In this document: positions 1 to 64,000 of the stretch, piece by piece
Layout of the letters: each line of letters opens with the position of its first letter
Position numbering within the stretch: position 1 is the stretch's first letter
From: Flavobacterium sp. MFBS3-15
Lineage (GTDB): Bacteria > Bacteroidota > Bacteroidia > Flavobacteriales > Flavobacteriaceae
DNA length: 64,000 nucleotides
Reading direction: 5' to 3'
NCBI RefSeq assembly: GCF_026107645.2
Contig: NZ_JAPCHV010000001.1
Span: 62,001-126,000, forward strand
Made by a program: the position numbers and the translations under genes
Notes under the pieces: generated by a model
Database searches by the model: none
Seen by the model: the letters and a program-made list of their open reading frames with translations, nothing else
What the model was told of the DNA's origin: nothing

Positions 1-60
1 TGTGAAAAAAAGCGCTGCATGCAATGTGCCCTTGGACTGGAACTTTTAAAAAGTAAATGA
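1..60 (+). CDS. 3' end of an upstream gene, cysteine-rich C-terminus (partial)
   Basis: Frame 1 is open from the first base to a TGA at 58-60 and encodes the last 19 residues of a protein whose start lies outside the window. The tail has three cysteines (Cys-x4-Cys-x2-Cys), which suggests a small metal-binding or structural cysteine cluster at the extreme C-terminus. In flavobacteria a DUF2851 protein is often found before a PspC-like gene and a helix-hairpin-helix gene, and such a tail would be compatible with it, but that is recollection of gene order and not visible here. The next gene starts 70 bases downstream. Confidence 0.45.
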   Translation, partial: CEKKRCMQCALGLELLKSK

Positions 61-130
61 TTTATTTTTATCTTTGAAAAATCAACGGTTTGAGTAATCA
101 ATTTTAAGCTTTAAACCAGAAATCAATAAA

Positions 131-358
131 ATGGCTGTAATAACTAACATAAGGCACTTTTTCGAAAAGCATGGCTTTGAAGTGTCACAGCGCCTTGCCG
201 ACAGGCTGGGAATGCGGGCAACTAATGTACGCCTGTTTTTCATTTACATATCCTTTGTAACGATTGGACTGTGGTTTGGCGTATACCTTACGCTGGCTTT
301 CTGGCTTAGGCTAAAAGATATGATCTACACCAAGAGGAGTTCTGTTTTTGACCTGTAA
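131..358 (+). CDS. PspC domain membrane protein
   Basis: A 75-residue protein that looks like a stand-alone PspC domain. Residues 5-35 form an amphipathic start with the helix-turn-helix-like LADRLGMRATNVRLFFI stretch typical of the family, followed by one hydrophobic segment (about residues 34-60) and a short basic tail. PspC proteins sit in the inner membrane, and in other bacteria they signal envelope stress; the small flavobacterial versions have no assigned function. It is followed 12 bases later by the helix-hairpin-helix gene and is probably co-transcribed with it. Confidence 0.8.
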   Translation: MAVITNIRHFFEKHGFEVSQRLADRLGMRATNVRLFFIYISFVTIGLWFGVYLTLAFWLRLKDMIYTKRSSVFDL

Positions 359-370
359 TCGAGTCATGAC

Positions 371-1279
371 ATGAAACCCTTCAACTTTCTTTTGCAATTT
401 ACCTCCGGCCAGCGAAAAGGCATTATGGCACTGTTTATACTGGTCATAATTTTCCAGGCAGTCTACTTTATTGTGGCTTCGTATGACTTTACGACTGAAG
501 AAGGGCAGTCTGCACAGAAAAAGGAATGGCTTGCACACCAGGCAGAAATTGATGCTTTGAAAGCAAAAAGCAACAGTAAGAAAGACACCATCTACCCATT
601 CAACCCCAATTATATTTCCGACCATAAAGGCTATGCTTTAGGGATGAGCGTTGCTGAGATTGACCGCCTCCACGCGTTCAGGAAAACAGGAAAGTTTGTT
701 AATTCGGTTGATGACTTCAGGTACGTGACCAAAGTCTCCGATGAACTACTGGCTAAAATTTCTCCCTACTTCAAATTTCCGGATTGGGTAAATGAGAAAA
801 ATGGCCGGGAGAAAAGGTCAGAAGCTGTCAAGGCATTCCCAGGAACAGATGAGCCGGTTTTAAAAGAAGAAAAGAAAATCGTGCAACTCGATATCAATGA
901 TGCGCTTGAAGAAGACCTTGTAAAGGTGTATGGTGTCGGGCCTTATTTCGCTAAAAAGATACTGCGCCGCCGTGCTGAATTTGGCGCTTTTGCCAGCATG
1001 GAGCAGATGGGTGATTTTACCGATCTGTCTCCTGAAGCGGTAAAAGGATTGAAGAAAAGTTTTTATGTGGGCCAGGATCCGGATATATCTAAAGTCAATA
1101 TCAATTCGGCTTCATTGCAACTGCTGGCACGCTTTCCATATTTCAATAAAGACCTTGCGAAAGCTATAATCACCAAAAGAAGCATGAACGGAAAAATCAT
1201 CAATATTGATGAATTGTCAAAAATTAATGATTTTCCTGTTGATAAAATAAAAATAATTGCTCTATATTTGGAATTCTAA
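371..1279 (+). CDS. Helix-hairpin-helix (ComEA-like) protein
   Basis: A 302-residue protein with an N-terminal membrane anchor (about residues 17-36, after a short basic stretch) and several helix-hairpin-helix units. The clearest are near residues 170-200 (DINDALEEDLVKVYGVGPYF) and 240-270 (VNINSASLQLLARFPYF); a more divergent one is near residues 85-125. The repeats follow the pattern of an N-x-A/S-x2-x-L-x3-P/G turn that binds the DNA backbone. ComEA-type proteins bind incoming double-stranded DNA in natural transformation, but triple-HhH anchored proteins are common in Bacteroidota without known competence, so DNA binding at the membrane is the limit of what I infer. The following acyl-CoA dehydrogenase begins 10 bases after the stop. 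Confidence 0.8.
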   Translation: MKPFNFLLQFTSGQRKGIMALFILVIIFQAVYFIVASYDFTTEEGQSAQKKEWLAHQAEIDALKAKSNSKKDTIYPFNPNYISDHKGYALGMSVAEIDRLHAFRKTGKFVNSVDDFRYVTKVSDELLAKISPYFKFPDWVNEKNGREKRSEAVKAFPGTDEPVLKEEKKIVQLDINDALEEDLVKVYGVGPYFAKKILRRRAEFGAFASMEQMGDFTDLSPEAVKGLKKSFYVGQDPDISKVNINSASLQLLARFPYFNKDLAKAIITKRSMNGKIINIDELSKINDFPVDKIKIIALYLEF

Positions 1280-1289
1280 AACCAAACAC

Positions 1290-2432
1290 ATGAATTTCGA
1301 TTATAGTGAAACGCAAAACATGATTGCAGAATCAATCAGGGATTTTGCAGAACAGCACATCCGTCCGAACATTATGGAGTGGGATGAGAGCCAGTATTTT
1401 CCTGTTGACTTGTTTAAGAAGTTAGGCGAAATGGGATACATGGGTGTCCTGGTACCTGAAGAATATGGCGGTTCCGGCCTTGGCTACCACGAATACATTA
1501 CGGTAGTGGAGGAGATATCCAAAGTAGATCCCTCTATCGGCCTTTCGGTTGCTGCGCATAATTCACTTTGTACAAACCATATACTTACATTTGGCAACGA
1601 GGAGCAAAAGAAAAGATGGCTTCCTAAACTGGCTACTGCCGAATTCATCGGTGCCTGGGGACTTACGGAACACAACACCGGTTCTGATGCAGGTGGAATG
1701 AACACTACTGCTGTGAAAGACGGTGATCACTGGATTGTGAATGGCGCTAAAAATTTCATTACGCATGCAAAATCGGGCGACATTGCCGTGGTTATAGTGC
1801 GTACAGGTGAGAAGGGCGACTCGAAAGGCATGACGGCTTTTGTGTTCGAAAAAGGCATGCAGGGTTTTACCAGCGGTAAAAAAGAGGACAAGCTTGGTAT
1901 GCGTGCCAGCGAAACTGCGGAACTTATATTTGACAACTGCCGCATACCCGATGCCAACAGGCTGGGTGAGGTAGGCGAGGGCTTCATCCAGGCGATGAAG
2001 GTGCTTGACGGCGGAAGGATATCCATTGGTGCCCTTTCATTAGGTATTGCCAAGGGTGCTTATGAAGCGGCATTAAAATATTCAAAAGAGCGCCATCAGT
2101 TCGGGCAGCCGATAAGCAGCTTCCAGGGCATTGCCTTTAAGCTTGCCGACATGGCGACTGAAATTGAGGCTTCGGAACTATTGCTTCACAAAGCGGCCTA
2201 CCTGAAAAATAATGGTAAGAAAATGACCGTTGCCGGAGCAATGGGTAAAATGTATTCGTCTGAAGTGTGTGTGCGTGTTTCTAACGAAGCGGTACAGATA
2301 CACGGCGGCTATGGCTACACCAAGGATTACCCGGTGGAGAAATTCTACCGCGACTCCAAGCTGTGTACCATAGGCGAGGGAACTACAGAAATACAGAAGC
2401 TGGTTATTTCGCGTAACCTGCTTAAGGAGTAG
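1290..2432 (+). CDS. Acyl-CoA dehydrogenase
   Basis: A 380-residue FAD flavoenzyme of the short/medium-chain acyl-CoA dehydrogenase family, which introduces the alpha-beta double bond in acyl-CoA during fatty-acid or branched-chain amino-acid breakdown. Family signatures are clear: [15 protein letters not shown] near residues 125-140 (FAD/substrate binding), the [12 protein letters not shown] stretch near 270, the [20 protein letters not shown] signature near 340, and the catalytic glutamate in [10 protein letters not shown] chose the ATG at 1290 because the longer reading frame (from 1257) overlaps the preceding gene and adds no conserved residues. A hairpin terminator follows at 2454. Confidence 0.93.
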
Positions 2433-2453
2433 TCGTACATATATTATATAGTT

Positions 2454-2481
2454 AACGGGCTGCTGAGAAGCGGCCCGTTTT
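2454..2481 (+). terminator. Terminator after acyl-CoA dehydrogenase
   Basis: Inverted repeat AACGGGC ... GCCCGTT with further pairing of TGCT/AGC inside, followed by a T-rich run. It closes the acyl-CoA dehydrogenase transcript 22 bases after the stop codon. Confidence 0.8.
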
Positions 2482-2580
2482 TGTTTGGTTTCTATAGCAT
2501 TGTTTTTTTGGGATAATCTTTAGGTGATTATTGAGGCAAAATAAAATTCAAATTTATAACCATAATATAAAATAAAGTTT

Positions 2581-2588
2581 TAAGTTTG
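2581..2588 (+). promoter_or_regulatory. rpsU promoter -7 element
   Basis: TAAGTTTG matches the Bacteroidota -7 consensus TAnnTTTG. No clear TTG lies at the -33 distance. The expected transcript would start near 2594, giving a leader of about 23 bases that consists mostly of the Shine-Dalgarno region. Confidence 0.6.
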
Positions 2589-2601
2589 CAGCCTTAATGA
2601 G

Positions 2602-2609
2602 AGGAGGTG
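2602..2609 (+). promoter_or_regulatory. Exceptionally strong Shine-Dalgarno of rpsU
   Basis: AGGAGGTG is an eight-base perfect complement to the conserved CACCUCCU at the 3' end of 16S rRNA and sits 7 bases before the rpsU ATG at 2617. It decides this start over the out-of-frame ATG at 2612, which meets a stop after three codons. No other gene in the window that I examined has a comparable site. In Bacteroidota the anti-Shine-Dalgarno is sequestered on the ribosome with the help of bS21, so this site is expected to respond to the supply of bS21 itself. Confidence 0.85.
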
Positions 2610-2616
2610 TTATGCT

Positions 2617-2811
2617 ATGTTAATTATACCAATTAAAGACGGAGAGAATATCGACAGGGCGCTAAAGCGTTACAAGCGTAAATTCGACAAGACCGGCGTT
2701 GTTCGCCAGCTTAGGCGTCGTCAGGCGTTCATCAAGCCATCTGTAACAAGAAGGGCTGAGATCCAGAAAGCAAATTATATCCAGGGCCTAAGGGACGCTG
2801 CGGAATCATAA
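2617..2811 (+). CDS. rpsU: 30S ribosomal protein bS21
   Basis: A 64-residue basic protein matching the flavobacterial bS21 family over its whole length (IPIKDGENIDRALKRYKRKF, VVRQLRRRQAFIKPSV). bS21 sits at the small-subunit platform next to the 3' end of 16S rRNA. In Bacteroidota it helps occlude the anti-Shine-Dalgarno, together with bS18 and bS6. The gene has its own promoter, a strong Shine-Dalgarno and its own terminator, so it is monocistronic. The start at 2617 is fixed by the Shine-Dalgarno spacing. The layout supports translational autoregulation: ribosomes lacking bS21 would have a free anti-Shine-Dalgarno and would favour this mRNA. Confidence 0.97.
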   Translation: MLIIPIKDGENIDRALKRYKRKFDKTGVVRQLRRRQAFIKPSVTRRAEIQKANYIQGLRDAAES

Positions 2812-2834
2812 GCAGAAATTCTGTTTACAATACC

Positions 2835-2880
2835 AAACCGTTATCTGTAAAAGTTTAACTTTGCGGGTAACGGTTTTTTT
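2835..2880 (+). terminator. rpsU terminator with the xerC promoter in its loop
   Basis: Inverted repeat AAACCGTTA (2835-2843) and TAACGGTTT (2868-2876) followed by a run of T ending at 2880. The T-run ends at the base before the xerC ATG. The 24-base loop contains the -7 promoter element of xerC, so terminator and promoter are nested. Confidence 0.75.
2856..2863 (+). promoter_or_regulatory. xerC promoter -7 element
   Basis: TAACTTTG matches TAnnTTTG. The predicted start of transcription near 2869-2871 falls in the 3' arm of the rpsU terminator, so the xerC mRNA would have a leader of only about ten U-rich bases. Confidence 0.6.
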
Positions 2881-3783
2881 ATGGTCGACAGCAAACAGGC
2901 ATACCACGATTATCTGCTAAAGGAAAAGAATTATTCCCTGCTCACCCTTCGTGCCTATCTGGATGATGTTTCGGCATTTGAATCCTTTATTAAGGATGGC
3001 GACGCCGGCGCGACGCTGGAAGAGGTAAATTATAGCCAGGTGCGCAGTTGGATCGTGCAGCTTGTGAATGTAGGTTTGGCTAATAAATCCATCAACCGGA
3101 AAATATCTTCGCTGAAATCGTTCTATAAGTTTCTTCTTAAATCCAGGCAGATAGAAATCAATCCCCTGTTGAAGCATAAATCCCTGAAGACCGAAAAGAA
3201 GCTGCAAATTCCTTTTTCGGAAAAAGAACTGGTAGATGTGGTGGCAGATAATGAATACCCTGACGATTTTGAAGGCGTTCGGAACAGGCTAATCATCGAA
3301 CTGTTTTATACAACAGGAATGCGCCGTGCGGAACTCATAGGCCTCAAGGTAAATAGCTATGATTCTGGCAATGGTACGCTCAAAGTGCTGGGTAAGCGTA
3401 ATAAGGAGCGCATACTGCCGGTATTGGATTGTACGGCAAAACTCATCGGGCAGTACCTTTTGAAACGGCGCGAATTGGAAACGATTAGTGATCCTGATGT
3501 GTTAATTTTAAATATCAGGGGAAATAAAATCAGTGAATCGTTTGTCTATCGGTTAATAAATTGTTACTTTAGTGTTGTCTCTGAGAAGGTAAAAAAGAGC
3601 CCGCACGTGCTCCGGCATACTTTTGCAACACACCTTCTGAACAACGGGGCAGATTTAAATTCAGTAAAGGAACTATTAGGGCACGCGAGTTTATCATCCA
3701 CACAAATCTATACCCACAGCAGTCTTGCCGAGTTGAAGAAGGTGTATGGGGATTCGCATCCTCGCGGTCGTGGTGGCTCCTAA
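2881..3783 (+). CDS. xerC: Tyrosine recombinase XerC/XerD family
   Basis: A 300-residue site-specific recombinase. The N-terminal SAM-like core-binding domain spans about residues 5-90 and the catalytic domain about 110-290. All catalytic residues are present: Arg148 (TTGMRRAEL), Lys172 (LGKRNKERILP), His242 and Arg245 (HVLRHTFATHLL), His268 (LLGHASLSSTQIYTH) and the nucleophile Tyr277. Xer recombinases act at dif to resolve chromosome dimers. This one sits in the usual flavobacterial housekeeping place between rpsU and hpf, with no integron, phage or transposon gene near, which supports the housekeeping role. Whether it is the XerC or XerD partner cannot be settled from the sequence alone. 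Confidence 0.92.
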   Translation: MVDSKQAYHDYLLKEKNYSLLTLRAYLDDVSAFESFIKDGDAGATLEEVNYSQVRSWIVQLVNVGLANKSINRKISSLKSFYKFLLKSRQIEINPLLKHKSLKTEKKLQIPFSEKELVDVVADNEYPDDFEGVRNRLIIELFYTTGMRRAELIGLKVNSYDSGNGTLKVLGKRNKERILPVLDCTAKLIGQYLLKRRELETISDPDVLILNIRGNKISESFVYRLINCYFSVVSEKVKKSPHVLRHTFATHLLNNGADLNSVKELLGHASLSSTQIYTHSSLAELKKVYGDSHPRGRGGS

Positions 3784-3805
3784 GTTTAACCAAAATAATG
3801 ATATT

Positions 3806-4108
3806 ATGAAAGTAAACGTTCATGCAGTCAACTTTACTGTTGACAGGAAACTGGTAGGCTATGTTCAGGACAGGTTGGATAAGCTTGAGAAATATTATGA
3901 CAGGGTAGTTTGCTCGGATGTGTTTTTTAAGCTGGATAATACAAGCGATAAGGAGAATAAGATTGCTGAAATTAAGCTATCGGTCCCGGGGGATGAATTC
4001 ATAGTGAAAAAACAGTGCAAAACATTTGAGGAGGCGGTAGAGCTTGCGGCCGATTCGATGGAGCGTTTACTGATGAAAAGAAAGCAAAAAGTGAGGGCTC
4101 ATTCATAA
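3806..4108 (+). CDS. hpf: Ribosome hibernation promoting factor (short HPF/RaiA type)
   Basis: A 100-residue protein of the HPF/YfiA family, which binds in the decoding centre of idle ribosomes. The fold's beta-alpha-beta-beta-beta-alpha pattern is recognisable: VNVHAVNFTVDRKLVGYVQ, LDKLEKYYDRVV, and the C-terminal helix FEEAVELAADSMERLLMKRK. It ends right after that helix, so it is the short type without the dimerising C-terminal domain. I place the start at 3806; the longer frame from 3746 runs back into xerC and adds unrelated residues. The position after rpsU and xerC is common in flavobacteria. Confidence 0.92.
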   Translation: MKVNVHAVNFTVDRKLVGYVQDRLDKLEKYYDRVVCSDVFFKLDNTSDKENKIAEIKLSVPGDEFIVKKQCKTFEEAVELAADSMERLLMKRKQKVRAHS

Positions 4109-4133
4109 TGAGAAAAAAAATATCGAAAATGTT

Positions 4134-4162
4134 TTGATTAAAAAATAAATTCTATACATTTG
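4134..4162 (+). promoter_or_regulatory. Promoter of the tRNA-tuf cluster
   Basis: TTG at 4134-4136, an 18-base spacer, then TACATTTG at 4155-4162, an excellent match to the Bacteroidota -33/-7 promoter. Transcription should start near 4169 and read into tRNA-Thr, tRNA-Tyr, tRNA-Thr and tuf. Confidence 0.75.
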
Positions 4163-4163
4163 C

Positions 4164-4191
4164 AGTCCGTTAGAAATAGCGGACTTTTTTA
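4164..4191 (+). terminator. hpf terminator, overlapping the tRNA start of transcription
   Basis: AGTCCG (4164-4169), a ten-base loop and CGGACT (4180-4185) followed by a run of T. Read from hpf it is a terminator. The promoter at 4134-4162 would start transcription inside its 5' arm, so tRNA transcripts would lack a complete hairpin and escape termination. Confidence 0.65.
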
Positions 4192-4200
4192 TTGAAAGTT

Positions 4201-4274
4201 GCCGGTGTAGCTCAGCTGGCTAGAGCAGCTGATTTGTAATCAGCAGGTCGTGGGTTCGAGTCCCTCTATCGGCT
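4201..4274 (+). tRNA. tRNA-Thr (anticodon TGT)
   Basis: A 74-base cloverleaf: acceptor stem GCCGGTG paired with TATCGGC (two G-T wobbles), D-arm GCTCAGCTGGCTAGAGC, anticodon stem GCTGA/TCAGC around the loop TTTGTAA with anticodon TGT, and T-arm GTGGGTTCGAGTCCCTC. CCA is not encoded. First gene of the tRNA-tuf cluster. Confidence 0.97.
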
Positions 4275-4316
4275 CAAAATAAGTTTTTTGATAAGCGACT
4301 GAAAAGTAAAAGGTTA

Positions 4317-4397
4317 GGGGAGATACTCAAGCGGCCAACGAGGACGGACTGTAAATCCGTTGGGAAACCTTCGCAGGTTCGAATCCTGCTCTCCCCA
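4317..4397 (+). tRNA. tRNA-Tyr (anticodon GTA)
   Basis: An 81-base class II tRNA with a long variable arm. Acceptor stem GGGGAGA/TCTCCCC, anticodon stem ACGGA/TCCGT with loop CTGTAAA and anticodon GTA, T-arm GCAGGTTCGAATCCTGC. CCA is not encoded. Confidence 0.97.
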
Positions 4398-4495
4398 CAA
4401 TTTTTATTTTGAATGATGAATGCTGAATTTTGAATTAGTGCTGAAAAGCAAGATTTTAAATCGATGGGATTCAGAGGTTGAAATAAAGGGAAAAG

Positions 4496-4567
4496 GCCGG
4501 TGTAGCTCAGGGGTAGAGTGCTTCCTTGGTAAGGAAGAGGTCACGGGTTCAAATCCCGTCATTGGCT
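4496..4567 (+). tRNA. tRNA-Thr (anticodon GGT)
   Basis: A 72-base cloverleaf: acceptor GCCGGTG/CATTGGC, anticodon stem CTTCC/GGAAG with loop TTGGTAA and anticodon GGT, T-arm ACGGGTTCAAATCCCGT. It is the second threonine tRNA of the cluster and directly precedes tuf. Between it and tRNA-Tyr lie 98 bases of AT-rich sequence with no tRNA-Gly. Confidence 0.96.
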
Positions 4568-4618
4568 CAAGATTGAATTTGAACACTAATTATATAACTA
4601 AGATTAAATTATTAAATC

Positions 4619-5806
<1,188 letters not shown>

Positions 5807-5824
5807 TTATTTTAGAAATAAATA

Positions 5825-5860
5825 AAAAGCCAGCAGGTGCATCTGTACCGGCTGGCTTTT
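5825..5860 (+). terminator. tuf terminator
   Basis: AAAAGCCAGC (5825-5834) pairs with GCTGGCTTTT (5851-5860), with an inner GGTGCA/TGTACC extension. tRNA-Trp begins 6 bases later, so the tRNA-Trp-secE transcript relies either on read-through or on a promoter I did not identify. Confidence 0.8.
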
Positions 5861-5865
5861 AACAA

Positions 5866-5936
5866 ACGGGCGTAGTTCAAGGGTAGAATAGCGGTCTCCA
5901 AAACCGTTGATGGGGGTTCGAATCCCTCCGCCCGTG
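5866..5936 (+). tRNA. tRNA-Trp (anticodon CCA)
   Basis: A 71-base cloverleaf with acceptor ACGGGCG/CGCCCGT and discriminator G, anticodon loop CTCCAAA with anticodon CCA, and T-arm GGGGGTTCGAATCCCTC. It lies between tuf and secE, the usual location in Bacteroidota and many other bacteria. Confidence 0.97.
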
Positions 5937-5953
5937 CAAAAAAGGAAATACAA

Positions 5954-6148
5954 ATGAAGGTTACCAATTATATATCAGAGGCGTTTACAGAGTTGAGGAC
6001 CAATGTAACATGGCCTGAGTGGGCTGAAGTTCAGCGCTACACTATTATTGTTGCTGTTTTTTCGATAATATTCGCCCTGGTTACATTTGGTGTGGATAAA
6101 GGATTTGAAGTCCTTATTGCTAAAGTGTATGGTTTCTTAAAAAGCTAA
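5954..6148 (+). CDS. secE: Preprotein translocase subunit SecE
   Basis: A 64-residue single-span subunit of the SecYEG channel. It has the family's amphipathic N-terminal helix with the conserved TNVTWPEWAEVQRYT stretch (residues 18-32), then one transmembrane helix (about residues 33-58). The length is typical of the short SecE type. It starts 17 bases after tRNA-Trp and is followed 9 bases later by nusG, the canonical secE-nusG pair. Confidence 0.96.
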   Translation: MKVTNYISEAFTELRTNVTWPEWAEVQRYTIIVAVFSIIFALVTFGVDKGFEVLIAKVYGFLKS

Positions 6149-6157
6149 TATATCGCT

Positions 6158-6709
6158 ATGACTGATAACAATGTTAAAAAATGGTATGTAGTCAGGGCGG
6201 TAAGCGGTCAGGAGAATAAGGTTAAGAATTACATCGAAACCGAAATCAACAGGCTCGGAATGGCAGATTACGTTTCCCAGGTACTGGTGCCAACTGAAAA
6301 GGTGGTGCAGGTGCGTGACGGGAAAAAAATCAGCAAGGACAGGGTCTATTTTCCGGGTTATGTAATGATCGAAGCCAATCTGACGGGTGAGATACCGCAT
6401 ATTATAAAGTCTATTGCCGGTGTGATAGGTTTTCTTGGTGAAACTAAAGGAGGCGATGCGGTTCCGTTACGCCTTTCTGAGGTGAACAGGATGCTGGGCA
6501 AGGTAGATGAACTTTCGGTAAAAACCGATAATGTTTCAATTCCGTTTACTGTAGGTGAAACCGTAAAAGTAATAGACGGGCCTTTCAACGGCTTTAATGG
6601 TACTGTTGAGAAGGTAAATGAAGAAAAGCGTAAGCTTGAGGTGATGGTGAAGATCTTCGGAAGGAAGACACCGCTGGAACTAAGCTTTATGCAGGTAGAA
6701 AAAGTATAA
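6158..6709 (+). CDS. nusG: Transcription termination/antitermination factor NusG
   Basis: A 183-residue NusG with the N-terminal NGN domain (WYVVRAVSGQENKVKNYIE from residue 8, FPGYVMIEANL near 66) that binds the RNA polymerase clamp, and the C-terminal KOW domain (GETVKVIDGPFNGFNGTVEK, about residues 128-147), which contacts NusE or Rho. It is full length and ordinary. It sits between secE and the rplKAJL genes. Confidence 0.97.
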   Translation: MTDNNVKKWYVVRAVSGQENKVKNYIETEINRLGMADYVSQVLVPTEKVVQVRDGKKISKDRVYFPGYVMIEANLTGEIPHIIKSIAGVIGFLGETKGGDAVPLRLSEVNRMLGKVDELSVKTDNVSIPFTVGETVKVIDGPFNGFNGTVEKVNEEKRKLEVMVKIFGRKTPLELSFMQVEKV

Positions 6710-6732
6710 TTTTTGTTACACTTATTATAAAT

Positions 6733-6760
6733 CACATCCTCGCTTCCAATTGAAGATGTG
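6733..6760 (+). promoter_or_regulatory. Possible hairpin in the rplK leader
   Basis: CACATC at 6733 and GATGTG ending at 6760 can pair around a smaller CTTC/GAAG stem, 16 bases before rplK. In other bacteria ribosomal protein L1 binds the rplK leader to repress rplK-rplA. I cannot show that this hairpin resembles an L1 site, so the regulatory reading is only a possibility. Confidence 0.25.
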
Positions 6761-6776
6761 CTAATCTTTAAAAGAA

Positions 6777-7214
6777 ATGGCTAAAGAAATTAGTAAAGTA
6801 GTTAAACTACAAGTTAAGGGAGGTGCCGCGAATCCATCGCCACCGGTTGGACCTGCTTTGGGAGCTGCGGGCGTTAACATCATGGAGTTCTGTAAGCAAT
6901 TTAATGCAAGGACCCAGGATAAGCCCGGCAAAGTTTTACCAGTACAAATTACTGTGTACAAAGACAAATCTTTCGAGTTTGTTGTTAAAACTCCACCGGC
7001 TGCAATACAGCTGATGGATGCTGCCAAGCTAAAAGGTGGTTCGGGTGAGCCGAACCGTAAAAAAGTTGCAAGCGTTACCTGGGATCAAATCAGGGCTATC
7101 GCAGAAGACAAAATGGCTGACCTGAATGCTTTCACTATTGAGAAAGCAATGAGCATGGTTGCCGGTACTGCAAGGTCTATGGGTATCACTGTATCAGGAA
7201 CAGCTCCTTTTTAA
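6777..7214 (+). CDS. rplK: 50S ribosomal protein uL11
   Basis: A 145-residue protein with the N-terminal domain ([20 protein letters not shown], residues 9-28) that binds translation factors at the GTPase-associated centre, and the C-terminal rRNA-binding domain ([18 protein letters not shown], then [15 protein letters not shown]). Full length. First gene of the rplK-A-J-L group, 67 bases after nusG. Confidence 0.98.
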
Positions 7215-7235
7215 TTCGTAAAAAGAAAAGAAGAA

Positions 7236-7925
7236 ATGGCAAAATTGACAAAAAAACAGAAAGAGGCTGCTTCAAAAATTGAGAAGAACAAACTGTACTC
7301 ATTGAAAGATGCTTCTGCATTGATCAAAACAGTTGCTTCTGCAAAATTTGATGAGTCTGTTGACATCGCGGTACGTTTGGGTGTAGATCCCAGGAAAGCG
7401 AATCAGATGGTAAGGGGCGTAGTAACGCTTCCTCACGGAACTGGTAAAGATGTAAGGGTTCTTGCCCTTGTAACCCCTGATAAAGAAGCTGAAGCTAAAG
7501 CTGCCGGTGCAGACTACGTAGGTTTGGATGATTACCTTCAAAAAATCAAAGACGGCTGGACGGATGTTGATGTTATCATCACAATGCCTGCAGTAATGGG
7601 TAAACTGGGTCCTTTGGGTAGGATACTTGGTCCTCGCGGACTAATGCCGAACCCTAAGACAGGTACTGTTACTATGGAGGTAGGTAAAGCTGTAGGTGAG
7701 GTTAAAGCCGGTAAAATCGACTTTAAAGTTGATAAGACAGGTATCGTTCATGCAGGTATCGGAAAAGTATCTTTTGATGCTGATAAAATCACTGAGAACG
7801 CTCACGAAATTATTCAAACATTAATCAAATTGAAGCCAACTGCGGCTAAAGGCACATACATAAAGAGCATCCATATCTCTTCTACTATGAGCCCGGCGAT
7901 CGCTTTAGATCCTAAAGCAGTTTAA
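7236..7925 (+). CDS. rplA: 50S ribosomal protein uL1
   Basis: A 229-residue L1-stalk protein. Signature stretches are [20 protein letters not shown] (about residues 38-57) and the family signature [18 protein letters not shown] (about 129-146). It is full length, starts 21 bases after rplK and is followed 23 bases later by rplJ. In other bacteria uL1 also represses its own operon. Confidence 0.98.
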
Positions 7926-7948
7926 TTGGCGGTTAAAAATTTTTTATT

Positions 7949-8464
7949 ATGACCAAGGAAGAAAAATCAAGAGTTATTGAAGATTTAACTGCACAGTTGG
8001 CCGGTACTAATGTTGTATATGTTACCGATATTTCAGGCCTTAATGCTGAGAATACTTCAAACCTGAGGAGAGCTTGCTTTAAAGCAGGTATTAAGCTTGA
8101 GGTTGTTAAGAATACCCTGCTTGAAAAAGCAATGGGTAGCCTTGAGAACAACTATGGCGAATTGCCTTCTATCCTAAAAGGAAGCACGTCTATAATGATT
8201 GCAGAGAACGGAAACGCTCCTGCGAAGATCATCAAGGAATTCCGTAAAAAATCTGACAGGCCTGTACTTAAAGGCGCTTACATCCACGAGGCTGTATTCA
8301 TTGGCGACAACCAGCTTGATGCCCTTGTAGCGCTTAAATCTAAGGAAGAGGTTATCGGAGAGATCATCGGTCTTCTTCAATCTCCTGCTAAAAACGTTGT
8401 TTCTGCCCTTAAATCAGGTGGCAGCACGATTGCAGGACTTGTTAAAACGTTATCTGAAAGGTAA
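7949..8464 (+). CDS. rplJ: 50S ribosomal protein uL10
   Basis: A 171-residue protein that anchors the bL12 dimers to the ribosomal stalk base. The N-terminal rRNA-binding part (MTKEEKSRVIEDLTAQLAG, then LRRACFKAGIKLEVVKNTLL) and the C-terminal helix that carries bL12 (NVVSALKSGGSTIAGLVKTL) are recognisable. Full length, with rplL 62 bases downstream. Confidence 0.97.
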   Translation: MTKEEKSRVIEDLTAQLAGTNVVYVTDISGLNAENTSNLRRACFKAGIKLEVVKNTLLEKAMGSLENNYGELPSILKGSTSIMIAENGNAPAKIIKEFRKKSDRPVLKGAYIHEAVFIGDNQLDALVALKSKEEVIGEIIGLLQSPAKNVVSALKSGGSTIAGLVKTLSER

Positions 8465-8526
8465 CAAACCCGCGAGAACGCACTTTATAAATTATATATT
8501 ACAAACTATTTAAAACGATAGAAAAA

Positions 8527-8907
8527 ATGGCAGATTTGAAACAATTCGCAGAACAACTAGTTAATCTTACTGTTAAAGAAGTTAACGAACTAGCTACAAT
8601 ACTTAAAGATGAGTATGGAATCGAGCCTGCAGCTGCTGCTGTAGCTGTTGCCGGTCCTGTTGCAGGTGGCGGTGAAGGTGCTGCTGCTGAAGAGCAAACT
8701 GAATTTACAGTAGTTCTTAAAGATGCTGGTGCTTCTAAACTTGCAGTAGTTAAGGCTGTAAAAGAACTTACAGGCCTTGGACTTAAAGAAGCTAAAGACC
8801 TAGTTGACGGTGCTCCTGCAAACGTTAAGGAAGGCGTTTCTAAAGATGAGGCTGAAGGCCTTAAGAAATCTCTGGAAGAAGCCGGAGCTGTTGTTGAGCT
8901 TAAATAA
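8527..8907 (+). CDS. rplL: 50S ribosomal protein bL12
   Basis: A 126-residue stalk protein: an N-terminal dimerisation helix (residues 1-30), an alanine/glycine-rich hinge (about 38-58) and the C-terminal factor-binding domain ([20 protein letters not shown], about 61-80, then [14 protein letters not shown]). It is full length. A strong hairpin follows in the gap before rpoB. Confidence 0.98.
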
Positions 8908-8930
8908 GCTTACATAGGTTAAAAAACCCA

Positions 8931-8973
8931 GGTTTAGGCCTTGAGAAGAACTCTCAAAGGCCTAAACCATTTT
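8931..8973 (+). terminator. rplL-rpoB intergenic hairpin (attenuator/terminator)
   Basis: A 16-base arm (8931-8946) pairs with 8952-8968 apart from one bulged A, then ATTTTT. This is the strongest hairpin in the operon and most likely a partial terminator that sets the ratio of ribosomal protein to RNA polymerase expression, as the rplL-rpoB attenuator does in Escherichia coli. The function is inferred from position. Confidence 0.7.
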
Positions 8974-9043
8974 TCGTATAATAACTTTAAATAACTTTAT
9001 TGTACGCCCTTATAAATTATTTTAATCAAAATTTTGTCCATTG

Positions 9044-12000
9044 ATGATAACAAATCAGACTGAAAGATTAAATTTTGCCTCTACAAAAAACATCCCGGCT
9101 TATCCGGATTTCCTTGACATTCAGGTAAAATCGTTCAAAGATTTTTTCCAGTTGGAAACCAAATCGGATGAAAGAGGCAACGAAGGTCTTTATAACACCT
9201 TCATGGAAAACTTTCCGATCACTGATACCCGAAATCAGTTCGTACTGGAGTTCCTTGATTACTTTGTTGACCCGCCACGATATACAATTGAAGAGTGTAT
9301 AGACAGGGGGCTTACATACAGCGTGCCGCTAAAAGCAAGGCTGAAGCTGTACTGTACAGACCCTGAGCATGAGGATTTTGAAACGATTGTACAGGACGTA
9401 TACCTGGGAACCATCCCATATATGACTCCTAGTGGTACCTTTGTTATCAACGGCGCTGAGCGTGTAGTTGTTTCGCAGCTTCACCGTTCGCCGGGGGTTT
9501 TCTTTGGCCAATCTTTCCATGCTAATGGAACTAAATTATATTCTGCAAGGGTAATTCCTTTCAAAGGCTCATGGATCGAGTTCGCTACAGACATCAACAG
9601 TGTGATGTATGCCTATATCGACCGTAAGAAAAAACTTCCTGTTACCACCCTTTTCAGGGCTATTGGTTTCGAGAGGGATAAGGACATCCTTGAAATATTC
9701 GACCTTGCTGAAGAGATCAAGGTATCGAAAACAGGTCTTAAAAAATATGTCGGCAGAAGGCTGGCCGCGCGTGTATTGAACACATGGCACGAAGATTTCG
9801 TGGATGAAGATACAGGCGAGGTGGTTTCTATCGAGCGTAACGAAATTATCCTTGACCGTGACACCATCATCGACAAGGACAATGTGGAGGAAATTATCGA
9901 CTCTAACGTGAAGACCATCCTTCTTCACAAAGAGGATAACAACCAGGCAGACTATGCCATTATCCACAATACGTTACAAAAAGACCCTACTAACTCTGAA
10001 AAAGAAGCCGTAGAGCACATTTACCGTCAGCTGCGTAATGCAGAACCGCCTGATGAGGAAACGGCCCGCGGTATTATAGATAAACTGTTCTTCTCTGACC
10101 AGCGCTACAACCTTGGTGAAGTAGGCCGTTACAGGATGAACAAAAAACTTAGTCTTGACATCCCTATGGATAAGCAGGTGCTTACTAAAGAGGACATCAT
10201 AACTATAGTAAAATACCTTATCGAGCTGATCAACTCGAAGGCTGAGATTGATGATATCGACCACCTTTCCAACCGTCGTGTACGTACGGTAGGCGAGCAG
10301 CTTTCAGCACAGTTCGGTGTGGGTCTTGCACGTATGGCAAGGACTATCAGGGAGCGTATGAACGTAAGGGACAACGAGGTATTTACCCCAATTGACCTTA
10401 TCAATGCCAAGACTCTGTCTTCGGTAATCAACTCTTTCTTTGGTACTAACCAGCTATCGCAGTTCATGGACCAAACCAACCCACTTGCGGAGATTACCCA
10501 CAAGCGCAGGCTATCTGCTCTTGGGCCGGGCGGTCTTTCAAGGGAAAGGGCAGGTTTCGAGGTTCGTGACGTTCACTATACGCACTACGGACGCCTATGC
10601 CCGATTGAAACCCCGGAAGGTCCGAATATCGGTCTTATATCATCACTTGGTGTTTATGCCAAAGTGAATGGAATGGGCTTCATCGAGACACCTTACCGTA
10701 AGGTAACCAATGGTAAAGTTGACCTTGAGTCGACACCGGTTTACCTTAGCGCAGAGGAGGAGGAAGGCATGATGATTGCTCAGGCAAACATCGAAATGAG
10801 CAATGACGGGCAAATTACCGCAGATAAGGTAATTGCACGTGAGGAAGGTGACTTCCCGGTTGTTGACCCTAATGTGGTTCATTACACTGACGTTGCACCA
10901 AACCAGATTGCCTCTATATCAGCATCGCTTATCCCGTTCCTGGAGCACGATGACGCGAACCGTGCGTTGATGGGGTCGAACATGATGCGCCAGGCGGTTC
11001 CTCTTTTACGTCCGGAGTCCCCTATTGTGGGTACAGGATTGGAGCGCCAGGTAGCTTCTGACTCAAGGGTACTTATTAATGCTGAAGGGCATGGTACCGT
11101 TGAGTATGTTGATGCCAATGAGATTACAATCAAATATGACAGGACCGACCGTGAGCGAAGCGTGAGCTTCGATCCGGACGAGAAAACCTACCAGCTTATC
11201 AAGTTCAGGAAAACCAACCAGAGCACGAGCATCAACCTTAAGCCTATCGTAAGGAAAGGTGACAGGGTAGCGCCGGGCCAGGTACTTTGCGAAGGCTATG
11301 CTACGCAGAATGGTGAACTTGCACTGGGCCGTAACCTTCAGGTGGCGTTCATGCCATGGAAGGGGTACAACTTCGAGGATGCTATCGTGATCTCTGAAAA
11401 AGTGGTACGCGATGACATATTCACGTCAATCCACGTGGATGATTACTCTCTTGAAGTAAGGGATACGAAGCTGGGTAACGAAGAACTTACCAACGACATA
11501 CCAAACGTATCCGAAGAGGCTACTAAAGACCTTGACGAGAACGGTATGATCAGGATTGGTGCCGAGGTGAAGCCTGGCGACATCCTTATCGGTAAGATCA
11601 CTCCTAAAGGAGAATCGGATCCGACACCGGAAGAAAAGCTCCTTCGCGCCATCTTCGGTGATAAGGCCGGTGACGTGAAAGATGCTTCATTGAAGGCGTC
11701 TCCGTCACTACACGGTGTTGTGCTGGATAAGAAATTGTTCGCCCGCGCTGTGAAAGACAAGCGTAAGCGCACAAAAGATAAAGATGATTTGGGCAAGCTG
11801 GAGATGGATTTTGAAGTTAAGTTCAATGAACTTAAAGACAAACTTATCGACAAGCTGTTCAACATCATAAACGGCAAAACATCTCAGGGTGTTATGAATG
11901 ACCTTGGTGAGGAAGTATTGCCAAAAGGCAAGAAATATACCCAAAAAATGCTTTATGCTGTTGAAGATTTCGCTCACCTGACTAAAGGGCAGTGGACTAC

Positions 12001-12856
12001 GGACGACGATACCAATGCAATGGTAAACGACCTTATCCACAACTATAAGATCAAGCTGAACGACCTTCAGGGTGCATTGAGGAGGGAGAAATTCACCATT
12101 ACGGTGGGTGACGAGCTTCCGTCAGGTATACTTAAGCTTGCTAAAGTTTACATCGCTAAGAAACGTAAGCTGAAAGTGGGTGATAAGATGGCGGGACGCC
12201 ACGGTAACAAAGGTATTGTTGCCAAGATTGTCCGCCAGGAAGACATGCCGTTCCTTGAGGATGGTACGCCTGTTGACATTGTGCTTAACCCGCTGGGTGT
12301 ACCTTCGCGTATGAACATTGGCCAGATATATGAAACTGTTCTTGGATGGGCCGGCCTTAAGCTGGGCAAGAAATTTGCTACACCTATCTTTGATGGTGCA
12401 TCGCTTGACCAGATAAACGAACTTACGGATGAAGCAGGAATACCGCGTTTTGGCCATACGTATCTCTACGATGGTGGTACAGGCGAGCGTTTCCACCAGC
12501 CGGCAACCGTAGGTGTTATCTACATGCTGAAACTGGGCCACATGGTTGACGACAAGATGCACGCACGTTCTATCGGTCCTTACTCGCTCATCACACAGCA
12601 GCCTCTTGGAGGTAAAGCGCAGTTTGGTGGACAGCGTTTCGGGGAGATGGAGGTTTGGGCTCTTGAAGCATACGGTGCATCGAGCACGCTAAGGGAGATA
12701 CTGACTGTTAAATCGGATGACGTTATCGGAAGGGCTAAAACTTACGAGGCAATCGTTAAGGGTGAGACCATGCCGGAGCCGGGGCTTCCTGAATCATTCA
12801 ACGTATTGATGCACGAGCTTAAAGGCCTTGGACTAGACATCAGGTTAGAAGAATAA
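9044..12856 (+). CDS. rpoB: DNA-directed RNA polymerase subunit beta
   Basis: A 1,270-residue beta subunit matching flavobacterial RpoB closely from its first residues ([16 protein letters not shown]). I use the ATG at 9044; a TTG directly in front (9041) is less likely. The rifampicin region reads [19 protein letters not shown] followed by [13 protein letters not shown], the wild-type pattern with no usual resistance substitution visible. Other landmarks are [17 protein letters not shown], the DK of [13 protein letters not shown], and the C-terminal [20 protein letters not shown]. It is the catalytic core partner of RpoC, 70 bases downstream. Confidence 0.99.
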
Positions 12857-12864
12857 ATTTCCAC

Positions 12865-12889
12865 GGGAATGGCGTTACGGCGCCATCCC
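12865..12889 (+). promoter_or_regulatory. rpoB-rpoC intercistronic hairpin
   Basis: GGGAATGGCG (12865-12874) can pair with CGCCATCCC (12881-12889) with one bulge. There is no strong U-run right after it, so it is more likely an mRNA-stabilising or processing hairpin than a terminator. Confidence 0.4.
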
Positions 12890-12926
12890 TATCCATACTT
12901 TTTAATAAATCGATAGATTACATATC

Positions 12927-15900
12927 ATGACGAGATTAAAAGATAAAAATACCGTTAAAAGGTTCAACCAGATCTCAATAGGCCTTGCTTCGCCTGAGTC
13001 GATCCTGGCAGAATCAAGGGGTGAGGTTCTAAAGCCTGAAACCATTAACTATCGTACTCACAAACCGGAAAGGGACGGCCTTTTCTGCGAGCGTATCTTT
13101 GGACCTGTAAAGGACTTTGAATGTGCCTGCGGTAAATATAAAAGGATACGCTACAAAGGGATTGTTTGTGACCGATGCGGTGTTGAAGTTACTGAGAAGA
13201 AAGTTCGACGTGACAGGGTAGGGCACATCAACCTTGTAGTGCCTATCGCCCACATCTGGTATTTCCGTTCGCTTCCTAATAAAATCGGCTATATCCTTGG
13301 TCTTCCGTCCAAGAAACTGGACATGATCATATACTACGAAAGGTATGTGGTTATACAGCCGGGTATTGCCAAGGGGCCGGATGGCGAAACCCTTAACAGA
13401 TTAGATTTCCTTACAGAAGAAGAGTACCTGAACATACTGGATACCCTTCCGATGGAAAACCAATACCTTGACGATAGCGACCCTAACAAGTTTATCGCCA
13501 AAATGGGTGCTGAGTGTATCATGGACCTGCTTGCAAGGATTGACCTTGACGCATTGTCATATGACCTTCGCCACAGCGCTAACAACGAAACTTCAAAACA
13601 GCGTAAAACCGAGGCTCTTAAAAGGCTTCAGGTAGTTGAGTCGTTCCGTGAATCGAACATGAACAGGGAAAACCGCCCGGAATGGATGATCCTTAAAGTG
13701 ATTCCTGTGATCCCGCCGGAACTTCGCCCGCTTGTACCGCTTGATGGTGGACGTTTTGCGACTTCTGACCTTAACGACCTGTACCGCAGGGTGATTATCC
13801 GTAACAACCGTCTGAAAAGGCTTATGGAAATCAAGGCACCTGAGGTGATCCTTCGTAACGAAAAGCGTATGCTTCAGGAATCTGTAGACTCGCTATTCGA
13901 CAACACAAGGAAAGCTTCGGCTGTTAAGACCGAATCAAACAGGCCATTGAAATCGCTTTCTGACTCACTGAAAGGTAAGCAGGGGCGTTTCCGTCAAAAC
14001 CTTCTTGGTAAGCGTGTTGACTACTCGGCACGTTCGGTAATTGTTGTAGGGCCTGAAATGAAATTGTTCGAATGCGGCCTTCCGAAAGATATGGCTGCCG
14101 AGCTGTACAAACCGTTCGTTATCCGTAAGCTTATCGAGCGCGGAATCGTGAAAACGGTAAAATCGGCCAAAAAGATAATTGACAAAAAAGAGCCTGTAGT
14201 ATGGGACATCCTTGAAAACGTAATCAAAGGGCACCCGGTACTCCTAAACAGGGCCCCAACCCTTCACAGGCTTGGTATACAGGCATTCCAGCCGAAGCTT
14301 ATCGAAGGTAAGGCAATCCAGCTTCACCCGTTGGTATGTACGGCTTTCAACGCCGACTTTGACGGTGACCAGATGGCGGTACACCTTCCGCTTGGACCGG
14401 AGGCTATACTTGAGGCACAGCTATTGATGCTGGCTTCCCACAATATCCTTAACCCGGCCAACGGTGCGCCTATCACCGTACCTTCCCAGGACATGGTACT
14501 TGGTCTTTATTACATGACCAAGGAGCGCCTTTCTACCGAAACGAACAAGATTAAAGGCGAAGGCCTTACGTTCTATTCGGCTGAAGAGGTGAACATTGCC
14601 CTTAATGAAAACAGGCTGGAACTGAATGCACGTGTGAAAATACGCGCTAAAGACTTTAACGATAATGGCGAACTGGTATGGCAGATCATCCAGACGACTG
14701 CAGGCCGTGTACTCTTCAACGAAGTAGTTCCGGAGGCAGCAGGCTATATCAATGAGGTATTGACCAAAAAGTCGCTAAGGGATATTATCGGTAAGATTTT
14801 GAGTGTTACCGATGTGCCTACAACGGCAGCGTTCCTTGACAATATGAAGGACATGGGATACAAGTTCGCATTCAAAGGCGGTCTCTCATTCAGTTTGGGT
14901 GATATCATCATCCCTGAGAGGAAGCAGGAGCTTATTGCCGATGCTAATGAGCAGGTAGATGCTATCTCGATGAACTATAACATGGGTCTTATTACAAATA
15001 ATGAGCGTTACAACCAGGTTATCGACGTGTGGACTTCTACCAACGCATTGCTTACAGAGCTTGCGATGAAGAACATCCGCGAAGACCAGCAGGGCTTCAA
15101 CTCGGTATACATGATGCTTGACTCTGGTGCGAGGGGTTCGAAAGAGCAGATCCGCCAGCTTACAGGTATGCGTGGGCTAATGGCCAAGCCGAAGAAATCG
15201 ACTGCAGGTGGTGGTGAAATTATCGAGAACCCTATCCTTTCAAACTTTAAGGAAGGCCTTTCGATCCTTGAGTACTTCATTTCTACGCACGGTGCCCGTA
15301 AGGGTCTTGCGGATACCGCCCTTAAAACGGCGGATGCCGGTTACCTTACAAGGAGGCTGCATGACGTATCCCAGGATGTTATCGTGAACTCTGTTGACTG
15401 TGGTACGCTTAGGGGTATTGAAGTAACAGCGCTGAAGAAAAACGAAGAGATTGTTGAAACCCTTGGTGAAAGGATCCTTGGCCGTGTTGCGCTCCAGGAT
15501 GTGGTTAACCCGCTTACAAGTGAAGTGCTTGTACATGCAGGTAACCAGATTACAGAGGCTGAAGTCAAGGCAATTAATGCTGCGCCAATTGAAGCCGTAG
15601 AGGTACGCTCACCGCTTACCTGCGAGGCTAAGAAAGGTATTTGTGCCAAGTGCTACGGCCGTAACCTTGCTACAGGCAAGATGACCCAAAAAGGTGAAGC
15701 CGTAGGTGTAATTGCTGCACAGTCTATCGGTGAACCGGGTACACAGCTTACGCTACGTACCTTCCACGTGGGTGGTACGGCAGGTAACATCTCTGAAGAA
15801 TCAAGCATCATTACCAAATTTGCGGGAAGGCTCGATATTGAAGACCTTAAAACGGTTAAGGGTGAGGACAACGAAGGCAATGAAGTGGACATCGTGGTAT

Positions 15901-17225
15901 CACGTTCTACCGAATTGAAACTTGTTGACCAAAATACCGGAATTGTACTAAATACACACAACATTCCTTACGGTTCAAGCATTTATGTGAAGGACGGCGA
16001 GGTAGTTGATAAAGGAACTGTAATCTGTAAGTGGGACCCTTATAACGGGGTAATCATCTCTGAATTTACAGGTAAGGTAGCTTATGAAGATATCGAACAG
16101 GGACAATCGTTCATGGTTGAGATCGATGAGCAGACCGGATTCCAGGAGAAGGTAATCTCTGAAGCAAGGAACAAGAAATTGATCCCTACGCTATTGATCT
16201 ACGGTAAGGATAACGAGCTTATCCGTTCGTACAACCTTCCTGTAGGTGCCCACCTTATGGTGGACAATGGCGAGAAGATCAAGGCCGGTAAGGTACTTGT
16301 TAAGATACCGAGGCGTTCGTCTAAAGCGGGCGATATCACCGGTGGTCTTCCAAGGATTACCGAGCTTCTTGAAGCACGTAACCCATCGAACCCGGCAGTA
16401 GTGTCGGAAATCGACGGTGTGGTATCGTTCGGTAAGATCAAGAGGGGTAACCGTGAGATCGTAATCGAGTCGAAATTCGGCGAGATCAAGAAATACCTTG
16501 TGAAGCTTTCCAACCAGATCCTTGTTCAGGAAAATGACTACGTTAAAGCAGGTATGCCGCTATCGGACGGTGCCATCACTCCTGAGGATATCCTGAGGAT
16601 ACAGGGCCCATCTGCCGTACAGCAGTACCTTGTGAACGAGATCCAGGAGGTTTACCGTCTTCAGGGTGTGAAGATCAACGACAAGCACTTTGAAGTTGTG
16701 ATCCGCCAGATGATGCGTAAAGTACAAGTACAGGATCCGGGAGACACGCTGTTCCTTGAAGACCAGTTGATCCATACGTCAGACTTCATGGAGGAGAACG
16801 ACAAGCTATACGGTATGAAAGTGGTTGAGGATGCAGGAGACTCACAAACCCTTAAAGCGGGGCAGATCATTTCGCCGCGCGAGCTAAGGGACGAGAACTC
16901 TATCCTTAAGCGCAACGACCAGAACCAGGTATCCGCAAGAGACGTAGTCCCGGCAACGGCAACTCCTGTACTTCAGGGTATTACAAGGGCGTCGCTTCAA
17001 ACCAAGTCGTTCATCTCGGCTGCGTCGTTCCAGGAAACTACCAAGGTACTGAACGAAGCCGCTGTAGCTGGTAAAGTAGATGGACTTGAAGGACTTAAGG
17101 AGAACGTTATCGTAGGCCACAGGATACCGGCAGGTACCGGTATGAGGGATTACGACAACATCATCGTAGGTTCTACTGAGGAATATAATGAGCTATTAAC
17201 TCCGAAAGAGGAATTTAACTACTAA
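12927..17225 (+). CDS. rpoC: DNA-directed RNA polymerase subunit beta'
   Basis: A 1,432-residue beta' subunit. It has the zinc-binding [20 protein letters not shown] region (about residues 66-85), the active-site NADFDGDQM motif (about 475), the bridge-helix region with [19 protein letters not shown], the second zinc site ([19 protein letters not shown]) and a C-terminus ending near [10 protein letters not shown]. It is full length and typical of the phylum. rpoB, rpoC and the following DUF3467 gene (4 bases away) form one operon closed by the terminator at 17552. Confidence 0.99.
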
Positions 17226-17229
17226 TATA

Positions 17230-17541
17230 ATGAGTGACCAAAAACAGGAGCCGGGGCAGATCAACATCGAACTGGATGAGAAGACTGCCGAAGGCATTTA
17301 CTCCAATCTGGCAATCATAAACCACTCAGCGTCAGAGTTTGTGGTGGATTTTGTGACCATCATGCCGGGTGTGCCAAAGGCCAAGGTAAAGTCGCGCATT
17401 GTGTTAACGCCCCAGCATGCCAAGCGCCTGCTGAAGGCTTTAGGCGAAAACATCCACCGCTTTGAGAGTACCCATGGTACGATAAGCGATACGGAGCAGC
17501 AGCCGCTTCCACTGACTTTCGGGCCTGCAGGACAGGCTTAA
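17230..17541 (+). CDS. DUF3467 family protein
   Basis: A 103-residue cytosolic protein of the DUF3467 family: an N-terminal variable tail, then the core INIELDEKTAEGIYSNLAII, FVVDFVTIMPGVPKAKVKSR and IVLTPQHAKRLLKALGENI, ending in a glycine/proline-rich tail. Function is unknown. It follows rpoC by 4 bases and is the last gene before the terminator. This placement after rpoC is common in Bacteroidota and suggests a link to transcription, but that is inference from position only. Confidence 0.88.
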   Translation: MSDQKQEPGQINIELDEKTAEGIYSNLAIINHSASEFVVDFVTIMPGVPKAKVKSRIVLTPQHAKRLLKALGENIHRFESTHGTISDTEQQPLPLTFGPAGQA

Positions 17542-17551
17542 GATAAAAAAC

Positions 17552-17582
17552 AACCCCTTTCGGAAACGGAAGGGGTTTTTTG
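17552..17582 (+). terminator. Terminator of the rpoBC operon
   Basis: AACCCCTT and AAGGGGTT around a ten-base loop, followed by a run of T. It ends the rpoB-rpoC-DUF3467 transcript. The next 256 bases to 17838 show no gene I can support. Confidence 0.9.
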
Positions 17583-17838
17583 ATGCTTTTCTGGGTATTT
17601 TTACACCGCTACTGTATGTTTTTTGGGCCGGTACATGATGATTTTAGGGTATGCCGCAGGGGTATTTTTGATGGTGTTTAGGTTATTGTTTGGACTTTTG
17701 CACTTTTTCAGCGATTGAGCGATTCAGTGAAGAGGGATAAGTGAAAAGCGCTCGTTATTATATTACTTTTTTTTATAGTAATTGTATTTTATATAGTTTG
17801 TTTCAATGAGTTAAATTGGAATTAGGTCTGTTCCCAAC

Positions 17839-19020
17839 TTAAGAAATTTCCTTCAATGCTTCTCTTGCAGCGGTAATATCCTCTTGTATTTTATGAGTAG
17901 ATGGATCTTTCTCCAATGCTGTCTCAAAATATTCCAAAGCCTTTAAATATTCTTTCCTGTCAAAATGATAAGTCCCCATATTTTTATAATAATAGGCATT
18001 TTCAGGATCTAAAGAAAATGAGAATTCCAAATCTGAGAGGCCTTGTTCAGCATTTCCCAATTTTATTTTGGCAAGGCCCCTATTGCAGTACGGTGCGTGT
18101 TGCTTAGGGTCGAGGGCGATTGCCTTATCAAGGTGTGCAATCGCCTCATCGTACCGATTCATAACAATCATTGTATAGCCTATATTATAATGTGCGTAAA
18201 AGCTATCGTTCATGCTGAGCGACTTATTGAAATATTCGAGTGCCTTGTCATGATCATCTGTTTGCGAATAATAATAGCCAAAATTGATAAGTTCTACGTA
18301 AGACGCCTTGAAATGAGCAGAGAAATCTTCAAGCAATGACTTTAAGGCGTCAAGTTGCTTTGCCTTGCCAAAACACCCTATGGCCAGCCGCTGGATTCTT
18401 TCATTCCTTTTTCCATTGGCCAGCAATATTTTAAAGTATTCTGCGGACTCCGTATATTCCTCTGCCCTGTAATGGTTCATCGCCAATGCGTACTCCCTGT
18501 GAACGCGGCGGTAATTGATGGCTGTGATGATAAGATGCCCATCGTTATAGCTGTCTTTGCCGGTTATTAAATTTATAGGCTTAGTATAGGGGAATAGATT
18601 GACCGGTACAAAGATAATACAGCATATAAGGAAAAAAGTCGCGGCCTTATAAAGCTCTTGCGATCCTGAAGCTTGGGTAATAAAGAATAGCCCGACAGCA
18701 ATTATAACAGGAAATATGGCACCGGCTAAAAGCAGCAGGATATACTTTGAAAGGCTGAGAGGGGTATTGCTGCTGCACAATCCGCCATTCCAGGCAAATA
18801 TGTTATGCTTGATGTGAAAAGTAAACCTGCCTGCAGTTAGCATCAGGTTTCTCTTCGTTTTGTCGTGAGTGCCCAGGTAAAGGCTGATCTTTCCTTTGGT
18901 AAAAGCGGCTGCCATGATGCCGTGTCCCATTTCATGCAGGAATGTCATTAGCGCCCGCCCGAGGAAAACCATTAGAAAAAAAGTAAAAATATATTGTATA
19001 ACTAAAAGTGCGTTTATCAT
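17839..19020 (-). CDS. M50-like membrane metalloprotease fused to TPR repeats
   Basis: A 393-residue two-part protein. Residues 1-165 are a hydrophobic membrane domain with the zinc motif His29-Glu30-x-x-His33 in the first helix (FLHEMGHG) and a downstream Asp160-Gly161 in an NLFPYTKPINLI...NDGH context, resembling the second M50 site. Further helices lie at about residues 90-113 and 124-142. Residues 180-390 are TPR repeats (for example AHYNIGYTMIVMNRYDEAIA and YYYKNMGTYHFDRKEYLKAL). Site-2-type proteases cut substrates within the membrane; the TPR tail would supply protein binding. The gene is single and divergent from mutL, and its substrate is unknown. Confidence 0.75.
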   Translation of the reverse strand: MINALLVIQYIFTFFLMVFLGRALMTFLHEMGHGIMAAAFTKGKISLYLGTHDKTKRNLMLTAGRFTFHIKHNIFAWNGGLCSSNTPLSLSKYILLLLAGAIFPVIIAVGLFFITQASGSQELYKAATFFLICCIIFVPVNLFPYTKPINLITGKDSYNDGHLIITAINYRRVHREYALAMNHYRAEEYTESAEYFKILLANGKRNERIQRLAIGCFGKAKQLDALKSLLEDFSAHFKASYVELINFGYYYSQTDDHDKALEYFNKSLSMNDSFYAHYNIGYTMIVMNRYDEAIAHLDKAIALDPKQHAPYCNRGLAKIKLGNAEQGLSDLEFSFSLDPENAYYYKNMGTYHFDRKEYLKALEYFETALEKDPSTHKIQEDITAAREALKEIS

Positions 19021-19099
19021 GCGCTAAATTTATAAATATTCTCTCTTATTTTCCGCAATAATACCAAACAGGTATTTTCCGCAATCCCCCAAAATTTCC

Positions 19100-19107
19100 T
19101 ACCTTTG
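19100..19107 (+). promoter_or_regulatory. mutL promoter -7 element
   Basis: TACCTTTG matches TAnnTTTG, 32 bases before the mutL ATG. No TTG is visible at the -33 position. Confidence 0.6.
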
Positions 19108-19139
19108 ACTTCACCATTAAAACGATTTTTCCCTACACG

Positions 19140-21005
19140 ATGTCCAGTATTATCCAGTTACTTCCCGACCATGTTGCCAACCAGATAGCCGCCGGTGAGG
19201 TGGTGCAAAGGCCCGCTTCGGTAGTCAAGGAACTGCTCGAGAATGCCGTGGATGCGGGGGCTACCGAGATCAAGCTCATCGTGAAGGATGCCGGCAAGAC
19301 ACTCATCCAGGTTATCGATAACGGCAAGGGCATGAGCGTGACCGACTCCCGCCTGTGCTTTGAGCGCCACGCCACCAGCAAGATACGCCATGCGGAGGAC
19401 CTGTTTGCCCTGCACACCAAGGGTTTCCGCGGGGAGGCGCTGGCTTCCATCGCGGCGATTGCCCATGTGGAGCTTAAAACAAGGCAGGAGCAGGACGAGC
19501 TGGGTACGCACCTCATTATCGAGGGCAGTAAGTTTACCTCGCAGGAGGTGGCCGTGCTGCCGAAGGGTACGTCATTTTCAGTAAAGAACCTTTTCTTCAA
19601 CATACCGGCCCGCCGTAACTTCCTCAAAAGTGATACGGTGGAGTTCCGCCATATCATCGACGAGTTCGAGCGCGTGGCCCTGGCACATGCCAATATCGGC
19701 TTTATCCTGTACCACAACGGCAGCGAGATGTTCAACCTGCCAGCGTCGAACATGAGGCAGCGCATCGTGAACATCTTTGGCGGGCGCACCAACGAAAAGC
19801 TGGTGCCCGTAAAGGAAACTACCGAGATCGTGGGCATCGGCGGGTTTGTCACCAAGCCCGAGTTCGCCAAAAAGAGCAGGGGCGAGCAGTTCTTCATCGT
19901 CAACAACCGCTTCATCAAGAGCGGCTACCTGCACCATGCCGTGATGGCAGCCTACGAGGGGCTTTTGAAGGATGGCTGCCAGCCAGCCTATTACATTTAC
20001 CTTGAGGTGCCGCCGCATACCATCGACATCAACATCCACCCCACCAAAACGGAGATCAAGTTCGACGATGAGCATGCGCTCTACGCCATACTCCGCTCGA
20101 CCATAAAGCACAGCCTGGGGCAGTTCAACGTCGCGCCCGTGCTGGATTTTGACCGCGACAACAACCTCGACACGCCGTACGAGTACGAAAGGCGCGAGGC
20201 TACCATGCCTGTCGTACAGGTGGACCGCGACTTCAACCCGTTTGCCGACGAAAAGCCCGTACGGGTGGCGTCATCGGCAGCATCGTGGCAGGCGTCACCG
20301 GCCTTCAAAAAGGAGCGCCAGCCCGCTTGGGAAAGCCTGTATACCGGAATGGCTTCGGCGACTGAGGAAGTCGAAAGCATGACGTTTGAAGCCGAAGAGG
20401 TTACCGGCTCGCTCTTTAACGATAGCGAAGTGGAGCAGGCGGTGTACAAAACCTACCAGATACACAAAAAATACATTGTAAGCCCCATAAAAAGCGGGCT
20501 GCTGGTCATCGACCAGAAACGCGCGCACCAAAGGATACTGTATGAGCAGTTCCTCACCAGCATCACCGTGCACCACGCGGCCAGCCAGCAGCTGCTGTTC
20601 CCGTTGGTGCTGCATTACAGCCAGGGCGAACTGGCGCTGATACGGGAAATGCGGGAGGCGCTCGAGAATACGGGCTTTGTGTTTGCCGAGTTCAACCACG
20701 ACCACATTGTGGTATCGGGGCTGCCGGTAAACGTGTCCGAAAGCGAGGTGTCGATACTGCTTGAAGAGCTGCTCAACGACCTGCAGCAGGAAGTGCCCGA
20801 CAGCAGCTTTAGCCAGAGCGACAGCATCGCCAAGAGCATGGCCAAAAGCCTGGCCGTAAAAACCGGCACCTACATGAGCGAAAAAGAGCAGGAAAACATG
20901 GTCAACGCCCTGTTTGCCTGCAAAGAACCCGATGTTTCACCCTTCCAGCGCCCTACCTTCATCACGGTAAGCGTGGAGGACTTAGATAAACGATTTGCGA
21001 TATGA
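19140..21005 (+). CDS. mutL: DNA mismatch repair protein MutL
   Basis: A 621-residue GHKL ATPase that links MutS mismatch recognition to downstream repair. N-terminal motifs are intact: ELLENAVDAG (31-40), DNGKGM (60-65), TKGFRGEALASIAAI (from 92). A variable linker covers about 340-440, then the C-terminal dimerisation domain. Where endonuclease-type MutL proteins have DQHA-x2-E-x4-E, this one reads DQKRAHQRILYE from Asp458, lacking the His and first Glu; near the end SPFQRPTF replaces the CPHGRP motif. I therefore infer that it has no MutL nicking activity. It overlaps the next gene by ATGA, so the two are translationally coupled. Confidence 0.95.
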   Translation: MSSIIQLLPDHVANQIAAGEVVQRPASVVKELLENAVDAGATEIKLIVKDAGKTLIQVIDNGKGMSVTDSRLCFERHATSKIRHAEDLFALHTKGFRGEALASIAAIAHVELKTRQEQDELGTHLIIEGSKFTSQEVAVLPKGTSFSVKNLFFNIPARRNFLKSDTVEFRHIIDEFERVALAHANIGFILYHNGSEMFNLPASNMRQRIVNIFGGRTNEKLVPVKETTEIVGIGGFVTKPEFAKKSRGEQFFIVNNRFIKSGYLHHAVMAAYEGLLKDGCQPAYYIYLEVPPHTIDINIHPTKTEIKFDDEHALYAILRSTIKHSLGQFNVAPVLDFDRDNNLDTPYEYERREATMPVVQVDRDFNPFADEKPVRVASSAASWQASPAFKKERQPAWESLYTGMASATEEVESMTFEAEEVTGSLFNDSEVEQAVYKTYQIHKKYIVSPIKSGLLVIDQKRAHQRILYEQFLTSITVHHAASQQLLFPLVLHYSQGELALIREMREALENTGFVFAEFNHDHIVVSGLPVNVSESEVSILLEELLNDLQQEVPDSSFSQSDSIAKSMAKSLAVKTGTYMSEKEQENMVNALFACKEPDVSPFQRPTFITVSVEDLDKRFAI

Positions 21006-21772
21006 ACCTGAACCTGACCGAAACGGTAAAGCAATTACTGATAATCAACATAATATTTTACATCGGCTCCCAGATTGTGGGTCAGCCTGCTTATGACATC
21101 CTCGCGCTCCACTTCCCGGAAAACCCTAATTTCCGTTTCTGGCAGCCGCTTACCAGCATGTTTATGCATGCCAAATACAACGAGGGACCAGGTATAATGC
21201 ATATTTTTTTCAATATGTTTGCCCTTGTGTCGTTCGGTTCGCTACTGGAGCGGATCTGGGGGGGTAAAAAGTTCCTGTTCTTCTATATTTCCTGCGGATT
21301 AGGAGCTGCGGCACTCCATATTGCTGCCAACTACTACAGCTTTTACCAGGGGATGGAGCTACTGACCACTAATAGCGTCCCTAAAGGACAGATCATGGAT
21401 TTGCTGGCACAGGGCCGCTATGATACCCGTTGGGAGGAAATGATGAGCGGTTCTGATTTTATTAATTTCATGTCATCCTATATAAATCCCGCGGTGGGCG
21501 CTTCCGGGGCAATTTATGGCATAATGGTTGCGTTTGCCTTCATAGCTCCGAATGCCGAGCTGATGATGATGTTTGTGCCCATACCGATCAAGGCAAAATA
21601 CTTTGTGCCGGGCCTTGTGGTGCTTGACCTTTTCCTGGCATTACAGGGGCAGTCCATCTTTGGTTCGGGTACGGGCGTGGCGCACTTTGCGCACATTGGC
21701 GGGGCACTCATCGGCTTTATCATGATGTGGTACTGGAAGAAAAATTCATTTAACAACAAGCGTTGGAACTGA
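21002..21772 (+). CDS. Rhomboid family intramembrane serine protease (first of two)
   Basis: A 256-residue polytopic membrane protein. The rhomboid catalytic pair is present: Ser168 in VGASGAIYG and His231 in HFAHIGG, each inside a transmembrane helix. The conserved HIFFNMFALVSFG loop/helix segment, which provides the oxyanion-stabilising residues, is near residues 63-75. Rhomboids cut transmembrane substrates within the bilayer; no substrate can be named. It overlaps mutL by four bases and is followed after one base by a second rhomboid gene, so the two probably come from one duplication and are co-expressed. Confidence 0.92.
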   Translation: MNLNLTETVKQLLIINIIFYIGSQIVGQPAYDILALHFPENPNFRFWQPLTSMFMHAKYNEGPGIMHIFFNMFALVSFGSLLERIWGGKKFLFFYISCGLGAAALHIAANYYSFYQGMELLTTNSVPKGQIMDLLAQGRYDTRWEEMMSGSDFINFMSSYINPAVGASGAIYGIMVAFAFIAPNAELMMMFVPIPIKAKYFVPGLVVLDLFLALQGQSIFGSGTGVAHFAHIGGALIGFIMMWYWKKNSFNNKRWN

Positions 21773-21773
21773 T

Positions 21774-22679
21774 ATGGGTATTTTAGACGACCTGAAGATG
21801 GAATATAGGGTGGGCGGCATTGTACAGCGGCTCATCTTTTGGAATGTAGGGCTTTTTGTGGTGCCAATGATACTGTTCAGTATCCTGCGACTATCGGGAA
21901 TCGACCTCCCGGAATGGGACTGGACGTACCGTGGTGCGTACGGGCAGGACTGGTTCAGCCTTTCCTCCAACCCGGCCAACCTCCTTTGGAAACCATGGTC
22001 CATCCTCCTTTACAATTTTCTCCACAGCGGCTTTTTGCACCTGCTGTTCAACATGCTCATGCTCCACTTTGCGGGCAGGCTGTTCCTGACCTTTTTTACC
22101 CAAAAGCAGCTGTTTCGGGTATATGTCCTGGGTGGTGTTTTTGCCGGGCTGCTGTACATCATCAGCTACAACCTCCTTCCAGCCTTGGCGGGTACACAGG
22201 CAGGCATGACAGGGGCTTCGGCAGCCATCATGGCGATACTATTTGCCACCACGGCCTATTCGCCCATGTATTCGGTGCGGATGCTGCTCATCGGCACGGT
22301 AAAGCTATGGCACATTGCCGGGGTGCTGCTGGCGCTCGACCTCATTTATGTTTCTGTAGAAAATACCGGCGGGCACATTGCCCATTTGGGCGGCGCGCTG
22401 TTCGGCTACCTCTATATTGTCCTGCTGAAGAGCGGCACCGACCTGAGTAAGGTTGTTTCGGCTGTTATTGACTTTTTTGCCAATCTGTTCAAGCCGAAAA
22501 AGAAAACGCCGTTCACGGCCGTGCACCGCAACACACCGCCGCCGCAGAGGCCTGTGGGCAAGCCGAAGGACATCACGCAGAAACAGGTGGACGAGATACT
22601 CGATAAGATAAGCAAATCGGGCTACGACAGCCTTACGAAAGAGGAGAAAGAATTTTTGTTCCGATTACAAAATAAATAG
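21774..22679 (+). CDS. Rhomboid family intramembrane serine protease (second of two)
   Basis: A 301-residue rhomboid with Ser149 in TGASAAIMA and His204 in HIAHLGG, and the LHLLFNMLMLHFAG stretch near residues 87-100. Unlike its neighbour it has a cytosolic C-terminal extension of about 75 residues, rich in lysine and proline and ending in a helical TQKQVDEILDKISKSGYDSL segment. That tail is common in flavobacterial rhomboids of this second type. It starts one base after the first rhomboid gene and leads into the endonuclease/exonuclease/phosphatase gene 27 bases later. Confidence 0.92.
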   Translation: MGILDDLKMEYRVGGIVQRLIFWNVGLFVVPMILFSILRLSGIDLPEWDWTYRGAYGQDWFSLSSNPANLLWKPWSILLYNFLHSGFLHLLFNMLMLHFAGRLFLTFFTQKQLFRVYVLGGVFAGLLYIISYNLLPALAGTQAGMTGASAAIMAILFATTAYSPMYSVRMLLIGTVKLWHIAGVLLALDLIYVSVENTGGHIAHLGGALFGYLYIVLLKSGTDLSKVVSAVIDFFANLFKPKKKTPFTAVHRNTPPPQRPVGKPKDITQKQVDEILDKISKSGYDSLTKEEKEFLFRLQNK

Positions 22680-22706
22680 TAGATTTGGCTACTATAACCC
22701 CAACGG

Positions 22707-23741
22707 ATGAAAAAGCTTTCATGGTTCAATAAGGTCATGTTTTTTTTCAATATAGTCCTCACTGTATTGACTTTCGTTGCATACCTGCTGCCGTTCATGG
22801 CGCCCAAGCTGTTCCCGCTGCTGTCAGTATTCACGCTTGTGCTGCCGCTCATGCTGGTGCTCAATTTCCTGTTTTTCCTGTACTGGCTGCTGCAAACCAA
22901 GCGGCAGATGCTCCTTTCAGGGCTGGTACTGCTGCTGGGGATAACCTTCATAAGTAAATTTTACAAATTTTCGGCTACCGACCTTCCCGCAGAGGAGGGC
23001 GACTTCACGCTGATGAGCTATAATGTGCGCATTTTCAACCTGTACGAATGGCTGCCGCAAAGGGACATTGCAGCTAAGATCATGGGTTTCGTAAAGGAGA
23101 AGGATCCGGACATCCTGTGCCTGCAGGAATATACCCGTAAAGGCAATGCCTCTTTCCCGGCGTACCGACATAAATATGTATTTACCCGCGACGGCCAGAT
23201 GGGCCAGGCGATACTGTCGCGCTATCCCATAATCGACAGCGGCTACATTGAGTTCCCACAGTCTGCCAATAATGTGGTTTTTGCCGACATTAAAAAAGGG
23301 AAGGACACACTGAGGGTGTACAGCATGCACCTGCAGTCGATAAAGATAAGCCCCGACATCCACGAGAAGATCGATGAGCAGCGCTCTAAACTCATTTTCA
23401 GGCGCCTGAGCGAGGCTTTTGCCAAGCAGCAGCACCAGGCGGAGCTGTTCGAAAAGCACAAGGCGCAATGCAGGCATAAAATGATCATTTGCGGGGACCT
23501 GAATAACAGTGCATTTTCGTATGTCTACCGGAGTGTAAAAGGTAAGATGAACGATGCCTTTGAGGAAGCAGGCAGCGGTTTCGGGAAGTCATATAACTAC
23601 AAATACTATCCCGCGCGTATTGATTATATCTTTGCCGACAAGGCCATCGAGGTAAAGCAATACACTACTTTCGATACTTTCATAAATTCCGACCACTTTC
23701 CTGTCATGACCAGGCTGTCGGTACAGCAGGAGGAGGAATAG
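22707..23741 (+). CDS. Membrane-anchored endonuclease/exonuclease/phosphatase family protein
   Basis: A 344-residue protein with two or three N-terminal transmembrane helices (about residues 8-90) followed by an EEP-fold domain. EEP motifs are visible: FTLMSYNVRIFNLYEW (metal-binding Asn), ILCLQEYT (metal-binding Glu), YSMHLQS, ICGDLNNSAFSYVY (Asp/Asn pair) and the terminal SDHFPVMTRL (catalytic Asp-His). The catalytic set is complete, so it is probably an active metal-dependent phosphodiesterase or phosphatase. The family acts on DNA, phospholipids or phosphoinositides, and I cannot choose. It ends the mutL-rhomboid-rhomboid gene string. Confidence 0.88.
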   Translation: MKKLSWFNKVMFFFNIVLTVLTFVAYLLPFMAPKLFPLLSVFTLVLPLMLVLNFLFFLYWLLQTKRQMLLSGLVLLLGITFISKFYKFSATDLPAEEGDFTLMSYNVRIFNLYEWLPQRDIAAKIMGFVKEKDPDILCLQEYTRKGNASFPAYRHKYVFTRDGQMGQAILSRYPIIDSGYIEFPQSANNVVFADIKKGKDTLRVYSMHLQSIKISPDIHEKIDEQRSKLIFRRLSEAFAKQQHQAELFEKHKAQCRHKMIICGDLNNSAFSYVYRSVKGKMNDAFEEAGSGFGKSYNYKYYPARIDYIFADKAIEVKQYTTFDTFINSDHFPVMTRLSVQQEEE

Positions 23742-23767
23742 CCAATAGCCGTCATTTCCATCAACAA

Positions 23768-23803
23768 AAAATCCCGATGCAGTTGTGGTTGCAGTCGGGA
23801 TTT
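23768..23803 (+). terminator. Bidirectional terminator between the EEP gene and HU
   Basis: AAATCCCGA pairs with TCGGGATTT, with an inner TGCA/TGCA. It lies between two convergent genes and has A-rich sequence on one side and T/A-rich on the other, so it can serve both. Confidence 0.75.
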
Positions 23804-23835
23804 AAAAGTTAGTAAACCCAGAGGTTCTGGTACTA

Positions 23836-24114
23836 TTATTTTGTATTTACATGTCCGTCAAGCTCAGCTCCCGGCTTGAATTTTACCACGTTCTTAGCAG
23901 CAATGCTGATAGTTTTACCAGTCTGAGGGTTACGTCCTTCCCTTGCAGCCCTGCTAGATACTGACCATGACCCGAAACCAACTAGTGAAACCCTTCCGCC
24001 TTTGTTAAGAGTACCGCTTACGTTAGATACAAATGATTCAAGCGCTTTCTTAGCAGCACCTTTAGAGATTCCTGCGTCAGCAGCCATTGCGTCGATTAAT
24101 TCTGATTTGTTCAT
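23836..24114 (-). CDS. hup: HU family DNA-binding protein
   Basis: A 92-residue histone-like protein. Helices 1-2 (MNKSELIDAMAADAGISKGA, AKKALESFVSNVSGTL), the VSLVGFGSWSVSSR strand and the arm-region AREGRNPQTGKTISIAAKN are all typical, and the conserved proline for DNA intercalation is present in RNPQTG. The start at 24114 matches the family; an in-frame ATG at 24198 would add 28 AT-rich-encoded residues that the family lacks. It is a single-gene transcript with its own well-formed promoter at 24169-24198 and a bidirectional terminator downstream. Confidence 0.96.
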   Translation of the reverse strand: MNKSELIDAMAADAGISKGAAKKALESFVSNVSGTLNKGGRVSLVGFGSWSVSSRAAREGRNPQTGKTISIAAKNVVKFKPGAELDGHVNTK

Positions 24115-24168
24115 AATAATTGCTATTAATTGTTTGGTTAAAATTATGATATATTCTATTCCTGTATA

Positions 24169-24198
24169 CAAATTTAATAGGAAATCCAAAGTACGCAA
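24169..24198 (-). promoter_or_regulatory. HU gene promoter
   Basis: On the minus strand TTG (24198-24196), a 19-base spacer and TAAATTTG (24176-24169) fit the Bacteroidota promoter exactly. The leader would be about 50 bases. This also supports the HU start at 24114, because the longer frame would begin within the promoter. Confidence 0.75.
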
Positions 24199-24301
24199 GT
24201 ATTTTGGCCATATTTCAAATTAATTGTTGATAACTTTTATCAAAATGTTCACAATGAGGCTTGGTTTATTAAAATTTTGTTAAACTATCAGTGTTTTCGG
24301 G

Positions 24302-25249
24302 CTATAAAGCCACTGCTTCGGCTGAAAATGACATCCCATTGAGTAATTCCCGTACCGTCATTCTTTTCTTCCCGGGAAACTGGAGGCTTTTAATTTTTAT
24401 GATACCGTCGTTCACAGCGACCGTTATTTCCCTCTTATCAGCAAAAATGTCCCCGATTGTCCTGTCATGGCTTTCTTCCACAAATTCCGTTTCATATACC
24501 TTTACATCCCATTCCTTTTCGCCGTCCTTAAAGATGCACCAGGCGGCAGGGTAGGGGCTCAGCCCGCGTACCAGGTTGTGTATTTCGATGCCGGGCTTTG
24601 TCCAGTCGATCCTGGAATTGTCGCGGTTCAGCTTGTAGGCCGTTTTCAGGTCGCCCGTTACCGGCTGCACTGTGGTTTCGGCATTGCCGCTTTCAATAAG
24701 GGTCAGGGTTTTTATCACGGCATCTTTGCCAAGCTCCATAAGGCGGTCGTGAAGCGCCCCGGCGTTTTCGTCCGGTCCTATGCCAATTTCCTGCTTCAGG
24801 ATCATGGCGCCGGTATCTATCTTTTCATCGATAAAGAATGTCGTCACCCCGGTGTGCTGCTCCCCGTTGATGATCGCCCAGTTGATAGGCGCCGCACCCC
24901 TGTATTGCGGCAGGAGGGAGGCATGCAGGTTAAAGGTGCCGAGCTTTGGCATTTTCCATACCGCCTCGGGCAGCATACGGAAGGCCACTACCACCTGCAG
25001 GTTGGCATTAAGGCTTTTCAGTTCGGCGAGGAAGGCTTCATCCTTCAGGTTGGTGGGCTGCAAAATTGTGAGGCGTTTCTCCAAAGCATATTCCTTTACC
25101 GCCGAATATTTCACCTTCTGGCCGCGGCCTGCGGGCTTATCGGGTGCGGTGATCACCCCGGCTATGTCGTAGTTGTGCTGGTATATGGTATCGAGTATGC
25201 CCACGGCAAATTCGGGCGTTCCCATGAAAACAATTCGTAAGCGTTCCAT
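24302..25249 (-). CDS. fmt: Methionyl-tRNA formyltransferase
   Basis: A 315-residue enzyme that formylates initiator Met-tRNA with 10-formyl-tetrahydrofolate. Catalytic Asn107, His109 and Asp145 are present in FNLHASLLPQYRGAAP and DEKIDTGAMI; the N-terminal fold starts RIVFMGTPEFAVGIL and the tRNA-binding loop is DKPAGRGQKVKYS. The C-terminal OB-like domain ends in FPGKKRMTVRELLNG. It begins directly after the recQ stop codon with no intergenic base, so it is the third gene of an ATPase-recQ-fmt operon. Confidence 0.96.
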   Translation of the reverse strand: MERLRIVFMGTPEFAVGILDTIYQHNYDIAGVITAPDKPAGRGQKVKYSAVKEYALEKRLTILQPTNLKDEAFLAELKSLNANLQVVVAFRMLPEAVWKMPKLGTFNLHASLLPQYRGAAPINWAIINGEQHTGVTTFFIDEKIDTGAMILKQEIGIGPDENAGALHDRLMELGKDAVIKTLTLIESGNAETTVQPVTGDLKTAYKLNRDNSRIDWTKPGIEIHNLVRGLSPYPAAWCIFKDGEKEWDVKVYETEFVEESHDRTIGDIFADKREITVAVNDGIIKIKSLQFPGKKRMTVRELLNGMSFSAEAVAL

Positions 25250-27142
25250 TTATTTCAGTGTGTATTGATTGTTTGTATTCATTATTATGCGGTTGCTGTC
25301 CAACAGCAGCTTCAGGGCAAACACGGTTTCCTCAGGCGTAAGCTGCAAACGGGCCTCAATGTCGCGGGAGCCCATCGGCTGTTCTTTTAGCATTGCCAGT
25401 ATAGCATTTGCCGAATCGACCGGGCTTTGAGGCTTGCGGGCCTTTGTGATGCAGTAAGAGCATATAACGCAGTCCACAGTGTCCTTTTCATCAAAATAGT
25501 CCAGTATAAGGCGGCTTTTGCAGGTAACAGTGTCGGTAATGTAACGGATGACCGATGCAAATTGCTGTACTTTTATCTCATTCTGCCTTTCCAGGAATTT
25601 TACTACCCGGTTAATCGTCAGGTCGTCTTCCCGCATTTCATTAAAGGTAATGCTGCTGTCGTTGCCCGAGCTCTTCAGCGTAATGACATCCTTTTGCTGC
25701 AGCTTTTGCAGCAGCTTCATCAGTTCCTCTTCGCTGATTTTTGCTTTCTTGGTAACAAGGCCGGTATTGATGGCAGTTTCCATCTCAAAGATACCGGAAT
25801 AATTCCGCAATATGGCCAGTATCGCCTCCTCGTCGGCAGGGTTCAGGCTGATGTAGCGCATCACCTCCTTGCTCGGGATGATGAACTGAAGGCTTACCTT
25901 TTCCGAAAACTCCTTCGACAGCGTCAGGATGCCCTGGTTGTCGAGAAACTGCAACGCGTTGAAGGCCTTCGCCACCGGGAAATTATACTTTTTGCAGAAT
26001 TCCGTGAAATTAAAGGGATACGTCTCGTCTATGCCTTCGCCATAAGCGATCTGCAGAAAGCTGTTGAGGCGGTGGTATATTTCCTTCAGGAAAGCCCTGT
26101 CGGGCAGCACCCCTATGAACTGGCTTTGCGCTGAGCGTATATCCGACGGGCTCACGAGCAGCACGGCATACGACTTCTTCCCGTCGCGGCCTGCACGTCC
26201 CGCTTCCTGGTAGTAGCTCTCCAGGTTTTCGGGGAGCTGTATGTGGATAACGGTGCGCACGTTCGGCTTGTCGATACCCATCCCGAAGGCATTGGTGGCT
26301 ACCATGACCTGTACACGCTCCTTTAGCCACAGTTGCATGTTCTTTTCTTTTTCGGCTTCCTTCAGGCCGCCGTGGTATAGCGTTGCGGTAAAGCCCAACG
26401 ACTGCAGCTGCTGGGACACATCGTGGCAGGCCTTGCGGTTGCGCACATATATTATGGAAGGTTCCGGGTTCTTTGCAAGTATCTGCTGTATGCGGTGCAG
26501 CTTATCCTCCACCTCAAAAACCATATAGGCGATATTTTCGCGTGCAAATGACTTTTTAAAGACGGCGGGAGCCTTAAGGTCCAGCTGCTTTATGATGTCC
26601 TCCTGCACCCTTTGTGTAGCTGAGGCTGTCAGGGCCATGAAGGGCACGTGGGGCAGCTGCTTCTTTAATGCCGAAATCTTCAGGTACGCCGGGCGAAAGT
26701 CGTGGCCCCATTGCGATACGCAGTGGGCTTCGTCTACCGCCACCAGGTTTATCGGCAGGTCTTTCAGCCGTTCCACCACCCATTCCGATTGCAGCCTTTC
26801 CGGCGAAAGGTACAGGAACCTGTAGTTGCCGAACTTGCAGTTGTCCAGCAGGTCGCTCAGCTCATCGCTATGGATTCCGCCGGTAAGGGCTATGGCCTTT
26901 ATGTCGCGGCGCGCAAGGTTCTGCACCTGGTCTTTCATCAATGCGATAAGCGGGGAAATGACAAGGCACAACCCTTCCTTCATCAGGGCAGGCACCTGGA
27001 AGCAAACCGACTTGCCCCCGCCCGTAGGCATGAGCGCAAAGGTATCCCTGCCGTCAAGAACCGATTGGATGATTTTTTCCTGCGGTTCCCTGAAGGTGTC
27101 GTGCTGCCAGTATTTTTTAAGGATCCCCAGTGCGTCCTGCAT
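25250..27142 (-). CDS. recQ: ATP-dependent DNA helicase RecQ
   Basis: A 630-residue RecQ helicase. Walker A MPTGGGKSVCFQ (38-49), DEAH box VDEAHCVSQWGHDFRPAY (136-153), motif V/VI ATNAFGMGIDKPNVR and QEAGRAGRDGK, then the RQC zinc-binding cysteines in TCKSRLILDYF and CVICSYC and a winged-helix region. The C-terminus ends shortly after the winged helix; I see no HRDC domain, so it is a short RecQ. It unwinds recombination and replication intermediates. It is preceded by a P-loop ATPase gene (2-base gap) and followed immediately by fmt. Confidence 0.95.
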   Translation of the reverse strand: MQDALGILKKYWQHDTFREPQEKIIQSVLDGRDTFALMPTGGGKSVCFQVPALMKEGLCLVISPLIALMKDQVQNLARRDIKAIALTGGIHSDELSDLLDNCKFGNYRFLYLSPERLQSEWVVERLKDLPINLVAVDEAHCVSQWGHDFRPAYLKISALKKQLPHVPFMALTASATQRVQEDIIKQLDLKAPAVFKKSFARENIAYMVFEVEDKLHRIQQILAKNPEPSIIYVRNRKACHDVSQQLQSLGFTATLYHGGLKEAEKEKNMQLWLKERVQVMVATNAFGMGIDKPNVRTVIHIQLPENLESYYQEAGRAGRDGKKSYAVLLVSPSDIRSAQSQFIGVLPDRAFLKEIYHRLNSFLQIAYGEGIDETYPFNFTEFCKKYNFPVAKAFNALQFLDNQGILTLSKEFSEKVSLQFIIPSKEVMRYISLNPADEEAILAILRNYSGIFEMETAINTGLVTKKAKISEEELMKLLQKLQQKDVITLKSSGNDSSITFNEMREDDLTINRVVKFLERQNEIKVQQFASVIRYITDTVTCKSRLILDYFDEKDTVDCVICSYCITKARKPQSPVDSANAILAMLKEQPMGSRDIEARLQLTPEETVFALKLLLDSNRIIMNTNNQYTLK

Positions 27143-27144
27143 AG

Positions 27145-27705
27145 TTATTCTGAAAGTTGCCCCAAGATAAAAAGAATTCTGTTATCGGGGGTGTCTTTCG
27201 GGACTTCAATCAGCTCGTAGCCGTAATTTTTATAGGTTTCCTGCAAATGGACTGCAATCAGTTTCGCCTGCTCATAGTTCTCATAGCGGGCATCGTCGGC
27301 AGTATATATTTCTTCCCAGGGCGGCAAAAAGAAAATGCGCGTGTATTTGTGGTCGCGGCAGGCTTCGTCAAAAAAGGCAGGGTAGGAATCGCCTATGTAG
27401 TGCATGTACGCAAGTACATCCGGCAGGCCGCGGTCAATGAAAATGATGTCGGTTTCCTCGGCAAGGGCGTTGTGGTACTGTTTCTTGCGGCCTTCCAGCA
27501 GCAGCTCGCTAAACAGCAGCGGCTTCTCCAGGAAAAGCTGCTCGATGCCGTTCCGGCGCGCCTCGAGGGTTACCTCACGCGAAATCTCCGGATAACAGGT
27601 GTATCCTTTTTCGGTGAGTTTTTCGATAAGGGTGGTTTTCCCAGAACCGGGACCGCCTATGATGACAACTATTTCCTTGCCCACTTTTTTTGAAATAAGC
27701 GGCAA
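27145..27705 (-). CDS. P-loop AAA ATPase/kinase-like protein (NadR/Ttd14-like)
   Basis: A 186-residue single-domain P-loop NTPase. Walker A is GGPGSGKTTLIEKL starting at residue 17, followed by PEISREVTLEARRNG and a Walker B-like IIFIDRGLPDVLAYM near residues 85-100; the C-terminal part ends in LIEVPKDTPDNRILFIL. The arrangement fits the AAA_28 family, which includes nucleoside/nicotinamide kinase-like and Ttd14-like GTPase proteins. The substrate is not known. It is the first gene of the operon with recQ and fmt, whose placement is the only functional hint. Confidence 0.8.
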   Translation of the reverse strand: MPLISKKVGKEIVVIIGGPGSGKTTLIEKLTEKGYTCYPEISREVTLEARRNGIEQLFLEKPLLFSELLLEGRKKQYHNALAEETDIIFIDRGLPDVLAYMHYIGDSYPAFFDEACRDHKYTRIFFLPPWEEIYTADDARYENYEQAKLIAVHLQETYKNYGYELIEVPKDTPDNRILFILGQLSE

Positions 27706-27741
27706 ATTTAATCAAACACAAATGATTAATAAAAATGTTTC

Positions 27742-27775
27742 GCCACGAATTGCGCTAATTAACACAAATCCGCTC
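27742..27775. repeat. Degenerate dispersed flavobacterial repeat
   Basis: CCACGAATTGCGCTAATTAA followed by CACAAATCCGC resembles a widespread intergenic element of flavobacteria built from cacgaatta-like units. A possibly related fragment lies at 45926-46050. It is non-coding here, between the ATPase gene and a terminator. Confidence 0.45.
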
Positions 27776-27784
27776 CAGGGTAAA

Positions 27785-27814
27785 ACAAAAAAGCTGCCCT
27801 GTTACGGGCAGCTT
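27785..27814 (-). terminator. Terminator of the SRPBCC gene
   Basis: AAGCTGCCC and GGGCAGCTT around TGTTAC; on the minus strand it is followed by a T-run. It lies 23 bases downstream of the SRPBCC stop codon. Confidence 0.88.
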
Positions 27815-27836
27815 CAGCTAAACAAATCGAAAAACC

Positions 27837-28625
27837 TTAGTGTGCGGGTGCGGTACCCACTTCAATATATTTTTTAAAGTTCGCGATGTCGCTATGAATC
27901 ATTTTTTCAAATACAGGGGTCAGCAGGCTGGCGGCAAGCTCCCCTGCTTTGCCCAGCGGTGCACGGTAGGAGATGGTCACTTCAAGGTCGGTTGAATTAC
28001 CGTTTTCCGCAAACCTTACCTTACCGGCATTATCTACGGCAGAGCCGGGCATCGAGTGCCAGCTTAGCAGTTTCCCCGGTTCGTCCATAAGGATTTCTGC
28101 GGTCCATCCGATGGTACCCAGACCACCGGGAATACTGGCCTTCCATTGCGATTTATGTTCGTCAATAACCGCAACGCTGTGCAAATGGCTCATGAACAGC
28201 GGAAGGTTTTGCAGCTCCCTCCACGCGTTGTATACTTCTTCCACAGGCTTATCAACGGTCAATGATGTGGTGATCGACACGTTTCCTCCCTTTAGCTTCC
28301 CGGTCCTTTCGATTACGTCATATGCAGGGCAATAGCCGCTTATGCCCCTGAAAAGCATGGTACCTGCTGCAACACCCTCCATAATTTTTTTGTCATTTTT
28401 TTTGGTCAGTGCGCGGTACAACAGGTATGAACCGGCCGCTACCATAAGGATGCGCTCTGTTTTGCCTACGTTTACCCTCAGTCCGGGAACGATGCTTTTT
28501 TTGTGTTTGTGCAGGTACGGGTCGGCTTCATTCGGGTTAGAAACCGAAGCATAGCGGTTCGGGTCGGTACCCGAAGGATCGTATTTCGAGAAATTTTGTT
28601 TTGATGGATTTTGAGTAAGTCCCAT
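27837..28625 (-). CDS. DUF2892 membrane segment plus SRPBCC lipid/polyketide-binding domain
   Basis: A 262-residue protein. Residues 1-45 are polar and low in complexity, residues 47-100 form a DUF2892-like hydrophobic unit (NVGKTERILMVAAGSYLLYR ... GISGYCPAYDVI), and residues 112-260 are an SRPBCC/polyketide-cyclase domain (SLTVDKPVEEVYNAWRELQN, LLSWHSMPGSAVDNAGKVRF). SRPBCC domains hold hydrophobic ligands in a deep cavity. The DUF2892-SRPBCC fusion is found in many Bacteroidota without known role. The gene stands alone with its own terminator. Confidence 0.85.
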   Translation of the reverse strand: MGLTQNPSKQNFSKYDPSGTDPNRYASVSNPNEADPYLHKHKKSIVPGLRVNVGKTERILMVAAGSYLLYRALTKKNDKKIMEGVAAGTMLFRGISGYCPAYDVIERTGKLKGGNVSITTSLTVDKPVEEVYNAWRELQNLPLFMSHLHSVAVIDEHKSQWKASIPGGLGTIGWTAEILMDEPGKLLSWHSMPGSAVDNAGKVRFAENGNSTDLEVTISYRAPLGKAGELAASLLTPVFEKMIHSDIANFKKYIEVGTAPAH

Positions 28626-28933
28626 GGCTATTAAATTTTTTAGTTATTGAATTTCCTTCATACTAAAATTACCCATTAAACTGCTATGGGCCTTGTAATT
28701 ATATTATAAAGTATTCCTAATATTCTGATAAATACATTAACCTAATTTTCCTGTTAAAAAATAGTATGCAGGCATAGTTTCTTAACGATGCATTAAGGTT
28801 TGGTCACAAATAAATTGTAAATGTCCCAATATGTTTTCCTGTCACGTTTTATGTGGGTAATTTTGATATGGAATTCAGGAAGAATGAAGGCAACGTCCTT
28901 ATAATGAATGTGAAACCAAAAAAATAATGAGCT
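28626..28933. other. 308-base intergenic region between divergent genes
   Basis: AT-rich sequence between the SRPBCC gene (minus) and the secreted protein gene (plus). It must hold both promoters, but I find no TAnnTTTG element with a convincing TTG partner and no open frame, RNA gene or repeat that I can support. Confidence 0.5.
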
Positions 28934-29431
28934 ATGAAAAATTTACTCTTTACACTGTTATTTTCCCTCCCCCTGATGGCTCAGCACAATTTCAGGGCAG
29001 AAGACGGAAATATTGTTTGGGAAAAAGCGTTTCCTGTTAATAATGTGAATGTGGTGGCGATGATCGAATCGCATCCGGAACTTACTGTTGATGCCTATAT
29101 GGACAACCTTGTACAAGGCGGCGCAAAAGAAATGGCTATAACGGGCGAAGGGGGCAGCGGCCTCATGCAGAACAATTGCAAGTTTGATTATGTGATTGTA
29201 ATGGAGAATGGCCAATATATCGTAAAGGTAAAAGATTTTAAATTTCTTGAAAAGATGGGCCCTATGCAAATGAGGACCGTAGCCAGCAGTTGGGAGAAAT
29301 ATTTTATGGATGAAAGGAAAATAAGGCCTACGCCAATAACCCAGGGCAATCTTCAGCATTTGGACAATTTCCTTACCGGCATATTTGCGGGAGCGGCTAT
29401 TACCAGTTCCGGCGAACTTACAGCGAACTAA
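28934..29431 (+). CDS. Secreted protein of unknown family
   Basis: A 165-residue protein with a short, clear signal peptide (MKNLLFTLLFSLPLMAQ, cleavage after Ala16 or so) and a soluble remainder with no cysteine-rich or repeat features. The mature part has alternating strand-like segments (YVIVMENGQYIVKVKDFKFL) and ends in a glycine-rich IFAGAAITSSGEL. The layout of a small domain with strand pairs followed by a helix resembles lipid-binding or DUF4468-type secreted domains (that family has a similar VQxF/W...YVIKDFKF pattern), but the match is impressionistic. Single gene with its own terminator at 29459. Confidence 0.65.
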   Translation: MKNLLFTLLFSLPLMAQHNFRAEDGNIVWEKAFPVNNVNVVAMIESHPELTVDAYMDNLVQGGAKEMAITGEGGSGLMQNNCKFDYVIVMENGQYIVKVKDFKFLEKMGPMQMRTVASSWEKYFMDERKIRPTPITQGNLQHLDNFLTGIFAGAAITSSGELTAN

Positions 29432-29458
29432 GCAACAAAATATTATATCCAGAGAATT

Positions 29459-29481
29459 CCCGGTTACTACCGGGTTTTTTT
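29459..29481 (+). terminator. Terminator of the secreted-protein gene
   Basis: CCCGGT and ACCGGG around a four-base loop followed by seven T. It lies 28 bases after the stop codon. Confidence 0.85.
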
Positions 29482-29592
29482 ATGGACAGGCAGTCCGGTG
29501 GAATTCATTCTTCCCCACGGCCACAGGTAACCATGAGTGTCGGGTTCGCTGCCAACATACTCCCGCAATTTTTACCTTAGGCTATTCCAAAT

Positions 29593-29616
29593 AAAAAAGC
29601 CATTCCGGAGAATGGC
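29593..29616 (-). terminator. Terminator of the 74-residue protein gene
   Basis: GCCATTC and GAATGGC; on the minus strand it is followed by six T. It lies 53 bases downstream of the stop codon at 29669. Confidence 0.7.
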
Positions 29617-29668
29617 CTTGTGAAAAATCAATCAACCCTATGTTGTCTCGCACTTGTGGCGTATGTAT

Positions 29669-29893
29669 TTAGTTGAACCTTACTTCAAGGACATCAATCT
29701 CGCCCTCGCTTATTTCGTCGTTCTCGTCCGGAATTACGTTGATGCCGGAAATGCAGAGTGATTTCACTTTTTGGGTACCGGTCCTGATCAGCTTATCAAA
29801 GTTGGACGGGTGCAGCATCAGCATCACATTATCGTTAAGGGCATTGGCAAGGATAAAATTTTTGATCGTGGCTAAGTCAATGTTCTTTTTCAT
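29669..29893 (-). CDS. Hypothetical small acidic protein (74 residues)
   Basis: A 74-residue cytosolic protein that starts MKKNIDLATIKNFILANALN and ends in an acidic DENDEISEGEIDVLEVRFN tail. I do not recognise the family. There is no signal peptide, membrane segment or cysteine pair. It has a hairpin terminator, is about 200 bases away from its neighbours and has normal codon use, which supports a real gene. The residue pattern resembles a small alpha/beta domain, possibly a phage or plasmid type accessory protein, but nothing decides this. Confidence 0.55.
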   Translation of the reverse strand: MKKNIDLATIKNFILANALNDNVMLMLHPSNFDKLIRTGTQKVKSLCISGINVIPDENDEISEGEIDVLEVRFN

Positions 29894-30060
29894 GGAGATA
29901 AATTTTGTTGGTTCTGAGAATACAAAGATGGCTCATAAACCTTTAAAATTATGGTAAGGCATTCCTAATAAAAGATTAAAATTTTTAAGAATTTTCGGAA
30001 GCTATTACGATATAGCATTGTGGAAATTCCAAATTTTAAATGACAATTCTAATTTCAAAT

Positions 30061-30100
30061 AACTGAATAACTGAATAACCGAATAACCAAATAACCAAAT
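30061..30100. repeat. Five tandem copies of an 8-base unit
   Basis: The 40 bases read exactly as five copies of AACYRAAT (two AACTGAAT, one AACCGAAT, two AACCAAAT). They lie in a non-coding gap 7 bases before the stop codon region of the next minus-strand gene. A changing copy number is likely among relatives. Confidence 0.85.
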
Positions 30101-30107
30101 CAACCCT

Positions 30108-30392
30108 TTACCACACCAACAGCTTCAGGAAATAATCCACGTCGTTGGAATATTCCTTCCTTGCGGTGCTGATGCCAATAAGGGTATATTTTTCGTCCTC
30201 ATGCCCGCCCTCAATCTCAAAGCTGCCTGTTGACTGGTGCGTAGCGAGGAAGTCCCTGATGTCAAAACCGTCCAGTGCGCTCTTTGGCAGCAGCACAAAA
30301 TAATCGATCACGGTATCCGTACCCTTAAAATCGGCTTTGCCCTCAAAGTTCTTCAGTTCATCAAAGGCGTCTTTGGCATATTGGTAATCCAT
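30108..30392 (-). CDS. Hypothetical protein (94 residues)
   Basis: A 94-residue cytosolic acidic protein (MDYQYAKDAFDELKNFEGKA ... GISTARKEYSNDVDYFLKLL). I do not recognise a family. It has no signal peptide, membrane segment or catalytic motif. Predicted features are an N-terminal helix, a central strand-rich part and a C-terminal helix. Codon use is like that of its neighbours. It is single, with an 8-base tandem repeat immediately downstream. The neighbouring small genes (29669 and 31618) are similar in size and orientation but not in sequence. Confidence 0.55.
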   Translation of the reverse strand: MDYQYAKDAFDELKNFEGKADFKGTDTVIDYFVLLPKSALDGFDIRDFLATHQSTGSFEIEGGHEDEKYTLIGISTARKEYSNDVDYFLKLLVW

Positions 30393-30503
30393 TTTTGATT
30401 TTTTATGTTCTATTTTTTATTGTCCATTGGCCGGTTTGTACGAAATTATCATTATCGATTTTCATACGGGTAAGTCCCAATAGAAAATAATCAATAAAAA
30501 ATA

Positions 30504-31436
30504 TCATTTCGAAAGCCACTTATACAGCTTTTCTGCATTCTCTTTTGTGAATAATCCCGTACCCTTGCTCATTGTAGCTGCCGAACCGCAGGCTACGCCC
30601 ATCCGGGCCATTTCGCTGTGCGTTCCGCCATTGGCCAGTACGGATACCATGCCCGCCACCATGCTGTCGCCCGCGCCCACGGTGCTTAACTTTTTTACCG
30701 ATGGTGCAGGTACGTGCAATGTTTCGTCTTTGGTTACGAGGTAGGCCCCCTGAGGCCCCATAGAGACCACAACAATCTCGGCCTTACCTTCGTCAATCAG
30801 CTGTTTGGCGGCCTCATCAGCGCTCTCATTATCCAGCTCTTCCCGGCCGGTCAGCTTGCTTAGCTCGCCCAGATTGGGCTTGAGCAGGTATACGCCTTCT
30901 TCCAGTATTGCTGCCAGTGCCTCCCCCGAAGTATCGGCTACGACCTTTATGCTTTTAGCTTTTAGCTCTTTTACCAGCCTTTTTAAAAATGATGGCGCAA
31001 TACCCGGTGGCAGGCTTCCGCTGATTACAGCTATTTCGGGCAGTGGGCTGATGCCGAGTATTTCGGAATGGATGGCTTCAGCTTCTTCCTTTGTGATGTC
31101 CTCGCCGGGCATCCCGAACCGGAACTGGTCGTTGCTGGCGGTATCGACCACAATGAAGTTTTCACGGGTCTCCGCGGTAACAGGTACAGCCTTGCAGTCG
31201 ATATTTTCTTTCTGCAATAGCTTTTCCAGCATTTCGCCCGTGCGGCCGCCTGAAGTGAACAAGGCTACAGACCTAACGCCGAGCCTTTGCAGGCCGCGCG
31301 ACACATTGATGCCTCCTCCTCCGGGTTCATATTTAGGCTGCGAACAGCGTATTTTCTTTTCGGGTTTTATGCCGTCTGCCTCACAGCTTTTATCTACGGT
31401 GGGGTTCAGGGTAATGGTAAGCACGCTTTTGGCCAT
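30504..31436 (-). CDS. pfkB: PfkB-type 6-phosphofructokinase / hexose-phosphate kinase
   Basis: A 310-residue ribokinase-fold sugar kinase of the 1-phosphofructokinase/PfkB (PfkII) branch. N-terminal substrate part: ITLNPTVDKSCE and the GGGGINVSRGLQRLG signature (about residues 39-53). ATP/anion-hole signature: VGAGDSMVAGMVSVL with the catalytic Asp in GAGD near residue 255. The branch phosphorylates fructose 6-phosphate, fructose 1-phosphate or tagatose 6-phosphate; the exact substrate cannot be read from the sequence. Single gene, with a large palindromic element upstream at 31528-31596. Confidence 0.85.
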   Translation of the reverse strand: MAKSVLTITLNPTVDKSCEADGIKPEKKIRCSQPKYEPGGGGINVSRGLQRLGVRSVALFTSGGRTGEMLEKLLQKENIDCKAVPVTAETRENFIVVDTASNDQFRFGMPGEDITKEEAEAIHSEILGISPLPEIAVISGSLPPGIAPSFLKRLVKELKAKSIKVVADTSGEALAAILEEGVYLLKPNLGELSKLTGREELDNESADEAAKQLIDEGKAEIVVVSMGPQGAYLVTKDETLHVPAPSVKKLSTVGAGDSMVAGMVSVLANGGTHSEMARMGVACGSAATMSKGTGLFTKENAEKLYKWLSK

Positions 31437-31527
31437 GTTAATCGGGTATGTTCGTTACAGGCTAATATAACAATTATATGGGCGCGCCGGCACTAACGGT
31501 GTGTTAAATGGCATGTGTGCCTTTATG

Positions 31528-31596
31528 AATTTTAGCCACATAGGCGCAGGCCGGCTACTAATCTGATAAAACGCCTGCTCCTATGTAGTTAAAATT
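31528..31596. repeat. Dispersed palindromic element, copy 1
   Basis: Arms at 31528-31551 and 31573-31596 are 24-base inverted repeats with three mismatches and a 21-base loop. The core is CCACATAGG ... CCTATGTAG. A related, longer element lies at 38508-38643. It is in the gap between pfkB and the next gene and is not followed by a typical terminator T-run. Confidence 0.75.
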
Positions 31597-31617
31597 GAAT
31601 ATAATTTTTAATGGAAT

Positions 31618-31917
31618 TTAGCTTACGAAGCGCTCCAGGATGCTATATTCGTTGCTAAGCTCCACATAGTAGCAGCCCTTGGGAATCTCTACATCAAAGT
31701 CAGATATCTGCTTATCGGTAAAGCCAAGCTGCTTCAGTTCCTTGCGGGTGTGGAGTAATAAAGGCTCATCGCCAATATAGTACAGGTTATCGTCATTACG
31801 GTTTATTTCGGTGATTTTGCCCGTTATCCCATAATCCATGGAATTGTATAGCAGTTCTTTCTCCAGTTCCCGGTCGGAAAGGGAGTCGAGCCAATTTTTG
31901 AGGTCTTTTAGCTTCAT
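31618..31917 (-). CDS. Hypothetical protein (99 residues)
   Basis: A 99-residue acidic cytosolic protein: an amphipathic N-terminal helix (LKDLKNWLDSLSDRELEKEL) followed by a strand-rich region (YGITGKITEINRNDDNLYYI) and a C-terminal segment YYVELSNEYSILERFVS. I do not recognise the family, though the N-terminal part resembles the LSD-x-x-L helix common in small immunity-like or phage-borne proteins. No signal peptide or membrane segment. It is the nearest gene to the palindromic element at 31528 and lies between pfkB and alkB on the same strand. Confidence 0.6.
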   Translation of the reverse strand: MKLKDLKNWLDSLSDRELEKELLYNSMDYGITGKITEINRNDDNLYYIGDEPLLLHTRKELKQLGFTDKQISDFDVEIPKGCYYVELSNEYSILERFVS

Positions 31918-32043
31918 TTTTGCAATAGTAATTAATTAATAGATAATTTTAGGGGAATGCGATCAATACTTTGTGGGGCAAAGAATTAACACGATAAATA
32001 TAGAGAAATAAATTTACCGTTAACAAATTTTTAAGAAAAAAAA

Positions 32044-32661
32044 TCACGGTATTGTTTTAGCCGGCCCGGGCACTATCGTGCGGAAGGTAAGGTTGATGCG
32101 CGGATGCTTTATTTTTACTGATGGCGGCAGGCGGTGCAGCCAGTTGGTCTGGGTAGCTCCTTTCATTACCAGAAGGCTTCCGTTTTGTAAAATTATCTCC
32201 CTTTTTTCGCCGGTTTTTTTATGTTTGAACATAAATTTCCGTTCGGCACCCAGGCTTATCGAGGCAATTACGGTGTCTTTTCCGAGGGCTTTTTCGTCGT
32301 CGCTGTGCCATGCCATTCCTTCGTTTCCGTCATGGTATAAGTTCATTAGGCAGGAATTGAATATTATACCGGTCATTTTTTCGGCTATGGCTTTCAGTTC
32401 CAAAAGCTCCTTTGTCCACGGCAGGGCATGCTTGGTGGTGTTGGAGTAGGTGTAGGCATACTTTTCATCGCCATACCATGCCACCTTGCGTTTGGTTACG
32501 ATCCTTTTTCCGTATATTACGGCCTCGTCATGCTGCCAGGGAATGGTGCTGAGCAAGGTGTCATAGTACATGCGGGCCTCCTCCTGTGGAAGGATAGGGC
32601 CGTGGTACAGGACTTCGCCATCATAGGGGAGGATGTTGGGGTCGGAAGTGAACAGGTCCAT
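32044..32661 (-). CDS. alkB: AlkB-like 2-oxoglutarate-dependent dioxygenase
   Basis: A 205-residue Fe(II)/2-oxoglutarate dioxygenase that removes alkyl groups from DNA or RNA. The iron triad is His119 and Asp121 (WHSDDE) with His176 (NWLHRLP), and the 2-oxoglutarate-binding RxNxTxR motif is present at Arg188-Arg194 (RINLTFR). The substrate-side YGDEKYAYTYS loop is normal. I start it at 32661 rather than 32703, because the extra 14 residues do not belong to the family. It is monocistronic and close to the ABH2-type branch, so DNA repair is the likely role. Confidence 0.9.
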   Translation of the reverse strand: MDLFTSDPNILPYDGEVLYHGPILPQEEARMYYDTLLSTIPWQHDEAVIYGKRIVTKRKVAWYGDEKYAYTYSNTTKHALPWTKELLELKAIAEKMTGIIFNSCLMNLYHDGNEGMAWHSDDEKALGKDTVIASISLGAERKFMFKHKKTGEKREIILQNGSLLVMKGATQTNWLHRLPPSVKIKHPRINLTFRTIVPGPAKTIP

Positions 32662-32754
32662 CAAAGCGGTATTCTTTTTGCAGTAAAGATACAATAACCC
32701 CAATGAGTTGCCTGTTATTTAACAACAAGCCTTTAAAGTAATATAAGCACTAAA

Positions 32755-33060
32755 ATGAAACGATTTGACGTAAAGCATACCGTGTTCCACATCCTTGTAG
32801 GACTGTATTTTATATGGGCTTTTATATTTGCCGCATTGCTGGCGATGGCCATAAGCAATACGGTTGAGCCCCGCAATTCCGAACTCACCGGAATGTTCCC
32901 CGTTTGGATACTGATGAACCTGGTGATGGGTTCGGCATTATATGTTGTCATGCGGATGTTTCGCAGTAAAGACGTCATTAACAAGGCGGTGAGGGTTTCC
33001 TTTATTGCATTAGCAGCGGCAGCTTTAGGCATTATGGCCTATATGGCAATAAAGGCATAA
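32755..33060 (+). CDS. Small membrane protein, three transmembrane helices
   Basis: A 101-residue hydrophobic protein with helices at about residues 11-33, 46-66 and 80-98, separated by a short charged loop (RMFRSKDVINKAVR). I do not recognise a functional family. It is single and ends in its own hairpin terminator at 33062. It starts shortly after, and divergently from, alkB. Confidence 0.6.
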   Translation: MKRFDVKHTVFHILVGLYFIWAFIFAALLAMAISNTVEPRNSELTGMFPVWILMNLVMGSALYVVMRMFRSKDVINKAVRVSFIALAAAALGIMAYMAIKA

Positions 33061-33061
33061 A

Positions 33062-33095
33062 AAAACCGCCTGCACCGGGGAGGAGCGGCGGTTTT
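33062..33095 (+). terminator. Terminator of the membrane-protein gene
   Basis: AAAACCGCC and GGCGGTTTT around a 16-base loop; the hairpin directly follows the stop codon. Confidence 0.8.
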
Positions 33096-33242
33096 CAAAA
33101 AATAACCAATTTATAACCTAAACCTATATACTATAGATTACGCAAAATTGAAAAGGTTGCGTAGGTGGTGTAAATTTTTTCTGAACTTTTTGTAAAATTA
33201 TCCGGACTTGCCGTTTTTTCTGAAAGTTAACGGCGTATGATG

Positions 33243-33250
33243 TATATTTG
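33243..33250 (+). promoter_or_regulatory. Promoter -7 element of the DUF493-DUF4290-murA operon
   Basis: TATATTTG matches TAnnTTTG, 18 bases before the ATG. The leader would be only about a dozen bases. Confidence 0.55.
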
Positions 33251-33268
33251 CGTTTATTTTTATGACGA

Positions 33269-33553
33269 ATGGATAAGAAAAGTGAAGAATTTTACGCCAG
33301 GCTGAAGGAAGAGCTTGCGGGCTCAGCCGAATGGCCTGCCGAATACCTGTTTAAATTCATAGTGCAGTCAGACCCTGCCAAGGTACAGCAGGTGGAAGAC
33401 GCCTTTAACAACATGGGTGCGGTCATAGAGACTACCCAGTCAAAAACCGGCAAGTATACCAGTGTTTCCATCAATGTGAAGATGGAAGGGCCGCAGTCGG
33501 TAATCGACAAATACATAGCGCTCTCTGAGATTGAGGGCATCATTTCATTATAA
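33269..33553 (+). CDS. DUF493 (YbeD-like) family protein
   Basis: A 94-residue protein of the DUF493/YbeD family, a small ACT-like alpha/beta fold without known catalysis. Typical segments are YLFKFIVQSDPAKVQQVEDA, TQSKTGKYTSVSINVKM and SVIDKYIALSEIEGIISL. In enteric bacteria YbeD lies next to lipoate synthesis genes. Here it heads an operon with DUF4290 and murA, separated by 9 and 15 bases, an arrangement I believe to be conserved in flavobacteria. A regulatory or envelope-related role would fit, but is inference. Confidence 0.85.
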   Translation: MDKKSEEFYARLKEELAGSAEWPAEYLFKFIVQSDPAKVQQVEDAFNNMGAVIETTQSKTGKYTSVSINVKMEGPQSVIDKYIALSEIEGIISL

Positions 33554-33562
33554 TAACATAGT

Positions 33563-34261
33563 ATGCGATTCAATTCAGACGAAGCCATTGGCAACCTCGA
33601 ATACAATTCCGAAAGGGAGCACCTCATCATACCCGAATATGGCCGCCACCTGCAAAAGCTCATACAGCAGGCAGTAGCCCTTGAGGACAGGGCTGAGAGG
33701 AATAAGGCTGCAAAATATATCATATCGGTAATGGGTACGCTCAATCCGCACCTGCGCGATGTGCCCGACTTCCAGCACAAGCTTTGGGACCAGATTTTCA
33801 TCATGTCCGACTTTAAGCTGGAGGTAGATTCGCCTTACCCGATACCGTCACGCGAAATGCTGCAGCAAAAGCCTGACAGGCTCGACTATCCGCAGAATTT
33901 CCCTAAATACCGCTTTTACGGCAACAACATCAAGTACATGATCGACGTGGCCAATAAGTGGGAGGATGGCGAAATGAAGGATGCGCTCATCATTGTTATT
34001 GCCAACCACATGAAAAAATCCTACCTGAGCTGGAACAAGGACACCGTGGTAGACTCGGTGATATTCGAGCACCTGTACGAGCTTTCGGGCGGGAAAATCA
34101 ACCTGCAGATGGGAGCCGACGAATTGTCGAACGTTACCGACCTGATGAAGGTGAACAAGAAGCTGAGCAACAAAACGCAGTTTGGCAACCCAAAACAAAA
34201 AATGCAAAGGCCGGGCAACGGCAAGAATAACCTGAATAATAACAAAAACAGAAAATCCTAA
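33563..34261 (+). CDS. DUF4290 family protein
   Basis: A 232-residue Bacteroidota-specific protein, helical in its first 185 residues (EYGRHLQKLIQQAVALEDRA, DRLDYPQNFPKYRFYGNNIK, IIVIANHMKKSYLSWNKDTV), with a C-terminal disordered tail rich in asparagine and lysine (from about residue 195). No catalytic motif is recognised. The tail may bind nucleic acid or the cell wall, which is a guess. It sits between DUF493 and murA in a tight operon, and its co-occurrence with murA in the phylum points to cell-envelope or division work. Confidence 0.85.
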   Translation: MRFNSDEAIGNLEYNSEREHLIIPEYGRHLQKLIQQAVALEDRAERNKAAKYIISVMGTLNPHLRDVPDFQHKLWDQIFIMSDFKLEVDSPYPIPSREMLQQKPDRLDYPQNFPKYRFYGNNIKYMIDVANKWEDGEMKDALIIVIANHMKKSYLSWNKDTVVDSVIFEHLYELSGGKINLQMGADELSNVTDLMKVNKKLSNKTQFGNPKQKMQRPGNGKNNLNNNKNRKS

Positions 34262-34276
34262 ATTCCATTCCGCTGC

Positions 34277-35587
34277 ATGGGAACATTTAAAATTGAAGGC
34301 GGCGCGCCGCTAAAAGGGGAGATCACGCCACAGGGAGCCAAGAACGAAGCGCTCCAGGTGCTGTGTACCGTATTGCTTACACCCGAAAAAGTAACGATCA
34401 GCAACATACCCGACATCATCGATGTAAACAAGCTGATCAACCTCTTGCGCAGCCTTGGCGTAAAGGTTGAAAAACTGGCCCATGGCACCTATTCTTTCCA
34501 GGCCGATGAGGTAAACCTTGCCTACCTTGAGAGTGAAGCCTTCAAGAAAGAAGGCGCAGCGCTAAGGGGATCGATCATGATCGTGGGGCCGCTGCTCGCA
34601 CGTTTCGGCAAAGGCTATATACCAAAGCCGGGCGGCGACAAGATAGGCCGCAGGAGGCTGGATACGCACTTTGAAGGGTTCATCAACCTGGGAGCTAAAT
34701 TCCGTTATAACGAAGAAGACCATTTTTATGGCGTGGAGGCCGACAGGCTCAAAGGTACCTATATGCTCCTTGATGAGGCATCGGTTACCGGTACGGCCAA
34801 CATTGTGATGGCTGCCGTGCTTGCCGAAGGCAAAACCACCATATATAACGCCGCGTGCGAACCCTACCTGCAGCAGCTTTGCAAAATGCTGAACAGCATG
34901 GGAGCTAAAATTACAGGCGTAGGCTCTAACCTTATCGAGATCGAGGGTGTAGACAGCCTTGGCGGGTGCGAGCACCGCATACTGCCGGACATGATCGAGA
35001 TCGGTTCGTGGATTGGCCTTGCCGCCATGACCAAAAGCGAGATCACCATTAAGGATGTAAGCTGGGACAATCTTGGGGTAATACCTTCAACGTTCAGGAA
35101 GCTGGGCATCACGCTGGAGCGCAGGGGCGATGATATTTACATTCCCGCGCACACTGATGGTTACGAGATACAAAACTACATCGACGGTTCGATACTTACC
35201 ATTGCCGATGCACCGTGGCCGGGCTTTACACCCGACCTTTTGAGCATTGTGCTTGTGGTTGCCACCCAGGCGAGGGGCAGCGTACTCATCCACCAGAAGA
35301 TGTTCGAGAGCCGCCTTTTCTTTGTAGACAGGCTTATCGACATGGGTGCGAAAATCATGCTGTGCGACCCGCACAGGGCCGTGGTGATAGGCCTCGACTT
35401 CAAGTCGCAGCTTAAGGGCATCACCATGTCATCGCCGGATATCAGGGCGGGCATATCGATGCTTATCGCTGCGCTTTCGGCCAAGGGCGTGAGCACCATC
35501 CAGAACGGTGACCAGATCGACCGCGGCTACGAAAGGATCGACGAAAGGCTTAAGGCCATCGGGGCTAAGATCGAGAGGATCGACTAA
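34277..35587 (+). CDS. murA: UDP-N-acetylglucosamine 1-carboxyvinyltransferase
   Basis: A 436-residue enzyme that transfers enolpyruvate from PEP to UDP-GlcNAc, the first committed step of peptidoglycan synthesis. The catalytic loop around residues 108-125 reads ARFGKGYIPKPGGDKIGRRR; the usual cysteine that fosfomycin alkylates is not seen at the CxIG position, where this reads PGGDKIG, an Asp in place of Cys. Such MurA (Cys to Asp) is typical of several phyla including Bacteroidota and predicts natural fosfomycin tolerance at the target. Other landmarks are KNEALQVLC near the start and RAGISMLIAALSAKG near the end. Last gene of its operon; terminator at 35609. Confidence 0.94.
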   Translation: MGTFKIEGGAPLKGEITPQGAKNEALQVLCTVLLTPEKVTISNIPDIIDVNKLINLLRSLGVKVEKLAHGTYSFQADEVNLAYLESEAFKKEGAALRGSIMIVGPLLARFGKGYIPKPGGDKIGRRRLDTHFEGFINLGAKFRYNEEDHFYGVEADRLKGTYMLLDEASVTGTANIVMAAVLAEGKTTIYNAACEPYLQQLCKMLNSMGAKITGVGSNLIEIEGVDSLGGCEHRILPDMIEIGSWIGLAAMTKSEITIKDVSWDNLGVIPSTFRKLGITLERRGDDIYIPAHTDGYEIQNYIDGSILTIADAPWPGFTPDLLSIVLVVATQARGSVLIHQKMFESRLFFVDRLIDMGAKIMLCDPHRAVVIGLDFKSQLKGITMSSPDIRAGISMLIAALSAKGVSTIQNGDQIDRGYERIDERLKAIGAKIERID

Positions 35588-35608
35588 GGATATTTTGATA
35601 TAGAGAAG

Positions 35609-35632
35609 GCCCGCAATTTTGCGGGCTTTTTT
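35609..35632 (+). terminator. murA operon terminator
   Basis: GCCCGCAA and TTGCGGGC with a two-base loop followed by a T-run, 22 bases after murA. Confidence 0.9.
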
Positions 35633-35678
35633 GCGTTAATTTAGTTGCCATTTAAATCATAAACCAAACCAATACATC

Positions 35679-36362
35679 ATGAAAAAAATTATTGCCGCAC
35701 TGGTATTCGCTGTTTGTTTTTCGGCGAATGCCCAAAAAGCAGAAACGGCTGAGCCAATACCTTTTATAGAAGTTACCGGGACAGCTGAGAAAGAAGTAGT
35801 TCCCGACATCATTTACATTTCGATCACTTTACAGGATAAAGTGGTAAACAAATCCGAATATACCATTGCTGCCCAGGAGGAAAGGCTGAAGAAGGCACTG
35901 AAGGAATTGAACATCGACCTTAAAAACCTCTCGCTCGGAGGTGCAAGTTCTAACATTGTGTACCACAAAAAGAAAGAAAAGGGGGTTAGCCAGCGCCAGG
36001 AGTACAGGCTAAAAGTTTCAACTGCAGCTGAAGTCAAGGGCGTCTTTGAAGCGCTGTATAATAGTGATATAAAGGAGGCTTATGTTGAAAGTACTGACCA
36101 CTCCCAAATGGATGCCCTTAGGAAAGAAGTGCGTACCAAAGCAATTAAAGCGGCGAAAGAGAAGGCTACCTATCTTCTTGAAGCGATTGGAGAAGCTCCC
36201 GGGAAACCTTTGGTTATAAAGGAAGAGAATGGAAATGTTTATCGTGCTAATGCGGCCTTATCAAATGTTGCCTATGAAGAATTTAAAGATGCTGACGCTG
36301 AGGTTGGCTTTGAAAACATCACCATCAAATTCTCCTACTACGTGAAGTATGCCATAAAGTAA
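35679..36362 (+). CDS. SIMPL (DUF541) domain secreted protein
   Basis: A 227-residue protein with a signal peptide (MKKIIAALVFAVCFSANAQ, cleavage after Ala18) and one SIMPL domain: FIEVTGTAEKEVVPDIIYIS near residues 30-49 and a helical linker KKALKELNIDLKNLSLGGA. SIMPL-domain proteins are periplasmic or surface proteins of poorly known function, some linked to envelope integrity and others to signalling in eukaryotes. It is single, flanked by terminators upstream (35609) and followed by the Coa1-like gene 38 bases later. Confidence 0.85.
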   Translation: MKKIIAALVFAVCFSANAQKAETAEPIPFIEVTGTAEKEVVPDIIYISITLQDKVVNKSEYTIAAQEERLKKALKELNIDLKNLSLGGASSNIVYHKKKEKGVSQRQEYRLKVSTAAEVKGVFEALYNSDIKEAYVESTDHSQMDALRKEVRTKAIKAAKEKATYLLEAIGEAPGKPLVIKEENGNVYRANAALSNVAYEEFKDADAEVGFENITIKFSYYVKYAIK

Positions 36363-36400
36363 TTGCGAAATTTTTAGTATATTTAGGAAAAATCAAAGCC

Positions 36401-36784
36401 ATGGACAACAGTACAAGCTCTTACCGGGAAATTTTAGAAGCCGACAAACGCAGGAAACGCAAAACCAATACTATCGTAATCATTGTAGTGGTTGCCGTCA
36501 TAGCGCTGGCTGTGACGTTTTTCTTCATGATCTCATCGTTCGTAAAAAATTCCGATGCCTATCGCGCCGCCATCGAGCATTTGGGCAACGACCCCGAACT
36601 GAAAGCCGAAACCGGCGGCATCAATGAATATAGCGTGGACAGCTTCCATATCCATACTTCGAATGGCCACGGCGAAGCTACCTTCGATATAACCGTAGAC
36701 GGAAAGGAGAAGGACATCCCCGTATACCTCGAACTCACAAAACATCCCGACGGGAAGTGGGAAGTACTTAAGGTGGATAAATAA
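36401..36784 (+). CDS. Coa1-like single-span membrane protein
   Basis: A 127-residue protein with a basic cytosolic start (ADKRRKRKTNT), one transmembrane helix (residues 24-46) and an extracytoplasmic domain of about 80 residues (SDAYRAAIEHLGNDPELKAE ... VYLELTKHPDGKWEVLKVDK). The layout and the AIEHLGNDPELKAELG-like start of the domain match the Coa1/Tim21 family, named after a mitochondrial cytochrome c oxidase assembly factor. A similar role in Bacteroidota is not shown. The gene has its own terminator. Confidence 0.75.
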   Translation: MDNSTSSYREILEADKRRKRKTNTIVIIVVVAVIALAVTFFFMISSFVKNSDAYRAAIEHLGNDPELKAETGGINEYSVDSFHIHTSNGHGEATFDITVDGKEKDIPVYLELTKHPDGKWEVLKVDK

Positions 36785-36799
36785 TCCGTGATAAAATAG

Positions 36800-36821
36800 A
36801 AGGCCCGCGATTGCGGGCCTT
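36800..36821 (+). terminator. Terminator between Coa1-like and S41 genes
   Basis: AAGGCCCGC and GCGGGCCTT with a four-base loop, lying between convergent genes and able to act on both strands. Confidence 0.8.
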
Positions 36822-36832
36822 GTTGTTTTCTT

Positions 36833-38476
36833 TTATTGATTCGCCAACTCAACCGCCTTATCCAGCACTTCATCCTTACCTGCCCTGATGCCGGCTATGG
36901 TAGGTAAAACTTCAAGGTCTATCTTTACGCCCACGCGCTGGGTCTGTGTGCCATCGGGGTAAAACACGCCAAGCCCCGTCATCCAGGTCATGTACCCACC
37001 GGGAAAATAGATTGTGCTCACATTACCGTCCGCGCCTGCGGTCTGGCTGCCTATCGTGGTCACATTATCACCGGCCTGTAATGACATGGTGGTGAATTCG
37101 GCATGGCTTTGGGTGGTCTCATTAACCATCACGATGACTTTGCCGGTATAGGCATACGGGCTTTTGCTCCTCGGGCCTGTACTGTACGTTTTTAGCCAAA
37201 GGTATTTTCCGGGATAGTCCGGATTGGGCCTTGTAAAGTGTACAAATACCTTTTTATCCTTCATCAGGTAACGGCTTATTTCGTACAATGTGCCCTTCGG
37301 GTAATTGCGGATGTCGAAGATCAGCGCCTTGCATTTGCCCAGCTTTTCAAACATGTCATGCACGTCGGCAACTTCAAGGATGCCCATGTTGATGTAGCCG
37401 ATATTGCCGTCGAGGATCCTGTATTTTTCCGGAGCGGCTTCTTTCGGAGCGGCAAACTCCTTTTTGAGGTATCGGGTTATCTCTTTGGTAGCGGTGCTTC
37501 CCTCTCTTTCAAAAGTAATGGCTGCCTTGTCGGTACTGCCGTTAAATATGGCGAAGTAAGCATTCCTTTTCCTCCCTCCCGGATTGGATGCGGGGATGTA
37601 AGGGCTTTTTTTGGTAAGTATGTCGTTAACCGACATGCCGTCTACATGGGTGATGGCATCGCCAATGCGGAGGTCGTTTTTCTTAGCCTTTTCCTCATCA
37701 TAAAAACCTGTCACTACTGCCTTACCGTCGATAATACTGAACTTCACCGGCGCCCAATAATACCCAAAATACTGGTTGGTAAGGTCGGTATGAAAAAATC
37801 CGTGGCTGTCGTCTATGCTGGCTACCAGTTCCAGCATTGCCAGGTGATATTCCTGTGCATTGGCTTTGCTGAATTTCGGGATCATTTCCACCAGCACATC
37901 GTCCCATTTTTGGTCGGTTTGGTATTTGTACGGAAAATAATATTCCACAATGTTCCAGTAACGGAACAGGGCAAGCAGCCTGTAGTGGGCATTGGGATAT
38001 TCAAAGTCTTTATATTCCGGCTCATTTTGAATGGTTACATTATCGGCTCCGCCAAACCCTGCATAATGGCTTTCGCCCAAATGCCTGTTGGCCTCAATGT
38101 ACTGTAGTTTTTTTGTCAGTTCGGGAGTGAAGGCAGCAGCGTCTTCCATCCACGCCATGCTGAAGTTCTTTTCAAATGACTCCTCTTTCTGTTTTTTGCC
38201 GCATTTTTTGCATACAGGCACTTCGCCCAGGCCGTCGATCCACTTGATGTATAATGCGTTTAGCTCTTCTTTGGTCGTGGCTTTTTCCACTTCCGGCAGC
38301 AGGTCAATGAGTTTTTGGTCCCAGTTGAATTTGCCACGGGCCACCTGCGGGTGGTAGTACTTCAGGAAGCCCCAAATGCGGGCGGTAGCCTCCAGTTTTT
38401 TGATTTCTGTCACGGGCGTTGATGCCACTGCCGACTGCATGATGAAGGCGGCCAGTACTAAAATCAGTTTTTTCAT
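36833..38476 (-). CDS. S41 family peptidase
   Basis: A 547-residue secreted serine peptidase of the tail-specific/tricorn-core family. A signal peptide covers residues 1-18. The N-terminal part (to about 230) is helical with the CKKCGKK cysteine pair; a PDZ-like segment lies near residues 262-282 (LRIGDAITHVDGMSVNDILT), and the S41 core follows. The likely nucleophile is Ser457 in TTQSHAEFTTM, and TIGSQTAGADGN is the oxyanion/Lys-equivalent loop; the usual Lys is not obvious there, so the exact dyad is uncertain. Members process peptides or surface proteins in the periplasm. The gene is single; the dispersed palindrome at 38508 lies just upstream. Confidence 0.88.
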   Translation of the reverse strand: MKKLILVLAAFIMQSAVASTPVTEIKKLEATARIWGFLKYYHPQVARGKFNWDQKLIDLLPEVEKATTKEELNALYIKWIDGLGEVPVCKKCGKKQKEESFEKNFSMAWMEDAAAFTPELTKKLQYIEANRHLGESHYAGFGGADNVTIQNEPEYKDFEYPNAHYRLLALFRYWNIVEYYFPYKYQTDQKWDDVLVEMIPKFSKANAQEYHLAMLELVASIDDSHGFFHTDLTNQYFGYYWAPVKFSIIDGKAVVTGFYDEEKAKKNDLRIGDAITHVDGMSVNDILTKKSPYIPASNPGGRKRNAYFAIFNGSTDKAAITFEREGSTATKEITRYLKKEFAAPKEAAPEKYRILDGNIGYINMGILEVADVHDMFEKLGKCKALIFDIRNYPKGTLYEISRYLMKDKKVFVHFTRPNPDYPGKYLWLKTYSTGPRSKSPYAYTGKVIVMVNETTQSHAEFTTMSLQAGDNVTTIGSQTAGADGNVSTIYFPGGYMTWMTGLGVFYPDGTQTQRVGVKIDLEVLPTIAGIRAGKDEVLDKAVELANQ

Positions 38477-38507
38477 TATTCAGGTTTTTTAGTTGGTACT
38501 TGTTTGG

Positions 38508-38643
38508 TTAACCACATAGGTACATAGGCCTGTTTTCCTTAGAAAAGTTTGATATAGCGCACAGAGTGTGAAGCGTAGCTTCATCTATGTGTAAATATGT
38601 TCCCTTTCCAATACTATGAAAAACTATGTATTTATGTGGTTGA
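38508..38643. repeat. Dispersed palindromic element, copy 2
   Basis: Outer arms at 38508-38527 and 38624-38643 are inverted repeats matching at 17 of 20 positions, with the same TTAACCACATAGG core as the copy at 31528. A nested imperfect hairpin lies around GTGTGAAGC GTA GCTTCAT. The element fills almost the entire gap between the S41 peptidase and the first DUF5686 gene. Confidence 0.75.
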
Positions 38644-38650
38644 ATAATTT

Positions 38651-41113
38651 TTAAAGGAAATCCAAAAACTTCAACCCGAAAATCACGCCATCGGTAACGA
38701 ACCCGCCCTGGTAGGCACGCACGTAGTCGATGCGCAGCATCCTGAACTTCCCGAATCCTACGTTGTCAAATCCTGCGGTAAACTCATGGTAAGGCTTGTA
38801 TTGCGGTGTGGCAATGCTGTGGTAGCCCAACACGAGGTTCCATTGCAGGTCGGCCAGCAGCGGTATCTTGTTCATCACATAGCCCTTGTCGTTGTGCTCT
38901 ATGTGCGTTTCGAGGTACGAATCGTTGGTGCTGTGCGTGTAGTAGGGGAGGAGGTTAAATACGTTGAGGTACTGCTCCTCGGTACCCACGTGCGTCTGGT
39001 TTCCGTTAAAGTGCTTGTAATCCATAAAGGCAATGTTGTCGGCATTAAAGAACTTCCCCGCCTTTACGTTGAAGCCGAACGTCCCCTTGTTGTGGAATGT
39101 TTCGCTGTACGATATGCGTGCGGCAATGAAGTCGTACTCATATCCCTTCACAGTAGACGAAAACGCCTTTTCATACATGAACGATATGCCGGGATAGTTC
39201 ACTTCGGTAATCGGGATCTTGCCATCCGGGCGGCTGATGTACTTTTGTCCGAAGCGTATCGTACCACTGATGTTGGCCTTCCAAAGCTCGTGCTTTTCAA
39301 AAGGCGCCGAGGTATAGTTCTCCGGCTGGAGCGGGTCGTTGGAGGTATAGTCCTTGTTGTCCTTTATCAGCACATAATTGGTGTTGTTGAAGAGCGGCCT
39401 GCGTCGGTTGTACTCTACGCTTCCGGCCATGGTAAGCCCGTTAAAGATCCAGCGGCTGGTACCCACTCTCGCGTACGTTTTGTCGTACAGCTTCATGTAA
39501 TTCTCTTTGAACAAAAGCGAACTGAAGGTATTCATTATGGGTGAGATGGGTTCCGATGGGTTGAACTGGTTGATGGTATTGCCCCCAGAGAAACTGTAAG
39601 TACCCAGCTTCCATATCCGGGTACTGAAACCGCCGTGCGCCCGGAAACGGTCTTCGGCAATGCCGTAGTTCATCTCAGTCCAAATTGAAAGATTACGCTT
39701 TTTGTCCATGTCGAAGGTATTGAACGACAGGCGGGTGTCAAAATTCCAACCCTGTACAGTGTTATATTTCGGGAACTGCAGCAGGCCATCATAGTTGAAC
39801 GATGTCTTGAGGTCTTTGCTCCGGTAGTCGTAGCCCGAAATGACATCAAATACCTTAAAGCGGTTGCGGTTGGTAATAGTGGTATCCCTCGAGGCCTTGC
39901 GAACTTCTGCGATGCTGTCTTTTTTTACATAGTCGGTGCGTTCCTCATCGGTAAGCGGCACAGGGCGCACACCTGTCCAGTAGATGGAGTCTTTTTTATT
40001 GGAATCCTTTTCAAATGATACGAGTTCCTTGGTAAACGTACCTTTCTCAAACTTTTCGTGGAAAACGTAGTTGCTGTACACGTGGGTCATTTTACCCGTA
40101 AAGCCCACACCGAACATCCCCGCACTAATGTCAAACGTCTGCGAGTTCTTGGCCCAGATGCCGTTGGTGCTGTTGTAGCTGAAGTTTTGCTGCAGCTTGA
40201 GTACTTCCAGAATGTTTTGGCGGATGCGGTAACCCTTGATGTCAAGGTCGATGGCCGAGATTGCCCAGCTGTCGTCTACAATATAAATGTAACCCTCGAA
40301 CACCGGTTCCTTATCGCGGCGCGGAATCACCTTGATCTTGCTTACCTCAAAGCCGTTCTCGTCGGTAAAGCTGCCTTCGTATTTATATTTGTAGTACCCA
40401 AAGCATCCTTTGGCAATGGGCGATATCATGTCTACATCCTCCATAGCAACATAGTCCTCGTAAAAGTTATAGAACGTGCCTGCCGCCGTGTTGTAGCTGA
40501 AGCCGTTGTTGTCGCCGCTTATCTTCGAGGCAATTATTTTTTCCTTCAGGCTGTTGGGCTGCTGGAAGGTAATGTGCGAAACGGTCTCGCTCAGGTAAAT
40601 GATGCCGCTACCGGTAGAGTCCAGTTGGCCTTCGGGTACGTCGACTTTCATCCCCATGATGCGCTTGGGTACATTCTTCACGCGGAAAATTCCCTTGGAG
40701 TAGAAGTCGGCTTCAAAGCGGCCGGTCTTTTCTGAGTTTTTCTTTTTATTGGCTACGGCATTGCGGATGATGGCATATGCCGGGTCCTCGCCCTTAGTGA
40801 TGGTAACTTCGTTCAGTTCGTAGCTTTCGTCTTCCATCACTACATTGAGCATGTGCGGAAATGACGTAATGTTCACCGGAATTTTTTTGGCTTTGTAGCC
40901 GATGGACTGGAACAGCACGGTGTACTTGCCGGTTTCTTTAAACGGGAGGTCATACTGCCCGGCCTCATTGGCCGTAGTGCCCGTATATGTGTTTTCGATG
41001 GTAACGCTCACGAACGGGATAGGTTCGCCGTTGGTGGAGGTAATTTTTCCTTTTATCTGTGCGAAAGACGCGAATCCTGCCAAAAGGAAAATTGTGGTAA
41101 TGAATTTGTGCAT
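38651..41113 (-). CDS. DUF5686 outer-membrane protein with carboxypeptidase-like domain (paralogue 1)
   Basis: An 820-residue protein: signal peptide (1-18), an N-terminal CarboxypepD_reg-like beta-sandwich (QIKGKITSTNGEPIPFVSVT to about residue 90), and a large strand-rich region ending in LRIDYVRAYQGGFVTDGVIF and a terminal hydrophobic residue pair, as in outer-membrane barrels. Family DUF5686. The layout resembles TonB-dependent-receptor-like or surface-assembly barrels without a plug. A second copy lies at 42936-45410 in the same orientation, with similar length and domain order; they are ancient paralogues and not recent duplicates at base level. Confidence 0.87.
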   Translation of the reverse strand: MHKFITTIFLLAGFASFAQIKGKITSTNGEPIPFVSVTIENTYTGTTANEAGQYDLPFKETGKYTVLFQSIGYKAKKIPVNITSFPHMLNVVMEDESYELNEVTITKGEDPAYAIIRNAVANKKKNSEKTGRFEADFYSKGIFRVKNVPKRIMGMKVDVPEGQLDSTGSGIIYLSETVSHITFQQPNSLKEKIIASKISGDNNGFSYNTAAGTFYNFYEDYVAMEDVDMISPIAKGCFGYYKYKYEGSFTDENGFEVSKIKVIPRRDKEPVFEGYIYIVDDSWAISAIDLDIKGYRIRQNILEVLKLQQNFSYNSTNGIWAKNSQTFDISAGMFGVGFTGKMTHVYSNYVFHEKFEKGTFTKELVSFEKDSNKKDSIYWTGVRPVPLTDEERTDYVKKDSIAEVRKASRDTTITNRNRFKVFDVISGYDYRSKDLKTSFNYDGLLQFPKYNTVQGWNFDTRLSFNTFDMDKKRNLSIWTEMNYGIAEDRFRAHGGFSTRIWKLGTYSFSGGNTINQFNPSEPISPIMNTFSSLLFKENYMKLYDKTYARVGTSRWIFNGLTMAGSVEYNRRRPLFNNTNYVLIKDNKDYTSNDPLQPENYTSAPFEKHELWKANISGTIRFGQKYISRPDGKIPITEVNYPGISFMYEKAFSSTVKGYEYDFIAARISYSETFHNKGTFGFNVKAGKFFNADNIAFMDYKHFNGNQTHVGTEEQYLNVFNLLPYYTHSTNDSYLETHIEHNDKGYVMNKIPLLADLQWNLVLGYHSIATPQYKPYHEFTAGFDNVGFGKFRMLRIDYVRAYQGGFVTDGVIFGLKFLDFL

Positions 41114-41273
41114 GGTTTTATTGGTTATAGGTAGGTAATCGGTTTTTAGGATAGACGGAATTTACATAGGAATGGTTGCATAAGGGTTAAAAAAAAGTGA
41201 ACATTCAGGGAAGATAACGGGAGTTAAGGGGACTTTCTTACAATTTTGGAGGATTTTTTAGTATGTTTGGAGT

Positions 41274-41492
41274 ATGGGTTTCTTTGCAGAAGTAATAAGC
41301 GATCTTGTTTTCGACGACGTATTGTCGTATATCGAATAACCCGGTGCGTGGATCCATTGGCGGCTGAAGGGTAAGCGTTTTTCCTTTAAAGAGCTGGTTG
41401 AACGGTATTTCGGCATTAATCTCCTATTGTCTTTATTGGTGTATGGGATAATTGGTATAATTATCTGGCAGGTAGTTTCGTTATTGAACTAG
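41274..41492 (+). pseudogene. Small membrane-protein gene broken by an in-frame stop
   Basis: From ATG 41274 the frame reads MGFFAEVISDLVFDDVLSYI-Glu, then TAA at 41337-41339, then PGAWIHWRLKGKRFSFKELV and a hydrophobic helix ending at the TAG at 41490-41492. Apart from that stop it would be a 72-residue protein with one C-terminal membrane helix. The next gene (41509) has the same plan, with a tyrosine before the same Pro-Gly, so TAA most simply replaces TAT or TAC. It is a recent nonsense mutation or a sequencing error. Confidence 0.65.
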
Positions 41493-41508
41493 TTACAGTA
41501 AATATTTT

Positions 41509-41685
41509 ATGGAAGAAATCTTTTTTGAACTCATTTTTGCTTTTTTCAAATACCCGGGTACGTTGTTTCATTGGCTGCTTCGCGGGATGACACCTTCTTT
41601 TGATGAAGTGCTGAAAAAATATCAGTGGGTTAATGCAGGGCTTTCGGTTTTTATAATCGGTATGGCAGTGGCAATAGCATTTTAA
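41509..41685 (+). CDS. Small membrane protein, intact paralogue of the preceding pseudogene
   Basis: A 58-residue protein (MEEIFFELIFAFFKYPGTLF ... VNAGLSVFIIGMAVAIAF). Residues 15-23 (YPGTLFHWL) align with PGAWIHWRL of the preceding broken gene; both have an acidic N-terminal helix, this P-G-x3-H-W core, a short charged loop and one C-terminal transmembrane helix. The gap between them is 16 bases. The gene is below common length cut-offs. Function is unknown. Confidence 0.65.
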   Translation: MEEIFFELIFAFFKYPGTLFHWLLRGMTPSFDEVLKKYQWVNAGLSVFIIGMAVAIAF

Positions 41686-41719
41686 ATGCGGCATACATTA
41701 TCGTTGATGCTTTTTCCCT

Positions 41720-41727
41720 TATCTTTG
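41720..41727 (+). promoter_or_regulatory. Promoter -7 element of the NYN-LOTUS gene
   Basis: TATCTTTG matches TAnnTTTG and lies 18 bases before the ATG. A TTG at 41704-41706 is closer (13 bases) than the usual spacing. Confidence 0.55.
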
Positions 41728-41744
41728 GGTAAATACATCATACA

Positions 41745-42539
41745 ATGAATACCATACAGGACCTCCGGCTGGCCGTGCTGATCGATGCCGATAACGTGCC
41801 TTATTCCAACGTAAAAGGAATGCTTGAGGAAATTGCTAAATACGGCACCCCAACCTACAGGCGCATTTACGGCGACTGGACCAAACCCACCGTTTCCGGA
41901 TGGAAGGGCGTATTGCTCGAGAATGCCATTACGCCCATACAGCAATACAGCTATACTTCAGGAAAAAATTCCAGCGACAGTGCGCTTATCATCGATGCGA
42001 TGGATATCCTCTATTCGGGCAAGGTAGACGGGTTTTGCATCGTGTCATCCGACAGCGACTTTACCCGCCTGGCTACCCGCCTGCGCGAAGAGGGGATGAA
42101 AGTTATCGGCATGGGCCAGAAGAAAACGCCTAAGCCTTTCATAACGGCCTGTGATAAGTTTATCTACATTGAGATCCTGCCGGGCAGTGAAAGTAAAAAG
42201 ACCGCAACGAAAAAACCGGTTAAGGCTGGCAAAGCAGAAAATCCGCAACCCGAACCGGAAGTGGTGGAAGCCGCCCAAACAAAGGAGACCCTGAGCACTA
42301 TAGACAACAGGCTGATCAGCCTGATACGCAAGAGTATCAACGATCTTGGCGATGAGAACGGCTGGGCATTCCTGGGCGACCTTGGCAACTTCATACTGAA
42401 AAAGCAACCCGACTTTGACTCCCGTAATTACGGCTTCCCGAAACTGCTGCCTTTGATAAAGAGCATCGACAGGTTTGATGTTGACGAAAGGGAAACCGGC
42501 AAGAACAATATCAAACATGTATTTGTAAAGAATAAATAG
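41745..42539 (+). CDS. NYN domain nuclease with C-terminal OST-HTH/LOTUS domain
   Basis: A 264-residue protein. The NYN (PIN-like) nuclease domain covers residues 8-150 with acidic residues in LIDADNVP (12-19), SDSALIIDAMDIL and IVSSDSDFTRLATRLRE; these match the metal-binding set, so RNase activity is expected. A charged, alanine-rich linker (about 152-185) leads to a LOTUS/OST-HTH domain (about 188-264) ending in KHVFVKNK. In other organisms LOTUS domains bind RNA, in particular G-quadruplexes. NYN-LOTUS proteins (LabA/DUF88-type) are widespread in bacteria, mostly uncharacterised. The next small gene is 18 bases downstream and is likely co-transcribed. Confidence 0.88.
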   Translation: MNTIQDLRLAVLIDADNVPYSNVKGMLEEIAKYGTPTYRRIYGDWTKPTVSGWKGVLLENAITPIQQYSYTSGKNSSDSALIIDAMDILYSGKVDGFCIVSSDSDFTRLATRLREEGMKVIGMGQKKTPKPFITACDKFIYIEILPGSESKKTATKKPVKAGKAENPQPEPEVVEAAQTKETLSTIDNRLISLIRKSINDLGDENGWAFLGDLGNFILKKQPDFDSRNYGFPKLLPLIKSIDRFDVDERETGKNNIKHVFVKNK

Positions 42540-42557
42540 TACGCATTTAGATTACCA

Positions 42558-42818
42558 ATGAAAAAGATTACCGAAGCGATAGTGCGCAAGGACAAAACCG
42601 TAAATAAGGTGCAGTTCGACAAGGAATGGTTCTATTCGCTTGAAGACATGCAGGATTTCCTTAACGAAGACCTTTCCGGCGTAGAAGCCGTTACCCTGCC
42701 TATGGACATTTATGGCGAAATCCTCAACGTAAAATGTGCGACCTGGGAAGACATCGAGCGTTTCCGCCAAAAGGAGCCGCTGGACGATTTTAGGGGGAGT
42801 GTGCTGCGTAAGAAATAG
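42558..42818 (+). CDS. Hypothetical protein (86 residues) downstream of the NYN-LOTUS gene
   Basis: An 86-residue protein (MKKITEAIVRKDKTVNKVQF ... LDDFRGSVLRKK) with a strand-rich core (EWFYSLEDMQDFLNEDLSGV, ILNVKCATWEDIERF). The WFY-x-x-ED pattern is faintly like the start of BRO/antirepressor-type domains, but this is not enough to name it. It follows the NYN-LOTUS gene by 18 bases and probably shares its transcript. Confidence 0.6.
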   Translation: MKKITEAIVRKDKTVNKVQFDKEWFYSLEDMQDFLNEDLSGVEAVTLPMDIYGEILNVKCATWEDIERFRQKEPLDDFRGSVLRKK

Positions 42819-42823
42819 TTACC

Positions 42824-42927
42824 GGTTGATGGTGTTGTTGGTTGTCAGATTAGCTACTGGCGTTATAATTAAGATTATGGGTCTAAATCCGACAACCAAC
42901 AACCGGCAACTGGCAACCATCAACCAT
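42824..42927. repeat. Heptad repeat cluster with inverted arms
   Basis: On the right, 42893-42927 is five consecutive CAACYNN heptads (CAACCAA, CAACCGG, CAACTGG, CAACCAT, CAACCAT). On the left, 42824-42846 is the reverse complement of the same motif family, so the two can pair. A related heptad array lies inside the E2 gene at 59479-59506. Confidence 0.75.
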
Positions 42928-42935
42928 CAGCCCAA

Positions 42936-45410
42936 CTACTCCAATATATCCAAAAACGTCAGCCCAAAAATAACCCCGTCGCTCAGGAACCCGCTTTCAT
43001 ACGAGCGTATGTAATCAATGCGCAGGAAACGGAACTTGCCCCAGCCCAGGTTATCGAAACCGGCGGTGAATTCCATGTACGGCTTGTGCTCGGGTGTCGA
43101 AAGCGCATGGGCGCCCAAAACTAAATGGTAATTCAGCTCACTGATAAGTGGCAGCTTGTTGGTTATATAGCCCTTAAAGTTATGTTCCAGATGCCCTTCC
43201 AGATATTGGTCGTTGGTGCTATGGGTATAATAGGGCAGGAAGTTGAACACATTGAGGTAGCGTTCCGACTTGCCAATGTGCGTCTGGTTGCCGTTGAAGT
43301 GCCTGTAATCGACAAACGCTATATTCTCTGAATTGAAGAATTTTCCGGCACGTATTGCCATCCCTGTTTCGCCCTTGTTGCCTGCATCCATCGTATAGGT
43401 AATTCGTGTCGAAAGATGGTCGAAGTTGTAATCCTCTATGCTCGACGCAAAGCCTTTTTCATACTTCAGGTAAAGCCGGGGGTAATCGGGGTTGCTAATG
43501 ATTTCCCTGCCGTCGGGGCGGGTGCGGTATTTTTGCCCGAAGCTGAAACGTGCCTGCAATGACGCCTTCATCAGGTTGTGTTTCAGGAAAGCGGGCGTTT
43601 CATAGTCAAACGGCAGTAAGGGGTTGTTCGAAGTGTAAGGTTTGTAAATGTCTTTCAGCGTTGAGAAGTTGGTGTTGTTGTACAGCGCGTGCCTGCGTGC
43701 ATATTCAACCGAACCGTTTACGAAAATTCCGTTCAGCAACTCTTCCTCATAAGCCACTTTAATGAATGCATTGTCGTAAAACTTCGCATAGTTGTCGCGG
43801 AAGAACAGCGTGCTGACACTGTTCACGATCTTATTGATGGGCTTTTCGGGGTTGAATTGCTCCATGCTGCTGCCGCCCGTTACCGTTACAATGCGCTTGG
43901 AAAAATTATTGAACTTATGGGAAAAGGTCCCGGTCGCCCTGAAACGCTGCTCGGCAAATCCATAATTCAGGTCGGTGCCAAAAGTTGTATAGGTGTTCTT
44001 ATCGGGGTGATATTTCGTGAAATGAAACCCTGGTGCCAGCCAGTAGGCCTGCACCGTATTGAAGGCCAGGCGTGTGGCAATGCCGGTGTATTTGATGTCC
44101 CAGTTGTCTTCGGAGTTGTGGTAGGTATACCCAAGTATCGGCGAAAGCCACTTGAAGCGGTTGCGTTCATGGTCGATGCTGTCCAGATATGCCTTGCTTT
44201 TCCGTAGCTCCTGAAGCCTGTCCTTGCGGATGTAATCGTTGCGTTCCTCGGGTGTAAGCGGTATGGGCCGGCTGGTGTTCCAGTAACTGTCGGGCTTTTT
44301 ATTGGCATCGGCTTCCACAAGCTGTACTTCAGGACCAAAAGTATTTTTGGCGAATTTTGGGTCGAACTTAAAATTACTGTACACGTAACTAAACCTGCCT
44401 GTAAGCCCCACGCCAAAAAGCCCGGCGTTGAAATCGATGGTCTGTACATTCTTGGTCCAAAGCTTTTCCCGTGCATTGTAGCCGAAGTTTTGCCTTATCG
44501 TGAGTGAATCCAAAAGCGGCTGTTCAATCTGGCTGCCCTTCAGTGTGAAGTCGGTAGCGTACAGTTCCCATGTGCTGTCTACTATATAGATGTATCCTTC
44601 CACTGCCGCCTCGTTTTTCTTTTTGGGCGACACTTTTATCTTACTGATGAGGTGGCTGCTATCATAAAACGAACTTTCCAGCGTATAATCATAGTAGTTA
44701 AAGGCATTGTCGGCAATTGGCGATACCACGCGCACCTCGAACGGCAGAAAGTTTTCATAAAAATCAAACTCTGCAGTTTCAGCACTGTTATAGCTAAAGC
44801 CGTTGTCTTCGCCGCTCACTTTTGAGGCTACAACCACTTCGCGAATTTTATCCGGTTTTTGCGACTGCACCCGCGATACGGTTTCCGAAAGGTAAATAAT
44901 GCCATTGCCTGTGGTGTCGATAGAGCCGCCGATGTCTCCAATTTCCTGCCCCAGTATTTTATCCGGTACATCGGTAAGCGTAAAGGTGCCGCGGGAGTAG
45001 AAATCGGCTTCAAAAGTGGCTGTCCTTTCGGAGTTTTTTTCGCGGTTGGCAATCGCTTCGCTGATGATCATGCGGGCCTGGTCGCTTTTATTGGTTATAA
45101 TAAGCTCGTCCAGCGTATAGCTCTCGACCTGCAAAGTAAAATTAAGCGTATGCGGGAATTTAACAACATCCACAGTAACCTCCCTTGTAGTGTAACCTAT
45201 GGAACGGAACACCAGGGTGTGCCTCCCTTTAGCCGAAAGCGGTAGGGTGTAGTAGCCGTCTTCGTTAGACGATGTGCCGTTGTAGGTGCCTCCCTCCAGT
45301 ACGCTGGCAAAGGGCACGGGCTCTCCCGAGGCTGATACTATCCTTCCTTTCACCTGTGCAAAAGTTGGAATGCTTAAAAGCAAAAGGAAGTACAGTAGAT
45401 GTTTTTTCAT
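42936..45410 (-). CDS. DUF5686 outer-membrane protein with carboxypeptidase-like domain (paralogue 2)
   Basis: An 824-residue protein with the same architecture as the one at 38651: signal peptide (residues 1-18), CarboxypepD_reg-like domain (QVKGRIVSASGEPVPFASVL), long strand-rich region, and C-terminal SGFLSDGVIFGLTFLDILE. Sequence identity to the first copy is moderate and continuous. It begins 3 bases after the aroQ stop codon, so it is probably translated from the same transcript, an unexpected pairing of an aromatic amino-acid enzyme with an outer-membrane protein that may simply reflect operon convenience. Confidence 0.87.
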   Translation of the reverse strand: MKKHLLYFLLLLSIPTFAQVKGRIVSASGEPVPFASVLEGGTYNGTSSNEDGYYTLPLSAKGRHTLVFRSIGYTTREVTVDVVKFPHTLNFTLQVESYTLDELIITNKSDQARMIISEAIANREKNSERTATFEADFYSRGTFTLTDVPDKILGQEIGDIGGSIDTTGNGIIYLSETVSRVQSQKPDKIREVVVASKVSGEDNGFSYNSAETAEFDFYENFLPFEVRVVSPIADNAFNYYDYTLESSFYDSSHLISKIKVSPKKKNEAAVEGYIYIVDSTWELYATDFTLKGSQIEQPLLDSLTIRQNFGYNAREKLWTKNVQTIDFNAGLFGVGLTGRFSYVYSNFKFDPKFAKNTFGPEVQLVEADANKKPDSYWNTSRPIPLTPEERNDYIRKDRLQELRKSKAYLDSIDHERNRFKWLSPILGYTYHNSEDNWDIKYTGIATRLAFNTVQAYWLAPGFHFTKYHPDKNTYTTFGTDLNYGFAEQRFRATGTFSHKFNNFSKRIVTVTGGSSMEQFNPEKPINKIVNSVSTLFFRDNYAKFYDNAFIKVAYEEELLNGIFVNGSVEYARRHALYNNTNFSTLKDIYKPYTSNNPLLPFDYETPAFLKHNLMKASLQARFSFGQKYRTRPDGREIISNPDYPRLYLKYEKGFASSIEDYNFDHLSTRITYTMDAGNKGETGMAIRAGKFFNSENIAFVDYRHFNGNQTHIGKSERYLNVFNFLPYYTHSTNDQYLEGHLEHNFKGYITNKLPLISELNYHLVLGAHALSTPEHKPYMEFTAGFDNLGWGKFRFLRIDYIRSYESGFLSDGVIFGLTFLDILE

Positions 45411-45413
45411 GGT

Positions 45414-45830
45414 TTAAAGTATAAGCGATTGTATAGCCAGCTCGTAGCCATTCAGCCCGAAGCCAATGATAACACCCGCCGCCACGGGAGACAGGAACGA
45501 CTGGTGCCTGAAGGTTTCTCGCGAAAAGGTGTTGGAGATATGCACTTCGATGACAGGCGCTGTTACCGCTTTCACGGCATCGGCAATGCCAATGGAGGTG
45601 TGTGTATAGGCCCCGGCATTCAGTATGATGCCATTGTGGCTAAAGCCTTTTTTTTGTATTTCGGTTATTATTTCTCCTTCAATATTGCTCTGGAAGTACG
45701 ACAGCTTTATGCTTGGGTATTTATTTTGCAGTCCGGCGAGATAGTCATCAAAAGTCCGGCCGCCGTATATTTCGGGTTCGCGCGTGCCTAAAAGGTTCAG
45801 GTTAGGGCCGTTGATTATGTGTATGTTCAT
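45414..45830 (-). CDS. aroQ: Type II 3-dehydroquinate dehydratase
   Basis: A 138-residue enzyme of the shikimate pathway that converts 3-dehydroquinate to 3-dehydroshikimate by syn... anti elimination via a dodecamer. Catalytic residues are present: Arg17 and Tyr22 (GTREPEIYGG), Asn71 (ILNAGAYTHTS), His77, His97 (VHISNTFSRE) and Arg108. Length is typical. It is the first gene of a two-gene unit with the second DUF5686 gene (3-base gap). Confidence 0.95.
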   Translation of the reverse strand: MNIHIINGPNLNLLGTREPEIYGGRTFDDYLAGLQNKYPSIKLSYFQSNIEGEIITEIQKKGFSHNGIILNAGAYTHTSIGIADAVKAVTAPVIEVHISNTFSRETFRHQSFLSPVAAGVIIGFGLNGYELAIQSLIL

Positions 45831-45925
45831 TGTTTTATGGTTTCTCTGGTAAAAGTAAGTGTTTACTGCAATGCACGCATTTAGTTTAATACTAATTTTA
45901 ACATTTGGGTATAATATGGAAGGAG

Positions 45926-46050
45926 AATGATACGTATTAGCGGATTACGACGAATTCTTAGGGTTTGCCAAAGTTTTTTGAAGTACTTTTCCGATAATTC
46001 AGCTGGCTTATCGAAAGATCAGCGAAAATCCGCCCAATCCGCGTTCCTTT
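45926..46050. repeat. Remnant of a dispersed intergenic repeat
   Basis: Two fragments, TATTAGCGGATTACGACGAA at 45932 and GATCAGCGAAAATCCGCCCA at 46019, resemble a repeat common in flavobacterial and other Bacteroidota intergenic regions. They share an AATCCGC core with the remnant at 27742. Nothing coding is visible between aroQ and the next gene's terminator. Confidence 0.4.
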
Positions 46051-46055
46051 GTAAT

Positions 46056-46094
46056 AAAAATAAACCGGCTTCCCCAATAAAGAAGAAGCCGGTT
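46056..46094 (-). terminator. Terminator of the first beta-barrel gene pair
   Basis: AACCGGCTTC and GAAGCCGGTT; on the minus strand followed by a T-rich run. It lies 21 bases after the stop codon at 46115. Confidence 0.85.
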
Positions 46095-46114
46095 GTGCCA
46101 TGTTTTTAAATTTC

Positions 46115-46660
46115 CTAGAAATAATACCCAACAGATAGCTGGAATACATTGTTCTTGATGTCAATCTCGTCGTTATCCGATACGTTGCTGAGACCCACAT
46201 TGTAACGTGCCTGAGCAAACAGCCCAGCAATGATTTTTAGTTCTGCGCCAACACCTGCAGAAAGGTCGAAGCTTTTGGTGTCGAAAGCTTCTTCAGCCTC
46301 ATCGACAAGGAAAGAGAACTGAGGTCCTGCCATAAGGCTTAGCTTTTCAGGCAGCACATAGAATTTTGCCATTACGGGTACAGCGATGTAGCTCAGGTCG
46401 ATATCCTGTGCAATGTCAAGCGCAGTGTCTTTGTATGTCGCTCCCTGTGACGAGAAAAGCCCTTCTGCCTGGATAGAGAATGTTGGCACCAGGTTAAGCT
46501 CTACAACAGCTCCCGCATGGAAGCTGGTAATTCCGTCGGTATCCACATCGCCCGAAAAATTAGCGAAGTTGGCCCCTGCCTTAATACCAAAGTCAAGGCC
46601 CTGTGCCTGCATGGCAAAACTGCCTGCCAGTGCTGTGAACAATAAAAGAATCTTTTTCAT
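46115..46660 (-). CDS. PorT-like outer-membrane beta-barrel protein (array member 1)
   Basis: A 181-residue protein with a signal peptide (MKKILLLFTALAGSFAMQAQ, cleavage after Ala19) and a compact eight-strand barrel of the PF13568-type family: FGIKAGANFANFSGD at the start, PTFSIQAEGLFSSQGA, LSLMAGPQFSFLVD and a C-terminal VFQLSVGYYF strand that would close the barrel and be recognised by BAM. The last residue is aromatic. It is the downstream gene of a minus-strand pair with 46681. Confidence 0.9.
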   Translation of the reverse strand: MKKILLLFTALAGSFAMQAQGLDFGIKAGANFANFSGDVDTDGITSFHAGAVVELNLVPTFSIQAEGLFSSQGATYKDTALDIAQDIDLSYIAVPVMAKFYVLPEKLSLMAGPQFSFLVDEAEEAFDTKSFDLSAGVGAELKIIAGLFAQARYNVGLSNVSDNDEIDIKNNVFQLSVGYYF

Positions 46661-46680
46661 GTGTTCTATAAATTAGTGGG

Positions 46681-47205
46681 TTAAAAATAAAAACCTAACG
46701 AAAGCTGTATTACCGAATTCTTTACATCGGCATCTTCAAATACCTGTTTTTGTCCCCATACATAACGGCCCTGGATGAAAAGCCCGCCCGTAATTTCATA
46801 TTCAAGGCCGGCCGCGATGCCAAAGTCAAAATTCTCGGCTTCGGCCGGAACAACGTCTTTAGTTTCGCCTGCGACCAATGAGAACTGTGGCCCGGCGTGT
46901 ATGCTTAACGAACCATCGATGTCAAATTCGGCCATGACCGGCAGTGTTACATAATTGATCTTATACTCATCGCCATCTACCTTGGCCCCCTGTACGGAGT
47001 ATAATAGTTCCGGTTGGATCGTTATACGGTCAAGGATGTAAAACTCTGTAAGTAATCCTACATGAAAGCTGGTTATGCCATCAAAGCTGTCGGCATCGTT
47101 GCCGGTAAGGTTGGCAAAGTTTACCCCTCCTTTAATTCCATACGTTTGTGCCTGTGACAAAGAGCCCATGAGCAGCATTGCTGCTGCTAAAAAAAAATGT
47201 TTCAT
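46681..47205 (-). CDS. PorT-like outer-membrane beta-barrel protein (array member 2)
   Basis: A 174-residue paralogue with signal peptide MKHFFLAAAMLLMGSLSQAQ and the motifs YGIKGGVNFANLTGND, ITIQPELLYSVQGAKVD, LSIHAGPQFSLVAGE and VIQLSLGFYF. I start it at 47205; an earlier in-frame ATG adds ten residues before the signal peptide and is unlikely. Located 20 bases upstream of array member 1 on the same strand, so likely co-transcribed. Confidence 0.9.
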   Translation of the reverse strand: MKHFFLAAAMLLMGSLSQAQTYGIKGGVNFANLTGNDADSFDGITSFHVGLLTEFYILDRITIQPELLYSVQGAKVDGDEYKINYVTLPVMAEFDIDGSLSIHAGPQFSLVAGETKDVVPAEAENFDFGIAAGLEYEITGGLFIQGRYVWGQKQVFEDADVKNSVIQLSLGFYF

Positions 47206-47427
47206 ATAAAAATTTGTAATACTGGTTAAAGGCAAATGTAAGGCAAAAACTTAAAGCAGTAAATGTACTTTAACCCCATTTTGGCATTTTTAAAGATCTT
47301 TTACAAAGCCTATTGCAAATCTGGTAATGTAAGATTTTGATTGTCAGTAATAATTTGGATTACAAATATTTTAAAAAATGGCATACGTTTTGTAAGTACA
47401 AATGTTAATAACTTAAAAAATAAACAC

Positions 47428-48033
47428 ATGAAAAAATTTATGTTTTCGATGATTGCCCTTGCATCATTCATGGCTGTCCAGGCCCAGGAAGAAGAGGGAG
47501 GTAAAGGATTTGCAAAAGGTGATGTTTTTGCTTCCGGCTCGCTGGGATATAGCTCCCAAAAAACTGGTGAAGAGAAGTATAATCAGTTTAACGTTATCCC
47601 AAGGGTAGGCTATTTTGTGAGTGATAATGTAGCTATTGGTGCCCAGTTAGGATACGGCAACTCCAAGGCAACTTATTATACAGGTATGGAATGGGATGAA
47701 CGTACTACAAATTCTTTTTCAGCCGGGGCCTTCGCAAGATATTATGCTACACCGAGTAATACCTTCTCTTTCTTTGGACAGCTGCAAGCCAACTACAGCA
47801 CCTCAAAAACTGAATATGAGGGAGGTGGCGAGGATAAAAGGAATGGGTTTGATGTAGGCCTTGCGCCCGGTATCAGCTATTTTGTATCTGATCACATTGC
47901 CCTGGAAACCACTTTTGGCGTATTAAGTTATGCTACTTCCAAGCCCGATGCAGATGGCACTGAATCGACAAATACTTTTAATCTGAACCTTAACCTTAGC
48001 AATGTAGTGTTTGGCATCGTTTACAAATTTTAA
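47428..48033 (+). CDS. Outer-membrane beta-barrel protein of a different subfamily
   Basis: A 201-residue protein. I start it at 47428, where MKKFMFSMIALASFMAVQAQ forms a signal peptide; an upstream ATG adds an AT-rich stretch with no family match. The mature part has alternating amphipathic strands (DVFASGSLGYSSQKTGEEKY, FNVIPRVGYFVSDNVAIGAQ, NTFSFFGQLQANYSTSKTEY) ending in NVVFGIVYKF. It resembles OmpW/OmpX-like small barrels and not the PorT-like family of its neighbours. It opens the plus-strand half of the array. Confidence 0.85.
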   Translation: MKKFMFSMIALASFMAVQAQEEEGGKGFAKGDVFASGSLGYSSQKTGEEKYNQFNVIPRVGYFVSDNVAIGAQLGYGNSKATYYTGMEWDERTTNSFSAGAFARYYATPSNTFSFFGQLQANYSTSKTEYEGGGEDKRNGFDVGLAPGISYFVSDHIALETTFGVLSYATSKPDADGTESTNTFNLNLNLSNVVFGIVYKF

Positions 48034-48058
48034 AAATTTGTTAATATCATTCTTAATA

Positions 48059-48083
48059 AAATACCCGCTTATAGGTATTTTTC
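48059..48083 (+). terminator. Terminator after the barrel gene at 47428
   Basis: AAATACC and GGTATTT with an eight-base loop followed by T-rich sequence; it separates this gene from the next. Confidence 0.65.
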
Positions 48084-48099
48084 TTATTAATTAATTTTA

Positions 48100-48107
48100 T
48101 ACATTTG
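48100..48107 (+). promoter_or_regulatory. Promoter -7 element of array member 3
   Basis: TACATTTG matches TAnnTTTG, 31 bases before the ATG at 48139. No TTG is at the -33 position. Confidence 0.6.
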
Positions 48108-48138
48108 CCCCAAGTAACAATAAAAATTTAAACACAAA

Positions 48139-48666
48139 ATGAAAAAAATCTTATTATCTGCAGTAGCCGTTATGGCTTTTGGTGTAGCTGCTCAAGCTCA
48201 ATCAGAGGAAATGAAATTCGGTGTTAAAGCGGGTGCTAACTTCTCTAACTTTACAGGAGATTTTGATGCTGACGGAGCAACAAGTTTCTATGTAGGTGGT
48301 TTGGTTGACCTTCCTGTATCCGGCAACTTCCACGTACAGCCCGAAGTTCTTTACTCTATGGAAGGTGCTGACAAAGCAAGCCTTTCTTATGTAAGGGTGC
48401 CAATCATGGCTAAATATTATGTTATGGAAGGCCTTAGCCTGCAGGCTGGTCCGGAAGTAGCTTTCAAAGTTGCCGCTGAAGACGATGCAATGGATGAAAT
48501 GACTAAGTCTATCGACTTTGGTATCGGAGCTGGTGCTGCTTACGAGCTTCCAATGGGTCTTATGTTTGACGTAAGGTACAACCTTGGTATGTCAAACATC
48601 AGCGATGTTGACGGTGTAGACATGAAGAACACAGGTATCCAACTTGGTCTTGGATACCGTTTCTAA
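48139..48666 (+). CDS. PorT-like outer-membrane beta-barrel protein (array member 3)
   Basis: A 175-residue paralogue with signal peptide MKKILLSAVAVMAFGVAAQA, then MKFGVKAGANFSNFTGDFDA, FHVQPEVLYSMEGADKASLS, LSLQAGPEVAFKVAAEDD and GIQLGLGYRF. Codon use is T-ending and rich in GCT and CTT, like the ribosomal protein genes, which suggests high expression. It has its own promoter and terminator, so each of the plus-strand copies can be controlled separately. Confidence 0.92.
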   Translation: MKKILLSAVAVMAFGVAAQAQSEEMKFGVKAGANFSNFTGDFDADGATSFYVGGLVDLPVSGNFHVQPEVLYSMEGADKASLSYVRVPIMAKYYVMEGLSLQAGPEVAFKVAAEDDAMDEMTKSIDFGIGAGAAYELPMGLMFDVRYNLGMSNISDVDGVDMKNTGIQLGLGYRF

Positions 48667-48691
48667 GACCCTGATGTTAATAAATTCAGAA

Positions 48692-48718
48692 AACCTCCCC
48701 ATGGGAGGTTTTTTTTTA
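48692..48718 (+). terminator. Terminator of array member 3
   Basis: AACCTCCC and GGGAGGTT around CAT, followed by nine T. Located 26 bases after the stop codon. Confidence 0.92.
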
Positions 48719-48759
48719 AGAATATTTTGCTATTTTTATCGCACCTAAATCAATAACAC

Positions 48760-49296
48760 ATGAAAAAACTCTTACTTTCGGCTGTTGCCGTTATGGCTTT
48801 TGGATTTACCGCACAGGCACAAATGGATGAATTTCCGATATTCGGTATAAAAGGTGGTGTAAACCTTTCAAATTTTGGCGCTGATGCCGAAGACACCGAT
48901 ATGGCTACTTCATTTTATGCAGGTGTTTCATTGGATATCCCAATGAAAGGCATATTCCACCTTCAGGCGGAGGCCCTTTACTCTGTAGAGGGTGCGGATG
49001 AAGCATCAATTACTTATCTAAGGATGCCTGTTATGGGTAAATTTTATGTAGGTAACAATTTTAATGTTCAGGTTGGCCCAGTTTTGGGAGCTAAGCTTGA
49101 CACTGAAGACAAGTATCTCAATAAAGCTACAAAAGCTCTTGATTATGGAGCTGCCGCGGGACTTTCTTATGAATTCAATATGGGGCTTGTTGTTGATGCA
49201 AGGTACTATCTTGGACTGGCAGACATCAACAGGTCTGAGTCAACAGATAAGATTACCAATAACTCGATCCAATTGGGTCTTGGATTCCGTTTTTAA
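48760..49296 (+). CDS. PorT-like outer-membrane beta-barrel protein (array member 4)
   Basis: A 178-residue paralogue closely related to member 3: signal peptide MKKLLLSAVAVMAFGFTAQA, then FGIKGGVNLSNFGADAEDTD, FHLQAEALYSVEGADEASIT, FNVQVGPVLGAKLDTEDKYL and SIQLGLGFRF. The signal peptide and first strands are almost identical to member 3, which marks a recent tandem duplication. No promoter consensus is visible in the short gap; it could be read from an unrecognised promoter. Confidence 0.92.
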   Translation: MKKLLLSAVAVMAFGFTAQAQMDEFPIFGIKGGVNLSNFGADAEDTDMATSFYAGVSLDIPMKGIFHLQAEALYSVEGADEASITYLRMPVMGKFYVGNNFNVQVGPVLGAKLDTEDKYLNKATKALDYGAAAGLSYEFNMGLVVDARYYLGLADINRSESTDKITNNSIQLGLGFRF

Positions 49297-49317
49297 TCAT
49301 TTGTTTGATAAATATTT

Positions 49318-49344
49318 AAAGCCTCTTTTACAGAGGCTTTTTTT
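49318..49344 (+). terminator. Terminator of array member 4
   Basis: AAAGCCTCT and AGAGGCTTT with a five-base loop followed by a T-run, 21 bases after the stop codon. Confidence 0.9.
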
Positions 49345-49375
49345 AAGCCAATTAGTTAATCAATACAAATAAATC

Positions 49376-50020
49376 ATGAAAAAGAATTTGCTTACTGTGG
49401 CTGCCACTTTGCTGGCTGCTGCTTCTTTTGCGCAGGAAAAAATGGAAGATCCTGCTGCTAAAAACCCTGCATTTGGCATCAAAGCGGGCCTTAACATAGC
49501 TACGATAACAGGAGATGTTAACGATGCATCGCCAAGGCTGGGGGTACATTTTGGGGTAACTGCCGAATTTAAGCTGTCAGACAGGTTTTCAATTCAACCC
49601 GAATTACTTTATTCGATGCAGGGTGTGAAGGAAACCGTTTCGGAAGAATATTTAGGCAGCATCATAACCGGAGAAGGAACTACTAAAATGGATTATATCA
49701 ACCTGCCGGTCATGGCAAAAATCTACCTTAGCGATGGCTTTAGTCTTGAAGTAGGTCCGCAGATAGGTGTTTTGGTAAGCGGAAAAATATCGTATGACCT
49801 CAACTTTGAAGGTGAGAATGTAAGCGGCACTGAAGATGCAAGCAGCGAGCTTAAATCGGTTGATTTTGCCTTTAATGCAGGCTTGGGATACAAGCTTCCG
49901 TCGGGACTCTTTTTCCAGGGTCGTTACAGTTTGGGTCTAACAAACACTTATGATGGCGACTTTGATACTGAAGGAAAGAATGGGGTGCTGCAATTCTCTA
50001 TAGGATATCAGTTTAAATAA
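49376..50020 (+). CDS. PorT-like outer-membrane beta-barrel protein (array member 5)
   Basis: A 214-residue member with signal peptide MKKNLLTVAATLLAAASFAQ, then FGIKAGLNIATITGDVNDAS, FSIQPELLYSMQGVKETVSE, FSLEVGPQIGVLVSGKISYD and VLQFSIGYQFK. It is longer than the others by two loop extensions (around residues 80-100 and 135-160). The C-terminal aromatic strand ends in Phe-Lys, one residue past the usual terminal aromatic. Terminator at 50032. Confidence 0.9.
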   Translation: MKKNLLTVAATLLAAASFAQEKMEDPAAKNPAFGIKAGLNIATITGDVNDASPRLGVHFGVTAEFKLSDRFSIQPELLYSMQGVKETVSEEYLGSIITGEGTTKMDYINLPVMAKIYLSDGFSLEVGPQIGVLVSGKISYDLNFEGENVSGTEDASSELKSVDFAFNAGLGYKLPSGLFFQGRYSLGLTNTYDGDFDTEGKNGVLQFSIGYQFK

Positions 50021-50031
50021 ATAACTTAGTC

Positions 50032-50057
50032 AAGCCTCATTTTAGTGAGGCTTTTTT
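50032..50057 (+). terminator. Terminator of array member 5
   Basis: AGCCTCA and TGAGGCT around TTTTAG-type loop followed by T-run, 12 bases after the stop codon. Confidence 0.9.
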
Positions 50058-50151
50058 GGTTGTTGTAAATATTTAGCAGGTTAAGAATTTCTTAAATTCC
50101 TTAAAATAGTCACAATTTTATTAAACTATTCTTAATAAAAAACTTAAAATT

Positions 50152-50182
50152 TTGAAACTTCATGTAGTGTGATGTAATTTTG
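50152..50182 (+). promoter_or_regulatory. Promoter of the 50219 lipoprotein gene
   Basis: TTG at 50152-50154, a 20-base spacer and TAATTTTG at 50175-50182 fit the Bacteroidota promoter. The leader would be about 30 bases. Confidence 0.7.
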
Positions 50183-50218
50183 AGCATTCAAATATGTAAC
50201 TTAAAATACAAAACAACC

Positions 50219-50899
50219 ATGAAAAGATTCAATTTAGTTTTAGGTACTGTGTTAATTGCAGCAGGTGCTGTATCATGTAAAGATGAGGCGAAAGAGACTG
50301 CCGAGCATAATGTTGACCACTATGTAGTGTTTGTCGACTCTGTAAACGGCCTTGATGCTGCTGAGAGGGCTGCTAACTGGGCTGCTATCGATGCCGAGTA
50401 CCACGCAAGGGAAATGGAGGCAGAAGCTGCACTTACTACACTTGAGAATGATGAGGCTGCTGCCAAAAGGATCGAGGAAAGCAAAACCAAGTATGATGGT
50501 GTGAAAATGCAGGCTGAAAATGATGCAAAAGCAAAAATGGAGGCTAATGCATCTTCAGGTACACCGCTGGCAGACAAATTCTTTGGCCCGGGTAATGTTG
50601 TGGGTAATGACATGACCTTCTCATGGGTAAACAAAGACAATATCCTTGATGTATACACCAAATTCTATGAAACTTTCGATGCTGAAAAAGACGAGTATTC
50701 AAGGCAGGACCTTGACAAAGTTAAAGCGTGGTATGAAGCGCTTGATGCAAGGAAAAACACAGTAGAGAAAGAAGGCCTTTCTTCTGAAGACAACGGTAAG
50801 ATTGCCAACATCAAGCTGAAATTTGCGCCTAAGTTCCGTTGGGAGCGCCTGACAGCAAAAGGTGAAGAAAACCAGGATGCTAAAGATAAAGCGAACTAA
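50219..50899 (+). CDS. Lipoprotein, alanine- and glutamate-rich coiled coil
   Basis: A 226-residue lipoprotein: signal peptide with lipobox VSC (MKRFNLVLGTVLIAAGAVSC, Cys20) and a highly helical, alanine/glutamate/lysine-rich mature part (for example ETAEHNVDHYVVFVDSVNGL, AALTTLENDEAAAKRIEESK). The heptad pattern suggests a coiled coil or helical bundle. I start it at 50219, since an earlier ATG adds residues before the signal peptide. No enzymatic motif is recognised. It has a clear promoter and terminator, so it stands alone next to the barrel array. Confidence 0.75.
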   Translation: MKRFNLVLGTVLIAAGAVSCKDEAKETAEHNVDHYVVFVDSVNGLDAAERAANWAAIDAEYHAREMEAEAALTTLENDEAAAKRIEESKTKYDGVKMQAENDAKAKMEANASSGTPLADKFFGPGNVVGNDMTFSWVNKDNILDVYTKFYETFDAEKDEYSRQDLDKVKAWYEALDARKNTVEKEGLSSEDNGKIANIKLKFAPKFRWERLTAKGEENQDAKDKAN

Positions 50900-50928
50900 G
50901 AATAATTAGTTAATTTATTAATTCAGGA

Positions 50929-50960
50929 AGAAGGTATGCATAGCATGCCTTCTTTTTTTA
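50929..50960 (+). terminator. Terminator of the 50219 lipoprotein gene
   Basis: AGAAGGTATGC and GCATGCCTTCT with a three-base loop followed by seven T, 29 bases after the stop codon. Confidence 0.92.
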
Positions 50961-51047
50961 TTTAATTGAGGGAGCTTTAACCGGAGCTTAACGTGCTCTG
51001 ATTGGGTGTTTTTGTAATTTTAAGTATAACTTTTAAATTTCAAAATT

Positions 51048-51302
51048 ATGCCGGGAAGGAAAACACCGGGCCCGCAGGTTAAGGATAAAGACCAGTATGA
51101 GGCCCTCAGGGAGAAAGGCTACAGCAAAGAGAAATCGGCGCGCATAGCCAATAGTAAAGGCGCTGAAAAGCGCGGAGGCAAGGCGGGCAAATATGAAGAC
51201 CGCACAAAGGCGGATCTTTATAAGGAAGCGCAAAAAGTAGGGATTGAAGGCCGTTCCAAAATGACCAAGGCGGAGCTGGCCCATGCGCTCCGCACCAACT
51301 AG
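51048..51302 (+). CDS. Small basic protein with Rho-N/SAP-like C-terminal domain
   Basis: An 84-residue highly charged protein. Residues 1-50 are rich in lysine, glycine and arginine (MPGRKTPGPQVKDKDQYEAL, KSARIANSKGAEKRGG) and residues 50-84 form a Rho termination factor N-terminal/SAP-like helical unit (DRTKADLYKEAQKVGIEGRS, KMTKAELAHALRTN), a fold known to bind nucleic acid. Similar small ChaB-like or DUF7218-type proteins occur in many bacteria, often stress-induced. The 3' end overlaps the stop codon region of the convergent gene by four bases. Confidence 0.75.
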   Translation: MPGRKTPGPQVKDKDQYEALREKGYSKEKSARIANSKGAEKRGGKAGKYEDRTKADLYKEAQKVGIEGRSKMTKAELAHALRTN

Positions 51303-51931
51303 CCTAACAATCCGTATCCATTCTTCAGGCCTATGAGCGCATCCCTGAAAAAGGATTTTGACGGGCGTACCATAAAATGCTGCTCTACCTGTTCCTTACG
51401 GAAGAAAATGATGCCTAAATGGTAGGCATCTACGGTTACGGTGGCTTTAGGGTGGTTACGTAAGGCATGCCATATGGTCTCCATATGCGCATTTGCGTGA
51501 ATGTTGGGCAGGATGCACACCGTATCGTTATGCGAGTTGGAAACGATATTTTCAAAGGAAGCCATTGCGGCTTCTTTTTTGTTGTCTGCTATTACGGCCA
51601 GGTCGGTGCCGCCGGGGATGGGTGCCAGTGGCGAAAAGAACCATAGCTTGATCTTGTTTTCCTCGCCGGCATAGCGCAGCATATCGATTATCTTGTCGGC
51701 ATCTTCGCCAATAACGAAAGACTTTGCGGGGCGTATATAGTTGACAATACGGTACAGGAGTTCAGCAGCAGGGTAGGGCACCTGCATGTTTTGCGCACGA
51801 TGTTCTTTTTTGGAAAGCCGTGGGCCTTTGGCATAAAAAGCCTTGTTTATAAACCGGAACATGAACGGCGAGTGGATGCCGTGGTCGTCCACCGACTGCC
51901 AAAGGAACGATGTATAGGATAGTTTGCTCAT
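51299..51931 (-). CDS. Methyltransferase-like protein, degenerate SAM site
   Basis: A 210-residue protein whose N-terminal part (MSKLSYTSFLWQSVDDHGIH ... FINKAFYAKGPRLSKK) and C-terminal part (NHPKATVTVDAYHLGIIFFR, KEQVEQHF) match a flavobacterial family of class I SAM-dependent methyltransferase-like proteins. The middle is shorter than in the family and the glycine-rich SAM-binding motif expected near residue 70 (GEDADKIIDMLRYA here) is not visible. The ATG at 51931 is chosen because earlier starts run into the AT-rich gene upstream and fall before the conserved start. A copy of its first 40 codons lies at 52499. Confidence 0.7.
   Translation of the reverse strand: MSKLSYTSFLWQSVDDHGIHSPFMFRFINKAFYAKGPRLSKKEHRAQNMQVPYPAAELLYRIVNYIRPAKSFVIGEDADKIIDMLRYAGEENKIKLWFFSPLAPIPGGTDLAVIADNKKEAAMASFENIVSNSHNDTVCILPNIHANAHMETIWHALRNHPKATVTVDAYHLGIIFFRKEQVEQHFMVRPSKSFFRDALIGLKNGYGLLG
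51855..51907. repeat. 53-base direct repeat, copy 1
   Basis: These 53 bases, in the 5' region of the methyltransferase-like gene, are identical to 52560-52612, offset by 705 bases in the same orientation. The outside flanks of both copies diverge. Confidence 0.95.
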
Positions 51932-51959
51932 CCTGTCTTTTAATAAAAAAATAAAGGTT

Positions 51960-52502
51960 TTAAAAACAACATGTGTCTGATATTTTATAATGGCCATTCT
52001 CACTTACTATAGAAACATCAAAATATTCCCTTTTAAATTCTGATTGATTTTCATTTAGAGGGATTTCTGCAATAAAGGATACAACATAAGTATCTTTAGC
52101 ACCTTTTTTTAAACTAATTTTAAGACTTTCTAAAGATTGGCTACATATAAAATTATTACTAGTTATATAATCGAAATCTTTATTGAAATTTTCTATTTGC
52201 TCATTAAAAAAAGTCTTTGTGCAATTTACCTTTTTGATTGAATCCAATTCTTGAAAAAATACAGGTAACTTTGATTTATCTTTACGATTTGGAGAGTTCA
52301 GATAAAAATTTATATATGATTTATAAAAATCGGCAACCCATATCCCTCCCGCATCAACACTATCAATTTTTTTACTATTTAAAGAAGTATCAATGTTGGA
52401 CTCATATATTGATTTTTCTTCGATAGCAGGTAAAGTCGTTTCTTTATCTTTAATACACGAAACAACAAGAGCTAAGACAATCATATAATAATATTTTTTC
52501 AT
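51960..52502 (-). CDS. AT-rich lipoprotein of unknown family
   Basis: A 180-residue protein with signal peptide and lipobox MKKYYYMIVLALVVSC (Cys16 as anchor), then a charged mature part (IKDKETTLPAIEEKSIYESN ... SIVSENGHYKISDTCCF) with a terminal double cysteine. GC content is about 18-30 % per 60-base line, versus about 50 % in the neighbouring genes. It lies between two copies of a 53-base repeat and overlaps the truncated upstream copy by ATGA. Composition and flanks point to a recent insertion; I do not recognise the family. Confidence 0.7.
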   Translation of the reverse strand: MKKYYYMIVLALVVSCIKDKETTLPAIEEKSIYESNIDTSLNSKKIDSVDAGGIWVADFYKSYINFYLNSPNRKDKSKLPVFFQELDSIKKVNCTKTFFNEQIENFNKDFDYITSNNFICSQSLESLKISLKKGAKDTYVVSFIAEIPLNENQSEFKREYFDVSIVSENGHYKISDTCCF

Positions 52503-52636
52503 AATTTATGAAGTTTTAGAAAGCCTTGCATTTTTGAGATAAAAGCCTTGCTCACGAAGCGGAACATGAACGGCGAGTGGATGCCGTGGTCGTCCACCGA
52601 CTGCCAAAGGAATTGTGTGTAGGATAATGTACTCAT
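52499..52636 (-). pseudogene. Truncated duplicate of the methyltransferase-like gene's 5' end
   Basis: A 45-codon frame: MSTLSYTQFLWQSVDDHGIH then SPFMFRFVSKAFISK, which matches the start of the gene at 51931, and then a short unrelated tail (MQGFLKLHKL). The stop overlaps the next gene's ATG. It is too short for a function and reads as the remnant left when something was inserted. Confidence 0.7.
52560..52612. repeat. 53-base direct repeat, copy 2
   Basis: Identical to 51855-51907 over 53 bases, offset by 705 bases in the same orientation. Confidence 0.95.
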
Positions 52637-52667
52637 GTTATTAGTCTAATTTTCGAACGTATCTCTT

Positions 52668-52726
52668 GTCAGTTCGAGCGTAGTCGAGAACATAACGTTA
52701 GCATCTCGACTGCGTTTCGATGTGAC
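52668..52726. repeat. Palindromic intergenic repeat (REP-like)
   Basis: Arms at 52668-52689 and 52704-52726 are imperfect inverted repeats around a 14-base loop, with the core GTTCGAGCGTAGTCGAGA, a type of element very common between genes in flavobacteria. It lies in the gap beside the ABC-F gene. A related core appears at 61583-61634. Confidence 0.6.
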
Positions 52727-52759
52727 AGACTGACGCATTCCCCTTTGGGGATTAGGGGG

Positions 52760-54628
52760 TTATTCCATCTTCATCTCCAGCTCAAACCACCGTTCCGTTT
52801 TTGCGTCGAGGTCTTTCAATACTTTTTCAAGGTCGGACGCTTTTTGTGCAATGTCCCTATCTGCAATTGTGCCATCCGAAAATTCCTTCTCTATAGATTC
52901 CTTCTCACGTTCAAGGTCTTTTATGTCCTTCTGCAGTTTTTGATATTCTTTCTGCTCGTTAAATGTCAGGCCGGCCTTTACATTATTTTGCTTCCAGTTC
53001 TTTTTGGCGTTATCACCCACAGGCTTCAGGTCTTCCTTCGCGGGTTCTGCGCTGTCCTCGTAGGTACGGAAGTCGCTGTAGTTGCCAGGGAAGTCCTCAA
53101 TGGCGCCCTCGCCCCGGAAAACGAACAGGTGGTCTACGATTTTGTCCATGAAGTACCGGTCGTGCGAAACGACAAGCAGGCATCCGGGATAGTCGAGCAG
53201 GAAGCTTTCCAGTACATTCAGTGTTACAATGTCAAGGTCGTTCGTAGGTTCATCCAGGATAAGGAAGTTGGGATTCTGTATCAGTACGGTACACAGGTAC
53301 AGGCGCTTCAGTTCCCCGCCGCTCAGCTTCTCCACAAAATCATATTGCTTTTTGCGGTCAAACAGGAAACGTTCCAGCAGCTGTGCCGCCGATATGATCC
53401 TTCCTTTTGCCAGCGGTATGTATTCACCAAATTCTTTTATAATGTCAATGACCTTCTGCTCCGGCTTCGGGTTGATGCCGCTTTGGGTGTAGTAGCCGAG
53501 TTTAATAGTGTCGCCAACGACTACCTTTCCGTTATCCGGAGGCATGGTTTGGGTTATGATGTTCAGGAAGGTCGACTTCCCGGTACCGTTCTTCCCGATG
53601 ATGCCGATGCGTTCGCCCTTCTTAAAATTATAGCTGAAATTCTCAAGTATGGTTTTGTCCTTGAATTTCTTCGATACATTGTGCAGTTCCACAATTTTGC
53701 TGCCCATTCGCTCCATGTTGATCTCCAGTTCTACCTGGTGTTCCTTGCGGCGGCTGTGGGCTTTTTCCTGTATCACATAAAAGTCGTCCTGGCGTGATTT
53801 CGACTTGGTCGTACGAGCCTTAGGCTGGCGGCGCATCCAGTCGAGTTCCTTTACATACAGGTTTTTTGCCTTGTCGATGCTGGCATTCTCGGCGGCAATG
53901 CGTTCCTCTTTTTTGGTAAGGTAGTACGAGTAATTGCCTTTGTATTGGTATAATTTTCCATTCTCCAGTTCAATGATCTCGTTGCACACGCGCTCTAAAA
54001 AGAAGCGGTCGTGCGTTACCATGAACAGTGTCATGTTCTCTTTGGCAAAATAGTTTTCCAGCCATTCGATCATCTCCAGGTCGAGGTGGTTGGTAGGCTC
54101 ATCAAGAATAAGCAGGTCAGGTTTGCTGGTAAGTATAATAGCCAGTGCCACACGCTTTTTCTGCCCGCCGCTCAGGTTCTTTATCTTCAGCTTGAGGTCG
54201 TCCAACTTTAGTTTCGAGAGTATCTGCTTGTACTGGGTTTCAAAATCCCAGGCATTGTGCAGTTCCATTTTTTCGAAAGCCTTTTGGTACGCTTCTTCAT
54301 CTTCGGGGTTTTCGAGGGCTTTTTCGTATTGCGCGATAACCTTCAGTACCTCATTGTCCGAATCAAAAATGCTTTCCTCGATGGTGAGTTCCGGGTCAAG
54401 CTTCGGTTCCTGCGACAGGAAAGCCATCTTGGTTTCCTTTCTCATGACTACCTGCCCGGTATCCGGCTGATCCTCGCCGGTGATGATTTTTAAAATGCTG
54501 GTCTTGCCGGTACCGTTCTTTGCTACAAAAGCAATTTTCTGGTCTTTGTTGATGCCGAAGGAAATGTTCTCGAAAAGCGTGCGCTCCCCGAAGGACTTGG
54601 ATATGTTTTCTACTGAAAGGTAATTCAC
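52760..54628 (-). CDS. ABC-F family ATPase (Uup-like)
   Basis: A 622-residue protein with two ABC cassettes and no membrane domain. Cassette 1 has Walker A AKNGTGKTS and signature LSGGQKKR; cassette 2 has Walker A GKNGTGKSTF and signature LSGGELKRL, each with DEPTN. Between them is the linker typical of ribosome-associated ABC-F proteins, and the last about 80 residues form a coiled coil (NVKAGLTFNEQKEYQKLQKD ...) as in Uup, which binds DNA/ribosome. These proteins act on stalled or primed ribosomes in translation. Single gene with a promoter -7 element (TATTTTTG, minus strand, 54645-54652). Confidence 0.93.
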   Translation of the reverse strand: MNYLSVENISKSFGERTLFENISFGINKDQKIAFVAKNGTGKTSILKIITGEDQPDTGQVVMRKETKMAFLSQEPKLDPELTIEESIFDSDNEVLKVIAQYEKALENPEDEEAYQKAFEKMELHNAWDFETQYKQILSKLKLDDLKLKIKNLSGGQKKRVALAIILTSKPDLLILDEPTNHLDLEMIEWLENYFAKENMTLFMVTHDRFFLERVCNEIIELENGKLYQYKGNYSYYLTKKEERIAAENASIDKAKNLYVKELDWMRRQPKARTTKSKSRQDDFYVIQEKAHSRRKEHQVELEINMERMGSKIVELHNVSKKFKDKTILENFSYNFKKGERIGIIGKNGTGKSTFLNIITQTMPPDNGKVVVGDTIKLGYYTQSGINPKPEQKVIDIIKEFGEYIPLAKGRIISAAQLLERFLFDRKKQYDFVEKLSGGELKRLYLCTVLIQNPNFLILDEPTNDLDIVTLNVLESFLLDYPGCLLVVSHDRYFMDKIVDHLFVFRGEGAIEDFPGNYSDFRTYEDSAEPAKEDLKPVGDNAKKNWKQNNVKAGLTFNEQKEYQKLQKDIKDLEREKESIEKEFSDGTIADRDIAQKASDLEKVLKDLDAKTERWFELEMKME

Positions 54629-54723
54629 TATGTAAGCTTTTTTGCAAAAATAGCTTTTTTGTTTTAGGTTTCAGGTTCAAAGTTTCAAGTTGTATCTGTA
54701 TAGTGTGATATAAAATGATTTGC

Positions 54724-54731
54724 TATCTTTG
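54724..54731 (+). promoter_or_regulatory. fic promoter -7 element
   Basis: TATCTTTG, an exact TAnnTTTG match, ends at the base where the palindrome begins. No clear TTG at -33. Confidence 0.6.
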
Positions 54732-54752
54732 ATACTATCAAATGATAGTATC
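54731..54752. promoter_or_regulatory. 22-base perfect palindrome over the fic transcription start (operator candidate)
   Basis: GATACTATCA and TGATAGTATC are perfect 10-base inverted repeats with a two-base spacer. The palindrome starts at the last base of the -7 element, covers the predicted start of transcription and ends 4 bases before the fic ATG at 54757. This is the classical placement of a repressor site, and the Fic protein carries a C-terminal winged-helix-like domain that could bind it. Confidence 0.75.
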
Positions 54753-54756
54753 GATA

Positions 54757-55713
54757 ATGAGGCCGCCCTACACTATTACAGAAAATATTGTGAAGCTTGT
54801 TGCTGCAATTTCCCATCAGTTGGGAGAGGTGCAGGGGGCAAGTTTGCATAAGCCAAAGACTGAATTAAGAAAAAGAAACCGTATAAAAACCATCCAGTCT
54901 TCGCTTGAAATTGAGGGCAACACTATGACTGAGGAACAAATCACGGCTCTGTTGGAAAACAAACTTGTCATTGCTCCTGCAAAGGATATCCTTGAGGTGC
55001 AGAATGCTCTTGCCTTATACGGTCAAATAAGGGAATTTAATCCGTTTAAAGTGACCGATCTTAATAAAGCCCATGCTGTTTTAATGAAAGGGCTTGTTGA
55101 TAAGCCCGGAAAATTCAGGTCGAAAAATGTTGGTATAGTGAAGGGAAGCAAAGTGGAGCACCTTGCACCTTCGGGCGATATGGTTAATGGACTGATGAAC
55201 GACCTTTTTGATTACCTTAAAAAAGATAGTGACCTGCTTCTTATCAAAAGTTGCGTGTTTCATTATGAATTTGAATTTATACATCCCTATCTTGACGGGA
55301 ATGGCAGGATGGGCAGATTTTGGCAAACGGTGGTTTTGCTTAAAGAATATCCTGTTTTTGAGTTCCTTCCTGTTGAAAGTCTCATAAAGCAAAGGCAGAA
55401 AGAGTATTATAAAGCTTTGTCAATTTCAGATAAGTCAGGCCATTCTACCGCTTTCATTGAATTCATGTTGCAGGTTATGACTGATGCATTGGCGGATGCT
55501 TTAAAAACAGGCAACCGTTCTGTAACTGCGCAGGAGCGGTTGGAAATGTTCCGTGATATAATTGGTGATCGCGACTTTTCGCGTAAAGAATATATGGTAA
55601 ATTTTCGTGACATTTCTATGGCTACAGCAAGTCGCGACCTTAAAAAAGGCACGGATGATGGTTTGCTTGAAAGGGTAGGTGATAAAATTAAAACGGTTTA
55701 TAGGTATATTTAG
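54757..55713 (+). CDS. Fic family protein (class II, winged-helix tail)
   Basis: A 318-residue Fic protein. The catalytic motif HPYLDGNGRMGR (His176) is intact, so AMP or similar nucleotide transfer to a target hydroxyl is expected. An inhibitory helix motif, S-x3-E-G-N, is present at residues 49-55 (SLEIEGN), in the N-terminal half, making it a class II self-inhibited enzyme. The C-terminal about 60 residues (RKEYMVNFRDISMATASRDL and GTDDGLLERVGDKIK) look like a winged helix. I use the ATG at 54757; one at 54742 lies inside the palindrome. Single gene, with no obvious antitoxin next to it. Confidence 0.9.
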   Translation: MRPPYTITENIVKLVAAISHQLGEVQGASLHKPKTELRKRNRIKTIQSSLEIEGNTMTEEQITALLENKLVIAPAKDILEVQNALALYGQIREFNPFKVTDLNKAHAVLMKGLVDKPGKFRSKNVGIVKGSKVEHLAPSGDMVNGLMNDLFDYLKKDSDLLLIKSCVFHYEFEFIHPYLDGNGRMGRFWQTVVLLKEYPVFEFLPVESLIKQRQKEYYKALSISDKSGHSTAFIEFMLQVMTDALADALKTGNRSVTAQERLEMFRDIIGDRDFSRKEYMVNFRDISMATASRDLKKGTDDGLLERVGDKIKTVYRYI

Positions 55714-55760
55714 TGTCTGTGGTTTTTCCGAAATAATCTGCTATCTTTTTTTTGTGATTA

Positions 55761-56942
55761 TTATATATAACTCAGCCACCACTTTTTATGCGTCCTCTTA
55801 TACTTCTCGTACCACTTTGTCGGGAACCAGCATAACGCCACAACCAATATCCATATCAGGTACACGATGCCTAGCGAAAACCCGAAATTCTCCTTAGGGC
55901 GAAACCCGAATGCCATATCGAGTTTAAAGTTATCGGCAAATGTGTAGCCTTCGGCATAAAACAGCACTACACACAGCAAATGGATGATGTATATGTGCGC
56001 CAGGTAATACAGGAACGGTACGCGCCCGAAGATATTCAGTATATCGGTAACGCGGTTGCGTACATTCTCAAGCAGCGCCAGGGCAATCATGGCCGGGCCA
56101 AGCGTCATGCAGGCATACATGAGCGATGGCGGGTATTTGTTTACATTAAGGAAAGACAGGAAAGTGTACATGGCATCCTTCTGTTCTGTCCAGGGCTTGG
56201 GGTCGCCATAGCCATTGCTCAGGCGTAGCAAAACGAAGAGGCTGATGACGGCAAAACCGGTGCTAAGCAGCAGTTTCTTTCTGCGCACGGTATCAAATCC
56301 CGGGCTGTACCATTTCCCTAAAGCATAACCCAAGAGCATGATTCCTGTCCATGGCAGGGCGGCATAGGCACACATTAAGGCGACACCGCCACCAAGCTGC
56401 ATCACGTCAAATTCGGTAAGCAGGAACAGGTTGGCCAGGACATCCAGCGTGGGATCGGTAAAAGTATGGGTATCCAGTATGTTATGCAGTGCGGTTATTA
56501 GTATCCCGATAGCCAGCAGCGCCCAATATCTTAAATAGATAAGCACCGATAAAATAACCATGCTTGCGCCAATGGCCCAAATTACCTGCAGGAAAAAGAA
56601 GCTGAAGAAGATATCAAAGCTCCATCCGAAGCCTACAATGGTGAACTCGGCAATAATGAGCCATAATCCGCGGGTAAGCAGGAAAAGCGACAGTTCTTTT
56701 TTGGTCTTACGCAGGCTTTGCAGGTAAATGGATGTGCCTGAAAGGAAAACGAACAGGGGTGCGCAAAAATGCGTGATCCAACGCGTAAAGAAGAGTGCCG
56801 GGGTTGTAGTGTCCAGGTTGGTGGGCTGGTCGGTCATGGCATCAATGTGGAAAAAATCACGCGTGTGGTCCAATGCCATAATGATCATGATGATGCCGCG
56901 CAGGACATCGATCGACTGAATCCTTTGTAAGGTCTTATCCAT
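55761..56942 (-). CDS. Heparan-alpha-glucosaminide N-acetyltransferase-like membrane acyltransferase
   Basis: A 393-residue polytopic membrane protein with about ten hydrophobic segments. The N-terminus (RIQSIDVLRGIIMIIMALDH) has the R-x-x-S-I-D-x-L-R-G start and the conserved DHTRDFF (catalytic His/Asp region) of the DUF1624/HGSNAT-type transmembrane acyltransferases. These transfer acetyl groups across the membrane to surface glycans in other organisms. The substrate here is unknown. Single gene. Confidence 0.8.
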   Translation of the reverse strand: MDKTLQRIQSIDVLRGIIMIIMALDHTRDFFHIDAMTDQPTNLDTTTPALFFTRWITHFCAPLFVFLSGTSIYLQSLRKTKKELSLFLLTRGLWLIIAEFTIVGFGWSFDIFFSFFFLQVIWAIGASMVILSVLIYLRYWALLAIGILITALHNILDTHTFTDPTLDVLANLFLLTEFDVMQLGGGVALMCAYAALPWTGIMLLGYALGKWYSPGFDTVRRKKLLLSTGFAVISLFVLLRLSNGYGDPKPWTEQKDAMYTFLSFLNVNKYPPSLMYACMTLGPAMIALALLENVRNRVTDILNIFGRVPFLYYLAHIYIIHLLCVVLFYAEGYTFADNFKLDMAFGFRPKENFGFSLGIVYLIWILVVALCWFPTKWYEKYKRTHKKWWLSYI

Positions 56943-56997
56943 CAGTTAGTTTGTTGATTGGGATAAATATACGATAAATCGTTGTTGAATTACAAAT

Positions 56998-57032
56998 CAG
57001 ACAAAAAGTCATCATAAGTGACGTTTTGTCTG
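56998..57032. promoter_or_regulatory. 14-base inverted repeat upstream of hsp20
   Basis: CAGACAAAAAGTCA (56998-57011) and TGACGTTTTGTCTG (57019-57032) match in 13 of 14 positions around a seven-base loop, 72 bases before the hsp20 ATG. It could be an operator for a heat-shock repressor or an activator site. A weak sigma-54-like pattern (TGG-N3... with TTG, at 57045) follows, but its -12 element is GA and not GC. Confidence 0.5.
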
Positions 57033-57104
57033 TAAAAATGCGATTGGAACAGATGTTGACTATTCCTTACCAAATTTAAAGTCAAAAACTAAAACATATA
57101 AATT

Positions 57105-57533
57105 ATGAACTTAGCAAAACGCAACACGGCAAACAGGGCTTTCCCTACAGTAATGGATGAATTGTTTAAAGACCTTTTGGGTGGTACGCAATATGTGCAT
57201 AAGGCCGTACCTCCGGTTAATATCCGCGAAACAGAGGGGGCATTTACAGTTGAATTGATGGCGGCAGGAATGAAGAAAGAAGATTTCAATCTTGAAATTG
57301 ACAACGACCTGCTTACCATTTCAGCTGAAGTGAAAGCAGAAAATACGGAAGAGAACGGCAAGTTTACCCGCAGGGAATTCAGCTTCACCTCATTTAAAAG
57401 GTCGTTCACACTTCCTGAAACAGTGAAGGAGGATGATATCAATGCTGTTTACGAGGATGGCATACTGAAGATTACCCTTCCTAAAAAAGAAGAAGCATTG
57501 CCAAAAGCAAAACGATTGATTGAGATTTCATAA
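57105..57533 (+). CDS. Small heat-shock protein Hsp20
   Basis: A 142-residue alpha-crystallin-type chaperone that holds unfolding proteins for refolding. The alpha-crystallin domain spans about residues 37-128, with VNIRETEGAFTVELMAAGMK, EFSFTSFKRSFTLPETVKED and AVYEDGILKITLPKKEE (the conserved A-x-x-x-G-x-L core, GILKITLPK). A short N-terminal part with LFKDLLGG and a C-terminal I-x-I-like LIEIS end are typical. It has a 14-base palindrome upstream and a terminator downstream, consistent with stress-controlled single-gene expression. Confidence 0.94.
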   Translation: MNLAKRNTANRAFPTVMDELFKDLLGGTQYVHKAVPPVNIRETEGAFTVELMAAGMKKEDFNLEIDNDLLTISAEVKAENTEENGKFTRREFSFTSFKRSFTLPETVKEDDINAVYEDGILKITLPKKEEALPKAKRLIEIS

Positions 57534-57552
57534 TAATTGATTGGTTAGGTTG

Positions 57553-57590
57553 AAAGGGCGCTTCCCGCATGGGAGGCGCTTTTTGTTTTT
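57553..57590 (+). terminator. hsp20 terminator
   Basis: AAAGGGCGCTTCCC and GGGAGGCGCTTT pair with one G-bulge around GCAT, followed by a T-rich run, 20 bases after the stop codon. Confidence 0.85.
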
Positions 57591-57650
57591 GCATTTTGTA
57601 ATTTAGGAAATTGTTGCATTTTCAAATTATCGAATTTTCAAATCAATAAC

Positions 57651-57658
57651 TATCTTTG
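57651..57658 (+). promoter_or_regulatory. Promoter -7 element of the glycosyltransferase gene
   Basis: TATCTTTG matches TAnnTTTG and ends 4 bases before the ATG at 57663, so the mRNA would be leaderless or start inside the first codons. The same arrangement is seen at other flavobacterial genes. Confidence 0.55.
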
Positions 57659-57662
57659 TTCA

Positions 57663-58832
57663 ATGCAGCTATCCGTAATCATTCTTAACTATAACGTCCG
57701 TTACTTTCTTGAGCTGTGCATCATTAGTGTGCAAAAAGCTTTGGAAGGCATCGATGGTGAGATCATCGTGGTAGATAATAATTCTCCCGACGACAGCTGT
57801 GCCATGGTGAAACAGCGGTTCCCGGATATCACACTCATCGAAAACAAGGAAAATTCGGGCTTCCCGAAAGGTAATAATATAGGTGTGGCTGCGGCCAAAG
57901 GCAAATACATCTGCATCCTTAACCCCGACACCGTTGTGGCCGAAGATACTTTTACCAAGGTGCTGGCATTTTCCGAAGGGCAAAGCAACCTGGGCATGGT
58001 AGGTGTAAAATTCATCGACGGTACCGGTAATTTCCTGCCGGAGAGCAAACGGGGTCTCCCCACACCGTGGGTAGCGCTGACCAAGATGTCGGGACTCTAC
58101 AAGCTGTTCCCGAATTGGGGTCTGTTCAATAAGTATTACGCCCAGCATTTGGGCGAGAACGATGGCGGCGAGATCGATATTCTGCCCGGCGCCTTTATGT
58201 TCATGGAGCGGCAGGTATACCTCGATGCCGGAGGCTTTGACGAACGCTATTTCATGTATGGCGAAGATGTCGACCTGTCGTATACCCTGCAAAAAAAGGG
58301 CTTACGCAACTATTACTTTCCGTCTGCGGCCATTATACATTATAAAGGCGAGAGCACCGTGCGCGATGCGGCCTACATGAAACGGTTTACCGGTGCGATG
58401 CGTGATTTTTACAAAAAACATTTCAGGGGCGCGTTCTTTATGGATGGCTTCCTGAGGCTGGGAAGCACGATGTTCATCCAGTCTAAAAAAAGAAAAAAGG
58501 CTGTAGTTTCACCACCGGACAATTATGTGCTATTTTCGAAAGATGAGGAGCTTTGCCGCCAACTGCAAAATTCGATTGGTAAAAAAGTGGTTCGTTTTGC
58601 CCAATACGAGCGCAAAGTATTGCCTTCGGCCAATAGCTGTACAGAGATAATACTGGATAATGAGTTACTGCCCTTTGGTGAGATCATAGCCATTATGCAG
58701 AACCATAGGCACAAATGCTATACCTTTCGGATACGTCCTGCGGGATGCAACTTTGTCCTCGGCAGCGACAGCAGCGACGGCAGGGGAGAGGTGCGGATGA
58801 TGGAATTAGACACAGCAGAAAAAACGTTATAG
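57663..58832 (+). CDS. Family 2 glycosyltransferase (rhamnosyltransferase-like)
   Basis: A 389-residue GT2 enzyme of the WbbL/rhamnosyltransferase branch. The GT-A fold is present: SVIILNYNVRYFLELCI (nucleotide-sugar binding), IIVVDNNSPDDS, NSGFPKGNNIGVAAAKGKYI, the metal-binding NPDT (87-90) and GEDVDLSYTLQKKGLRNYYF. The part after residue 270 is an extra domain of about 110 residues of unclear role. It adds a sugar, often rhamnose, to a surface polysaccharide. It has its own promoter and precedes the E2 gene by 91 bases. Confidence 0.88.
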   Translation: MQLSVIILNYNVRYFLELCIISVQKALEGIDGEIIVVDNNSPDDSCAMVKQRFPDITLIENKENSGFPKGNNIGVAAAKGKYICILNPDTVVAEDTFTKVLAFSEGQSNLGMVGVKFIDGTGNFLPESKRGLPTPWVALTKMSGLYKLFPNWGLFNKYYAQHLGENDGGEIDILPGAFMFMERQVYLDAGGFDERYFMYGEDVDLSYTLQKKGLRNYYFPSAAIIHYKGESTVRDAAYMKRFTGAMRDFYKKHFRGAFFMDGFLRLGSTMFIQSKKRKKAVVSPPDNYVLFSKDEELCRQLQNSIGKKVVRFAQYERKVLPSANSCTEIILDNELLPFGEIIAIMQNHRHKCYTFRIRPAGCNFVLGSDSSDGRGEVRMMELDTAEKTL

Positions 58833-58923
58833 TAGGCGAATATTTATACACAAAAGGCTATTGCCTTGATTTTTTTGTTAATTTCGCAAGCTGAAATACT
58901 AATCTTACCTTTAGGTTAACGAT

Positions 58924-60240
58924 ATGGCAAAATTTGAACTGAAATTACCCAAAATGGGGGAAAGCGTTGCGGAAGCGACAATTACCAATTGGTTAAAGAA
59001 CGTGGGCGACCACATTGCGGCCGATGAGGCAGTTTTGGAAATTGCAACCGATAAAGTAGACTCTGAAGTGCCGTCTGAAGTATCGGGTACGCTTACAGAA
59101 ATACTGTTCCAGGTAAACGACGTGGTACAGGTAGGCCAGACTATTGCTTATATTGAAACTGAGGGCGGCGTAGTGGTAGATGCCCCAAAAGAAGAAACTA
59201 CCGCGGCCAATGTTGAGGTTATCGAAAAATCGGTAACGGCAGCTAAGGAAACCGTGACGGCCCCGGCAGATTTTTCAGGCTCGGACAAGTTCTTTTCGCC
59301 ATTAGTTAAGAACATTGCCAAAGAAGAAGGCATCTCGGTAGCCGAGTTGGAGTCGATCAACGGCACCGGAAAAGAAGGAAGGGTAACTAAGAATGATATC
59401 CTTGACTATGTAAAATCCAAATCACAAGCACCAAATATCAAACCTCAGGAAACTGTACAGCAACCGGCAGTAATCCAGCAACCGGCAACTAGCAACCAGC
59501 AACCAAAAGCAGCCCCTGTATCAGTTAACGGAGGCGATGAGATTGTGGAAATGGATCGTATGCGCAAGCTGATTTCCGGCTACATGGTACAGTCGGTACA
59601 GACATCGGCGCACGTGCAGTCGTTCATCGAGGTAGATGTGACCAACATCGTTAAGTGGAGGGATAAGGTGAAGAATGCATTTGAAAAGAGGGAGGGCGAG
59701 AAGCTGACCTTCACCCCGATATTCATGGAAGCCGTAGCCAAAGCCCTGAAGGACTTCCCGGGAATGAACATATCGGTAGATGGCGAATACATCATCAAAA
59801 AGAAAAATATCAACCTGGGCATGGCGGCAGCGCTACCAAACGGTAACCTTATAGTTCCCGTTATCAAGAACGCTGACCAGCTCAACCTTGTAGGCATGGC
59901 AAAGGCGGTAAACGACCTTGGCAACCGTGCCAAAGCCGGCAAGCTGAAGCCTGACGATACGCAGGGCGGAACCTATACAGTTACCAACGTAGGTACGTTT
60001 GGCAGCGTGTTCGGTACACCGATCATCAACCAGCCGCAGGTGGGTATCCTTGCCCTTGGCGCGATACGCAAAGTGCCGGCAGTGATCGAAACCCCGGAAG
60101 GCGACTTTATCGGCATCCGCCAGAAGATGTTCCTTTCGCACAGCTATGACCACAGGGTGGTAGATGGTGCGCTGGGAGGCTCATTCGTTAAGCGCGTAGC
60201 CGAGTACCTTGAAGCATTTGACGTGAACAGGGATTATTAA
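58924..60240 (+). CDS. 2-oxo acid dehydrogenase E2 (dihydrolipoyl acyltransferase)
   Basis: A 438-residue E2 component. The lipoyl domain has the modified Lys44 (EIATDKVDSEVPSE), a peripheral-subunit-binding domain lies at about 124-160 (SPLVKNIAKEEGISVAELES), and the catalytic acyltransferase domain ends in SYDHRVVDGALGGSFVK with His and Asp of the HxxxDG motif. The linker between them is rich in Gln, Pro and Ala; its coding DNA contains the heptad repeat at 59479. The lipoyl sequence is of the branched-chain/succinyl type. It is the core of a 2-oxoglutarate or branched-chain dehydrogenase, but E1 and E3 are not here. Confidence 0.9.
   Translation: MAKFELKLPKMGESVAEATITNWLKNVGDHIAADEAVLEIATDKVDSEVPSEVSGTLTEILFQVNDVVQVGQTIAYIETEGGVVVDAPKEETTAANVEVIEKSVTAAKETVTAPADFSGSDKFFSPLVKNIAKEEGISVAELESINGTGKEGRVTKNDILDYVKSKSQAPNIKPQETVQQPAVIQQPATSNQQPKAAPVSVNGGDEIVEMDRMRKLISGYMVQSVQTSAHVQSFIEVDVTNIVKWRDKVKNAFEKREGEKLTFTPIFMEAVAKALKDFPGMNISVDGEYIIKKKNINLGMAAALPNGNLIVPVIKNADQLNLVGMAKAVNDLGNRAKAGKLKPDDTQGGTYTVTNVGTFGSVFGTPIINQPQVGILALGAIRKVPAVIETPEGDFIGIRQKMFLSHSYDHRVVDGALGGSFVKRVAEYLEAFDVNRDY
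59479..59506. repeat. Heptad repeat inside the E2 linker coding region
   Basis: Four consecutive CAACYNN heptads (CAACCGG, CAACTAG, CAACCAG, CAACCAA) with another CAACCGG at 59461. They encode the Gln-Gln-Pro-Ala-Thr-Ser-Asn-Gln-Gln-Pro part of the flexible linker. The same motif occurs in a non-coding gap at 42893-42927. Confidence 0.8.
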
Positions 60241-60261
60241 ATTTTTGGAAATACTATAAGG

Positions 60262-60287
60262 AAGCCTCGCAATTGCGGGGCTTTTTT
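60262..60287 (+). terminator. E2 gene terminator
   Basis: AAGCCTCGC and GCGGGGCTT around AATT followed by a T-run, 21 bases after the stop codon. Confidence 0.9.
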
Positions 60288-60320
60288 CTTACCTTGGAGT
60301 AAAGTATTCAATAAGCGATA

Positions 60321-60902
60321 ATGAAAAACATCTATATAATCCTGCTTGTTTTTTTAGTAGCGTCATGCTCAACAAAACAAGAAATTGTCGATAATAACCC
60401 GGCAAGGTCTGTGTTGGATTATCCCCGCTTTGAAAAAAGTGACATTGATGGAAATTTCACAGATAGTAGATATTCATTATCTCAAGTAAATGTTGGCCAA
60501 GAATATCTTCTTAAGCATCATGGGAGGGTTTTTTTTAATGGTAATAGAGCTGATCATTATTATTTGCACGAAATATTCAACGAAAGGTTTTTATTTATTA
60601 CCGTAAATAAAAAACCTAACATTTGGTCGTCTGTATCTTTAATTCCAAGGGATTCCGTTTTTATGTATGATATGGGGTCACGAGAGCTATTTCATTTTAA
60701 TGCTAATGCCTTTCGAATATCCTCTGTAAAATTTAAGCATCCTTTAAGAAAGACCAAAACAATTATTGAACAACAGAGGAATGGTTATACTGTTGGTGCG
60801 ATTATTGACAGCATTGATATCATTAATAAGGAATTGCATCTCCTTTTAGAAGATAATAAGAGCAAGGCAGTGCTGAAGTTAGAACCTGTATCCTTATTGT
60901 AG
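60321..60902 (+). CDS. Lipoprotein of unknown function
   Basis: A 193-residue lipoprotein with signal peptide and lipobox ASC (MKNIYIILLVFLVASC, Cys16). The mature part has no recognised domain; it reads as alternating strands and helices (RYSLSQVNVGQEYLLKHHGR, MYDMGSRELFHFNANAFRIS). GC content is low (about 35 % in the 60 bases from 60481), below the neighbouring genes, which fits an accessory origin. It ends 4 bases from a convergent 62-residue gene. Confidence 0.65.
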   Translation: MKNIYIILLVFLVASCSTKQEIVDNNPARSVLDYPRFEKSDIDGNFTDSRYSLSQVNVGQEYLLKHHGRVFFNGNRADHYYLHEIFNERFLFITVNKKPNIWSSVSLIPRDSVFMYDMGSRELFHFNANAFRISSVKFKHPLRKTKTIIEQQRNGYTVGAIIDSIDIINKELHLLLEDNKSKAVLKLEPVSLL

Positions 60903-60906
60903 ATAG

Positions 60907-61095
60907 TTAATACAACTCCGCCAGATAATATATCTGTTTATTTGTGTAATTATGTTCGTCCCTTCCTTTGGTAGCTGAGCAGGTATAGCTTATGGAACCG
61001 TTATCCTCATGGTTTATTTTCCAGACGAAAAGCGGTACACGCAATCCAAACCTTCCTGCCTCATATACCTCGTCATTTATGCTGAACTTTTTCAT
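60907..61095 (-). CDS. Hypothetical protein (62 residues)
   Basis: A 62-residue cytosolic protein (MKKFSINDEVYEAGRFGLRV ... NYTNKQIYYLAELY) with strand-rich, aromatic-rich sequence and an odd Cys in SCSAT-like context (SYTCSATKGRD). It resembles small cold-shock/KOW-like beta proteins in length and aromatic content, but I cannot assign a family. It is convergent with the lipoprotein at 60321. Confidence 0.5.
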   Translation of the reverse strand: MKKFSINDEVYEAGRFGLRVPLFVWKINHEDNGSISYTCSATKGRDEHNYTNKQIYYLAELY

Positions 61096-61277
61096 TATAA
61101 GATGTTTAGTTGTAAAGGTACGTATTAATAAACGGAGCAGGCTATAAAACAGGATTAATAATTTTTTTATGCACAGAAAAAAAAATTAACAATCCCTGTA
61201 ACATTTGTTTGATTCCTACGTCTACTATACCGGATGTAAAATCCGAAAGTATAATCATCAATCAAATCAATCATCAA

Positions 61278-61571
61278 ATGAAAAGGACCATTAAAATGGG
61301 AGCGGTAGCTTTTGCCGCGGGCTTAATGCTAACGTCGTGCTACACTTACACTACTGTGGTAGGTAAAGGCGCACAGGGAAATCAGGAAGTTAAAAAGTGG
61401 AACCACTACGTGGTATTCGGCCTTGCACCGGTAGACGTTTCGGATGCCAGGGAAATGGCAGAGGGTGCTCAGGACTACACGGTGACTACCAAGCACAGTT
61501 TCATTACAGGGTTGGTTTCGGGGCTTACGTTTGGACTTTATACGCCAACTACAACCACGGTAACCAAGTAA
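61278..61571 (+). CDS. Bor/Iss-like lipoprotein
   Basis: A 97-residue lipoprotein with lipobox TSC (GAVAFAAGLMLTSC, Cys21 or so). The mature part reads NHYVVFGLAPVDVSDAREMA and HSFITGLVSGLTFGLYTPTT, which mirrors the phage lambda Bor protein in length and in its F-x-x-G-L-L-G-F-I-T-L-G-I-Y-T-P stretch. Bor is a lysogenic conversion protein linked to serum resistance in Escherichia coli. I use the ATG at 61278, since upstream residues do not form a signal peptide. Family assignment is moderate; the function here is unknown. Confidence 0.75.
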   Translation: MKRTIKMGAVAFAAGLMLTSCYTYTTVVGKGAQGNQEVKKWNHYVVFGLAPVDVSDAREMAEGAQDYTVTTKHSFITGLVSGLTFGLYTPTTTTVTK

Positions 61572-61582
61572 GTAAAACAGCT

Positions 61583-61634
61583 GCTACCTGAGATTTTTCG
61601 ACTCTACTTTGTTTCGCTCAAAATGACAGGTAGC
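61583..61634. repeat. Palindromic intergenic repeat with short perfect arms
   Basis: GCTACCTG (61583-61590) and CAGGTAGC (61627-61634) are perfect eight-base inverted arms bracketing a TTTCGACTCTACTTTGTTTC-type core common in Bacteroidota intergenic regions and related to the element at 52668. Confidence 0.55.
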
Positions 61635-61653
61635 CGCTAAATCTTTCAATTTC

Positions 61654-61854
61654 ATGAAAAAATCAGTTTTTTATATTTCAATAATATTGTCGGTTGTGTT
61701 CCTGGTAAACATCATCGACATCGTGATCAACGATGCAGAACGCCTTACCCAATATGGCTGGGGCTATCTTAGCGGGCAGATTGTATTGTTCGGTATCTTC
61801 GTTTCCCTAACCTTCTTTATGCTCGGAAGGGCTTACGGCAGTAAGGAAAGCTAA
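61654..61854 (+). CDS. Small membrane protein (two helices)
   Basis: A 66-residue protein with two hydrophobic helices (about residues 3-24 and 38-58) separated by a polar NDAERLTQYGWGYLSGQ loop and a short polar tail (RAYGSKES). Family unknown. It is followed by a terminator at 61873 and lies between the Bor-like and KilA-N genes. Confidence 0.55.
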   Translation: MKKSVFYISIILSVVFLVNIIDIVINDAERLTQYGWGYLSGQIVLFGIFVSLTFFMLGRAYGSKES

Positions 61855-61872
61855 CAAATGTATGTAAATATC

Positions 61873-61898
61873 AAACCAGCCTTTTAGGTTGGTTTTTT
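61873..61898 (+). terminator. Terminator of the small membrane-protein gene
   Basis: AACCAGCCT and AGGTTGGTT with one G-U pair followed by a T-run. Confidence 0.8.
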
Positions 61899-61978
61899 GT
61901 TTTTAAAATATAAGATTTATTTCTTTTAATATAAGAATAAAATAGTATATTGCGGTCGAATTAGTAAAGCGATTTATT

Positions 61979-62515
61979 ATGAAGACATTAGAGTTTATTT
62001 ACCAGGAAACAGAAATCCATTTCCTCATCAATAACAGCGAGGATGTTACCGTCAATGCCACTGAAATGGCAGATATATTCGGGAAAGACCCGGAGGAATT
62101 CCTTTCGGATGTCCATACGCTTGATTTTATCAGGGCACTAGAATCCAAGCTGGGGGCAGCAAGCTTCAGGCGTGAGGTAGGAAGGGATGTTGTCGAGGTT
62201 TGGATGAACCGCAAGCTGGCCATAAAGTTTGCCTCATGGCTGGATCCGGAATTTGAGCTTTGGATTTATGACACTATTGAGACCCTCCGCTTTTCACATT
62301 ACGATAATCATCTCAAGGCGCTCAATGCCCAGCAGGCTGAAAAACTCCGATTCAATAACCTGTGCAGGAAAGCAGTGTCCGACCAAAACGAGCTGGCTAT
62401 CCAGATCATCGAAAGCTACAGAAGGCTCAAGAAGCTTACCAATGAGAAAAGGAGCGCCATTGTCAGCCAGGAGCGGGAAATCAAGAACCTGTTCGATATG
62501 TTTGATGAGAATTAA
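61979..62515 (+). CDS. KilA-N domain protein
   Basis: A 178-residue protein. Residues 1-110 match a KilA-N domain: VTVNATEMADIFGKDPEEFL, then FIRALESKLG and a WMNRKLAIKFASWLDPEFEL stretch. KilA-N domains bind DNA and are known from phage antirepressors and large DNA viruses. Residues 110-178 are a helical coiled-coil-like tail (ETLRFSHYDNHLKALNAQQA, KLTNEKRSAIVSQEREIKNL). The 3' end overlaps the convergent Nudix gene by four bases. No other phage gene lies near except the Bor-like lipoprotein. Confidence 0.85.
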   Translation: MKTLEFIYQETEIHFLINNSEDVTVNATEMADIFGKDPEEFLSDVHTLDFIRALESKLGAASFRREVGRDVVEVWMNRKLAIKFASWLDPEFELWIYDTIETLRFSHYDNHLKALNAQQAEKLRFNNLCRKAVSDQNELAIQIIESYRRLKKLTNEKRSAIVSQEREIKNLFDMFDEN

Positions 62516-62979
62516 AGTAATTGCTTTTTGAGGGTGGCAGTTACCTCGTCAAGAAAATCGGCCTGCCTTTCGTTGATGAGGGTTTTCGCTTCTTCCATGG
62601 AAAACCATCCGGCTTTGTCTACTTCGGGATAAGTGGCTTTTCGACCTGATTTTGGCGGCCACTCCATTTCGAACGTGTTGCAGGTAAAAGTATTTTCATC
62701 CAGGTCGCCCTCCGCTGCCCAGCACATCACTTTCTTTCCGCCTTTTTGGGTAATGGTCTGCAATGCAGTAAACGGAGGCTGAGGTATATATCCTGTTTCC
62801 TCTTCAAATTCACGGATTGCGGCATCTAAAGGGCTTTCACCATCGTTGAGCTCTCCTTTAGGGATTGTCCACCAGCCCTCGTGTTTTTTAGCGAAGAAAG
62901 GCCCGCCGGGATGTACAAGGAAAAAGCCGATTTCATTTCCTTTCCTGCGGTAGAGTAGTATGCCTGCGCTTTGTTTCAT
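62512..62979 (-). CDS. Nudix hydrolase
   Basis: A 155-residue Nudix protein. The Nudix box GELNDGESPLDAAIREFEEE (about residues 42-61), followed by TGY, matches G-x5-E-x7-R-E-U-x-E-E-x-G-U. The N-terminal part (SAGILLYRRKGNEIGFFLVH) and C-terminal helix (EAKTLINERQADFLDEVTAT) are typical of AP4A-hydrolase or ADP-ribose/8-oxo-type housecleaning enzymes. Substrate not determinable. It has no operon partner and is convergent with the KilA-N gene. Confidence 0.9.
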   Translation of the reverse strand: MKQSAGILLYRRKGNEIGFFLVHPGGPFFAKKHEGWWTIPKGELNDGESPLDAAIREFEEETGYIPQPPFTALQTITQKGGKKVMCWAAEGDLDENTFTCNTFEMEWPPKSGRKATYPEVDKAGWFSMEEAKTLINERQADFLDEVTATLKKQLL

Positions 62980-63015
62980 GAATGGAATGTTGTAATTTTA
63001 CTAAAATGAATTACC

Positions 63016-63513
63016 ATGGAAGATAGGGCTGTTATTACGATACCCGCCACGCTGACAGATAAAATACTGGAAGCAATTTCAATTGTGTTGTTGGCATTGC
63101 TTTGGGTTATGGTTATTGTCGGCTACATGAACCTGCCGGAGATCATCCCTGTTCATTTTAACGGCGCTGGCGATCCGGACAGCTACGGCGATAGGAATAC
63201 GCTTTTCCTGCTCCCTGTTATTGGTTCCTTCATATATTTTATCCTTACGCTGCTCAATGGGAAACCTCACACATTTAATTATCCTGTGGCTATAACGCCT
63301 GAGAATGCCGAAAATCAGTATCGTATTGCTGTTCGTATGATGCGTGCCATTAAAGTAAGCGTGCTGCTTGTTTTTTGTGCTATCGAATATGGCAGCTACC
63401 GGGTTGCTATGGGTAGTCAGGATGGACTTGGCAGTTGGTTCATAGTATTTGTTTTTGCAATTATTTTTATGCCCATGATTTATTTCATATACAAGGCGTT
63501 CAGGAATAGGTAA
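63016..63513 (+). CDS. DUF1648 domain membrane protein
   Basis: A 165-residue membrane protein with helices at about residues 15-35, 63-82, 106-125 and 137-158 and the DUF1648 core LPEIIPVHFNGAGDPDSYGD after the first helix. In SdpI-type proteins this domain senses or resists a peptide toxin; stand-alone versions are of unknown function. Its stop codon touches the end of the convergent EcsC gene. Confidence 0.8.
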   Translation: MEDRAVITIPATLTDKILEAISIVLLALLWVMVIVGYMNLPEIIPVHFNGAGDPDSYGDRNTLFLLPVIGSFIYFILTLLNGKPHTFNYPVAITPENAENQYRIAVRMMRAIKVSVLLVFCAIEYGSYRVAMGSQDGLGSWFIVFVFAIIFMPMIYFIYKAFRNR

Positions 63514-64000
63514 TTACTTCGGTACAATATACTTATTATTCGAATCGCGGAAATAACTGTCGGCAGCTTTGCCAAATCGTTCAATGGTAAAATAATTGAA
63601 TGTCCCTCCTACCACGGCCCCCACGCCAAAAGGCACCAGCCTTCCCAATGCCGCCCCGCCGCGTTTGGAACCGTATTTAGTTACCAGTTTGCGCCCGATT
63701 TTTTGATTCATCCTGTTGCGTATCCGGTCAGTGATGTGTTTGTCAAAATGCTTTACGCCAATTTTTTCGCCCCTGGCCACCATTGCTTTTTCGAGAAGTA
63801 CTACACCTGCCCAAATACCAAGCACTAAGGTAAACTCGTCTTCAAAATCCTGTTCGGTATCCTTGCCGTAGATTAATCCTGTACCATAGCATAGCGCGGC
63901 CATCCACCGCAGCATAAGGATGAGGTCGGCCGAAACAGCACCTGCTTCCATGGCAATCTGTGCGGCTGTACCCAGTCCGGGGAAAACACCGGGCAGTGCC
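63514..64000 (-). CDS. EcsC family protein (5' end outside the window)
   Basis: The minus-strand frame is open from 64000 to the stop at 63514 and has no in-frame start that fits; an internal ATG at 63951 is preceded by more in-frame sequence (ALPGVFPGLGTAAQIA) with the glycine-rich Leu-Pro-Gly pattern typical of EcsC proteins. The visible 161 residues include repeated hydrophobic segments and the GGAALGRLVPFGVGAVVGGT stretch. EcsC, part of the ECS transporter system in Bacillus, is linked to membrane protease regulation. The gene continues past the window. Confidence 0.8.
   Translation of the reverse strand, partial: ALPGVFPGLGTAAQIAMEAGAVSADLILMLRWMAALCYGTGLIYGKDTEQDFEDEFTLVLGIWAGVVLLEKAMVARGEKIGVKHFDKHITDRIRNRMNQKIGRKLVTKYGSKRGGAALGRLVPFGVGAVVGGTFNYFTIERFGKAADSYFRDSNNKYIVPK

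What the first reader, a model, noticed from the sequence alone, without database searches (positions are those of the whole stretch)
51855..52636. AT-rich lipoprotein gene bounded by 53-base identical direct repeats
A 45-codon remnant of the methyltransferase-like gene (52499-52636) lies upstream, then the AT-rich lipoprotein gene, then a complete copy of the methyltransferase-like gene (51299-51931). The 53-base repeats are identical while their flanks have diverged. GC drops from about 50 % to 18-30 % within the insert. The ATGA overlap of the remnant with the lipoprotein start suggests that the insert is translated from the old gene's own start region. This looks like acquisition by recombination with an incoming fragment that carried its own copy of the 5' end, so that the resident gene is restored downstream and the cargo is placed between.
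Basis: partly seen in the sequence, partly recalled or inferred. Interest (0 to 1): 0.6.

Follow-up and report, generated by a model that had tools for sequence, protein, structure and literature searches.

The report
Orphan immunity-like gene inserted with duplication
A small AT-rich gene that probably protects the bacterium from a rival's cell-wall-cutting toxin was inserted into the start of a conserved gene, and the broken gene start was duplicated so that a whole copy of the gene survived downstream; a distant relative of the same gene sits in another species with the same kind of duplication.

Summary
A 53-nt identical core (51855-51907 / 52560-52612) lies inside a 124/123-nt direct repeat, 83% alike: the 5' end of a methyltransferase-like gene, on both sides of a 582-nt, 26% GC insert with one lipoprotein gene. 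In all 8 relatives fetched, including an 84% sister, ABC-F is followed by one such gene and no lipoprotein. So it is an insertion that left a gene-start duplication.

The cargo is probably an orphan immunity lipoprotein. Its family profile matches 3KZT, a DUF3828 structure; Tai3, immunity protein of amidase effector Tae3, is also DUF3828. A 45% homologue lies right behind a Tae3-like amidase fragment, and each of the 5 Tae3-like loci found in 299 genomes is followed by a lipoprotein-like ORF. The own genome gave no Tae3-like match. Membership in Tai3 is not claimed: Pfam model and QDX motif fail.

A distant homologue (G089) is also bounded by a 99-nt, 93% direct repeat, there the 3' end of an OmpA-like gene; 11 of 11 relatives examined lack that insert. 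No recombinase ORF lies in the insert. Likeliest mechanism, inferred: one crossover with a small circle carrying a short piece of the target gene, resembling "insertion with long target duplication".

The parts
52760..54628 (-). ABC-F ATPase gene, conserved upstream neighbour
   Evidence: best NCBIfam models are EttA/Uup/ABC-F; of the models listed only the general ABC-F model NF000355 is over its cut-off; same order in relatives
52514..52636 (-). upstream copy of the direct repeat: 5' end of the resident methyltransferase-like gene (remnant), one 1-nt gap relative to the other copy
52499..52636 (-). 45-codon remnant ORF, frameshifted tail, stop overlaps the lipoprotein start (ATGA)
52560..52612 (-). 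53-nt identical core, upstream copy
51932..52513 (-). 582-nt inserted stretch, 25.6% GC; besides the lipoprotein gene no ORF of recombinase size
51960..52502 (-). lipoprotein gene (180 aa, lipobox VVSC by eye); probable orphan immunity protein, DUF3828/Tai3-like
51855..51907 (-). 53-nt identical core, downstream copy
51808..51931 (-). downstream copy of the direct repeat, the 5' end of the complete gene
51299..51931 (-). complete methyltransferase-like gene (210 aa); matches no Pfam methyltransferase model, longer relatives do
51048..51302 (+). DUF7218 gene (weak Rho_N match), conserved downstream neighbour

Best explanation
A foreign, AT-rich orphan immunity gene was inserted into the start of a conserved methyltransferase-like gene. 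The insertion duplicated about 124 nt of the gene start: a truncated, frameshifted copy stays at the old place behind ABC-F, and a complete gene survives downstream. The lipoprotein most likely sits in the envelope and blocks a rival's Tae3-type peptidoglycan amidase, as Tai3 blocks Tae3. Shown: the insert with flanking duplication, empty sites in relatives, homology of the cargo to lipoproteins encoded behind Tae3-like amidase ends, and a second, differently placed case in G089. Inferred: the immunity function; single-crossover (Campbell-type) integration of a circle that carried a short homologous piece of the target gene, with the exchange probably just after nt 86 of the gene and the 53-nt core evened out by conversion; and co-expression from the old gene's promoter.
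For: Insertion: 8 of 8 relatives fetched (of the 15 non-self genomes with a match at E <= 1e-40 among 398) have ABC-F and one methyltransferase-like gene side by side and no lipoprotein match. Cargo: strong matches in 3 of 398 genus genomes (self, G239 54%, G305 45%), none besides self at E <= 1e-6 in a family-level draw of 397; GC 0.26 against 0.455 for the window. Immunity: the five-member profile hits 3KZT at E 7.7e-4; 3KZT is DUF3828 (PMC3924330, passages) and Tai3 is a DUF3828 protein (PMC13082787, passages). The homologue in G305 is directly behind a 79-aa fragment that matches 4HZ9 (E 6e-4), which is Tae3 with Tai3 (PMC11796386, passages). With that fragment as query 5 of 299 genus genomes match, its own genome included, and in 5 of 5 a lipoprotein-like ORF with the family's FY start follows or is fused to it: G225's and G261's reach the DUF3828 cut-off, G272's comes close, G102's matches the three-member cargo profile (E 3.3e-6 at Z = 1000), G305's is the 45% homologue. 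Orphan: no match to the amidase end in the own genome. Allele origin: 10:2 informative sites say that the remnant is the resident start on both sides of the core (6:1 before, 4:1 after). Recurrence: the G089 homologue lies between 99-nt, 93% repeats made of the 3' end of an OmpA-like gene, the strongest of the 6 direct-repeat pairs counted on its 189-kb contig, and 11 of 11 relatives examined lack the insert. Mechanism precedent: single crossing-over of circles that had lost part of their homology left duplications of 109-950 bp in E. coli (PMC3240628, passages).
Against: Single-sequence Pfam does not call the lipoprotein DUF3828, the PF12883 search of the own genome does not hit it, and the QDX motif tied to Tae3 inhibition is not conserved (read by eye). 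Of the toxin-linked lipoproteins G225's, G272's and G261's do not match the cargo profile significantly. The allele-origin test is small: 10:3, p = 0.09 as first counted, 10:2, p = 0.039 without the gap site. The sites after the core (4:1 for the remnant) speak against a crossover inside the core itself, so the identical core needs a second step such as conversion. In G089 neither copy is clearly foreign. No donor was found. The G239 and G305 homologues show no long flanking repeat in the 5.5 kb searched, and G016 lies in a repeat-rich stretch (17% of its contig is repeat-bounded), so only 2 clear cases of 5 family members show the pattern.
Confidence: 0.6

Rival explanations
1. Homology-facilitated illegitimate recombination: the donor already had the lipoprotein gene just upstream of its own methyltransferase-like gene; a homologous crossover in the gene start and an illegitimate joint at the other end put lipoprotein plus donor gene start into the recipient.
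For: The downstream copy is less like sister G214 than the remnant is, before and after the core (6:1 and 4:1 informative sites); homology-assisted illegitimate joining is known in competent bacteria (PMC3240628, PMC2884548, passages).
Against: The usual product is an insertion coupled to a deletion, not a duplication (PMC3240628, passages); no strong lipoprotein match other than self lies beside this gene in the genomes searched (G239 and G305 carry it elsewhere).
Confidence: 0.22
2. Target duplication at insertion (staggered or replicative event, or a non-autonomous element moved by an integrase acting in trans): both copies were resident sequence, later diverged, the core kept alike by gene conversion.
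For: In G089 the 7 differences are spread along the repeat as chance allows (14,183 of 20,000 shuffles reach its longest run) and neither copy looks foreign. Insertion with long target duplication is a named pattern, frequent for restriction-modification genes (PMC1643837, PMC3031569, passages).
Against: In the window the divergence is patchy (6 of 200,000 shuffles) and the non-coding remnant is closer to the sister than the working copy is. The two target sites share no detectable core: local scores lie within the range of shuffled sequences. No recombinase-size ORF in the insert.
Confidence: 0.25
3. An old tandem duplication of the methyltransferase-like gene whose first copy was later overwritten by the lipoprotein gene.
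For: Two copies of the gene start exist.
Against: No relative examined has two copies at this place (0 of 8); only ~124 nt of the first copy remain and they end just before the lipoprotein start; a second family member shows the same architecture at an unrelated gene.
Confidence: 0.06
4. The lipoprotein is not an immunity protein but another envelope lipoprotein with an NTF2-like fold.
For: [quoted passage not shown] QDX motif not conserved; single-sequence structure prediction was poor (pLDDT 36.5) and gave no fold evidence.
Against: Homologues directly behind Tae3-like amidase ends; sporadic, AT-rich distribution, as expected of transferred cargo.
Confidence: 0.25

Closest known systems
Insertion with long target duplication (Nobusato et al. 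2000, H. pylori; not read itself, seen through passages of PMC1643837 and PMC3031569)
   Same: Insertion absent from relatives, flanked by long direct repeats; no recombinase-size ORF in the insert here.
   Different: Cargo is a probable orphan immunity lipoprotein, not a restriction-modification gene; the repeats are a gene start or a gene end, so the hit gene survives whole; in the window the two copies differ as two alleles would.
Tai3, immunity protein of T6SS amidase effector Tae3 (DUF3828; 4HZ9)
   Same: Envelope protein with a DUF3828-type profile match (3KZT), homologues encoded behind Tae3-like amidase ends.
   Different: No Tae3-like match in the own genome; not called by the Pfam model; QDX motif not conserved; lipidated by its lipobox (by eye).
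[quoted passage not shown]
   Same: Orphan immunity genes apart from their effectors.
   Different: One gene, not an array; no recombinase beside it; flanked by gene-start duplication.
Displacement arrays of orphan immunity genes in Vibrio T6SS clusters (PMC5361080, passages)
   Same: Orphan immunity genes kept after horizontal transfer; illegitimate joining discussed.
   Different: Not next to a secretion cluster among the neighbours seen; inserted at an unrelated conserved gene.
Single-crossover plasmid integrants with 109-950 bp duplications in E. coli (PMC3240628, passages)
   Same: Short duplication of a gene part flanking inserted DNA, from one crossover with a circle holding a truncated homologous piece.
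   Different: Laboratory conjugation with selected plasmids; here no vector is seen.

Membership tests
Insertion with long target duplication | Insert absent from relatives, single copy of the repeat at the empty site | tested here: met
   8 of 8 relatives fetched; for G089 11 of 11 examined
Insertion with long target duplication | Long direct repeats at the insert ends | tested here: met
   124/123 nt, 83%; G089 99 nt, 93%
Insertion with long target duplication | Cargo is a restriction-modification gene (frequent association, not a strict requirement) | tested here: not met
   only the lipoprotein gene in the insert
Insertion with long target duplication | Both repeats derive from the resident target | tested here: inconclusive
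   10:3, p = 0.09 or 10:2, p = 0.039 without the gap site against it; patchy divergence
Tai3 / DUF3828 immunity protein | Reaches the PF12883 gathering score | tested here: not met
   no DUF3828 match at E <= 1; own-genome PF12883 search at E <= 10 does not list the locus
Tai3 / DUF3828 immunity protein | Sequence relation to a DUF3828 structure | tested here: met
   profile of 5 family members hits 3KZT, E 7.7e-4; weak, but the only hit below 0.4
[quoted passage not shown]
   NNF/NEF near the place, read by eye from the alignments
Tai3 / DUF3828 immunity protein | Gene next to a Tae3-type amidase | tested here: inconclusive
   not in the window, no match in the own genome; met for homologue G305 and for the more distant G102 lipoprotein
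Tai3 / DUF3828 immunity protein | Binds and inhibits the amidase | not testable with these tools
   needs protein work
Integrase-dependent element at a gene end (CIME-like; label recalled, from no call) | Integrase gene or common att core | tested here: not met
   no integrase-size ORF in the insert; the two target sites are no more alike than shuffles. An integrase acting in trans is not excluded
rAID cluster | Array of immunity genes with an associated recombinase | tested here: not met
   single gene between ABC-F and DUF7218 neighbours; the nearest recombinase-like ORF seen by eye is at 2881-3783, about 48 kb away
Homology-facilitated illegitimate recombination product | Insertion coupled to deletion, microhomology at the illegitimate joint | tested here: inconclusive
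   duplication instead of deletion; microhomology not tested for lack of a donor

The most novel reading that the evidence does not exclude
Orphan immunity genes in these bacteria (large genus of the window's genome, Flavobacterium by my recall) are repeatedly captured, without a recombinase of their own, into the very ends of conserved genes by a process that duplicates about 100 nt of the gene end, so that the hit gene survives and the immunity gene may gain its neighbour's transcription. This would be a simple acquired-defence route beside T6SS arrays and rAID clusters.
Probability: 0.25. Interest if true: 0.65.

Novelty: new variant of a known kind. Interest (0 to 1): 0.45.

Why it matters
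How lone immunity genes move from toxin arrays into chromosomes of bacteria without the toxin is, as far as I know, little understood. Here a scar is left that can be read: a gene-end duplication with an empty site in relatives. If more orphan immunity genes carry such scars, the route by which bacteria pick up protection from rivals can be counted and tested from genomes alone.

Tried and rejected
Collection scans with the methyltransferase-like protein and the lipoprotein confirmed no relative in GTDB 220 genome contigs; the lipoprotein gave nothing in IMG/VR, plasmids or phages; the tools warn that very near records may be left out. NCBIfam, PADLOC and PHROGs gave nothing for the lipoprotein. 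Pfam's weak DUF386 hit (E 0.014) was dropped as below cut-off. Single-sequence structure prediction was too poor to use (pLDDT 36.5), so no fold search was made. A second direct repeat on the same contig (C1:244343-245249) proved to be two tandem paralogues. T6SS markers: PF05591 no match in the own genome (its control rang only in E. coli) and PF17642 no match (its control rang nowhere), so absence of a T6SS is not shown. G016's flanking repeats lie in a repeat-rich array and are not counted as a clean case. Background for recurrence is rough: 0.7% of C1, 2.6% of G089:C6 and 17% of G016:C55 lie inside a direct-repeat-bounded interval, one contig per genome and the studied loci included. Of 15 non-self genomes with a strong methyltransferase-like match 8 were fetched for synteny; L006 (G085) was seen besides, with the two genes adjacent; 6 were not looked at. 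Of the 78 of 101 genomes matching OmpA, G089 itself included, the 11 best non-self loci were examined; in 3 of these a second OmpA-like gene sits between. Papers: passages read of PMC1643837, PMC3031569, PMC2884548, PMC11796386, PMC13082787, PMC3924330, PMC12135965, PMC5361080, PMC3240628; abstract and outline of PMC12247911; other papers only as search listings. Judged from titles and abstract starts, searches listed nothing on orphan immunity genes bounded by gene-end duplications; that is no proof that none is in print.

Full report
On the minus strand the window has an ABC-F gene (52760-54628), a 45-codon remnant (52499-52636), an AT-rich lipoprotein gene (51960-52502) and a complete methyltransferase-like gene (51299-51931). 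The remnant and the complete gene share a direct repeat: 96 nt without gaps at 88%, 124/123 nt with one 1-nt gap at 83%, with a 53-nt identical core at 51855-51907 and 52560-52612. Shuffling the match pattern of the 124 columns gave a run of 53 or more in 6 of 200,000 shuffles. The 582-nt stretch between the repeats has 25.6% GC; the complete gene has 48.8%, the window 45.5%, and GC3 of the lipoprotein gene is 0.17 against 0.59. On the 394-kb contig a self-comparison finds 3 direct-repeat pairs with gaps of 250-4000 nt (6 with any gap under 6 kb); this is the only one around a low-GC insert.

It is an insertion. In 398 genomes of the genus, 16 (self included) have a match to the methyltransferase-like protein at E <= 1e-40. 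I fetched 8 of the 15 others. In 8 of 8 the ABC-F gene is followed by one methyltransferase-like gene with no lipoprotein match, and in 7 of 8 the DUF7218 gene follows (the eighth contig ends). The nearest, G214, is 84% identical in the protein and 95% in ABC-F. The lipoprotein itself is sporadic: 17 of 398 genus genomes at E <= 0.01, of which self, G239 (54%) and G305 (45%) are strong; only self of 397 genomes in a family-level draw at E <= 1e-6; nothing in plasmids, phages, IMG/VR or the GTDB 220 contigs.

Which 5' end is the old one? Where the two copies differ within the first 97 nt, G214 agrees with the upstream remnant at 10 sites and with the downstream copy at 3 (p = 0.09). One of the 13 sites is an artefact of the 1-nt gap; within the first 92 nt the count is 10:2 (p = 0.039), 6:1 before the core and 4:1 after it. 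So the remnant, next to ABC-F, looks like the resident start on both sides of the core, and the start of the surviving gene may have come in with the lipoprotein. This is suggestive, not proven.

What the cargo is. A five-member profile (window, G239, G305, G089, G016) hits one solved chain with E below 0.4: 3KZT, E 7.7e-4. 3KZT is BT_3511, a DUF3828 structure (PMC3924330, passages). That paper notes DUF3828 genes in operons with NlpC/P60 peptidases. Tai3, the immunity protein of T6SS amidase effector Tae3, is also a DUF3828 protein (PMC13082787, passages). Independently, in G305 the homologue lies directly behind a 79-aa open piece (L087:7954-8190) that matches Amidase_5 weakly (E 8e-4, just under the cut-off) and 4HZ9 (E 6e-4); 4HZ9 is Tae3 with Tai3 (PMC11796386, passages). 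Upstream of it lie an NlpC/P60 ORF and another lipoprotein ORF. A search with that piece in 299 genus genomes gave 5, its own genome included. In 5 of 5 a lipoprotein-like ORF with the family's FY start follows or is fused to it: G305's homologue, G102 (behind an Rhs-type protein), G225, G261 and G272. Pfam calls DUF3828 in G225 (2e-10) and G261 (1e-7), below cut-off in G272 (7e-5), and not in G102. A profile of the window, G239 and G305 proteins matches G102's at E 3.3e-6 (Z = 1000) but not the other three significantly; profile against profile, the three and the four aligned with probability 94.6. The own genome gave no match to the amidase end. I therefore read the window gene as an orphan immunity lipoprotein of the Tae3/Tai3 sort. 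I do not file it as Tai3: the Pfam model does not call it and the QDX motif is not conserved.

A second case. The distant homologue in G089 (153 aa, with a second lipoprotein gene beside it) sits in a 1869-nt insert between two copies of a 99-nt repeat, 93% alike. The repeat is the last 92 nt of an OmpA-like gene plus 7 nt; the left copy belongs to the complete gene, the right copy lies against the GNAT-like gene. It is the strongest of 6 pairs on the 189-kb contig, some of which lie inside the same insert. In 11 of 11 relatives examined OmpA and GNAT are neighbours, 8 directly and 3 with a second OmpA-like gene between, with no match to either lipoprotein. So the same cargo family has entered two unrelated places with a gene-end duplication of about 100 nt each. 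G016's homologue also lies between 132-nt repeats, but in a repeat-rich array where 17% of the contig is repeat-bounded, so I do not count it; G239 and G305 show no long flanking repeat in the 5.5 kb searched.

Mechanism. No recombinase-size ORF lies in the insert, and the two target sites are no more alike than shuffles. In E. coli, circles that had lost part of their homologous piece integrated by one crossover and left 109-950 bp duplications (PMC3240628, passages). The same step would give both cases here: a small circle with an immunity gene and a short piece of the target gene. In the window the sites after the core (4:1 for the remnant) place the exchange after nt 86 of the gene rather than in the core; the identical core would then need conversion between the copies or mismatch repair at the exchange. 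In G089 neither copy is clearly foreign. Target duplication and homology-facilitated illegitimate recombination remain live. [quoted passage not shown]

Consequence. The insertion leaves remnant, lipoprotein and complete gene in one direction behind the old gene's upstream region. The remnant's stop overlaps the lipoprotein start (ATGA), which would allow coupled translation; this is inferred. The host protein matches no Pfam methyltransferase model, nor do five near relatives over cut-off, while two longer relatives match Methyltransf_24, so 'methyltransferase-like' is fair but activity is doubtful.

Verdict: observation confirmed, interpretation borne out for the insertion and open for the mechanism; a new variant of a known kind, with a testable recurrent pattern.

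Noticed in passing
window 51299-51931; L021:922-1773; L026:949-1728: The methyltransferase-like protein of this lineage (210 aa) matches no methyltransferase model, while two longer relatives in the genus (259 and 283 aa) match Methyltransf_24; by eye the glycine-rich SAM motif is missing in the short lineage.
   Followed up: partly
L112 (G089) 7303-9369: Two AT-rich lipoprotein genes between 99-nt direct repeats of an OmpA-like gene's 3' end; insert absent in 11 of 11 relatives examined.
   Followed up: yes
L112 7552-7663, 8349-8458, 9167-9243: Short repeated, hairpin-like (by eye) intergenic elements beside the lipoprotein genes of G089, reminiscent of cassette boundaries.
   Followed up: no
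L113 (G016) 9247-12773: Array of small AT-rich ORFs separated by 130-517 nt repeats (about 65-90% alike), one ORF a distant homologue of the lipoprotein.
   Followed up: partly
L110 (G261) 235-3180: Tae3-like amidase end and DUF3828 lipoprotein read in one open frame between two copies of an ORF that looks like a transposase by eye.
   Followed up: no
window 52667-52727; L063 4495-4554: A stretch between ABC-F and the methyltransferase-like gene lies in opposite orientation in the sister G214 (85% over 61 nt); palindromic repeat by eye.
   Followed up: no
window 46115-50020: Five related outer-membrane barrel-like ORFs (FGIKAGANFSNF type, by eye), two on the minus and three on the plus strand, with a sixth, different barrel-like ORF between.
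   Followed up: no
L112 9813-11661: Next to the G089 insert, an ORF of 451 aa (ankyrin-like by eye) is flanked by 162-nt AT-rich repeats, 73% alike.
   Followed up: no
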